A program made the position numbers and the translations under genes. The notes beneath the pieces were generated by a model. The model worked only from the letters and a program-made list of their open reading frames with translations, was not told where the DNA came from and made no database searches. Source: a bacterium (GTDB lineage: Bacteria > Joyebacterota > Joyebacteria > Joyebacterales > Joyebacteraceae). From it: DNA of 36,041 bases. The stretch spans positions 1 through 36,041 of the forward strand of contig JALGWI010000025.1 of NCBI GenBank assembly GCA_025774245.1. The letters are read 5' to 3'. Position 1 is the first letter of the stretch. Each line of letters starts with the position of its first letter. Shown piece after piece: positions 1 to 36,041 of the stretch.

Positions 1-249
1 GGGCCGGCGCAGAGCCACGTCCATCGATCGGCTGACCTGGGTCTTCAGGCCCGCGGCGTCCACGCGGTCGATCGTCGCCTCGACGTGGCAGGTGATCTGC
101 TCGGCCGCTCCGAGCCTGCTGCACGTCTCCCCGAGCGCGTACAGCGCCACTGGATCGATGTCCTCGCCGGCCGAGGCAACCCCGGCGGTGCCGGTCAGAC
201 CGGCCGACGCCAGGAGCACGGCGAGCGCGATCAGGGTGTAGGTCCTCAT
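1..249 (-). CDS. DUF2092-like exported protein, N-terminal 83 residues
   Basis: The gene runs off the left edge of the window; only its first 83 codons are present. The ATG at 249 follows a strong ribosome site (GGAGGTGG on the minus strand, 251-258). The protein opens with a signal peptide (MRTYTLIALAVLLASAGLTG). The mature part has the order seen at the start of DUF2092 family proteins: IDP-A-LYALGETCSRLG, then a stretch of the form HVEATIDRVDAAGLKTQ, then VALRRP. DUF2092 proteins are predicted periplasmic proteins of unknown function related to lipoprotein-carrier folds. The reading is open without interruption to base 1. It is divergent from the C25 peptidase gene. The family call rests on a short segment and is moderately sure; that it is a real exported protein is more certain. 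Confidence 0.68.
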   Translation of the reverse strand, partial: MRTYTLIALAVLLASAGLTGTAGVASAGEDIDPVALYALGETCSRLGAAEQITCHVEATIDRVDAAGLKTQVSRSMDVALRRP

Positions 250-292
250 ACCACCTCCGTCGTGACGAGTCCCATCACTGTTGCCACCACAA

Positions 293-309
293 CCTCACCG
301 TCGGTGAGG
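293..309. promoter_or_regulatory. Perfect palindrome between divergent genes
   Basis: CCTCACCG-T-CGGTGAGG is a perfect 8+1+8 inverted repeat. It sits in the 276-base gap between the divergent DUF2092-like gene (start 249) and C25 peptidase gene (start 526). As RNA it would be a 7-bp stem with a 3-nt loop but without a U tract, so a terminator is unlikely. Its place upstream of two divergent starts fits an operator for a dimeric regulator; this is inference. Confidence 0.4.
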
Positions 310-389
310 ACGGTTTCATACCAGCATTCTAATGAGGGGCAGCGCCATCGTCAACGAAAAGCCCGCTGTCTGGGTCTTACAAGGTGGCG

Positions 390-419
390 TTGCCCAGAAG
401 TGCCGCCCGCTGGTAGAAT
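390..419 (+). promoter_or_regulatory. Candidate sigma-70 promoter for C25 peptidase
   Basis: TTGCCC (390-395), an 18-bp spacer and TAGAAT (414-419) precede the start at 526 by about 100 bases. The same TAGNNT type of -10 box recurs before other genes in this window (9350, 30736 and 33321 on the minus strand). Confidence 0.45.
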
Positions 420-525
420 GGAGCTAGCCACCGGACTCACCTACCTGAACTCGCTTCCCGAGGCCCCGCCACTGGGCCCTGCGAGGCCCCCGCCGTGCGC
501 GGGCGTTCCCAGAGAGAGGCCTAGC

Positions 526-2937
526 ATGAAGAAGATCGGCATCCGCCCAACGCGCAGCCTCGTTGAGTGCGCGGTCGTCCTCTTTCTTCTCATGATAGCG
601 GCGACCGGCAGCGCGGACTCGACCGCGACGGTTGAGGTCGAATCCGCCGACGGTGGGCTTCGCGTCCTCTGTACGATCACGTTCGCCGAGGAAGATCTCT
701 CGTTCGGCCGGCACGACGGCCGCGACCTCGTGAGCCTGCACGACGCCGGCTCCACGGGCGAGGCCGGGAAGCCCTGCCTCCCGGTTCGCACCGTCCGGAT
801 CGCGCTCCCCCACGGGATGCGCGCGATCAGGGTCCATCTCAGCGAGATCGAAACAGCCGCACTTCCCGGCGAGTACGACGTCCTTCCCGCTCAGCCTCCG
901 CTCCCGATCGGAGACCCGAGGGCCACCGACCGACGCGCCGAGCCCGATCGGGCGGTCTACGCTTCGACCGAGCCGTATCCATCCCGCGTCGTGGAACTTG
1001 TCGGCCAGGCCGACCTCGCCGGCCAGAGCGTCGCCGTGCTCCGCGTGCATCCCGTTCGGTACACGCCCACTTCCGGAAAGCTGACGCTCACCACGTCGCT
1101 CACGTTCGGGATCGAGGGCGTCCTCGGCCACGAGTGCGGCGACTACCTCCCCGCGCGAACGAGCCGGCGGCAGCGCGAGTGCTACAGAAGGATGCTCTCG
1201 GGCATGGTCGTGAACCCCCGCGACGTAGAGCTCCTTGAGCGCTCGGGCGGACCTTCCGCCCCGCGCGGCGTGCCGGAAGGCGCGTTCGAGTATGTGATCG
1301 TCACGCACGACCTGTGGGTCGACGCCTTCCAGCCCCTGGCCGACTGGCGGACGCAGACGGGCGTTCCCGCGACGATCGTCACCACCGACTGGATCTACAC
1401 AACCGGCGGCTACACCGGCACGAACCTCGAGAAGATCCGTGCGTTCGTCTCGGACGCTCACGAGAACTGGGGTACGACGGACTTCCTGCTCGGCGCCGAC
1501 ACGAACGTGATCCCGTATCACGTGAGGACGATCACCGTGCCCGGCTACTGGACCGATGACATCCCGAACGACACGTGGCTCGCGGACTACGACGACGACT
1601 GGATCTGCGAGGTGAGCGTCGGTCGCGCGCCCGTGCGGACGTCGGCCGCAGTCGCCCCGTTCATCGACAAGATCATGGCCTACGAGAAGGACCCGCCGCT
1701 CACCGACTACGTGATGACGGCCGCGTTCTTCGGGATGGACATCAGCGTGCCCGGCGACGGGCACGGGGAGACCGCGAAGGAGATCATCCGCGGCGACCAC
1801 CTTCCCCCGAGCTGGACGCTTGCCACTGAGTACGACAGCGAGCCCGGAACGCACCTCGCTGACATGCTCGACTATCTCGGTACCGGCTATCACCTCGTCA
1901 ACCACCACGACCACTGCAACTCGACCCTCATGGGTGCCGGCTGGATCTGCCACGCCGACCTCATCGAGTTGCACCACGTCGTGGGGCTCGCTAACGGAGC
2001 GAGGCAGGGCATCCTCTTCTGCGTGGGCTGCAATCCGGCGGACTTCCCCGTCCACACGTCGATCGGCGAGGCGTACGTCCAGAACGTGAACGGCGGCGGC
2101 GTGGCGCACATCGGCGACACGCGCACGGGCTGGGGCGGCTCGGGCGCCGATCCCATCCACTACACGGTGATGCAGGACAAGTACTTCTACCGAAACCTCT
2201 TCGACGACGGATTCGAACGAATCGGCACCAACTTCACCGATCTCAAGAACGACGAGTACGATCCGGACGACCCCTACAATCTCCACCAGTACTGCTTCAC
2301 GCAGCTGACGCTCCTCGGCGATCCGGGCATGCCGGTCTGGACCGAGGATCCCCGCGTCCTCACGGTCGAGCACCCGGGCACCGCGTTCGCCGGGCAGCCG
2401 GCCGTCTTCCCGGTCGCCGTGACGAGCGACGGGGTGCCGGTCGATGGAGCGACGGTCTGTCTCTGGAAGGGCGACGACGTGTACGAGGTGGCGGAGACGG
2501 TGTCGGGGACGGCGACGGTCGCCTTCACGCCGGAGACGGCGGGCACGATGCGCGTCACGGTGTGCGCTCGGAACAACATTCCATACGAGGGCGAGGCCAC
2601 TGTGACGGACGACGCGACGTCGGTGTCCGAGGGAACGAATGATCTCCCCCGCCGACTCGAGCTCGTCTCGATCGCTCCGAACCCGTGCCGCGCCTCGACG
2701 GAGATCGTGTACGCAGTGCCCGCGACCGCCGGTCGCTCAGCGGTCCGGCTCTCCATCTACAACTGCGCGGGGAAGCGCGTCCGCACCCTCCTGGACGGGC
2801 CGGAGTCACCCGGAGTCCGTCGGGTCGTGTGGGACGGCAGGGATGCGGGCGGGCTCGCGGTCGCAAGCGGCGTCTACTTCTGCGAACTCTCTTGCCGCGA
2901 GGAGACGTTCACGCGGAAGATCGTGCGGATGCGGTAG
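526..2937 (+). CDS. Gingipain-like C25 cysteine peptidase, secreted, FlgD-type C-terminal domain
   Basis: This 803-residue protein is probably a secreted or surface cysteine endopeptidase. The reading frame is open upstream to 85, but the ATG at 526 is preferred: it has AGAGAGAGG just upstream and is followed by a signal peptide (MKKIG...FLLMIAATGSADS). Residues about 25-240 resemble a C25 propeptide. The catalytic domain begins near residue 254 (YVIVTHDLWVDAFQPLADWR). The His candidates are in NHHDH (460-463). CNPADF at 502-507 aligns with the catalytic Cys of the gingipain CVNGDF motif. An Ig-like segment (about 605-700) and a C-terminal FlgD/type IX-like domain follow (about 712-803, APNPCRASTEIVY ... 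SGVYFCEL ... RKIVRMR). The architecture matches gingipain-type peptidases of FCB bacteria. Substrate specificity is unknown. Confidence 0.88.
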   Translation: MKKIGIRPTRSLVECAVVLFLLMIAATGSADSTATVEVESADGGLRVLCTITFAEEDLSFGRHDGRDLVSLHDAGSTGEAGKPCLPVRTVRIALPHGMRAIRVHLSEIETAALPGEYDVLPAQPPLPIGDPRATDRRAEPDRAVYASTEPYPSRVVELVGQADLAGQSVAVLRVHPVRYTPTSGKLTLTTSLTFGIEGVLGHECGDYLPARTSRRQRECYRRMLSGMVVNPRDVELLERSGGPSAPRGVPEGAFEYVIVTHDLWVDAFQPLADWRTQTGVPATIVTTDWIYTTGGYTGTNLEKIRAFVSDAHENWGTTDFLLGADTNVIPYHVRTITVPGYWTDDIPNDTWLADYDDDWICEVSVGRAPVRTSAAVAPFIDKIMAYEKDPPLTDYVMTAAFFGMDISVPGDGHGETAKEIIRGDHLPPSWTLATEYDSEPGTHLADMLDYLGTGYHLVNHHDHCNSTLMGAGWICHADLIELHHVVGLANGARQGILFCVGCNPADFPVHTSIGEAYVQNVNGGGVAHIGDTRTGWGGSGADPIHYTVMQDKYFYRNLFDDGFERIGTNFTDLKNDEYDPDDPYNLHQYCFTQLTLLGDPGMPVWTEDPRVLTVEHPGTAFAGQPAVFPVAVTSDGVPVDGATVCLWKGDDVYEVAETVSGTATVAFTPETAGTMRVTVCARNNIPYEGEATVTDDATSVSEGTNDLPRRLELVSIAPNPCRASTEIVYAVPATAGRSAVRLSIYNCAGKRVRTLLDGPESPGVRRVVWDGRDAGGLAVASGVYFCELSCREETFTRKIVRMR

Positions 2938-2978
2938 CGGGCGCGCAGCATCAGCCCTCAGGCCTGCCGCGTATGCAG

Positions 2979-4244
2979 CTACCGGTACATCGCCTTGACC
3001 CTGCCCCAGCTCGTCTCTTCTGCCGGACTCAGGACTTCGACGTCGATCCAGACGTCGTCGATCATGGCGCCCGCGTCACCGGCGGAACCGGGACCACACC
3101 CGTTCTCCGTGGTATGCATCACCCACATCAGGCCGACGTGCGTGATCGGTCCGGGAGCCCAGTCGCTGACGTCGTAGCCGTTGATGGCCCGCCAGGACCA
3201 CCCGTCGCACGCCCCGAAATCACCCCGCCAGTCTCCCCAATCGCACATGCTCGAGTACCTCCCCATGCTGTGGTAGTTCTCCCCGTCGCACGTCACGAAG
3301 AACTGGCAGTGGTCCTGGTCGTCCAATGGGATCGCGAAGTGCACGAGGAAGCGGACCGTGCAGGCGACCACGGTCCCCAGGCCTGTGAGATCCACGACCG
3401 GCGAGTAGAGGGCGTCCTTGAGATTCGGCGGGATCAGGCCGGTGTCGGCGTCGTCGCCGCACCACCAGCTGTGAGGATCGGAGTACGCCGGACACTCCCT
3501 GTCGATCAGGTGCCAGTAGTCCCCGGCGGCTTCTGGCACGTAGGGTACGCACTCGCCCTCGCGGTCCGTCCCAGGCTCGCTGTCGTAGAAATACACGGCG
3601 CCCGTGGCGAAGTCGAAGATCCTGATGTTGTCACACGCGAACGCGCCGCCCTCCGAGTCGTACAGACCGTCCTCGTCCGACCACGACATGTTCGAGCGGA
3701 AGCGGAAGCGGGCCTCGATGGGGTTGTCGTAGTCGGCCAGCAGGAATCCGTACGTGCCTATGTCGACCCACCCGGAACTCGAGCCGTCGTACCCATACCC
3801 GAGATCCTCGTAGACGCCTCCGCTCTTGGCCTGGAGGTACGTGTAGTCGTACGCCACCTCCGAGTCGTGCCGGTAGGCGAACGTGAGGACGACGTAGCCG
3901 TAGGTGCTGGATGATACGTCCGTCACGGGGATGTCCAGCCTCTCATCCCAGCCGTTGCCGTAGCCGCCGTCGGCATCGTAGTCGAAGGTGCCGCACCACC
4001 AGGAGTAACCGGTGCTTCCGAAGGCCATGTACTCGTCCCAGTGGAAGCGCGGGACGGCGTCGAGCGTGAGGTCGACCGAGTACCACTCGCTGACGTCACC
4101 CTCCATGTCGTCGTACCAGATCACGTCCCTCGATGGCGAGGTGACGTCCGGGATCCCCGACACGATCACGGTGTGCTGCTGGTTTCCCCGGGCCACGCCT
4201 GCAACCAGGATCGCGGCCGTCAGGACAAGAGCGACTGTTTTCAT
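2979..4244 (-). CDS. Secreted YWCG-domain protein with C-terminal WGR tail
   Basis: A 421-residue exported protein of unknown function. The ATG at 4244 follows AAAGGAGG and begins a signal peptide (MKTVALVLTAAILVAGVARG). The mature part holds two related beta-rich halves, each with a tryptophan/cysteine motif (SWWCGTFDYDADGGYGNGW near residue 75, and DPHSWWCGDD near 255). It is full of Asp, Trp and Tyr, like the MAM-like or jelly-roll modules of immune-inhibitor-A type proteins. A paralogue lies at 14687-15904, and the same motif occurs once in the protein at 6292-9153. The last residues are AEETSWGRVKAMYR, a tail shared with three other exported proteins here. It lies 56 bp downstream of the propeller gene and is probably its operon partner. 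It converges on the C25 peptidase gene (41-bp gap, no clear hairpin). Confidence 0.8.
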   Translation of the reverse strand: MKTVALVLTAAILVAGVARGNQQHTVIVSGIPDVTSPSRDVIWYDDMEGDVSEWYSVDLTLDAVPRFHWDEYMAFGSTGYSWWCGTFDYDADGGYGNGWDERLDIPVTDVSSSTYGYVVLTFAYRHDSEVAYDYTYLQAKSGGVYEDLGYGYDGSSSGWVDIGTYGFLLADYDNPIEARFRFRSNMSWSDEDGLYDSEGGAFACDNIRIFDFATGAVYFYDSEPGTDREGECVPYVPEAAGDYWHLIDRECPAYSDPHSWWCGDDADTGLIPPNLKDALYSPVVDLTGLGTVVACTVRFLVHFAIPLDDQDHCQFFVTCDGENYHSMGRYSSMCDWGDWRGDFGACDGWSWRAINGYDVSDWAPGPITHVGLMWVMHTTENGCGPGSAGDAGAMIDDVWIDVEVLSPAEETSWGRVKAMYR

Positions 4245-4300
4245 GACGCTGCCTCCTTTGGTGATCGGACAGGGATCCTCGTCGACCCCGCCGCGACGAG

Positions 4301-5962
4301 CTAGCGAACGAGAACGACCTTCTCCGTCTTCGTCACTGCCCCCACCTCGAGCCTGACGAGGTAGACGCCGGCGGACACGGGGAGCCCGGCTTCGTCGGTC
4401 CCGTCCCAGAGGGCGGCACGTCGTGTCTCGCTCGTGGGCCCGTCAGCGAGCATCCTCACGAGCTGTCCTCGCACGTTGTAGATCGCGAGCGTAGCCAGGC
4501 GATCGGCATCCCCGACCTCGAAGTGAATGGTCGTATCGAGCGTGAACGGGTTGGGGCTGCAGGGGGAGAGAGCCGGCCATCGCTCCTCGGCAGCGGTCAC
4601 TCCCGAGACCGGTGAATACTTGGCCGTGACGAAGTCGCGGCTGTTTCCGCTGTTCCAGCAGTAGCCGGTCACGTGCACGCAATCACCAGGCCCCACGGCC
4701 ATCCCCCACACCCAGTCGTCCCCGCTCTCCGTCCCGTTGAGCCTCGCCACCCATTCCTCGTTTCCCAAGGCGTCGTACTTCACGGTCGTGCAGTCCCACA
4801 TGGTTCCGGCGCCGACGCTCGCGCCGGCCACGTACACATTACCAACTCCGTCCGCTGCGATGCTGTGGGGGCAGTCCCAGTCGCTGCCCGGCCCGTCATA
4901 TCTCGTGACCCATTCCTCGCTGCCGTCGGCGTCGTATTTGATGGTCGCATAGTCGAAGTGACTACCGGGGCCGCGACTGCGACCAACGACGAACACGCTG
5001 CCGTCGGGACCGAGGGTGATGTCGTAGCCGTCGTCCTCGGCATCCGCCGTCCCGTTGTATCGCGCCACCCACTCTTCGTTACCGTCCGGGTCGTACTTGA
5101 CGGTCGCGAAGTCGTTGTTTATCCCCAGGAGTTCGCTCTGGCTCTCGCCGGTCACGTACACGCAGCCGTCGGCATCCACAGCGATCCCCCACCATGCGCC
5201 GTCACTGCCGCTGATCGGTCCGTCGTACCTCGCGACCCACTCCTCGTTGCCGTCGGGGTCGTACTTGATCGTCGCGTAGTCGTACTTGGTGCCCGCGCCG
5301 AAGCTCCTTCCCGACACGTAGACGTATCCCTCATCGTCGAGTGCGAGCGAGTTAGACCAGTCCTCCGAGCTCCCGGGACCGTCATACCTCGCCACCCACA
5401 CTTCGTTCCCGTCGGGGTCATACTTGATGGTGGCGTAGTCGAGCGACGTCCCGTCTCCCGTGCTCCGTCCAGTGACGTAGACGTATCCCGCTTCGTCCAC
5501 GGCGATTGCCCAAGCCCAGTCATAGTCGTTTCCGGGGCCGTCGTATCTGGCCACCCACTCCTCATTGCCGTATGTGTCGTACTTGATCGTCGCGTAGTCG
5601 CACCCGCTTCCGTCTCCGGTGCTCCTTCCGGTTACGTACGCGTTCCCGGCGTCGTCCACAGCAATGTCATAAGCTTCGTCAAGCAGACTCGCCGGCCCGT
5701 TGTATCTGGCGACCCACTGCTCGTTCCCGTTCGCATCGTACTTGATGGTCGCGTAGTCGAATCCGGTCCCGGCTCCGAGGCTTCCGCCACACATGTACAC
5801 ATTGCCTGCGTCGTCGACGGCGATCTGCCAGCCCTCGTCGAGGGAGTTGCCGGTGCCGTCATACTCCGCCACCCACCACGCGTCGAATCCCTGGCCGCTT
5901 GCTGGTGCTACGAAGAAAACAAGCACCACAGCGGCGACGAACCATCGTCGTGCGCCCGTCAT
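4301..5962 (-). CDS. Secreted SBBP beta-propeller protein with FlgD-type C-terminal domain
   Basis: A 553-residue exported protein. The frame is open to 6085, but the ATG at 5962 has AGGAGG 7-8 nt upstream and starts a clear signal peptide (MTGARRWFVAAVVLVFFVAP). Eight repeats of about 53 residues follow, each of the form VARYDGPG..D.....AVD..G.VYVTGRS.G.G...DYATIKYD..GNEEW. This is the SBBP (seven/eight-bladed propeller) repeat; the first starts near residue 28 and the eighth ends near 450. Eight copies suggest one closed eight-bladed propeller. The last 90 residues are a FlgD/type IX-like domain (SPNPFTLDTTIHF ... SAGVYLVRLEVG ... KVVLVR). The likely role is a surface scaffold or adhesion protein; no enzyme motif is visible. 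Element A (6156-6194) lies about 190 bases upstream. Confidence 0.87.
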   Translation of the reverse strand: MTGARRWFVAAVVLVFFVAPASGQGFDAWWVAEYDGTGNSLDEGWQIAVDDAGNVYMCGGSLGAGTGFDYATIKYDANGNEQWVARYNGPASLLDEAYDIAVDDAGNAYVTGRSTGDGSGCDYATIKYDTYGNEEWVARYDGPGNDYDWAWAIAVDEAGYVYVTGRSTGDGTSLDYATIKYDPDGNEVWVARYDGPGSSEDWSNSLALDDEGYVYVSGRSFGAGTKYDYATIKYDPDGNEEWVARYDGPISGSDGAWWGIAVDADGCVYVTGESQSELLGINNDFATVKYDPDGNEEWVARYNGTADAEDDGYDITLGPDGSVFVVGRSRGPGSHFDYATIKYDADGSEEWVTRYDGPGSDWDCPHSIAADGVGNVYVAGASVGAGTMWDCTTVKYDALGNEEWVARLNGTESGDDWVWGMAVGPGDCVHVTGYCWNSGNSRDFVTAKYSPVSGVTAAEERWPALSPCSPNPFTLDTTIHFEVGDADRLATLAIYNVRGQLVRMLADGPTSETRRAALWDGTDEAGLPVSAGVYLVRLEVGAVTKTEKVVLVR

Positions 5963-6291
5963 GCGAAGCCTCCTCTCATCGCCCAGCGGTCTCCCGGCCG
6001 GAGACCGGCCTCGCTCCCACAACGCAGCAACCGCCGCACCGCCAGCGAGCGCGGGATCCGGCCAGGCCAATCCCCGCGCTCGCACGCCTCGCCACAGCCT
6101 AGGTGCAACCCGGGGGGCGAGTTCGTGCGTGTCTGACGGCTCTCGACTGCTTCAACACAAGTACAGCGCTCGGGTGGGAATGTTGGTGGGATTCCGGGGG
6201 GATCGAGGATCAGTGTGCCGCTGTTGGGAGATGATCGCCGGAACTGGTGTGTCTGCGCGAAGAGGAGAGGACGGGCGCCCCCTCCGAGGAG
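5963..6291 (-). other. 329-base intergenic leader holding element A
   Basis: No gene is supported here. The stretch lies between the stop of the 6292-9153 gene and the start of the propeller gene, all leftward. It contains the conserved two-box element A (6156-6194). I see no strong intrinsic terminator for the upstream gene. Confidence 0.5.
6156..6194 (-). promoter_or_regulatory. Element A: two-box ECF-type promoter candidate
   Basis: Read on the minus strand this is GGAATCCCACCAACAT, 16 nt, TACTTGTG. The CCAACAT box (6180-6186) and the TACTTGTG box (6156-6163) match elements B and C exactly in both the boxes and the 16-nt spacing. The AAC core followed by a 16-nt spacer resembles ECF sigma -35/-10 architecture. 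It would drive the propeller gene (start 5962) and, by read-through, the WGR-tail gene at 2979-4244. Confidence 0.6.
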
Positions 6292-9153
6292 TCACTTCAC
6301 GAGGATCATCTTCTTCGTGGAAGCGAAGCCGGGCGCAGTAATGCGGTAGAAGTACACGCCGCTCGCGCACCTCTCACCCGCGTCGTTCCTGCCGTTCCAG
6401 ACGACCCGTCCCGAGGTTCCCGCTTCGACCTCGGAAAGGAGAAGCGTCCGCACCACCTTCCCCGCGACGTTCACGACCTGTATCGTCACGGGGCCGGCGT
6501 CCTTCACGCTGTAGGCGATCTCCGTCACCGGATTGAAGGGATTCGGGTAGGCCTGGCTCAGGGAGTTCACCGCTCCGCTATCGACGATGCTCGTTCCGGG
6601 CTCGGTCGGTGTCTTCCCGAAGTACTCCATGATGTTCCCGAGCAGGTCCACGCGGTCCTCGATCCCCGTGTGGAAATAGCCCTCGGGAGTGTAGTTCGTG
6701 GCACCTCCGTTCACCACGCCGTCCATGACGCGGTGCAGGCAGAAGCCCAGGTTCACCGTCTGGTAACCCCTGGCCGGGGACGTGTACGCAACGCCCGCCG
6801 GCCTTCTTATCCCGTCGGTGCGCACGTAGTCGAGGGCGACCTCGGCGCCCGCGGTGCCCGGCCACACGTCAACGACGTCGAACAGGCCGAGCGGGTCCGG
6901 GCACCCTCCCTGGAGGATGCACTCGCCGTCATCGTGCGTCAGGAAGGTGTAGCCTCCGGCGCGGTTCTCCAGGCCGGGGATGCTGTCGACGGTCACCTCA
7001 CCTACCGAGCCCTCGATGAACTCCGTCGCGAGCCACGTCCTGTAGAATCCCAGCGTCTCCTGCTCATCCTCGATGAGGTAAGTCCCGATGTTCTCGCCTG
7101 TGAGGAGGAGATTCCGCTCCTTCCCGTCGGCGGACTGGGCAAGCCAGTTCACGAGGTTCATCTGGTTGCGCCTGGTGACCGGTGATCCATCGGGATATCC
7201 CGCCGCCCAGATCACGGTGTCGTAGTACTTGAGGCCCGTCGTGTCCGGCCGGTACCAGTCCCCCCCCGATGCGATCGTCTCGACCTCGAACGATTCGTAT
7301 CGATATCCCAGGATCTCGAGGGCGTCCCGGTAGTAGTCGTTGATCCACTGCCTGTAGTTCCGTTCAGCGCCGACTGCCGGGCGGAGGTTCGCGTCGACCA
7401 GGAGGATCCCCGGATTCGTCACGGACGCCTCGAGAGGCAGAATCGACATCTCGAAGTGGTCGTCGGGTATCTTCTCCCAGTACTGATGGTAGACACCGTC
7501 GGGCCACACGGAGATGTTCCCCGCGCCGTCGGTCGCCTCGTAGTAGAACCAGATCTCGCTTCCCGGTGTCATCTGGCGCGCGGGCGGCGGGATCTCCCAC
7601 CAATCACTCAGGGGGTTCTCGCGGACGCACGCGTACGCCTCCCAGCTCTCCCCTGCATCGTTCGACGCGATGAGGTACACGGACACGACCCCGTCGGGGT
7701 CGCCGATCCGGGCGCGCGCCATGTCCACGAGCGCCTCGTCAAGATCATCCACGAACCAGTCGTGCAAGGCCTCGTCGGACTCCTGAAACCAGCTCGTCCC
7801 CGGATCGACCGAGGGAATCCCGAGCCGGACGCGGTTGAGCATGAGCCCGGCCCAGTGCGTCCCCCCCGCCTGTGGGGGAGAGAGGTTCTTCCCGACCCAG
7901 AGCGTCGCCAGCCAGTCGTTCCCGGCGAACACATCGAAGTCCGTCGTGATCGTGTACCATCTCGGAGGCGGGGTCCACCAGCCGAAACTCTCATAGAGGT
8001 CGCCGTAGAAACCCTCGTAGTACCTCGTACACTCGAGAAGATCCGTCGATGCGACCCGGACGGTCAACGCATCGCCGGATTCCCCTGGGAAATCCAACCA
8101 CGCGTCGAACTTCGAGACGAGGTGCGGCGCGTCGCTGATATCGATGGGAGGGCTCAGCAGCCACGAGTGCTGGCCGTCGACCATCGTGCTCGTCCAGGGA
8201 TCCACCGCGGCCATGACCCAAGTGCCCTCCGGACGATCTTCACACAGGAAGCCCCGGCCGGTGACGAAGTCGATGCCATACCGCCCCCGCTGGAAGGTCA
8301 CGGAGGTCTGGCCACGGGGCTCCAGATCATCATGGACCCACCCCACGCTGCCGGACTCGCAGTCGTCGACCCAGAACGGGCCGGAGGGCCCCGACCAAGC
8401 GATGTTGTCGAGCTGCCACGCGCCGTCCCGATACGAGTGGGGGGGCTCGTCAAACCTGTCCTGCGACGACCCCCTCACCTCATCCGATTCGAAGCGGAAG
8501 CGGAGATCGATCGTCAAGCCGGCGTGGGCGTCGAGATCGATCGAGACGTGTCCGCGCTCGGGGTCGTCCCAGTCCACGGGAAACCCCGGCTTCCCGGCGA
8601 ACCCCGGATTGGTCACCGTGTGCACCGTGGTCCACGTCTCGCCACCGTCAGTTGAGATGTCGGTATACCCGTAGTCGAAGTCGTGCTCCATCGCGAAGCG
8701 CTGGTCGTAGTCGAGGGTCAGGTCGTCCCCGACGTTCGTGTTCGCCTCGATCTCCGGGAAGCTCCGCTCGAGGATCTGCACCCATCCGTTGGCGTAGCCG
8801 CGGGGCTGCCGCCAGCAGTTGTTGTACACCCCACACCACCACGTGCTGTCGCCCAGATGATCGAATCCGTTGATCCGAATCGTGTCGTGGTGCCAGAAGT
8901 TCTCCTGGCCGATTGTCCCGCTCCTGTCGAACGACGTCCATCCGGCGTTGTCACCGGTCACCGTGGAGAAATCTGCATCGAAGATCCAGAGGGTCTCGGG
9001 CCTCCCCCCCGTCAGGTCGCCTGCGGCGCGCGGCCGGACGTCCCCGAGGGGCGCGGCACTCATGGACGCCCGAGGAACCTCGGGCTCGCGAGCCTCCGCA
9101 GCCGAGATCAGTACCGCGACCCCGAGGGCAAGCGCGAGCAGCTGTCGTCTCAT
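6292..9153 (-). CDS. Large secreted YWCG-domain protein with FlgD-type C-terminal domain
   Basis: A 953-residue exported protein. The ATG at 9153 is chosen over the in-frame 9213 because it follows CGGAGGAAG and opens a signal peptide (MRRQLLALALGVAVLISAAEA). Near residue 100 it carries STWWCG...RGYANGW, the Trp-Cys motif shared with the proteins at 2979 and 14687. It continues with beta-rich MAM/immune-inhibitor-A-like modules (ISTDGGETWTTV, DGAWQLDNIAWSG, SWLLSPPIDISD). Around residues 600-800 is an alpha/beta segment (PGILLVDANLR ... YYDTVIWAAGYPDG ... NLLLTGENIG) resembling a glutamine-amidotransferase-like fold. It ends in a canonical FlgD/type IX-like domain (YPNPFNPVTEIAYSV ... ASGVYFYRI ... 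KKMILVK). No peptidase zinc motif was seen. The likely role is a surface or extracellular structural protein; the substrate is unknown. A good sigma-70 promoter lies at 9234-9263. Confidence 0.85.
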   Translation of the reverse strand: MRRQLLALALGVAVLISAAEAREPEVPRASMSAAPLGDVRPRAAGDLTGGRPETLWIFDADFSTVTGDNAGWTSFDRSGTIGQENFWHHDTIRINGFDHLGDSTWWCGVYNNCWRQPRGYANGWVQILERSFPEIEANTNVGDDLTLDYDQRFAMEHDFDYGYTDISTDGGETWTTVHTVTNPGFAGKPGFPVDWDDPERGHVSIDLDAHAGLTIDLRFRFESDEVRGSSQDRFDEPPHSYRDGAWQLDNIAWSGPSGPFWVDDCESGSVGWVHDDLEPRGQTSVTFQRGRYGIDFVTGRGFLCEDRPEGTWVMAAVDPWTSTMVDGQHSWLLSPPIDISDAPHLVSKFDAWLDFPGESGDALTVRVASTDLLECTRYYEGFYGDLYESFGWWTPPPRWYTITTDFDVFAGNDWLATLWVGKNLSPPQAGGTHWAGLMLNRVRLGIPSVDPGTSWFQESDEALHDWFVDDLDEALVDMARARIGDPDGVVSVYLIASNDAGESWEAYACVRENPLSDWWEIPPPARQMTPGSEIWFYYEATDGAGNISVWPDGVYHQYWEKIPDDHFEMSILPLEASVTNPGILLVDANLRPAVGAERNYRQWINDYYRDALEILGYRYESFEVETIASGGDWYRPDTTGLKYYDTVIWAAGYPDGSPVTRRNQMNLVNWLAQSADGKERNLLLTGENIGTYLIEDEQETLGFYRTWLATEFIEGSVGEVTVDSIPGLENRAGGYTFLTHDDGECILQGGCPDPLGLFDVVDVWPGTAGAEVALDYVRTDGIRRPAGVAYTSPARGYQTVNLGFCLHRVMDGVVNGGATNYTPEGYFHTGIEDRVDLLGNIMEYFGKTPTEPGTSIVDSGAVNSLSQAYPNPFNPVTEIAYSVKDAGPVTIQVVNVAGKVVRTLLLSEVEAGTSGRVVWNGRNDAGERCASGVYFYRITAPGFASTKKMILVK

Positions 9154-9233
9154 GGCCGGTCTTCCTCCGGGGAGCAAAGCGTCAAACGCGCCGGATGCGA
9201 TTCCTCGCGCCATCGCTCTGCCGAGTAACCCTC

Positions 9234-9263
9234 AGTATATCACACGAAGGAGCCCCCCATCAA
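9234..9263 (-). promoter_or_regulatory. Sigma-70 promoter for the 6292-9153 gene
   Basis: On the minus strand: TTGATG (9258-9263), an 18-bp spacer and TATACT (9234-9239), with TG one base before the -10 (extended -10). It lies about 80 bases from the start codon at 9153. Confidence 0.6.
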
Positions 9264-9326
9264 GCGACGGCCCGGTGCGGTTTCCCGCCCGCAGCCGCCT
9301 CAGTCCGCTCTTCGGGAGGAATCTGC

Positions 9327-9355
9327 TGGCCACGTCCGCACCCGTTCACTAGAAT
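9327..9355 (+). promoter_or_regulatory. Candidate sigma-70 promoter for kinase 1
   Basis: TGGCCA (9327-9332), a 17-bp spacer and TAGAAT (9350-9355). Transcription would start near 9362. That makes the GTG at 9371 almost leaderless and favours the ATG at 9464 as the translation start. Confidence 0.45.
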
Positions 9356-9463
9356 GAGGATGTACTGTAAGTGATTCTCAGTCGCCTCGGTACGCGGCGC
9401 GCGCCGTACGTCGGCAGAGGAATCCGCTGGAGCCGCTTCGGCCATCCACGGGGAGCCCCGTCC

Positions 9464-12115
9464 ATGACCGGCCAGACCATCTCCCACTACAGGATCATCG
9501 AGAAGATCGGCGAAGGCGGCATGGGCGTCGTCTACAAGGCCGAGGACACGAAGCTCCGACGCACCGTCGCCCTCAAATTCCTCGCCCCGCACGCTATCGG
9601 CACCGACCGGCAGAAGCAGCGATTCATCCACGAGGCACAGGCGGCTGCCGCGCTCGACCATCCCAACATCTGCACCGTCTACGAGATCGATGAGGACGAC
9701 GGTCACACCTTCATCGCCATGGCCCTGATCGAGGGCCAGAGCCTGGAGGAAGCCGTCGCGGCCGGTCCCCTCAAGCTCACCGACACCACCGACATCGCGA
9801 GCCAGGTCGCCGAGGGACTCGCGGCTGCGCACGAGAAAGGCGTCGTCCACCGCGACATCAAGCCCGGCAACGTGATGATCACGCCGAGAGGACGCGCGAA
9901 GATCATGGACTTCGGTCTCGCCAAGTTCGTCGAGCACACGAGGCTCACGAGGACCGGCATGACCACGGGCACCGTCGCCTACATGTCGCCCGAGCAGGCG
10001 TGCGGGCAGGAGGTCGACCACCGCACGGACATCTGGGCGCTCGGTGTGATGCTCTACGAGATGGTCACGGGGAGGCAGCCGTTCGAAGGCAGCGCGGACC
10101 AGGCGGTGGTCTACTCGATCCTGAGTGAGGAACCGGTGCCGATGACGGCACTCAGAAGCCGGGTGCCGATGGACCTCGAGCGGATCGCGGCGAAGGCGAT
10201 GGCGAAGCGACCCGAGGAGCGGTACCAGACGATGGCCGACATGCTGGTCGATCTCCGGGCGGTCGGCCGGTTCGTCGAGTCCGGCGACGCATCCGCGCAC
10301 AGCTCGCTGAGGCCGGTGGGAACGCGCACACAGCTCAGGGCGAAGCGGAGGAGGATGCTGTTTGGTGTCGCTGCAGCCGCCGCCGTCGCAGTGCTCTCGT
10401 GGCTCGGATGGACGCAGCTCAGGACGCCGTCATCCAGGCTCGACCCGGATCTCGTCGTCGTCGCCGTCTTCGAGAACCGGACGGGCGATGAGCTCCTCAA
10501 CTCCGTCGGCCAGATGACGGCGGACTGTGTCACGCAGGGGCTCTCCCAGACGGGCCTCGTCGACGTCGCTCCGGCGGCGAGAGCCCGGGCGCGATCGCAG
10601 GCGGCGGCCCCTTCTGACGGCACCCCCCGTGAGCTCGCGGAGTTCCGGGCGCTGGCAGAGGAGACGGGGGCGGGAACGGTGGTCTCGGGCGCGTACTATC
10701 TCGGCGACGGGAACATCCGATTCCAGACCAGCGTCACCGATGTCTCGAGGGGGAAGCTCATCTATGCCCTGCCGATGATCGAGGGACCGGAAACGTCTCC
10801 GATGGCGGTCATCGACGACGTCTGCGGGCGGGTCGCCGGCGTACTGGCGACGGACTTCGACCCCGTTCTGGATTCGAGCCCACCCACGTTGGAAGCCTAC
10901 CGCGAGTATGTCGCTGGCCTCGATCTGTGGCATGTCGACTGGGCCGGGGCGGCCGACCACTTCCACAAGGCCTCCGAGCTCGATTCGAGCTACATGTGGC
11001 CCCAAGTACTGAGAGCAGTGTGCCTGTTCTGCCTGGGCAGGCACGCGGAGGCGGATTCGATAGTGAGCGCCCTGGACCGGAGGAGACAGGAGTTTACCCC
11101 CTCCGAGCGGCTTCGTCTCGACGCGATGGCGGCGACCCTCCACGGACGCATCGAGGAGTCCCTGCGGCATCTCCGCCGGCTGGACGCCCTGTTCGAGACG
11201 AGCGAGTCCGGGAAGCACATCGATCGGCTCTTTGTGAAGCGGTTTATCGCCAAGGACGCGATCCTCCTCAACCGACCCCGGGAGGCCCTGGATGCCCTGG
11301 AGGGGTGCTCCAAGGTGTGTGAGGAGTGGGAGCGGCGGGGTCAGCCGTCGGGCACCCTCCCGGAGATGTTCGCCTTCCGGTACGAGTGCGCCGCCCGCCA
11401 CCTGCTGGGGGACTACGGGCAGGAACTGAGTGCAGCGCGCGACGCGCGATCGATCTACCCTGATGAGCCGCACGTGAGAGTGTGCGAGATCCGCGCCCTC
11501 GTCGGCCTGGACCGCGTCGAGGAGGCACTCAGGGTCTTCGACGCGTGCGTGGGCGCGCCGCTGGCAGCGCGCTTCACCAGTGACTTCTTCGTAGAGGTAT
11601 CGGGCGAGCTGCGAGCGCACGGACACCGGGAGGCATCGCTTGCCGTGGCGAGCCGCGGCGTGGAGGTGTACCGCAGCCGCCCGCCGGACGAGGCGAGCAC
11701 GGCGGCACACCGGTCGGACCTGGCGGCGCTTCTCTATGCCGCCGAGCGCTGGGACGAGGCACGGCTGCTCTTTGAGGAGCTCTCCGCGGAGCACCCCGAC
11801 AACGACTTCTACAGCGGTTGGTACAAGGCATTCCTTGGCTGTCTTGCAGCCAGGGAAGGGAGAAGGGAGGACGCGGTCAGGATCTCCGAGGAACTCGCAG
11901 AGCTGACTGACCCCTACCGTCATGACCTCTACACCTACTGGCGTGCCGGAATCGCGGCCGTCCTCGGGAACTACGAGGAAGCGATGCGGCTTCTCCAGGC
12001 CGCGACAGCCGAGGGCTCCTGGATGTTCTACGACGCGCACGTCCACTGGAACATGAACCTCGAGTCCCTTCAAGACTACCCGCCGTTCCAGGAGTTCATG
12101 AGGCCAAAGGGGTAG
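9464..12115 (+). CDS. Membrane Ser/Thr protein kinase with TolB-like and TPR sensor region (kinase 1)
   Basis: An 883-residue receptor-type kinase. The ATG at 9464 follows GGGAG and matches the start of its paralogue at 16304; an upstream GTG (9371) is less likely. The Hanks-type kinase domain covers about 1-280. It has the P-loop GEGGMG (16-21), Lys38 in VALK, HRDIKPGN (129-136, catalytic Asp131), DFG (149-151) and [12 protein letters not shown] transmembrane helix lies at about 297-320. The outer part starts with a COG5616/TolB-N-like domain (about 326-470, VVVAVFENRTGDE ... [12 protein letters not shown]) and continues as a TPR-like helical region to the end. The kinase should be active in the cytoplasm, with the TolB/TPR part in the periplasm as a sensor or interaction platform. 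It appears monocistronic, with a terminator at 12171. Confidence 0.92.
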   Translation: MTGQTISHYRIIEKIGEGGMGVVYKAEDTKLRRTVALKFLAPHAIGTDRQKQRFIHEAQAAAALDHPNICTVYEIDEDDGHTFIAMALIEGQSLEEAVAAGPLKLTDTTDIASQVAEGLAAAHEKGVVHRDIKPGNVMITPRGRAKIMDFGLAKFVEHTRLTRTGMTTGTVAYMSPEQACGQEVDHRTDIWALGVMLYEMVTGRQPFEGSADQAVVYSILSEEPVPMTALRSRVPMDLERIAAKAMAKRPEERYQTMADMLVDLRAVGRFVESGDASAHSSLRPVGTRTQLRAKRRRMLFGVAAAAAVAVLSWLGWTQLRTPSSRLDPDLVVVAVFENRTGDELLNSVGQMTADCVTQGLSQTGLVDVAPAARARARSQAAAPSDGTPRELAEFRALAEETGAGTVVSGAYYLGDGNIRFQTSVTDVSRGKLIYALPMIEGPETSPMAVIDDVCGRVAGVLATDFDPVLDSSPPTLEAYREYVAGLDLWHVDWAGAADHFHKASELDSSYMWPQVLRAVCLFCLGRHAEADSIVSALDRRRQEFTPSERLRLDAMAATLHGRIEESLRHLRRLDALFETSESGKHIDRLFVKRFIAKDAILLNRPREALDALEGCSKVCEEWERRGQPSGTLPEMFAFRYECAARHLLGDYGQELSAARDARSIYPDEPHVRVCEIRALVGLDRVEEALRVFDACVGAPLAARFTSDFFVEVSGELRAHGHREASLAVASRGVEVYRSRPPDEASTAAHRSDLAALLYAAERWDEARLLFEELSAEHPDNDFYSGWYKAFLGCLAAREGRREDAVRISEELAELTDPYRHDLYTYWRAGIAAVLGNYEEAMRLLQAATAEGSWMFYDAHVHWNMNLESLQDYPPFQEFMRPKG

Positions 12116-12170
12116 TCCCCCACCTGCATGCCCGCATCCCCTCGCACCACCACGTAACCACCAAGAGCCG

Positions 12171-12197
12171 AGACCCCCGCCGATACGGCGGGGGTCT
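12171..12197 (+). terminator. Intrinsic terminator after kinase 1
   Basis: AGACCCCCGCC / GGCGGGGGTCT is a perfect 11-bp stem with a 5-nt loop (GATAC), followed by ATTCG. The U tract is weak, but the stem is very stable. It lies 55 bases after the kinase stop. Confidence 0.65.
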
Positions 12198-12219
12198 ATT
12201 CGAAGATCCCCCCGGACGA

Positions 12220-12258
12220 GAATCCCACCAACATCTGACCTCCTGAGCGGTACTTGTG
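12220..12258 (+). promoter_or_regulatory. Element C: two-box ECF-type promoter candidate
   Basis: GAATCCCACCAACAT (12220-12234), 16 nt, then TACTTGTG (12251-12258). The boxes and spacing are identical to element A. The preceding GATCCCCCCGGA (about 12205-12216) is also shared with element A, but at a different distance. It lies about 85 bases upstream of the beta-helix gene start at 12344. Confidence 0.62.
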
Positions 12259-12343
12259 GTGAGCACCGCACAGACTGCCGCGCCCGAACGCCACTCCCAC
12301 CCCCTTCGACAGACGCGCGGCATGAACGAAAGGAAGGCCGAAC

Positions 12344-13261
12344 ATGAATCGCAAGACACGAATCCTCGGCGCGATCGGCTCCGCGATCCTCATCATCGTG
12401 CTCGCGCTTCCTTCTCACGCGGCCACGATCCACGTGCCGGGGCAGCAGCCGACCATCCAGGCCGGGATCGAAGCCGCATCGGAAGGCGACACCGTCGTCG
12501 TCGCCTCCGGCACGTACTACGAGCACGATATCGTCCTGAAATCGGGAGTGCGTCTCCGGAGCGAGACCGGAGAGGCGGACTGCGTGACGATCGACGCGCA
12601 GGGACGATACATGGCGTGCATCATCCAGTGCGTCGGCGTCGACGCTTCGACCAGCATCACCGGGTTCACGATCACAGGAGCCTGGCACGCGAACGGCGGC
12701 GGGATGAAATGTCTCCGTGGAGCGTCCCCCACACTCACGAACATCGTGTTCGCACAGAACATCTCCGACTACGGCGGGGCGCTCTACTGCTCAAACGCCT
12801 CGCCCGTTCTCAGGAACGTGACCTTCAGGGGCAACTGGGCCTACCTCGCCGGAGGCGGGATGTACTGCGAGTCCTCGTCCCCCGCCCTCGCCGACTGCAC
12901 GTTCACGAACAACACCGCGGACGTCGACGGCGGAGGACTCTGTGCCCGTGTCGGTTCGTTGCCCGCGCTCTCGGGCTGCACCTTCACCGGCAACACCGCC
13001 GGCAACTCGGGCGGCGGGATGTGCTGCCACGATAATTCCTGCCCGACCGTGATCGACTGCACGTTCAGTGGCAACAGCGCCGAGACGGGCAGCGCGATGT
13101 GCTGCGCCGACGACAGCTCTCCGACGGTCGTCGGCTGCACGTTCTCGGGGAACGTCGAGGCAAGTGTGGTGCCCGCGTCCGGGTCCGAGCGACTGCCGGT
13201 GGCGGGAAGCGGCGTCGAGAGTGGCCCGGCAAGCGCCGGTGAATCGCACACAAATTCGTGA
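12344..13261 (+). CDS. Secreted right-handed beta-helix protein
   Basis: A 305-residue exported protein. The ATG at 12344 follows GAAAGGAAGG and begins a signal peptide (MNRKTRILGAIGSAILIIVLALPSHA). The mature part starts with ATIHVPGQQPTIQAGIEAA and continues with about seven rungs of a parallel beta-helix of the pectate-lyase/DUF1565 kind. The rungs repeat forms such as SPTLTNIVFAQNISDYGGALYC and CTFTGNTAGNSGGGM. These proteins usually bind or cleave polysaccharide or act as surface adhesins; no catalytic residues can be assigned. It is related to the longer protein at 33528-34658 but stops after the helix, with a low-complexity tail (PASGSERLPVAGSG...). It has neither the WGR tail nor a FlgD-type domain, so it may be C-terminally shortened. 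Element C suggests ECF control. Confidence 0.85.
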   Translation: MNRKTRILGAIGSAILIIVLALPSHAATIHVPGQQPTIQAGIEAASEGDTVVVASGTYYEHDIVLKSGVRLRSETGEADCVTIDAQGRYMACIIQCVGVDASTSITGFTITGAWHANGGGMKCLRGASPTLTNIVFAQNISDYGGALYCSNASPVLRNVTFRGNWAYLAGGGMYCESSSPALADCTFTNNTADVDGGGLCARVGSLPALSGCTFTGNTAGNSGGGMCCHDNSCPTVIDCTFSGNSAETGSAMCCADDSSPTVVGCTFSGNVEASVVPASGSERLPVAGSGVESGPASAGESHTNS

Positions 13262-13298
13262 CTCGCCGTTCATGTTCTTCCCTGCCATCTGCCGCGAA

Positions 13299-13337
13299 AA
13301 AACCCACCAACTTCTCCCGCCCGTCGTTGTAGTTCTA
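13299..13337 (+). promoter_or_regulatory. Element D: two-box ECF-type promoter candidate
   Basis: AAAACCCACCAACTT (13299-13313), 16 nt, then TAGTTCTA (13330-13337). It is the same architecture as elements A-C but with G instead of C in the second box. It precedes the ECF sigma gene at 13449 by about 110 bases, which suggests autoregulation. Confidence 0.55.
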
Positions 13338-13340
13338 GTG

Positions 13341-13358
13341 TGGAGTCGCACGACTCCA
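13341..13358 (+). promoter_or_regulatory. Palindrome at the predicted transcription start of sigma 1
   Basis: TGGAGTCG-CA-CGACTCCA is a perfect 8+2+8 inverted repeat starting four bases after the second box of element D, where transcription should begin. It could be an operator overlapping +1 or a 5' hairpin in the mRNA. Confidence 0.4.
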
Positions 13359-13448
13359 TGAGAGACAATTGAGTAGACCTCCGGGAACCGAGACCGAGCA
13401 CGACCGCCCCGCTCGAACCGGGGCACCCAGGATCGCGACGGAGGAAGG

Positions 13449-14132
13449 ATGTCGGGTGTCCAGCGCATAGCTCCCATCCCCCGCGGCACCGGGATACGCC
13501 CGGCGCGAACCACGCCACGCCCGGGAACTCAGCCGCCGACCAGGAGAGATCCGAGCGGAGTCCGGTCATCCTCGTCCTCGTCCGGCGTCCTGGCGGTCGA
13601 AGAGGACACCTATCTCGCCATCCGCGCGAGCTCCGGGAACATCGCTGCCTTCGAATCGCTCGTTGTGAAGTACCAGCAGCCGGTCTTCAATATCGCCCTC
13701 GGCATCGTCAAGAACCACGACGATGCCGCCGACATCACGCAGACGGTCTTCGCCAAGGTGTACAGGCGGCTCGGCAGCTACAACCCGAGGTACCGCTTCT
13801 TCAGCTGGGTTTACCGGATCACCGTCAACGAGTCCCTCAACTACTTCAAGAGATGGAGACGCGAGATCGCCGTCGACAGGGAGATCGGCGTCGCCAAGAG
13901 AGCCGCTTCGGATACAGCGATCCGACACGAGAGGGAGGACCACCTCAACGCCGCCCTCGCGACTCTCAAGCCCGACTACCGGGTCGTCGTGGTGCTCAAG
14001 TACTTCATCGGTTTCTCATACAAGGAGATCGCCGAGATCGTGAGCATCTCCGAGAAGACAGTGAAGTCGAGGCTCTTCACGGCGAGGCACCAGCTGAGAG
14101 ACACGTTGACCAAGCGAGGTTTCCAGAGATGA
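13449..14132 (+). CDS. ECF-family RNA polymerase sigma factor 1
   Basis: A 227-residue sigma-70 family protein of the ECF type. The ATG at 13449 directly follows GGAGGAAGG. The first about 50 residues are a Pro/Arg/Ser-rich extension unusual for ECF factors. Region 2 spans about 55-135 (AFESLVVKYQQPVFNIAL ... DDAADITQTVFAKVYRRL ... YRFFSWVYRITVNESLNY). Region 4 spans about 165-222 (KPDYRVVVVLKYFIGFSYKEIAEI ... EKTVKSRLFTARHQLRD). No extra C-terminal domain is present. Its stop overlaps the next start (ATGA), coupling it to a small anti-sigma-like protein. The paralogue at 19819 shares long identical stretches in both regions. Element D upstream suggests self-activation. Confidence 0.9.
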   Translation: MSGVQRIAPIPRGTGIRPARTTPRPGTQPPTRRDPSGVRSSSSSSGVLAVEEDTYLAIRASSGNIAAFESLVVKYQQPVFNIALGIVKNHDDAADITQTVFAKVYRRLGSYNPRYRFFSWVYRITVNESLNYFKRWRREIAVDREIGVAKRAASDTAIRHEREDHLNAALATLKPDYRVVVVLKYFIGFSYKEIAEIVSISEKTVKSRLFTARHQLRDTLTKRGFQR

Positions 14133-14482
14133 TCGACGAGAGAATGGCAGAACTGATGCAGCGCGAGATCGACGGGGTCGTCTCTTCGAAGGATAGCGCG
14201 GAACTTCACCGCTACCTTGCAGAGAATCCGCAGGCCTTGGCGTACTACGAGGAGCTTCGCGAGGTCGACCGCGCCCTGAGCATCGGCGGATGTGCGGCAC
14301 CGCCTGCGGATCTCAAGGACGCCATTGTGGCCGCAGCCCGAGAGACCACCGGCCCCACTCCCAAGGGCGGCCTTGGCGCGACCATCATCAACGTCATCCG
14401 CGCGACCGTGTACAGCTGGCTTCCCAAGAGGCCGGCGCCCGACACAGCGCACGTGGCGGTGGTCGTCCGTCCGGACGAGTAG
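14129..14482 (+). CDS. Small anti-sigma-like protein, partner of sigma 1
   Basis: A 117-residue protein whose ATG overlaps the sigma 1 stop by four bases. Its first 75 residues (ERMAELMQREIDG ... ELHRYL ... AYYEELREVDRAL ... PPADLKDAI) align with the N-terminal domain of the anti-sigma at 20352. That is the part expected to bind the sigma factor. Unlike that paralogue it has no clear transmembrane helix or periplasmic domain; only a short hydrophobic stretch (INVIRATVYSWL) precedes the end. It lacks the His-Cys motif of zinc-binding anti-sigmas. It is therefore probably a soluble or peripherally bound anti-sigma. The role rests on position and on the paralogue. Confidence 0.72.
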   Translation: MIDERMAELMQREIDGVVSSKDSAELHRYLAENPQALAYYEELREVDRALSIGGCAAPPADLKDAIVAAARETTGPTPKGGLGATIINVIRATVYSWLPKRPAPDTAHVAVVVRPDE

Positions 14483-14494
14483 AAGACACACCAC

Positions 14495-14569
14495 GATCCT
14501 CCGCACCGGCCCGCTGGAGGATCCTGAGCCCCGCGGGTGAACCGGGTTCCCCCCCTACCCGCGGGGCTC
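14495..14569 (+). terminator. Tandem hairpins after the sigma 1/anti-sigma operon
   Basis: Two stems follow the stop at 14482. The first is GATCCTCC/GGAGGATC (14495-14502 with 14516-14523). The second is GAGCCCCGCGGGT/ACCCGCGGGGCTC (14526-14538 with 14557-14569, 13 bp perfect). Neither has a long U tract, but the second is strong enough to end the rightward transcript. Confidence 0.55.
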
Positions 14570-14632
14570 GCATATCACGGATTGCCACCCCGACCGACTC
14601 GCTCCTGGCGCGGCGGTCGTCCGCCCAAGACA

Positions 14633-14660
14633 AGGGCCCGGTCCGGGAGGACCGGGCCCT
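14633..14660 (-). terminator. Intrinsic terminator of the 14687-15904 gene
   Basis: AGGGCCCGGTCC / GGACCGGGCCCT is a perfect 12-bp stem with a 4-nt loop, 27 bases beyond the leftward gene's stop. On the minus strand it is followed by TGTCTTG. It may act in both directions between the convergent operons. Confidence 0.65.
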
Positions 14661-14686
14661 GCCACGCGGCCGCCGGAGCTGTACCC

Positions 14687-15904
14687 CTATCTGTACAGCC
14701 CCTTGATCCGCCCCCAGCTAATCTCCTCCTCGGAGACGGCGGTCCAGTTCCACGCGACGACCCAGACGTCGTCCAGGAAGGAGCCCCCCGCTCCGCACAC
14801 GCCGGGACCGATGCCGTCATCGTCGGTGTACACGGTGATCCGAAGCCGCATACTGTGCGCCGGGAGGAACATATTGACGGTGTAACCGGCGAGGCCGTTG
14901 GGGCTGAACTGGTTGCACCCGTCGACCTCCTCCTCGGCATAGTCGTTGCGGGCCGCCAGGATCCATGTCTCACCATCGTCGAAGCTGGCCTGGATCATAC
15001 GCGTGTCGGTGAGGTCCCCGTCGCCGCAGTGGGCTCCCGCGTAGAAGACCCTGGCGGAGGTCGTCCCCTCGAGGTGGATCGGTGGAGTCGTCAATCTGAC
15101 GAACACGTTTGGGGGAACGGAGGTTGTGTCGCCGGGCGCATTGATGCAGACACACGTTGGGTCACTGTAGGCGCGGCAAGGAAGCTCGATCAGCCGAGGG
15201 ACGATGCCCGTGGCAGGCACATCGACAGCGGTACAGAGCCCCACGCCGTCCTCGACGTCGTCGTAGAAGTAGTCCGTTCCTGTGACCCAATCGAAGACAC
15301 GGATCTCGTCGCAGTGAAAGGCCCCCCCGTCCGTGTTCGAGCCGTCCTCGTCGGACTGCCACTCGTTGGACTTGAGGCGGAATCTGACCTTCAGCGGGTT
15401 GTCGCACGGTTGGACGTCGAGGGCGGGCTGTTCCTGCCAGCCAGCGCTGAACCCCAGATACTCGGCCAGCGCCCTGTACTCGCCGAGGTACTTCACCTCG
15501 ACCCGCGTGACGTCCCCCGCCGCTGCGGGGATGCTATGATGCCGATAACGGAAGCTCAGCCTCGGCTGCGTCGCGCCGGCAAGATCGATCTCCGGAAGCT
15601 CGAGCAGCATGTGCCAGCCGTTGCCGTATCCTCCGTCGGCGTCGTACTCGAAGGTGCCGCACCAGTACGAGTAGTTCGGTTCCGTCCCGTCGTCGTAGGC
15701 GTAGTGCTCGGAGACGTGGAACTCGGACGGCCTCCCTGTCATATCCTCGAGGATCCAGCCCTGACCGCCGTTCTCCCAGTCCTCACGGAAGACCTCGAAC
15801 CACTCGCGGCCAAGTGGGGACTCCGGGGGCTCCCCGGCCGGTGCGACCGACACGGTGATCGCGACAAGGGCAACTGCCACCGTCATCACAACTGGCACTC
15901 TCAT
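14687..15904 (-). CDS. Secreted YWCG-domain protein with C-terminal WGR tail (paralogue of 2979-4244)
   Basis: A 405-residue exported protein of unknown function. The ATG at 15904 follows GAGAGGAAG and opens a signal peptide (MRVPVVMTVAVALVAITVSVAPA). The first half carries SYWCGTFEYDADGGYGNGW (near residue 85), almost identical to the protein at 2979, then SFRYRHHS, RFRLKSNEWQSDEDG and GGAFHCDEIRVFDWVTG in the same order. The second half (CRAYSDPTCVC ... DDGETW) corresponds to the other protein's second module but is more diverged. It ends SEEEISWGRIKGLYR. Element B lies about 105 bases upstream, so this gene and the 4301/2979 pair are probably co-regulated. A terminator follows at 14633. 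Confidence 0.82.
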   Translation of the reverse strand: MRVPVVMTVAVALVAITVSVAPAGEPPESPLGREWFEVFREDWENGGQGWILEDMTGRPSEFHVSEHYAYDDGTEPNYSYWCGTFEYDADGGYGNGWHMLLELPEIDLAGATQPRLSFRYRHHSIPAAAGDVTRVEVKYLGEYRALAEYLGFSAGWQEQPALDVQPCDNPLKVRFRLKSNEWQSDEDGSNTDGGAFHCDEIRVFDWVTGTDYFYDDVEDGVGLCTAVDVPATGIVPRLIELPCRAYSDPTCVCINAPGDTTSVPPNVFVRLTTPPIHLEGTTSARVFYAGAHCGDGDLTDTRMIQASFDDGETWILAARNDYAEEEVDGCNQFSPNGLAGYTVNMFLPAHSMRLRITVYTDDDGIGPGVCGAGGSFLDDVWVVAWNWTAVSEEEISWGRIKGLYR

Positions 15905-16015
15905 CCCAGACTTCCTCTCGGTTGATGCAGGAACGGACTCGACACGGGAATCGAAGATGCACGTGCGGCGGCCGCTCGAAGAACCTCAGCACGTGGCGAC
16001 CTCCAGCGCACCTGT

Positions 16016-16054
16016 CACAAGTACAACCGCTCGGCCGAAATGTTGGCGAGATTC
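16016..16054 (-). promoter_or_regulatory. Element B: two-box ECF-type promoter candidate
   Basis: On the minus strand: GAATCTCGCCAACAT, 16 nt, TACTTGTG. CCAACAT is 16040-16046 and TACTTGTG is 16016-16023. The core boxes and spacing are identical to elements A and C. It faces the WGR-tail gene starting at 15904. Confidence 0.62.
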
Positions 16055-16160
16055 CCTCGCGCTGCCACCGAATCCGACTCCCCCACGCCCTGACCGCAGG
16101 CACTACTGAATGCCCGCTCAACAACAACCATCAGAATCCTCTATGCACCATGCCGCTTCA

Positions 16161-16173
16161 CCATTTACAATGG
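16161..16173 (+). promoter_or_regulatory. Palindrome over a possible -10 box of kinase 2
   Basis: CCATT-TAC-AATGG is an inverted repeat that contains TACAAT (16166-16171), a possible -10 box about 130 bases before the kinase 2 start. No convincing -35 is seen. An operator is possible. Confidence 0.3.
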
Positions 16174-16303
16174 TTGGGAACATCCCTGACCAGAGTTCAC
16201 ACGCTCCCAACTCCGGCGGACGCCGCGCCAGGGTCTGACGGATGCGTCCGGACGAGGGTGCAGAGCGCCGGGTCGAGTTATGCGTCGGCCCGGAGGATTC
16301 TCC

Positions 16304-18913
16304 ATGGTCCGCGACACGATCTCGCACTACCGAATCCTCGCGAAGCTCGGCGAGGGCGGCATGGGCGTCGTCTACAAGGCTGAGGACGTGAGCCTTGGAC
16401 GGACCGTCGCGCTCAAGTTCGTCCGCCCGGACGCCGTGGGCTCCGACCGGGAACGTGCGCGCCTCATCCGCGAGGCGCAGGCGGCCGCCCGCCTCGACCA
16501 CCCCAACGTCTGCACGATCCACGAGATCGACACGGTCGACGGAGAGACCTTCGTCGCGATGGCCTACGTCGAGGGCGAGGACCTGAAGGCGCGGATCGCC
16601 GCGCGGCCCCTCCCCCTCGACGACGCGCTCGACATCGCCATCCAGGTGGCCGAGGGCCTCGCCGCCGCGCACGAGAAGGGGATCGTCCACCGCGACATCA
16701 AACCCGCGAACATCATCGTCACGCCTGCGGGTCGCGCGAAGGTGATGGACTTCGGCCTCGCGCACGTCGTCGACCAGACGAGGCTCACGAAGGCCGGGAC
16801 GACCACAGGTACCGTCGCGTACATGTCACCGGAGCAGGCGCGCGGAGAAGAGGTCGATCTCCGGACCGACATCTGGTCGCTCGGCGTGACGCTCTACGAG
16901 ATGGTCACGGGACAGCGTCCCTTCCGCGGCGCGTCCGAGCAGGCCGTGATCTACTCGATCCTGAACGAGTCCCCCGAGCCGTTGACGGCGCTCCGAAGCG
17001 GCGTGCCCGTCGACCTCGAACGCATTGTGTCGAAGGCGATGGCCAAGCGCCCGGCCGAACGCTACCAGGACGCCGCCGATCTCCTCGTCGACCTCCGGGC
17101 GATCAAGGTCGAACTCGGCAGCCAGAGCGCCACGGTCGCGACCGCGCGTGCCAGCACCGCCCCTGCGGCGGCCGACAGCCCTCCCCGATGGGGGAGACGC
17201 GGTGTCGCCGCCGTGACGACCGTCGTCGCTGTTGCGGTTGTCGTCGCGGGCATCGCGCTCGTGAGACTTCGCGCCCCGTCCTCCGACCTCAGCCCCGACC
17301 ACGTCGTCGTGGCTCCGTTCGAGAACAGGACCGGCGATCCGTCGCTCGACCCGGTCGGTCCCATGGCCGCCGACTGGATCACGCAGGGGCTCTCGCAGAC
17401 CGGCGTCGTCCAGGTCGTGCCGACGATGACGCCGCTCGGGCCCGCGACAGGCCTCCCGGGCAAAGGCGACGAGGCCGCCCCCTCTACTATAGAGAGCCTC
17501 GCCGAGGCGACCGGCGCCGGCACGGTGGTCTCCGGCGCCTACTACCTCGACGGTGGCGACCTCAGGTTCCAGGCCGAGATCACCGACGCCACACGAGGCA
17601 GACTCCTCCAGACGCTGCCGCCGTCGACCGGACCGCGCGGAAGCCCGATGGAAGCGATCACGTCGATCCGCCAGCGGATCATGGGCGCGCTAGCGGCCGA
17701 GTTCGACCCGCACCTTCCGTCGCACGCGGACGTCCAGCCGCCTCTCTTCGAGGCCTATCAGGAGTACGTCGTCGGGACCGAGCTCTTCGGGACCGACTAC
17801 TCCGCCGCCATCCATCACTTCGAGCGCGCCGCGGACCTCGACTCGACGTTCATGGCGCCCCGGTTCGAAGTCGCGTACTCGTACAACAACCGGCGCGAGT
17901 ACGCGAAGGCCGACTCCGTCTTCCGCCTGATCGACCAGAACAGGAACCGGCTCACGCCGTACCAGCGCCTCATCGTGCGGTCGCAGCTGGCGAACCTCGA
18001 GGGCTCGATCGGCGAAGCCCTGAGTTTCCACCGCCAGGCCGCCGAGCTGGTGCCGCCCTCCTTCTTCGACACGTTCCTGATCGGGCAGTACGCCGTCGCG
18101 CTCAACCGGCCCGGGGAGGCGGTCGAGGCGTTCGAGGAGGCGAAGCGCCTCTCGGAGGGCTCCTCATCCATAACGGCGGCGTGGCTCGCCGGCCACCTGG
18201 CACGGGCGCACCACCTCGTGGGAAGCCACGAGAAGGAGCTCGCCGAGATCCGCGAGGCCTGCGAGCGCCACCCGGATAACCTGAGGCTCCGCGTCGCCGA
18301 AGTACGCGCGCTCGCCGCGCTCGGCCACATCGACGAGATCGACCGCGTGATCGATGAGAGCCTCGGCATGTCGGGGCCCGGCTCCCCCGGCGAGGTCATG
18401 CGCGCCGCCGCAGTCGAGTTGCGAGCTCACGGCCATCGCGAGGACTCGCTCAGGACCGCCGAACGCGCCGTCGAGTGGTACCGCGGCCGCCCGGCAGAAG
18501 AGGCTGCGGGCCGTCGTCACCGACAGAGGCTCGCGGGATCGCTCTATGTGGCCGAGCGTTGGGAGGAGGCCGCGGGGCTTTTCGAGGAACTCCTACAGGA
18601 GGCCCCGGACGGGGTCACCAACAGGGCGCACCTCGCGACGATTGCCGCGCGTCAGGGCGACCGCGCGGAGGCCGAGAGGCTCTCCGCCGAGCTCGAGAAT
18701 CTCGCGCGCCCCTACCTCTTCGGGGTCGATCTCTACTTCCGCGCCGACATCGCCGCGCTCCTGGGAGAGCGCGAGCGAGCCGTGGAGCTCCTGAGAGAGG
18801 CGCGCGCGGCGGGATGCGGGTCCGCGATCCCGATGGGACTCCACAACGACATGGACCTGGAGTCGCTTCGCGGCTATCCGCCGTTCGAGGAGCTCCGGCG
18901 GCCGAAGGGATAG
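16304..18913 (+). CDS. Membrane Ser/Thr protein kinase with TolB-like and TPR sensor region (kinase 2)
   Basis: An 869-residue paralogue of the kinase at 9464, with the same architecture. The ATG at 16304 has GGAGG 7 nt upstream; an ATG 24 bases earlier is weaker. The kinase domain (about 1-280) has GEGGMG (16-21), Lys38, HRDIKPAN (129-136), DFG (149-151) and MSPEQA. A transmembrane helix lies at about 300-322 ([20 protein letters not shown]). It is followed by the TolB/COG5616-like domain ([14 protein letters not shown] ... [16 protein letters not shown]) and a TPR-like region ending [17 protein letters not shown], nearly the ending of kinase 1. Only 36 bases separate it from an RsbW-like gene and a STAS gene. 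Here the kinase probably feeds, or is fed by, a partner-switching module. Confidence 0.92.
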
Positions 18914-18949
18914 CCGGCCAGCGACGCTGCACCGCACCGAGGAACGACG

Positions 18950-19378
18950 ATGGAGAAGGACTTCGAGAGAACGATCGAAGCGCTGAACGAGATCTTCCCG
19001 CTCGTCGACGGGTTCCTGAGCGAGCACGACATCGGGGACGACGACGCCCTCGCGATCAGGCTCGCCGTGGAGGAGCTCTTCACGAACCTGGTCCGGCACA
19101 ACAGCGGCGGGCGCGATCGGATCTCGCTCGCCCTCGAGAAGGAAGAAGACCGCCTCATCATCCGGCTCACCGACTTCGACGTCGACGAATTCGACCCGTC
19201 GAAGATCGCAATACCCAAGGTGAAGAGGCCGATCTCGGAAAGGAAGGTCGGGGGGCTGGGCGTCTACCTCGTCCGGAAGCTCTTCGACGAGCTCCACTAC
19301 GAATACGAAAACAGAACGTTGTCCGTCACCGCCACGAGGGATATTGGGAGGAAGGATGTTCGACATCCGGCGAGCTGA
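18950..19378 (+). CDS. RsbW-like anti-sigma/serine kinase (GHKL ATPase fold)
   Basis: A 142-residue protein with the HATPase_c_2 layout of RsbW/SpoIIAB. The N-box is AVEELFTNLVRHN (about 39-51). A D-box-like segment (LTDFDVDEFDP) is followed by GGLGVYLVRKLFDEL, the glycine-rich lid. Proteins of this kind bind a sigma factor or another target and phosphorylate their STAS partner. The glycines usual in the D-box (DxGxGF) are replaced here, so ATP binding should be tested. It follows kinase 2 and overlaps the STAS gene by 23 bases, the classic RsbW/RsbV pairing. Which target it releases is not visible; the nearest downstream sigma gene is at 19819. Confidence 0.85.
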   Translation: MEKDFERTIEALNEIFPLVDGFLSEHDIGDDDALAIRLAVEELFTNLVRHNSGGRDRISLALEKEEDRLIIRLTDFDVDEFDPSKIAIPKVKRPISERKVGGLGVYLVRKLFDELHYEYENRTLSVTATRDIGRKDVRHPAS

Positions 19379-19640
19379 GAATGGGACCGTCATGCTATCG
19401 GGCAGGCTCGACGCCTCGCAGGCCGAGAAGGCGAGGGGCATACTCGCCACGATCACGGAATCTTGCGCTATCGACTTCACCGATCTGGACTACATCTCCA
19501 GCCTGGGGCTGGGAGTTCTCCTGGAGGCGCAGAAGCGGCTGAACGAGTCAGGCCAGGGTCTCACGCTCACCAATCTGAACGACCACCTCGCGGACCTCTT
19601 CCGGCTCGCGGGCTTCGACATCCTCTTCGAGATTCAGTGA
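19356..19640 (+). CDS. STAS-domain anti-sigma factor antagonist (RsbV-like)
   Basis: A 94-residue single STAS domain. The ATG at 19356 follows GGGAGGAAGG and is preferred over a TTG twelve bases earlier. The order is MFDIRRAENGTVMLSGRLDA, then IDFTDLDYISSLGLGVLLEAQ, then LTLTNLNDHLADLFRLAGF, typical of anti-anti-sigma proteins. Ser48/Ser49 in YISSLGLG lie where the phosphorylated serine sits in the family. It overlaps the RsbW-like gene, so the two are translated together and probably act as a switch pair. Confidence 0.88.
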   Translation: MFDIRRAENGTVMLSGRLDASQAEKARGILATITESCAIDFTDLDYISSLGLGVLLEAQKRLNESGQGLTLTNLNDHLADLFRLAGFDILFEIQ

Positions 19641-19782
19641 ACGAGTATTCAGCTTTGCCCGGGCGGCCCGCCGCCCGACTCGATGTGAGGAGGCCGCGAG
19701 CCCGGGGGGCCGGGAAGCGCCCGGGGCGGCCGCATCGACGGGGAGCACGGGGGGACGCGTACCCCCTTCACGGGAGCGACAA

Positions 19783-19821
19783 GAACGTCACCAACCTTCG
19801 CCGGGATTATGCGTAGTTATG
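19783..19821 (+). promoter_or_regulatory. Element E: two-box ECF-type promoter candidate overlapping the sigma 2 start
   Basis: GAACGTCACCAACCT (19783-19797), 16 nt, then TAGTTATG (19814-19821). It matches element D best (TAGTT second box). The second box runs into the ATG at 19819, so a transcript from this element would lack that codon unless the start or the role of the element differs. Confidence 0.5.
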
Positions 19822-20355
19822 ATAGATGATTCGAAACTCGCATTGAGGGCCACAAGAGGCGACGACCGCGCGTTCGAGAAGATCGTCGAGAGATACGAGA
19901 GGACAGTCTTCAACGTCGCCCTGAGGATCGTGAAAGATGAAGACGATGCAGCAGACGTCGCACAATTGGTCTTCATCAAGGCCTACCGGAAGCTCAGCAC
20001 CTACAACCCGCAGTACAAGTTCTTCAGCTGGCTCTACCGGATCACGGTCAACGAGTGCATCAACACCCTCCGCAAGAGGAAGCGCGAGGTGCTCGTCGAC
20101 TGCGATTTCAAGGCGGGTGGCGGAACGGCCTGGGACGCGTTGGCTCGGGACGAGAGGGGCGAATCCCTCGCGCACGCCCTCATGGGACTCAAGCTCGACT
20201 ACCGGATCGTCATCGTGCTCAAGTACTTCCTCGAGCTGTCCTGCAGCGAGATCAGCGACATCGTGAGGGTACCGGAGAAGACGGTGAAGTCGAGACTGTT
20301 CACGGCAAGACACCAGTTGAGAGACATTCTGATCAAGCAGGGGTACGCAAGATGA
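19819..20355 (+). CDS. ECF-family RNA polymerase sigma factor 2
   Basis: A 178-residue ECF sigma factor. It has region 2 at about 15-85 (FEKIVERYERTVFNVALRIV ... DDAADVAQLVFIKAYRKL ... YKFFSWLYRITVNECINTL) and region 4 at about 120-175 (LDYRIVIVLKYFLELSCSEISDI ... EKTVKSRLFTARHQLRDIL). It is a close paralogue of sigma 1 without the N-terminal extension. The ATG at 19819 matches the usual family start, but no Shine-Dalgarno site precedes it, and element E overlaps it; a TTG at 19843 is an alternative. The stop overlaps the anti-sigma start (ATGA, 20352-20355). It is probably held inactive by that membrane anti-sigma. Confidence 0.88.
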   Translation: MIDDSKLALRATRGDDRAFEKIVERYERTVFNVALRIVKDEDDAADVAQLVFIKAYRKLSTYNPQYKFFSWLYRITVNECINTLRKRKREVLVDCDFKAGGGTAWDALARDERGESLAHALMGLKLDYRIVIVLKYFLELSCSEISDIVRVPEKTVKSRLFTARHQLRDILIKQGYAR

Positions 20356-21152
20356 AAAACGAGAGACACAAGGAACTGATGAACGGCGAGATCGACGGGA
20401 CGAACTCTCCGGAGGAGAGCCTCGAGCTCGAACGCATTCTGGATTCCGATCCGGAGGCGCGGAGCTACTACGAGGATCTCTGCCGGGTCGACCGGGCGTT
20501 TCGCGACGTTGCGGAGGTCCCTCCCCCGCCCGGTTTCCGTAAGGAGGTTCTCTCGTCGATCCACCCTGGAGGCAGAAGGACGGCGAGGAGAGATTACCTC
20601 GCGCCGATCCGTAATGCGTTCCGGCCCGGGCTCGCCGCCAGACCGGCCTACGTTTTCGCCGCCGGCCTCCTCGTCGGCCTCTGCCTCACCACAGTGACGG
20701 CTCTCGTTCTTATGCGTGGCGCTCCCGAACACCTCACGGGCAGGCCCGGCCACGACTATAGACCCTACGGGACAATTGGAACCGGGGAGAGAACGGGTGA
20801 GCTGCTGAGTTCCCAGTGCATCCCGCTCGAGCTACCAGAGGTGTACGGGGGCGCCTGCATCGAACACACCGAGAACTCGGTGGCCGTCCACCTCGGGCTC
20901 TCCAGCCCGTCGGAGGTCCAGGTCGTGTTCGAGTTCGACGATGAGCTCCGATTCGAGGGCTACACGGCTCTCGATGAGGGCGAGCACACCCTGCGGGTCG
21001 CCGGCAACCAGGCATCTCTCACGCACACGGGCGACTGCGACTACAACCTCGTCTTCCGGGACAACCGGAGCACGGGTTCTTCCTTCAACATGAAAGTGCT
21101 TACGTCCGGCGATCTTCTGCTCGAGAAGACGATCTCGCCGGAAGGAGAATAG
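20352..21152 (+). CDS. Membrane-anchored anti-sigma-like protein, partner of sigma 2
   Basis: A 266-residue protein coupled to sigma 2 by a four-base ATGA overlap. The N-terminal about 75 residues (ERHKELMNGEIDG ... YYEDLCRVDRAFRD ... PPPPGFRKEVL) match the small anti-sigma-like protein at 14129 and should be the cytoplasmic sigma-binding part. One transmembrane helix follows (about 99-121, YVFAAGLLVGLCLTTVTALV), then a periplasmic beta-rich domain of about 140 residues (VAVHLGLSSPSEVQVVFEFDDE). No zinc-binding His-Cys motif is present. This layout fits an anti-sigma released by regulated proteolysis; a PrsW-type protease is encoded at 27187. The role is inferred from operon position and architecture. 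Confidence 0.78.
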   Translation: MKNERHKELMNGEIDGTNSPEESLELERILDSDPEARSYYEDLCRVDRAFRDVAEVPPPPGFRKEVLSSIHPGGRRTARRDYLAPIRNAFRPGLAARPAYVFAAGLLVGLCLTTVTALVLMRGAPEHLTGRPGHDYRPYGTIGTGERTGELLSSQCIPLELPEVYGGACIEHTENSVAVHLGLSSPSEVQVVFEFDDELRFEGYTALDEGEHTLRVAGNQASLTHTGDCDYNLVFRDNRSTGSSFNMKVLTSGDLLLEKTISPEGE

Positions 21153-21246
21153 AACGTCATGTTGCATACCTCTCTACCTAGTCTCGGAACGATGAACTGG
21201 CCAGGCGCGCTGCCGACGACAGCCGCGCCGGGAAGGGGGATCGGCC

Positions 21247-23994
21247 ATGAGCAGGAATAGGGCCATTCTGGCCGCAGTCGTGGTCGTCGCCATCTGCGCG
21301 GTGGTCTACTTCGGCATCCTCGCCAAGCCGCCCGCGGACGGGGACGTGATGGGCACGATCGGTGCGGTTCAGAAGTACCGCGCGGAGCAGATTGGGGATG
21401 ACGACGTCGTCCTCGCCGGCGCGGCCGGGGGCAGAACGGGAGAGGGCACGACGGATCTCTTCGATCGTGCCTCCATGCAGGAGAAGGCGGAGTTCTTCGA
21501 GCGCCTCCCCGTGCTGAACCAGGACAACATGTACAAGAGGCTCGAGTACTCGCAGCAGGTCGAGGCCTTCCACAGGAACCCGATCCTGAAGTCCGAGGAC
21601 ACCTTCGTGCAGTTTCTCGAGAAGACCAACGCCACGGAGATCGGACTCTGTCTCGAGAAGAGCCCGGGCTGGGCGCAGCAGATCGACGCCACGCCCTACT
21701 TCGAGGCGCTTCCGACGAGCCTCAAGCGCGATATGCTTCTGAGGTCCCCCATGTGGCGGACCGAGGAAGGCATGCAGATCTTCTACGACGCCACCCCGAA
21801 GTCCGCTCGCGTGGCGACGTTCGGGCGCTCGCCCGAGAGCTTCATTCAGCTCCCGCTCGAGCAGAAGATCGACGTCTTCAACAGGGTCCAGCCCTGCGAG
21901 TCGGCGGACTTCATGAACGAGGCGTTCGGACGTCTGCCCGTCGAGAAGCAGGCCGACACCTTCGCGCGGAAGCCAATCGCGAAGATGCCCCAGGCCGCCG
22001 AGGCGTTCTACGCGAAGATGACCGCCACCGATTTCAAGATCATCTTCGAGGCGATGCCGGCGTCGGAGCGGTACGAGTCGTTCAAGCGGAGCCCGCTCTG
22101 GAAGACCGAGCTGTTCTTGGAGCCGTACTTCGGTGCCTTGCAGAAGTCGGAGAAGGCTGCCGCCTTCGAGAGAGCAGACGGACCGGAGCGCGCCATGGCC
22201 CTCGAGCGCTGCACCGAGCGCGAGATCGACACGATGCTCCAGAGGACGGGGCTCGCCGATCAGGCCGACTACTTCTACAACGCGAAGCCGGCCGAGGCGC
22301 TCGCGATGTTCAACGCCCTCGACGACGACACCAAGCTGACGATGCTCAAGAACCTCCCGGCGTCCGAGATCGAGGCGATGCTCAAGAAGAGCGAACTCTG
22401 GCAGAGCGAGCTTCTCCTCGAGGACTTCTTCCGGAACGCGCCCGCTCAGGAGAAGGCCAGCGTGCTCGCGCGGAGCCCCATGTGGAAGAACGAGAGGTTC
22501 CTCCAGCAGTTCTTCGGCAGCATGGCCAAGGAGGACATCGGGGTCCTCCTCGAGAACAACCCGGTCTGGCAGGACGAGATGTTCCTGCAGTCGTTCTTCG
22601 GGAGCATGTCGGCGCGGGACATCGGGCTCATGCTCGAGAAGACCGTGGCCTACCAGCCTCCCCTGTCGGAGGAGCAGTTCAAGGGCATGACGCACCGGGA
22701 GCAGCTTGTCACCTTCCAGAGGCTGCCGCGGCTCGAGCAGGAAGACCTGATCATGAACAGCCGGGTCTGGAAGAACGAGATGTTCCTCGTTCCGTTCTTC
22801 GAGGCTCTCGGGCCCCACAAGATGACGCTTCTTCTCCAGAAGAACCCGGCCTGGCAGAACCAGGCGTTCCAGCAGGCGTTCCTCGAGAACATGTCGGACT
22901 CGGACATCGCGCTCGTCCTCGAGCGGAGCTCCGTGCGGATCCAGCCCAAGGGCGGGCTGGAGAGAAGCCCCGTCGCGGTTCAGCCTGAGGGCGAGATGCA
23001 GAGGAGCCCCGTCGCCGTCCAGCCTGAGGGCGGGATGATGGAGCGGAGCCCCGTCGCCGTCCAGCCTGAAGGCGGGATGATGGAGCGGAGCCCCGTCGCT
23101 GTCCAGCCCGAGGGCGGGATGATGGAGCGGAGCCCCGTCGCTGTCCAGCCCGAGGGCGGGATGATGGAGCGGAGCCCAGTCGCCGTCCAGCCGGAAGGCG
23201 GGATGATGGAGCGGAGTCCCGTCGCCGTCCAGCCCGAGGGCGGGATGATGGAGGCGAGGGCGCAGAGCGAGCAGGTGCAGCTCTTCCGGGCACTGACGCA
23301 GCGGGAGCAGCTGATGGTCTTCGAGGCGGCTCCGCCCGAGGTCGTGGCGGACGTCTTCCAGCGCAGCCCGGTCGCGACACAGGAGCTGTTCCTGGTTCCC
23401 TTCTTCGAGGGTGTTCCTTCCAGCGAGAAGATGCTCGCTCTCGAGAAGTCGCCCGTCTACAAGACCGAGCTGTTCCTCGAGCCCTTCTTCGGAGCCATGA
23501 AGAGTCGGGAGATCGGCACCATTCTCGAGAAGAACCCGACGTGGGTGCAGCCCGAGACGAACCAGATGTTCCAGGCTCTCGCGTCCAGCGAAAAGGAGCT
23601 CGTCTTCTCCAGGGTGCCGCGGAGTGAGGCGGCCGACATCTTCCACCGCAGCCCGGTCGCGACGACCGAGCTGTTCCTGGTTCCCTTCTTCGAGGGTGTT
23701 CCTTCCAGCGAAAAGGCGCTTGCCCTCGAGAAGTCGCCCGTCTATAAGACCGAGCTGTTCCTCGAGCCCTTCTTCGGGGCCCTGCCGGCCACCGACGTGG
23801 CCAAGATGTACGGAGCCCTGGCGCAGCGCGAGCAGCTCGCCGTCTTCAACAGGCTGCCGGATCAGCGGGCGGCCGTCGCGCTCCAGGCGATGCCGTCGCA
23901 GGACAGGGCACTCATGTTCAGAACCGCCGGCGCGAGCAGCCAGCGGGACCTCCTCCAGAGGTCCTACGTGGCCGACGCCAGGAGTCAGTTCTAG
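21247..23994 (+). CDS. Membrane-anchored helical-repeat protein of unknown function
   Basis: A 915-residue protein I do not recognise. The ATG at 21247 opens with one hydrophobic anchor (residues 6-26, AILAAVVVVAICAVVYFGIL), so most of the chain is probably periplasmic. Residues about 70-560 and 675-915 consist of degenerate units of about 29-31 residues such as SPMWKNERFLQQFFGSMAKED / NPVWQDEMFLQSFFGSMSARD, likely helix-turn-helix solenoid turns. Between them lies a 14-residue tandem repeat (ERSPVAVQPEGGMM, residues about 559-668) that probably forms a flexible spacer. Near the C-terminus a 44-residue block occurs twice, 95 residues apart. No enzyme motif or C-terminal sorting signal is seen. 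It lies 94 bases after the anti-sigma gene without an obvious terminator, so it may belong to the sigma 2 operon. Confidence 0.82.
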   Translation: MSRNRAILAAVVVVAICAVVYFGILAKPPADGDVMGTIGAVQKYRAEQIGDDDVVLAGAAGGRTGEGTTDLFDRASMQEKAEFFERLPVLNQDNMYKRLEYSQQVEAFHRNPILKSEDTFVQFLEKTNATEIGLCLEKSPGWAQQIDATPYFEALPTSLKRDMLLRSPMWRTEEGMQIFYDATPKSARVATFGRSPESFIQLPLEQKIDVFNRVQPCESADFMNEAFGRLPVEKQADTFARKPIAKMPQAAEAFYAKMTATDFKIIFEAMPASERYESFKRSPLWKTELFLEPYFGALQKSEKAAAFERADGPERAMALERCTEREIDTMLQRTGLADQADYFYNAKPAEALAMFNALDDDTKLTMLKNLPASEIEAMLKKSELWQSELLLEDFFRNAPAQEKASVLARSPMWKNERFLQQFFGSMAKEDIGVLLENNPVWQDEMFLQSFFGSMSARDIGLMLEKTVAYQPPLSEEQFKGMTHREQLVTFQRLPRLEQEDLIMNSRVWKNEMFLVPFFEALGPHKMTLLLQKNPAWQNQAFQQAFLENMSDSDIALVLERSSVRIQPKGGLERSPVAVQPEGEMQRSPVAVQPEGGMMERSPVAVQPEGGMMERSPVAVQPEGGMMERSPVAVQPEGGMMERSPVAVQPEGGMMERSPVAVQPEGGMMEARAQSEQVQLFRALTQREQLMVFEAAPPEVVADVFQRSPVATQELFLVPFFEGVPSSEKMLALEKSPVYKTELFLEPFFGAMKSREIGTILEKNPTWVQPETNQMFQALASSEKELVFSRVPRSEAADIFHRSPVATTELFLVPFFEGVPSSEKALALEKSPVYKTELFLEPFFGALPATDVAKMYGALAQREQLAVFNRLPDQRAAVALQAMPSQDRALMFRTAGASSQRDLLQRSYVADARSQF
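22921..23250 (+). repeat. 42-bp in-frame tandem repeat (14-residue unit)
   Basis: Eight units lie head to tail: two 39-bp diverged units (22921-22959, 22960-22998), then six 42-bp units from 22999 to 23250. The encoded unit is ERSPVAVQPEGGMM, with Q for the first E in the third unit. The copies differ mainly at third codon positions (GCC/GCT, CCT/CCC/CCG, GAG/GAA). Confidence 0.95.
23365..23496 (+). repeat. 132-bp direct repeat, copy 1 of 2
   Basis: This block encodes SPVATQELFLVPFFEGVPSS and what follows, to PFFGA. It recurs at 23650-23781 with 11 mismatches by my count, 285 bases downstream in the same frame. It is an internal duplication within the repeat protein. Confidence 0.9.
23650..23781 (+). 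repeat. 132-bp direct repeat, copy 2 of 2
   Basis: Second copy of the block at 23365-23496. Most differences are silent; the coding changes are Q to T and M to A. Confidence 0.9.
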
Positions 23995-24134
23995 ACGACA
24001 GGATGGACGCCGGCCCCTTCGCTGCGGGGCGGAGGGGCCGGTCGGTGAGGTAGCGAGCGGTATCGACCCGCCTGAGATGAGAGACCGGGAAGCGGGGGAC
24101 GATGCGTGGGGTGCATCTTCTCCCGTTTCTCGTG

Positions 24135-24140
24135 TATACT
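24135..24140 (+). promoter_or_regulatory. Candidate -10 box for the HExxH protease gene
   Basis: TATACT lies 34 bases before the start at 24174, preceded by a weak -35 (TGCATC, 24112-24117, 17-bp spacing). Only the -10 is convincing. Confidence 0.4.
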
Positions 24141-24173
24141 GGTTCCATCACTTCTCTTCCAGGGGGGCCCGCC

Positions 24174-27100
24174 ATGAAGAGAGAATCGTTCCGGCGTTCT
24201 GTTCTTCCGTTCCGCTTCACGCTGATCCTCCTCACGTTGCCTCTCGCCTTCGGCCTCGTCGCGCTCCCGACCACCGTTCACGGGGACTCGCGCGACCTCG
24301 GCCTCTACTACCGCGAGGTGAGGGCGGAGGACCTCCGTCTCGTCTACTACGACCAGGCGCACGCGTACATCGTCCCGCACCTCACGCGGTGCTTCGAGAA
24401 CTCCCTCCGCTTCCACAAGAAGCTCTTCGACTACACGCCGACCGAAGACGTGACCGTGACGCTCCAGGACTTCGACGACTACGGGTATGCCGGGACCACC
24501 ACGATCCCCTACAACTACATCACCCTCGGCATCGAGCCCTTCGAGTACGTCTTCGACACGTGCCCGACGAACGAGCGGCTGAACTGGGTGACGAGCCACG
24601 AGCTCGTTCACGTTGTCGCTTGCGACCAGGCCATCGGCGTCGACAGGTTCTTCCGGTCCGCGTTTCTCGGGAAGGTCGCCGTCTCCGCGGACGACCCGGT
24701 CTCCATCATCTACAGCTACCTCACGAGCCCGAGGTACTACTCCCCGCGCTGGTACCACGAGGGCATCGCGGTCTTCCTCGAGACGTGGATGGCCGGCGGA
24801 ATCGGACGCGCGCAGAGCGGCTACGACGAGATGGTCTTCCGCACGATGGTCCGCGACGGAAGCTTCTTCTACGACATCGTCGGCCTCGAGTCGGAGGGCA
24901 CGACGATCGATTTCCAGACGGGGCGCGTGTCGTACCTGTACGGCACGCGCTTCGTGAGCTACCTCGCGTACCTCTACGGCCCGGAGAAGATCATCAAGTG
25001 GTTCCGGAGGTCGGAAGGCTCCAGACGCTACTTCTCCACGCAGTTCAAGAACGTCTACGGCCTGTCGCTCGACGACGAGTGGCGCAAGTGGGTCGCGTGG
25101 GAGCACGAGTGGCAGTCGGCGAACCTCGACTCGATCCGCCGGCACCCGCTCACGCCCCAGCGCAGGCTATCGGAGCGCGCGCTGGGCTCGGTGTCCCGGC
25201 AGTTCTTCAATCCGGAGACGCGGAAGCTCTACGCGGCCGTGCAGTACCCGGGCGACTTCGCGCACATCGCTGAGTTCGACATCGACACGGGCGAGGGCCG
25301 GAAGCTCTGCGACATCGACACGCCCGCCACCTACTACGTCGCGCACATGGCCTACGACTCGGCGAACTCGCTGATCTACTTCACGACCCAGAACAGCCGC
25401 CGCTGGCGCCATCTGAACCGGGTCGACATCGAGACGGGCGAGGTCCACGTGCTTCAGAGGAACATCCGAACCGGCGACATCGCGCTCAACCCAACCGACG
25501 GGTCGATCTGGGGCGTGCAGCATCACAACGGCAAATCGAGGCTCGTCCGCCTCTACGAGCCCTGGGAGCGCTGGCAGGAGATCCTCGTCCTCCCGTACGG
25601 AAAGGACATCTTCGACATCGACATCTCCCCCGATGGACAGTACCTCTCGGCGACGCTCGTCGAGATCAGCGGGCGCCAGTGGCTCATCCGGATGGACGTT
25701 GCGAAGCTCATGGCATGGGACAGCTCGTACGATGTGCTGTACGAGTTCACCGACAACTCCGCGTCGAACTTCGTGCACTCCCCCGACGGGAGGTACCTCT
25801 ACGGAACGTCCTTCTACACGGGCATCTCGAACGTCTTCCGGTACGATCTGGAGGAAGGTGATGTCGACGCCATCTCGAACTGCGAGACGGGGTACTTCCG
25901 TCCGATCGTGGCGTCGGCCGATTCCCTCATCGCTTTCGAGTACACCGGCGACGGGTTCGTCCCGGTCATGATCCCCGACGAGCCGATCGAGGACGTGAGC
26001 CCCGTCAGGTACCTCGGCAGCTCCATAGCGCAGGAGCGCCCCATCGTGCAGGACTGGATTCTCGGCTCCCCGGCCGACGTCGAGGTCGACTCGCTCGCGC
26101 TCGTGCCGGAGCCCTACAGCGGCATCGGCAGCCTCGGGATCGCGTCGGGCTACCCCATCGTCGAATCGTACAAGGACCGCACGTCCATCGGCGCCAAGCT
26201 CAACTTCAGTGACCCGGTCTTTCTCTACAGCCTCGACCTGGCTCTCTCGTACTCGCCGGCGGAAGAGCTCGCGGCGGACGAGAAGCTGCACGCGCGCTTC
26301 AACTTCCGACACGACCGCTGGCGGCTCCACGGCGCGTACAACCGCGCCGACTTCTACGACTTCTTCGGCCCGACGAAGACGGCCAGGAAGGGGTACTCAC
26401 TCGGCGGGAGTTTCTCCGGCAAGATCATCGACGACGCGCCCGTCTCGCTCGGATATGGGCTCGGTCTCACGGGGTATTGGGGACTCGAGGTGCTGCCGGA
26501 CGCTCAGAACATCGCGACCACGTACGACAACTTCCTCGCCGGCAACGCCGAGATCCGGTACGCGAAGCTTGCCAGCACGATCGGAGCGATCGAGGCGGAG
26601 AAGGGATACATGGCCAAGCTCGTCTCGTCTGGAACCTACGTCCGTGGCGACGCCTTCCCGCAGTTCCGCACCGATCTCGCGTTCGGCTTTCTGACGCCGA
26701 TCGAGCACTCGGCGATCTGGCTGCACTTCTCGGGAGGGAACTCGATCGGCCCGAGGGACGAGCCGTTCGCCAACTTCTTCTTCGGGGGGTTCGGGAACAA
26801 CACGGTCGATCACCGATCGGTCAACCGCTACAGGCGACACTACAGCTTCCCGGGGAAGCCGCTCAACAGCATCGCCGGGAGAAACTACGCGAAGGGCATG
26901 ATCGAGTGGACGTTGCCTCCGATCAGGTTCAAGCGCTTCGGGTTCCCCGGTTTCTACGCCAACTGGGCGCGCCTTACGTTCTTCTCCAAGGGAATCATCA
27001 CGAACATCGACTACGAACCGTGGCAGCAGCGGGTCGCCGACGTCGGCGCGCAGCTCAACGTTCAACTCGTGCTCTTCTCCTCCATGCCGTCGACCCTCTC

Positions 27101-27179
27101 GTTCGGCTACGCCATCGCCGACGAGTGGGGCTGGGAGACGACGGACGAGTGGATGTTCTCCCTGAAGATCCTCCGATGA
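24174..27179 (+). CDS. HExxH metallopeptidase-propeller-outer-membrane-barrel protein
   Basis: A 1001-residue exported protein. The ATG at 24174 follows AGGGGGG; the frame is open to 24102, but that start lacks a signal. A signal peptide comes first (FRFTLILLTLPLAFGLVALP). Residues about 40-320 form a gluzincin-like peptidase: SHELVH (HELVH 142-146) with YHEGIAVFLE further on, Glu196 being the likely third zinc ligand. Residues about 335-605 are a TolB/PD40-like propeller (YSTSPDG-type turns such as DISPDGQYLSATL and VHSPDGRYLYGTS). From about 660 to the end, alternating strands (SIGAKLNFSDPVFLYSLDLALSY, RFNFRHDRWRLHGAYNR) look like an outer-membrane beta-barrel. The protease would then be displayed on the cell surface or in the periplasm, tethered to the barrel. 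The gene is followed 7 bases later by the PrsW-like gene. Confidence 0.82.
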   Translation: MKRESFRRSVLPFRFTLILLTLPLAFGLVALPTTVHGDSRDLGLYYREVRAEDLRLVYYDQAHAYIVPHLTRCFENSLRFHKKLFDYTPTEDVTVTLQDFDDYGYAGTTTIPYNYITLGIEPFEYVFDTCPTNERLNWVTSHELVHVVACDQAIGVDRFFRSAFLGKVAVSADDPVSIIYSYLTSPRYYSPRWYHEGIAVFLETWMAGGIGRAQSGYDEMVFRTMVRDGSFFYDIVGLESEGTTIDFQTGRVSYLYGTRFVSYLAYLYGPEKIIKWFRRSEGSRRYFSTQFKNVYGLSLDDEWRKWVAWEHEWQSANLDSIRRHPLTPQRRLSERALGSVSRQFFNPETRKLYAAVQYPGDFAHIAEFDIDTGEGRKLCDIDTPATYYVAHMAYDSANSLIYFTTQNSRRWRHLNRVDIETGEVHVLQRNIRTGDIALNPTDGSIWGVQHHNGKSRLVRLYEPWERWQEILVLPYGKDIFDIDISPDGQYLSATLVEISGRQWLIRMDVAKLMAWDSSYDVLYEFTDNSASNFVHSPDGRYLYGTSFYTGISNVFRYDLEEGDVDAISNCETGYFRPIVASADSLIAFEYTGDGFVPVMIPDEPIEDVSPVRYLGSSIAQERPIVQDWILGSPADVEVDSLALVPEPYSGIGSLGIASGYPIVESYKDRTSIGAKLNFSDPVFLYSLDLALSYSPAEELAADEKLHARFNFRHDRWRLHGAYNRADFYDFFGPTKTARKGYSLGGSFSGKIIDDAPVSLGYGLGLTGYWGLEVLPDAQNIATTYDNFLAGNAEIRYAKLASTIGAIEAEKGYMAKLVSSGTYVRGDAFPQFRTDLAFGFLTPIEHSAIWLHFSGGNSIGPRDEPFANFFFGGFGNNTVDHRSVNRYRRHYSFPGKPLNSIAGRNYAKGMIEWTLPPIRFKRFGFPGFYANWARLTFFSKGIITNIDYEPWQQRVADVGAQLNVQLVLFSSMPSTLSFGYAIADEWGWETTDEWMFSLKILR

Positions 27180-27186
27180 GGGCGGA

Positions 27187-28194
27187 ATGAGCTTCCCTTT
27201 CAGAATCATCCTCACCGTCCTCCCGGTCATCACCTTCCTGGTGTCGCTCGTATTCCTCGACAGCTACAAGCTGGTGCGGCTCCCCGCCGTCCTCCTAGCC
27301 CTGCTGCTCGGATGCGGCGCCGCGTTCGCGAGCCTGTTCGTGAACGTGCGGCTCCTGGACATCCTCCCGTGGGACTACGTGACCTATGCGCGTTCCCTCG
27401 GGCCCGTCGTCGAGGAGATCCTGAAGGCGGCCTACCTCGTGTTCCTCGTCAGATCGAAGCGCGTGGCGTTCCCCGTGGACGCCGCGATCCTCGGCTTCAC
27501 GATCGGGGCCGGGTTCGCGGTCGTCGAGAACGTCTACTTCCTGAACGCCTGCCCCCTGAGTCCTTTCGCCTGCGCGCTCCGGGGCTTCGGGACCGCAGTG
27601 ATGCACGGCGGAGCCACGGCGCTCTTCGGAATTGTCGCCCTGAGCCTCTCCGAGAGATACGTGACGACCGGCTGGAAGGCGCTCCTCCCCGCGCTCGGGA
27701 TCGCGTTCCTGCTGCACTCGCTCTTCAACATCCTGCTCATCTCGCCGGCGCTCACGGTCGTCGGCCTCGTGATCGTGCTCCCGCTGGTCTTCCTGGTCGC
27801 GTTCCACCAGAGCGAGAAGACGCTTCGGAACTGGATCGGGGTTGGACTCGACACCGACGCCGACCTCCTCGCCATCATCAACAAGGGCGGAATCTCGGAC
27901 TCCCACATCGGGAAGTACCTCTCGTCCCTGAAGGAGCACTTCCCACCCGAGATCGTCGCCGACATGCTGTGCCTCCTGAGGCTCCACGCCGAGCTCTCGA
28001 TCAAGGCGAAGGGGACGCTTCTTATGAAGGAGGCAGGGTTCGAGGTGCCGCCCGATCCCGAGGCGATCGCGAAGCTCGAGGAGCTGAAGTTCCTCGAGAA
28101 GAGCATCGGCAAGACGGGCATGCTCGCCATGGCCCCGTTCCTCCGCTGGAGGACGAGGGACCTCTGGCAGCTGCACATGATCAGGATGAAGTAG
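27187..28194 (+). CDS. prsW: PrsW-type glutamic intramembrane protease
   Basis: A 335-residue polytopic membrane protein. The family motifs are present: VVEEILKAAYLVF (Glu76-Glu77), GFTIGAGFAVVENVYF (Glu114), MHGGATALFG (His140) and LLHSLFNILL (His177), spread over about eight transmembrane helices in the first 210 residues. In Bacillus subtilis PrsW starts the degradation of the anti-sigma RsiW, releasing an ECF sigma factor. A tail of about 130 residues (KTLRNWIGVGLDTDADLL ... LHMIRMK) is cytoplasmic and longer than usual. It begins 7 bases after the HExxH protein, so the two are co-transcribed; a terminator follows at 28249. A link to the membrane anti-sigma at 20352 is inference. Confidence 0.85.
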   Translation: MSFPFRIILTVLPVITFLVSLVFLDSYKLVRLPAVLLALLLGCGAAFASLFVNVRLLDILPWDYVTYARSLGPVVEEILKAAYLVFLVRSKRVAFPVDAAILGFTIGAGFAVVENVYFLNACPLSPFACALRGFGTAVMHGGATALFGIVALSLSERYVTTGWKALLPALGIAFLLHSLFNILLISPALTVVGLVIVLPLVFLVAFHQSEKTLRNWIGVGLDTDADLLAIINKGGISDSHIGKYLSSLKEHFPPEIVADMLCLLRLHAELSIKAKGTLLMKEAGFEVPPDPEAIAKLEELKFLEKSIGKTGMLAMAPFLRWRTRDLWQLHMIRMK

Positions 28195-28248
28195 GAACAG
28201 AACAGCCCGCCGGCATCAGGGGGCTTCGTCAGAGGGTCTCACCGAAGC

Positions 28249-28278
28249 GCCCCCGCGAGGATCGCGGGGGCTTTCTCG
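28249..28278 (+). terminator. Intrinsic terminator of the 24174-28194 operon
   Basis: GCCCCCGCGA / TCGCGGGGGC is a perfect 10-bp stem with a 3-nt loop, followed by TTTCTCG. It lies 55 bases after the prsW-like stop and just before the end of the convergent transporter gene. Confidence 0.75.
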
Positions 28279-28291
28279 TGGATCCGTCCGC

Positions 28292-29230
28292 CTACGCCGG
28301 CGGAGGCATCACCCGCTCCCCCAGGATCCGCCTGTGGTTGTAGATCGCGGCGATGACGATGAGCGCGCTCCCGACGAGACTCAGAGGATCCGGAAGCTCC
28401 GACCAGAGGACGAACCCGATGAGGAGCGCGAACACGACGTGGGAGTAGTTGTAGATCGAGATCTTGGTCGCCGGCGCCTGGTGGTACGCGAACGTCAGAC
28501 AGAACTGCCCGATCGTCGCGAGGACCCCGGCCAGAAGGAGCGCCAACAGCTCCGGCTGTGCGGGCCGGACGTAGTGCACGGCCATCGGCGGGATCATCGC
28601 CACTGTCGAGACGAGCGCGAAATAGAAGACGATCTTGTACGGCGGCTCCTTCCCCCTGAGCGAGCGGACCACGATGTACGCGCTCCCGGACGCCGCCGCG
28701 GAGAGGAACCCTCCGAGAGCCGGGAGCGCCTTGAAGTCGAGCTGCGGCTTGATGACGAGAATCGCGCCCACGAAGGCCGCCGCGAGCGCGGGGACGACGT
28801 AGCGGGAGAGCCGCTCCTTGAGGAAGAGCGGCGCAAGCATGATCACGAAGAACGGCGAGAGCTTGTTCAGTATCGTCGCATCGGCGAGCGTCAGGTTCTG
28901 GATCGCGTAGAAGTAGAGCGTCATGGCCGTCGTGCCGAAGATGCCCCGGAGGATGAGGAGGCGCGTGCGCGGGTTCCACACGAACGGGTTCTGGTGACTC
29001 CTGAGCGCGACGGCTCCCATCAGGGCGAGCGAGACGATGCTCCGGAAGAACACCTTCTCGTAGACGGGCAGGGTGGTGAGCCGGACGATCGTACCGACGA
29101 TCGAGAAACACGCCCCCGACACGAGGATCAGGAGCACCGCTCGCGTCGGGTGATCGACGGTAACGGGCCTGTGGCCGAACTGCCGTTCCCTGGGGCGGTC
29201 GGTCTGTGATCCGGTGGTGGTCTCGGGCAA
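28292..29230 (-). CDS. EamA/DMT-family membrane transporter
   Basis: A 312-residue inner-membrane protein with ten predicted helices in two EamA repeats (about 30-160 and 170-300). The first carries RAVLLILVSGACFSIVGTIV, VFFRSIVSLALM and NKLSPFFVIMLAPLFLKERLS. The second carries GQFCLTFAYHQAPATKISIY and FVLWSELPDPLSLVGSALIV. Such proteins export or take up small metabolites; the substrate cannot be told. The start is a TTG at 29230, with GAGGGAG 8 nt upstream overlapping the stop of the preceding gene (gap 13 bases), so translation is probably coupled to the dehalogenase-like gene. Confidence 0.85.
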   Translation of the reverse strand: MPETTTGSQTDRPRERQFGHRPVTVDHPTRAVLLILVSGACFSIVGTIVRLTTLPVYEKVFFRSIVSLALMGAVALRSHQNPFVWNPRTRLLILRGIFGTTAMTLYFYAIQNLTLADATILNKLSPFFVIMLAPLFLKERLSRYVVPALAAAFVGAILVIKPQLDFKALPALGGFLSAAASGSAYIVVRSLRGKEPPYKIVFYFALVSTVAMIPPMAVHYVRPAQPELLALLLAGVLATIGQFCLTFAYHQAPATKISIYNYSHVVFALLIGFVLWSELPDPLSLVGSALIVIAAIYNHRRILGERVMPPPA

Positions 29231-29243
29231 CTCGGCGGCTCCC

Positions 29244-30602
29244 TCAGGAGGTCACGGACGTGCGGCGCTCGTCTGCCGGCTCTTCGACCGTTGGTTCGTC
29301 GGCCGGCGGCTCCGCGGTCGGTGGCTCCGCGCTCTCCGACTCCCCCGTCGCCGACTCCCCCGCCGGCGGCGGGGTCGGTGTCGAGGGGTTCGACGTGGGC
29401 GCATCGATGAACTCCGGGCGCGGGCCGGGCCTGTACCCGCCGCTTCCGTAGAAGAGCTTGTCCCCGAGCACCATGAGGGATTGGTGCGGCCCCCTGATGC
29501 CCGCCAGGGTCGCCATGAGCCGGTGGAACCGCGTCGCGGGCTTCGTCCACGGGCAGCTCGCGAGGCAGATGCTGCAGTCGGTCCCGACGTTGTTCCAGAA
29601 GCGGTAGCAGCTCTCGGCGTCCATCTGCCACTTCATGATCCCGTTGGACTCCGTCTTGGCGCCCGTCGGGATCGCGCCGGACGGACAGTTCTCCGCGCAG
29701 ATCCTGCACCTCTCGCAGAACGACTGGATACCGAGGTCGACCGGATCGTCGTGCTCGAGCGGCATGTCGGTCGTCACGACGGCGAGACGCACGCCGAGCC
29801 CCATCTCCCGCGTCAGGAGAAACCCCGCGCGCGAAAGCTCGCCGAGGCCGCAATCGACGGCGACCGGTACCGCGAGGACCCGGTAGTTGTAGACGTGGTG
29901 GGCCCGCGCCGAGTACCCGAGATGCCGGATGTAGCGGGCCAGCTGAACCGAGACCCACGCGCCGAGCCCGTATCCGCGAACGGTCGCGAGCAGGACCGGG
30001 AACTCCGGCGCGCTCCGCACGAGGTCGTCCGGCATGCGAAAGCCGAGAGCGATCGCGCTCGTGTGGCTCCGGAGATCGACGGGGGTTCCCCAACGCTCGA
30101 AGCCCTCGTGGTTCCCGAGCGAACGTCCGACGTGGCTGTGCACCCACTCCTGCCGGAGCGGCCCGACCCCGGCGAGATCGGCTCCGATCACCTTCGCGAA
30201 CTCCTTCACCTTCAGCGCGGCGCGCGCGGGCGCCATCTCGACGCGCGAGGGCGCGGGTTCCCCGTCGACGGCGGAGTCCGCCGCGAGCGTCCGGATCGAC
30301 GCGATGACCGCGGAGTACATGTGCGCGTCGTCGCCGGCCCTCGACGCCAGGCCGGGCATCCCGGCAATCTCCGTGTCGATCTCGAGCTGGTCCTGGTGCG
30401 ACCCGTAGTACTCCGTGAACTCGGGCGTGCCCTTCCCGAAGTACCGGTGCAGGTCGTGACGGGCGAACACCGTCTCGCGCTCGTCCCTGCGCGGGACCTC
30501 ACCGACACGGTCGGTCTCGTACGTCGGCACCGCCGTGCGGCCGGGCAGCCGCAGGAGCCGGGCCAGCGCGCTTCTCGGGCGGAACTCACGGGTCGAAGCC
30601 AC
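29244..30602 (-). CDS. Reductive-dehalogenase-like 4Fe-4S protein
   Basis: A 452-residue protein. The GTG at 30602 has GGAGAG upstream. The C-terminal part carries two ferredoxin-like clusters, CERCRICAENCP (Cys296, 299, 302, 306) and CSICLASCPW (Cys343, 346, 350, with Cys332 before it). This is the order seen in RdhA reductive dehalogenases and in epoxyqueuosine reductase (QueG), both corrinoid enzymes. The upstream region (GYGLGAWVSVQLARYIRHLGY ... PVAVDCGLGELSRAGFLLTREMGLGVRLAVVTTD) matches the RdhA catalytic domain better than QueG. There is no twin-arginine signal, so it is probably cytoplasmic. The last about 55 residues are an acidic Pro/Glu/Thr tail. It is transcribed with the transporter at 28292. 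The substrate is unknown. Confidence 0.82.
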   Translation of the reverse strand: MASTREFRPRSALARLLRLPGRTAVPTYETDRVGEVPRRDERETVFARHDLHRYFGKGTPEFTEYYGSHQDQLEIDTEIAGMPGLASRAGDDAHMYSAVIASIRTLAADSAVDGEPAPSRVEMAPARAALKVKEFAKVIGADLAGVGPLRQEWVHSHVGRSLGNHEGFERWGTPVDLRSHTSAIALGFRMPDDLVRSAPEFPVLLATVRGYGLGAWVSVQLARYIRHLGYSARAHHVYNYRVLAVPVAVDCGLGELSRAGFLLTREMGLGVRLAVVTTDMPLEHDDPVDLGIQSFCERCRICAENCPSGAIPTGAKTESNGIMKWQMDAESCYRFWNNVGTDCSICLASCPWTKPATRFHRLMATLAGIRGPHQSLMVLGDKLFYGSGGYRPGPRPEFIDAPTSNPSTPTPPPAGESATGESESAEPPTAEPPADEPTVEEPADERRTSVTS

Positions 30603-30713
30603 GACACTCTCCGGATCGGGAAGAAGGCACCATCACTCAGATTGAGGGCCCGTTCGCTAAACGACCCCGGCAGGTTCGCGCCGCGGTTGATCGAGCGGGC
30701 GGCGGCAGCCCCA

Positions 30714-30741
30714 TTGACAGTCTCACCCACGGTGGTAGGAT
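30714..30741 (+). promoter_or_regulatory. Sigma-70 promoter for the small WGR-tail gene
   Basis: TTGACA (30714-30719, perfect), a 16-bp spacer and TAGGAT (30736-30741), about 130 bases upstream of the start at 30873. The layout matches the promoter at 33468. Confidence 0.65.
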
Positions 30742-30872
30742 GAGTCAAGAGGCCGAACGCGAGCGAACGAGCGAGCGCCGCGCCCCGATCCGCGATCAGT
30801 CGCGGAGGGATCCCCCGCGCTCCCTGATGCCGACGCCTCGCCCGGTCGCCCGCTGGTGAAAGGAGGCGACCA

Positions 30873-31358
30873 ATGCTGACGGCTACCCTCTCGCCGTTCC
30901 CTCGGACCGCCCTCGTCTGCGCCTGGTGTGTGGCGCTCGCTGGGCTCCTCGCACCCACTGCCCAGGCCGTCATTTCATCGGTGGACATCGTCCCTGCGAA
31001 CCCGACCGACGTCGATCCCGTCTCCGTGCACGTCTACGGGTGGTTCGCGGACTCGTGCTGGAGCGTCGACACCTACGAATGCACCGCTGGAGGAGGCGCA
31101 CTCGCGATCGACATCCATGCGTACGATGAATGGATGCCGGGGTACGTCTGCCTCATGGTCATCATCCCCTACGGGATCACGTGCGAGTTCGGCGTGCTTC
31201 CGGCCGGCGACTACGTCCTCACGGTCACCGAAGATCACTCCTCGCTCCGCGACCCGTTCCCCAACGTGGTCGTCGTGGAGTTCGACGTTACGGACTTCAC
31301 ACCCGTCGAACCTCTGACCTGGGGACGCATCAAGGGGCTCTACCAGCCGGGCGCGTGA
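30873..31358 (+). CDS. Small exported protein with WGR tail
   Basis: A 161-residue exported protein of unknown function. The ATG at 30873 follows AAAGGAGG and opens a signal peptide (about 1-32, ending LAPTAQA). The mature chain of about 129 residues looks like one Ig-like beta domain (SVDIVPANPTDVDPVSVHVY ... GDYVLTVTEDHSS ... VVVVEFDV) with two Cys in the first half and two in the second half. It ends VEPLTWGRIKGLYQPGA: the same tail as three other exported proteins, but with Gln for the last Arg and three extra residues. It is preceded by a strong promoter and followed by a strong terminator, so it is a single-gene unit. Confidence 0.82.
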   Translation: MLTATLSPFPRTALVCAWCVALAGLLAPTAQAVISSVDIVPANPTDVDPVSVHVYGWFADSCWSVDTYECTAGGGALAIDIHAYDEWMPGYVCLMVIIPYGITCEFGVLPAGDYVLTVTEDHSSLRDPFPNVVVVEFDVTDFTPVEPLTWGRIKGLYQPGA

Positions 31359-31383
31359 CGGCGTTCCAGATCGAGAATCAAAG

Positions 31384-31412
31384 GAGGGGGTGGGCTCCGT
31401 GCCCACCCCCTC
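31384..31412. terminator. Bidirectional terminator between convergent genes
   Basis: GAGGGGGTGGGC / GCCCACCCCCTC is a perfect 12-bp stem with a 5-nt loop, lying 25 bases after the rightward stop and 32 bases before the leftward gene's stop. On the minus strand it is followed by CTTTGATT, on the plus strand by TCTGC. Confidence 0.7.
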
Positions 31413-31444
31413 TCTGCAAACCCATCATGTCGCTCGTGGCGCCA

Positions 31445-33223
31445 CTACTTCAGAAGCGTCATCTTGGCGAGCTGCGACTCCGTTCCGCCGACGTTGAGCT
31501 TGGCGAAGTAGATGCCGCTCGGGAGATCGTTGCCGGCGTTGTCTTTCCCGTCGAACGTGACGTGGTGCTCACCCGGTCCGTACGTCTCGCCATCGACCAA
31601 GTGCCTCACGACACGGCCGCCCGGCGACACGATCGTGAGATCGACCGGGAGGGCCGAAGCGAGCGCGAAGCGCACCGTCGTCTTCGGGTTGAACGGGTTG
31701 GGATAGTTCGGGTAGAGCCTCATCATCCCGTAGTCGGGGATCCCCTCGACGCCGGAGCTCGGCTCGGAGAAGAGCTGGTAGCTGTAGCTCTTGGCTGTGC
31801 CCGACCACTCGCAGTTCGCGAACGAGAGGCCCATCTCGCTGATGTCGCTGAACGGGTAATCGAGGACCTTCTCGCCGTGGCCGCTCGCGTCGACCTCAAC
31901 CTCGTCGAACACGAGGATTCCGCCCGCCTTCTCGACGATGAGCTGCGGACGGAAATCGATGCCCGCGGCGCCGTCGAACACGATCTTCGGATAATCGGCC
32001 AGCGTGTTCGTGTGATGGTGCCTCGCGAACTTCGTCGCGAGGTGCGGCACGGTGCTCGATCTCAACACGCCGAGCCCCGAGACGTTGAGCCAGATCGCCG
32101 CCGTGTTGTATTCCGGACCGTCAGAGTAGCCGAACGGCGGCAAGGCCCTGGCGCCCGTCAGGTAGTTCCAGTGCGTCCACATCGCGTAGTACGAAGACAG
32201 GTCCATCCCCTGCGTGCCGACGATGTAATCGTAGCTCTGGAGCATTCCCCATCCCGTATGCGTCGCCCGCCACGTCCAGAAATCGACGATCAGCTGATTC
32301 CCCCACATCTCGCTCATGCACAGCTGCCAGATGCAGTCCTCGTAGCTTCCCGTGCCGCCCGAATCGAGCGAGACGTTCGGCTGCGTGAGCGGGCTGCCGG
32401 CGCCACCGACGTACCAGTGGTAGTCGTTCGTCGCAGGATAGACGACTTCCTCGGCCCACGTGGCGTCGACCTCGACCCAGCCGCCCTCGCTCCAGTGGCT
32501 CCCTGTGTACTGGCTCGCGTGCTTGAACTCGTGCGCGCACGTGACCTTGGCAGCGCCCTTCTGGTCGCCGTCGGGGTCGTCGTTCGTCGGGAAGCTGAGG
32601 AAGTTATTGTGAAGGACGATGCGCGTCGTGCCCGCCGTCGGCTGCGTGTAGCCGTAGTAGGGCATATCCTCGAAGCTGACCAGATAGTACCCCGCGGTGA
32701 GGCCGGGGGCCCTGAAGCCGAGATCGGTGATCTCGACCTGCCAGGAGTAGTCCATGTAGTCCGCGCACCATTCGACGAAGTCCGGGACGCCGTTCGAGTT
32801 CAGATCCTCGGGCGGGACCGCGTTTCCACCGGTGGTGTAGTATGTAAGTTTGAAGTGCCCGCTCGGGGAGATGAAGATCGCCCGAGCGTCGAAGGGGGCA
32901 TCGAGGTACTCCTCGAGCACCGACTTCGCCTCGTCGCTCACCTCGGGGTTCGTCTGGATCGAGTGGATGAGCATCGTGGCGCTCTTCCCCGGGGTCTCGT
33001 CCTCGACCAGGAACCGCTCGTCGACGCGTGACCGATCGAAAATGTGGTAGATCCTGTTGAGGGCGGCCTCATCGGAACTGAGCACTCCCTCAGCTTCGGC
33101 GGCGCCGATCTTCGCCAGTGTGGGCGACGCCAAATACATCGACTCGATCTGCCGGGCCGGGGCAACAGCGGCCGTGAGGACCAGCAGGGCAGTCAGGACG
33201 AGCACAAGCGACGAAAATCGCAT
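31445..33223 (-). CDS. MXAN_6640-like secreted metalloprotease with FlgD-type C-terminal domain
   Basis: A 592-residue exported protein. The ATG at 33223 follows GAGGAGGAAG and a signal peptide (MRFSSLVLVLTALLVLTAAVAPA) comes first. An N-terminal region of about 130 residues precedes a DLNSNGVPDFVE calcium-type motif. The zinc-binding HEFKH is at 231-235 in TCAHEFKHASQY, followed by WVEVDATWAEEVVYP with a likely third ligand Glu. This order is that of the MXAN_6640 family of putative metalloproteases. The last about 85 residues form a FlgD/type IX-like domain (YPNYPNPFNPKTTVRF ... SGIYFAKLNVG ... KMTLLK). It is probably secreted and attached to the surface. It has a good sigma-70 promoter and is divergent from the beta-helix WGR gene. 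Confidence 0.85.
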   Translation of the reverse strand: MRFSSLVLVLTALLVLTAAVAPARQIESMYLASPTLAKIGAAEAEGVLSSDEAALNRIYHIFDRSRVDERFLVEDETPGKSATMLIHSIQTNPEVSDEAKSVLEEYLDAPFDARAIFISPSGHFKLTYYTTGGNAVPPEDLNSNGVPDFVEWCADYMDYSWQVEITDLGFRAPGLTAGYYLVSFEDMPYYGYTQPTAGTTRIVLHNNFLSFPTNDDPDGDQKGAAKVTCAHEFKHASQYTGSHWSEGGWVEVDATWAEEVVYPATNDYHWYVGGAGSPLTQPNVSLDSGGTGSYEDCIWQLCMSEMWGNQLIVDFWTWRATHTGWGMLQSYDYIVGTQGMDLSSYYAMWTHWNYLTGARALPPFGYSDGPEYNTAAIWLNVSGLGVLRSSTVPHLATKFARHHHTNTLADYPKIVFDGAAGIDFRPQLIVEKAGGILVFDEVEVDASGHGEKVLDYPFSDISEMGLSFANCEWSGTAKSYSYQLFSEPSSGVEGIPDYGMMRLYPNYPNPFNPKTTVRFALASALPVDLTIVSPGGRVVRHLVDGETYGPGEHHVTFDGKDNAGNDLPSGIYFAKLNVGGTESQLAKMTLLK

Positions 33224-33315
33224 CGTCTTCCTCCTCGTGAACGTACCCGTCGCACGCCCCGCGGAAGTGGGGCAGCAGCGGGCAAATGACGCGTAGTCCG
33301 GACGCTTCTACCTTG

Positions 33316-33344
33316 ATTCTAACAGTACTCTGTGCGAAAAGCAA
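33316..33344 (-). promoter_or_regulatory. Sigma-70 promoter for the metalloprotease gene
   Basis: On the minus strand: TTGCTT (33339-33344), a 17-bp spacer and TAGAAT (33316-33321), about 90 bases from the start at 33223. Confidence 0.65.
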
Positions 33345-33467
33345 CCACTCAGTCAGTTTTGACCGTATTTCCCGCCCAAGAAGTGGGGATTGTGGAGCCG
33401 GGACGAGTCCCGGCACGCCGGCGCCTCCGTCCGGGGCGCATCGTCGGATCAGCCGGATTGACAGCGG

Positions 33468-33495
33468 CCCCGGGACTCACCTAGCATGGTAGTGT
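33468..33495 (+). promoter_or_regulatory. Sigma-70 promoter for the beta-helix WGR gene
   Basis: TTGACA (33468-33473, perfect), a 16-bp spacer and TAGTGT (33490-33495). Transcription would start near 33502, giving a leader of about 26 bases. This excludes the earlier in-frame ATG at 33486 as the start. Confidence 0.6.
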
Positions 33496-33527
33496 CTTCC
33501 CGTGACCCCCCTCCAAGGAGCCCTCTC

Positions 33528-34658
33528 ATGAGATCTTGCGAATCCGCAGTTTCTGTGTTCGCAGCCTCCGTGGTTGCTCTCGCGATCGCGGTCACCGCTG
33601 CAGCCACCGAGATCCGCGTCGATCACGCCGGGTTCGGAGACTACGAGACCATCCAGGAGGGGATCAACGCCTCCGTGAGCGGGGACACCGTCTGGGTCGC
33701 ACAGGGAACGTACACGGGGCCGCTGAACCGGGAGATCAGCTTCGGCGGCAGGAACATCCTCCTTCGCGCGGAGGATCCGAACGAGACCCGCGTCAACTGC
33801 CTGAATGAGGGCCGCGCCTTCTTCCTCAACCAGGGGGAGACCTCGGCGTGCACGATCCGCGGCTTCACGATCATGAACGGCCGCGCCGGCGTCGGCGGGG
33901 GCATGCTCCTGAACGGGTCGTCGCCGACCGTCACGATGTGCCGATTCGAGTACAACGCCGCGGAGGACAACTCCTGGGGTGGCGGCGGGATAGCTTGCGT
34001 GTACGGCGCCTCCGCGACAATCACGAACGTCACCTTCTTCGAGAACACCGGCGACTACGGAGGCGCGCTCTTCTCGGCCCAGGGCTCCTCGCCGACCGTG
34101 ACGAACTGCGTCTTCCTCGACAACGTGGCCGAGGAGCGAGGCGGCGGCTGGTACTGCGAGCAGCCGGGAAGGGTGACGATCTCGGGCTGCACGTTCGCGG
34201 GAAACTCGGTGATCGCTGGGTGCGGCGGCGGCATGTACCTCTTCGAGGCCTCTCCCGTGATCTCGAACGTCACCTTCGCGCTGAACGCGGCCAGTTTCGG
34301 AGGCGGCATCTGGTGCTGGAACTCCTCCCCCACGATCGTGCACACCATCATCGCCTTCAGCGAAGAAGGGGACGCCCTCTCCTGCGATGGCACGAGCGCC
34401 CCGAGCACCACGGAGTGTGTCGTCTTCGGGAACGACGGGGGCGACGACCTCTGCGGCACCGTCGGTGACACGCTCCACGTCGATCCCCGGTTCTGCGACA
34501 TGGCCGCATACCGCTTCATACTCTGCAGCAACTCCTGCTGCCTGCCGGAGAACAACGACTGGACCGCTGACATCGGAGCCAACGGAATGGGCTGCGGCGA
34601 CTGCGCGAGCCCGGTCGAGCAGACGACGTGGGGAAGGCTCAAGGCTCTCTATAGATAG
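33528..34658 (+). CDS. Secreted beta-helix protein with WGR tail
   Basis: A 376-residue exported protein. The ATG at 33528 has AAGGAG 8 nt upstream; an in-frame ATG at 33486 lies inside the promoter. A signal peptide (VFAASVVALAIAVTAAATE) is followed by IRVDHAGFGDYETIQEGINA and GDTVWVAQGTYTG, the usual opening of DUF1565/pectate-lyase-like helices. Rungs such as SPTVTMCRFEYNAAEDNSWG, ATITNVTFFENTGDYGGAL and CTFAGNSVIAGCGGGMY follow. A cysteine-rich end (CSNSCCLPENNDWTADIG ... GCGDC) precedes the tail VEQTTWGRLKALYR. It is related to 12344-13261, which lacks this end. The function is probably carbohydrate binding or surface adhesion; no active site is visible. Confidence 0.86.
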   Translation: MRSCESAVSVFAASVVALAIAVTAAATEIRVDHAGFGDYETIQEGINASVSGDTVWVAQGTYTGPLNREISFGGRNILLRAEDPNETRVNCLNEGRAFFLNQGETSACTIRGFTIMNGRAGVGGGMLLNGSSPTVTMCRFEYNAAEDNSWGGGGIACVYGASATITNVTFFENTGDYGGALFSAQGSSPTVTNCVFLDNVAEERGGGWYCEQPGRVTISGCTFAGNSVIAGCGGGMYLFEASPVISNVTFALNAASFGGGIWCWNSSPTIVHTIIAFSEEGDALSCDGTSAPSTTECVVFGNDGGDDLCGTVGDTLHVDPRFCDMAAYRFILCSNSCCLPENNDWTADIGANGMGCGDCASPVEQTTWGRLKALYR

Positions 34659-34667
34659 GGGGAAGTG

Positions 34668-34730
34668 CCGGGGCGGTCGCGCGGCCTCGCTTCACCCGAG
34701 AACGACCGCCCCGGGCTCAGGAGCCCGGGG
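34668..34730. terminator. Two overlapping hairpins between convergent genes
   Basis: CCGGGGCGGTCG / CGACCGCCCCGG (34668-34679 with 34703-34714, 12 bp) and CCCCGGGCTC / GAGCCCGGGG (34709-34718 with 34721-34730, 10 bp, 2-nt loop) share bases 34709-34714. They therefore cannot both form. They lie between the stops at 34658 and 34786. Confidence 0.5.
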
Positions 34731-34785
34731 CCTCGCATCATGCCGCACGTCAGTCGGTCCTGTCGCGCCCCACCGGGCGCAGCCG

Positions 34786-36041
34786 TCACTCCGATCGCGG
34801 CGACTCGTCGGTGCGCCCGTTGTCGTAGTGGCCGACGAGCTTCGTCGGGCGACCGGCGTCGTCGGTCACGACCTCCAGGCGGAAATAGGGAACCTCTCCG
34901 AACCTGAAGAGCGTGTCGCTCATCGGGATCGCCTGGAACCGCGGCCGATCCTCGCGCTGATAGAAGAGCGCGCCGTCCTCGAAGATGAGCGCGCGCGGAC
35001 CGTACGTTCCTGCGTAGGAGGAGAGCGTCGCGGCGGAGACCTCCACCGGATTCGTCTCGGCCTCGAGGCCGACGATCGCCCAGTCGATCGCGAACGTGTC
35101 GTCCTCCTCGGACGCCTTCTCCTTGAGGGCCTTGAGTGCCTCCAGGTGCGCGACCGACAGCGCCTGCTGCTGTGGAACCTCGATGTGCGGCGTGATGCCG
35201 GTGCCTTCCCAGTTCGTGTCTGTGATCGGGTTGACGGCGCGTCCGTACGGCACTCTCACAAGGACGTTCAGTCCGTCAAAGAGCATCCCGCGAACCGGAT
35301 GCGCGCCCCCGCCCGTCGTCTCCCCGACGATCGTCGCGCGCTCCATGTTCTTCAGGTTGTAGGTGAACTCCTCCGCGCCCGAGAACGTGTACGAGCTCGT
35401 GAGGACGTACACGTCGGCGTCCGTCATCATCGGACCCGGCACGTAGGCGGCCGTCCAGAACTGGTGGATGCTGTCGTCCTCCCGGATGTAGAAGCTGTTC
35501 AGGTGCGTCGATTCCTCGACGAGATAGCTCGTCAGGAGCTGGATGAGACTCGGCGAGCCGCCGCCGTTCTGCCGGAGATCGACGATGAGCGCGTCGCAGT
35601 AGCCGAGGAAGTTCATCGCCGCGATCGCCGTCGGCCCCGAGTACGAGGCGTCCACGAACGCGTCGAGACGGAGGTAGCCCACGTTCCCGTCGAGGATCTT
35701 CACCTCGCGGAACTGGAAGTTGGACTTCTCCAGCTGTTCGCGCTCCCGCCTCTCTGCCTCCTTGGGATCGTCGTCCCCGATCTGGAACTCGGCCACGTCC
35801 TCCGGCGTGGCGTACCGTACTCCCATGTGCCTGTCGTTGCTGATCGCCCGCAGGTCCTCGGTGAGCACCATCGCGAATTCGGGGATCGTCTCGATGTCGT
35901 CGTACTCGCCGTTGTTGAGCTTCTTCCTTATGGACTTCTCGATCTCTTCCGCCACGTCCGGGAAGACGTAGGTGTCGTTCAGCGCCCAGGACACCGAATC
36001 CACGATCGCCGCCCGCGTCTCGGCATCCGCGGGGAGAGGCT
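34786..36041 (-). CDS. S41-family (C-terminal processing type) peptidase, 5' end outside window
   Basis: The 3' 418 codons of a gene that runs off the right edge. The frame is open through base 36041 and reads PADAETRAAIVDSVSWALND before the GTG at 36003, so that GTG is not the true start. The tail-specific-protease fold is visible: an N-terminal helical segment (VFPDVAEEIEKSIRKKL), SNDRHMGVRY, GNVGYLRLDAF, ALIVDLRQNGGGSPSLIQLL and the nucleophile motif TSSYTFSGAEEF (Ser codon 35380-35382). A C-terminal beta domain follows (YAGTYGPRALIFEDGALFYQ). No PDZ domain is seen, as in the retinol-binding-like or tricorn-core S41 subgroup. The role is probably periplasmic or outer-membrane proteolysis. 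It converges on the beta-helix gene. Confidence 0.85.
   Translation of the reverse strand, partial: PLPADAETRAAIVDSVSWALNDTYVFPDVAEEIEKSIRKKLNNGEYDDIETIPEFAMVLTEDLRAISNDRHMGVRYATPEDVAEFQIGDDDPKEAERREREQLEKSNFQFREVKILDGNVGYLRLDAFVDASYSGPTAIAAMNFLGYCDALIVDLRQNGGGSPSLIQLLTSYLVEESTHLNSFYIREDDSIHQFWTAAYVPGPMMTDADVYVLTSSYTFSGAEEFTYNLKNMERATIVGETTGGGAHPVRGMLFDGLNVLVRVPYGRAVNPITDTNWEGTGITPHIEVPQQQALSVAHLEALKALKEKASEEDDTFAIDWAIVGLEAETNPVEVSAATLSSYAGTYGPRALIFEDGALFYQREDRPRFQAIPMSDTLFRFGEVPYFRLEVVTDDAGRPTKLVGHYDNGRTDESPRSE

Follow-up and report, generated by a model that had tools for sequence, protein, structure and literature searches.

Conserved, probable ECF-type promoter elements and a probable local regulon in a Candidatus Eisenbacteria-type genome

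The window analysed here, a stretch of 36,041 nucleotides, belongs to a Candidatus Eisenbacteria-type MAG of 3.23 Mb, from an uncultured bacterium, and encodes two ECF sigma factors (ECF1 and ECF2) as well as several secreted or surface proteins, with five copies of a two-box element between the genes (Table 1). ECF1 and ECF2 both showed Sigma70_r2 and Sigma70_r4_2 domains above cut-off, TIGR02937 was also above cut-off for the ECF sigma assignment, and the PDB matches of ECF2 were sigma-H, SigW and sigma-E. The two proteins are paralogues with 55% identity and a nearly identical sigma-4 helix, with EKTVKSRLFTARHQLR found in both. The product of the gene following ECF2 (20352-21152) has a membrane segment apparent by eye and gave weak matches to anti-sigma models, below cut-off (NF052375); relatives of this gene were located downstream of the ECF gene in nearly all loci. 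A plausible anti-sigma gene adjoining ECF1 was sought between 14132 and 14687 and none was recognised. A linked membrane anti-sigma factor is common, but not obligatory, for ECF (group IV) sigma factors. Upstream of ECF2, genes for a putative HATPase_c_2 kinase and a putative STAS antagonist lie next to each other, as in the RsbV/RsbW partner-switching module, and no PP2C phosphatase was recognised in the window. Adjacent HATPase and STAS genes are known from B. subtilis sigma-B and from RbaV/RbaW of R. capsulatus (PMC3999984), but here the adjacent sigma factor is an ECF with a putative membrane anti-sigma factor of its own. The product of the probable second gene of the element 1 operon (2979-4244) had no Pfam match.

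Table 1. Promoter-like elements, target genes and neighbouring genes in the window.
Feature	Position	Strand	Remarks
Element 1	6159..6194	-	GAATCCCACCAACATT-N14-GTACTT; start predicted at ~6153 by the YR rule
Element 2	12220..12255	+	GAATCCCACCAACATC-N14-GTACTT; predicted start ~12261
Element 3	13299..13334	+	AAAACCCACCAACTTC-N14-GTAGTT; predicted start ~13340
Element 4	16019..16054	-	GAATCTCGCCAACATT-N14-GTACTT; predicted start ~16013
Element 5	19783..19818	+	GAACGTCACCAACCTT-N14-GTAGTT; touches ECF2 ATG; predicted start ~19824, within ORF
Target 1: secreted SBBP beta-propeller protein, FlgD_ig/Por_Secre_tail-like C-terminus	4301..5962	-	AGGAGG upstream of ATG 5962
Probable second gene of element 1 operon, ~56 nt downstream: secreted protein	2979..4244	-	ends SWGRVKAMYR
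Target 2: secreted right-handed beta-helix protein, Chlam_PMP-type repeats	12344..13261	+	
Target 3: ECF1 sigma factor, N-terminal extension of ~50 residues	13449..14132	+	GGAGGAAGG upstream of ATG
Target 4: secreted MAM-like protein, layout similar to 2979-4244	14687..15904	-	ends SWGRIKGLYR
RsbW-like HATPase_c_2 protein, cassette member upstream of ECF2	18950..19378	+	
STAS-domain protein (RsbV-like), cassette member upstream of ECF2	19344..19640	+	
Target 5: ECF2 sigma factor	19819..20355	+	query of family comparison
Putative membrane anti-sigma factor	20352..21152	+	ATGA shared by its start and the ECF2 stop
Cassette third gene: membrane-anchored protein	21247..23994	+	GTIGAVQKYRAEQIGDDDVVL signature
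Cassette fourth gene: large exported protein, HELVH motif, barrel-like end (by eye)	24102..27179	+	relatives in 51 loci

A first-pass annotation of the window had described five copies of a promoter-like element with invariant 16-nt spacing. An exact search for RCCAACNT-N16-TANTT (0 mismatches) recovered all five at 6159-6187 (-), 12227-12255 (+), 13306-13334 (+), 16019-16047 (-) and 19790-19818 (+), compared to a mean of 0.11 and a maximum of 2 matches in the shuffled window. It had also been claimed that every copy is directed at a gene, two at ECF sigma genes and three at genes for surface proteins, and this is borne out by targets 1 to 5. When spacings from 10 to 23 were tried in the window with CCAAC...TANNT, only spacing 21 gave a match besides 16, and this only once. 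The genome (3,232,083 bases, 128 contigs) was scanned by patterns, with a position-weight-matrix scan covering the window and selected contigs. Genome-wide, the exact pattern was found 5 times, always on the contig of the window, inside the 36-kb window and before a gene, and a reversed control pattern matched once. The longer pattern GAANNYCRCCAACNT-N16-TASTT was perfect in 4 copies and had 1 mismatch in the copy at 13299 (AAA for GAA); elsewhere in the genome the closest matches had 2 mismatches. One more site, with a spacing of 17, lies outside the window (C102) and precedes a paralogue of the third cassette gene.

The consensus of the five elements consists of a -35 box CCAAC(A/T/C)T and a -10 box GTA(C/G)TT in the arrangement AAC-N17-GTA. 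Copies 1, 2 and 4 share GAATC(C/T)C(A/G)CCAACAT and GTACTTGTG, which would fit a repeat-derived likeness such as copies of one duplicated intergenic segment. The spacers of the five copies are, however, unrelated to each other, and across phyla the boxes are conserved but the spacers are not. Chance as an origin is ruled out by the shuffles and the genome-wide search, and the probability of chance and repeat origin taken together is close to nil.

A comparison with relatives of ECF2 revealed an equivalent site just upstream of 78 of the 80 ECF loci scored, from about ten phylum-level groups, with the genomes G001, G003, G005 and G018 among them; Caldithrix is also represented among the relatives. 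Sites with a score of at least 8 were found in 77/80 upstream regions of the family, in 10/366 control windows and before none of 21 other ECF genes. The distance from CAACNN to GTA is 15 in 72/78 sites; the 16-nt spacing holds for all five copies in the window and gives way to 17 in some relatives. One of these is the same-genus relative G001 (80% complete), in which a single convincing copy precedes ECF2. No close relative of ECF2 was found in G002 in a genus-wide search. The cassette order is kept among the relatives, namely HATPase, STAS, ECF, putative anti-sigma, a membrane protein with the signature 'GTIG..KYR..EQI' and a large exported protein. About half of them (~40 loci) carry a second promoter copy ahead of the third gene, at a distance of 1.2-1.7 kb downstream; no copy was found before the third gene of the window (21247), where the best match had 4 mismatches. 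G003 and G005 have additional sites before secreted proteins. Judging from the sequence comparisons, the site is specific to this ECF family and has been kept in front of its genes in about ten phylum-level groups. Nothing matching was found in the openly accessible literature on this motif, on Eisenbacteria sigma factors or on ECF genes linked to HATPase-STAS pairs.

We consider it very probable that the five elements are ECF-type promoters of this ECF family, as had been proposed. AAC in the -35 box together with a triplet-containing -10 box at AAC-N16/17 spacing is present as in ECF-type promoters, the site is absent from other ECF groups, and the sigma-4 helices of ECF1 and ECF2 are nearly the same. 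Promoters of the E. coli sigma-E type (GGAACTT-N15-GTCTAA) also carry AAC in the -35 box and have the same -35/-10 distance, but the -35 box here begins with CC instead of GG and the -10 box reads GTANTT instead of GTC or CGTC. The motif might instead be no sigma promoter at all but an operator, bound by some other repressor or activator protein and overlapping the start codon of the ECF gene. Overlap with a start codon is a common operator position. The two-box layout is, however, non-palindromic with the spacing of ECF promoters, it keeps one spacing in 72/78 sites and follows this ECF family but not other ECFs, and the other sites lie ~50-190 nt upstream of gene starts like promoters, all of which makes an operator very unlikely.

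The first-pass annotation had further suggested that the two local ECF factors read these promoters and that the targets form a regulon. Exact sites at this locus only, and sites upstream of nearly all relatives examined, support this reading, and it is likely with good confidence, on the basis of sequence, that the elements are promoters read by ECF1 and ECF2. With similar confidence, the regulon appears to be confined to the locus. Points that count against the reading as a whole are the 17-spaced site outside the window, the single convincing copy in G001 and the failure to recognise an anti-sigma gene beside ECF1. The putative membrane anti-sigma factor would restrain ECF2 until an envelope signal arrives; the released sigma factor would then activate the three secreted/surface protein genes and ECF1, and ECF1 might amplify the same gene set because its DNA-binding helix is similar to that of ECF2. 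Alternatively, the five sites are read by ECF2 alone, in a two-step cascade in which ECF1 is itself a target and has another specificity. The surface-gene copies (AT...GTACTT) do differ slightly from the ECF-gene copies ((T/C)T...GTAGTT), and ECF1 is N-terminally extended and its gene has no HATPase-STAS pair immediately before it, but the nearly identical sigma-4 helices argue against such a cascade and an unsystematic look revealed no second recurrent motif. We regard the cascade as possible but rather unlikely. Very small regulons are also known from S. meliloti, where most ECFs control few genes (PMC6180224), although ECF groups, motifs and hosts differ. Classical autoregulated ECF promoters likewise precede a sigma gene with its anti-sigma partner, a putative one here, and a small number of targets, but here the -10 box abuts the ATG of a sigma gene that has no Shine-Dalgarno sequence.

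The -10 box of element 5 stands directly against the ECF2 start codon (TAGTT/ATG at 19818/19819, 0 nt between), and therefore element 5, unlike the other four copies, leaves no leader and its start is predicted to lie within the ECF2 ORF. This abutment had not been described in the first-pass annotation. Abutment of this kind, with no nucleotide between the -10 box and the start codon, was seen at 58/78 loci drawn from many phyla. Shine-Dalgarno sequences were found at 5/58 of the ECF ATGs (2.75 in shuffled sequences), versus 44/67 for STAS and 44/64 for the third gene. Downstream TTG or GTG codons as alternative ECF2 starts are not common to the relatives, and an additional in-frame start a short way upstream is lacking in most loci. 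The start codon might also be part of the promoter consensus, since GTACTTGTG is a frequent reading of the surface-gene sites in Eisenbacteria; RTG is lacking behind the box in most other non-ECF sites, however, and the consensus therefore fails to account for the ATG.

For five doubly mapped ECF promoters of S. meliloti, the start lies 9-10 nt past GTC/GTT (PMC6180224). At the corresponding distance here (9-10 nt after GTA), 54/58 non-ECF sites and 52/54 ECF sites show a YR step, at position p5p6 or p6p7 beyond the box; for later codon boundaries the figure is 19-40/54. Some YR steps at codon boundaries are to be expected from codon bias, and related sequences are present in both sets of sites. 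From this signature, transcription from element 5 probably begins within the ORF at codon 2-3, and the self-promoter may therefore yield a transcript without the sigma start codon.

Alternatively, the same promoters could give leaderless mRNAs at the ECF genes, with transcription starting at the A of the ATG and ordinary positive autoregulation of the sigma factor, which is usual for ECFs (PMC8103513). The 0-nt distance in loci from many phyla, the ECF ATGs without Shine-Dalgarno sequence and the overlap of the anti-sigma start with the ECF stop would all fit. Leaderless initiation would, however, require a start only 4 nt past GTA with CCAAC at about -28 to -24, whereas mapped ECF promoters start 9-10 nt past the -10 triplet and the other sites of the family carry their start signature at this distance. 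We therefore consider leaderless mRNAs unlikely, though a serious alternative.

If transcription does begin at codon 2-3, the element 5 transcript would most likely omit the ECF2 AUG, and most ECF2 would come from a longer transcript that arrives from the HATPase-STAS side. The self-promoter might then supply the anti-sigma factor and the genes beyond it, or obstruct polymerase coming from upstream, resulting in a self-limiting loop. Such a role of element 5 is a tentative suggestion. In the relatives, the start of the putative anti-sigma gene and the stop of the ECF gene often overlap, which suggests coupled translation, and a transcript without sigma would lack this coupling. In Streptomyces SigR/SigR' (sigRp1, sigRp2; PMC4921905), too, the sigma product depends on where a promoter lies relative to the start codons, and an N-terminally extended sigma form exists that may be compared to ECF1 with its extension. 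There, however, two promoters give two sigma forms while the predicted self-transcript here would give none, and the putative anti-sigma factor here is a membrane protein and not of the redox-sensing RsrA type.

Taken across the family, we can offer only with reservation the picture of a widespread ECF family with a fixed, self-recognised promoter whose -10 box lies at its own ATG, and whose autoregulated transcript would begin at codon 2-3, could not encode the sigma factor and would feed the anti-sigma factor and effectors, a self-limiting loop in about ten phylum-level groups. For a lineage that has no genetics, the locus offers a probable regulon defined by sequence, and the promoter motif may be used for finding targets of same-family ECFs in many uncultured lineages. 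A promoter that abuts the start codon would either contradict the textbook positive autoregulation of ECFs or else show leaderless ECF mRNAs with an unusual geometry.

Among the features collected in the table are five copies of a two-box, promoter-like element with the boxes CCAACNT (-35) and TANTT (-10). The pattern RCCAACNT-N16-TANTT matched the window exactly five times without mismatch, at the places named by the first-pass annotation, compared with 0.11 matches in shuffled sequence. The proposed 16-nt spacing was borne out as well, other spacings giving no match except for one unrelated match at 21. In the assembly holding the window (3.23 Mb, 97% complete) CCAACNT-N16-TANTT also occurred five times, every time inside the window, against one match for the reversed control pattern, and the genome-wide target list is therefore the window itself. 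The GAANNYC-extended pattern gave no further match with fewer than two mismatches in the whole genome. Relaxing the spacer to 14-17 added a single 17-spaced place (C102:5478-5508, locus L073 of the same genome) upstream of a repeat-bearing paralogue of the third gene of the ECF2 cassette; with a match rate near that of control patterns, it is only suggestive as a further site.

Sites and genes in the window (nt; strand in brackets where given)
Feature	Site	Gene or region	Description
Element 1	6156-6194 (-)	4301-5962	secreted SBBP beta-propeller gene
Element 1, second gene		2979-4244	secreted; about 56 nt past 4301-5962
Element 2	12220-12258	12344 (start)	beta-helix gene with Chlam_PMP repeats
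Element 3	13299-13337	13449-14132 (+)	ECF1
Element 4	16016-16054 (-)	14687-15904	MAM-like secreted gene
Element 5	19783-19821	19819-20355 (+)	ECF2
ECF1 extension		13449-13600	N-terminal
Anti-sigma		20352-21152 (+)	predicted membrane anti-sigma factor
Third gene		21247-23994 (+)	cassette member
Kinase-TPR		9371-12115, 16280-18913	two related Ser/Thr kinase-TPR proteins beside ECF genes
PrsW-family		27187-28194	intramembrane protease gene downstream of ECF2 cassette
C-terminal tag	2979-3008 (-), 14687-14716 (-), 34629-34658 (+)	end of 30873-31358 (+)	W-G-x-(I/V/L)-K-x-x-(Y/F)-R-stop

As annotated, two copies precede ECF sigma factor genes (elements 3 and 5) and three precede surface or secreted-protein genes (elements 1, 2 and 4). 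Elements 1-4 are followed by leaders of about 80-190 nt, with ribosome sites seen ahead of 5962 and 13449, and element 5 is in direct contact with the ECF2 ATG. The C-terminal tag listed in the table is found at the ends of secreted proteins; its DNA pattern occurs 62 times in this genome and 26-62 times in each of the eight other family genomes searched (control pattern, 0 matches), whereas most of the more distant genomes tested have few copies or none. The tag appears to be an undescribed sorting signal.

The two sigma factors, ECF1 and ECF2, show 55% identity and have the helix EKTVKSRLFTARHQLR in common. The E. coli sigma-E promoter, GGAACTT-N15-GTCTAA, is alike in geometry to the AAC-N17-GTA of the elements. 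Scanning one genome per species (84,980 species) for ECF2 relatives gave 80 loci labelled as Candidatus Eisenbacteria, KSB1, Calditrichota, Ignavibacteria/Bacteroidetes, Gemmatimonadota, Krumholzibacteriota, Latescibacterota, Zixibacteria, Acidobacteria and Proteobacteria, which are MAG labels to be read with care. Both boxes recur at an unchanged position, box 2 lying directly against the ATG in the window's genome and in G001, G003 and G005; in G001 and G005 the spacer has one extra base. The site was present at 78 of 80 scored loci, the window's own ECF2 included, compared with 10 of 366 control windows scored equally, and at none of 21 genes belonging to different ECF groups in the family of genomes that includes the window's. 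Beyond Eisenbacteria the consensus is (A/G)CCAAC(T/C)TTT-N-TGTANTT, and the distance between the boxes is constant in 72 of 78 loci. At the sequence level these comparisons support the first-pass interpretation of a target of the two local ECF factors (for a review of how ECF factors recognise promoters, see PMC8103513) defining a local regulon.

ECF1 itself has an N-terminal extension of about 50 Pro/Arg/Ser-rich residues beginning MSGVQ, also present in a relative (G003:C168); the unstable, N-extended SigR' of Streptomyces invites comparison. A Ser/Thr kinase-TPR protein is found near the cassette in some relatives too. Since PrsW of B. subtilis starts cleavage of an ECF anti-sigma, the PrsW-family protease could act on the predicted anti-sigma.

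GTANNT is followed by the start codon without a gap in 58 of 78 loci, the next commonest offsets being -1 and +3 (4 loci each). Shine-Dalgarno-like tetramers precede 5 of these 58 ECF starts, no excess over the shuffled 2.75, compared with 44/67 STAS and 44/64 third-gene starts in the same loci. For five ECF promoters of S. meliloti, each mapped with two methods, transcription begins 9, 9, 9, 9 and 10 nt past the GTC/GTT triplet, counted from the published table (PMC6180224). Of the 58 non-ECF sites collected, 54 have a pyrimidine-purine step 9 or 10 nt past GTA, and so do 52 of 54 ECF sites, where this distance corresponds to the last position of codon 2 or the first of codon 3; at equivalent codon boundaries further on the step occurs in 19-40 of 54. 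Read most simply, this means that the self-promoter would yield a transcript without the sigma start codon, although codon bias, the absence of a Shine-Dalgarno to serve read-through translation and the fact that the anti-sigma start overlaps the ECF stop speak against it. A leaderless ECF mRNA is possible, but would require a start only 4 nt past GTA.

The gene order around the ECF gene is constant: a HATPase (in 66 loci) and a STAS protein (in 68) are encoded upstream of it, while the predicted anti-sigma (79), the third protein (65) and a large exported protein (in 51) follow downstream; these counts are approximate, coming from iterated profiles, with HATPase and STAS being broad families and a few matches at odd distances. 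The third protein, a fixed cassette member across phyla, is membrane-anchored and bears the signature GTIGxxxKYRxEQIxxxDVxL. Its window copy contains tandem ERSPVAVQPEGGMM repeats and has a partial MgtE_N as its only Pfam match. In about 40 loci the third gene is preceded by a second promoter copy, which leaves a normal leader and lies 1.2-1.7 kb past the start of the ECF gene. Judged from these genomes, this is an ECF cassette common to many phyla, whose self-promoter is conserved and unusually placed. The open-access literature searched contains no description of it; as the main ECF reclassification lay outside the search, this is only weak evidence that the cassette is new. Further targets include secreted genes in G003 and G005, and the motif also lies ahead of two caspase-like genes (C14-type, by eye; L174 and L189) in a Calditrichia genome. 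Across 26 whole genomes the strict pattern occurs only 0-5 times per genome (40 in total vs 6 for the control pattern), and from these counts small local regulons look like the typical case for this motif.
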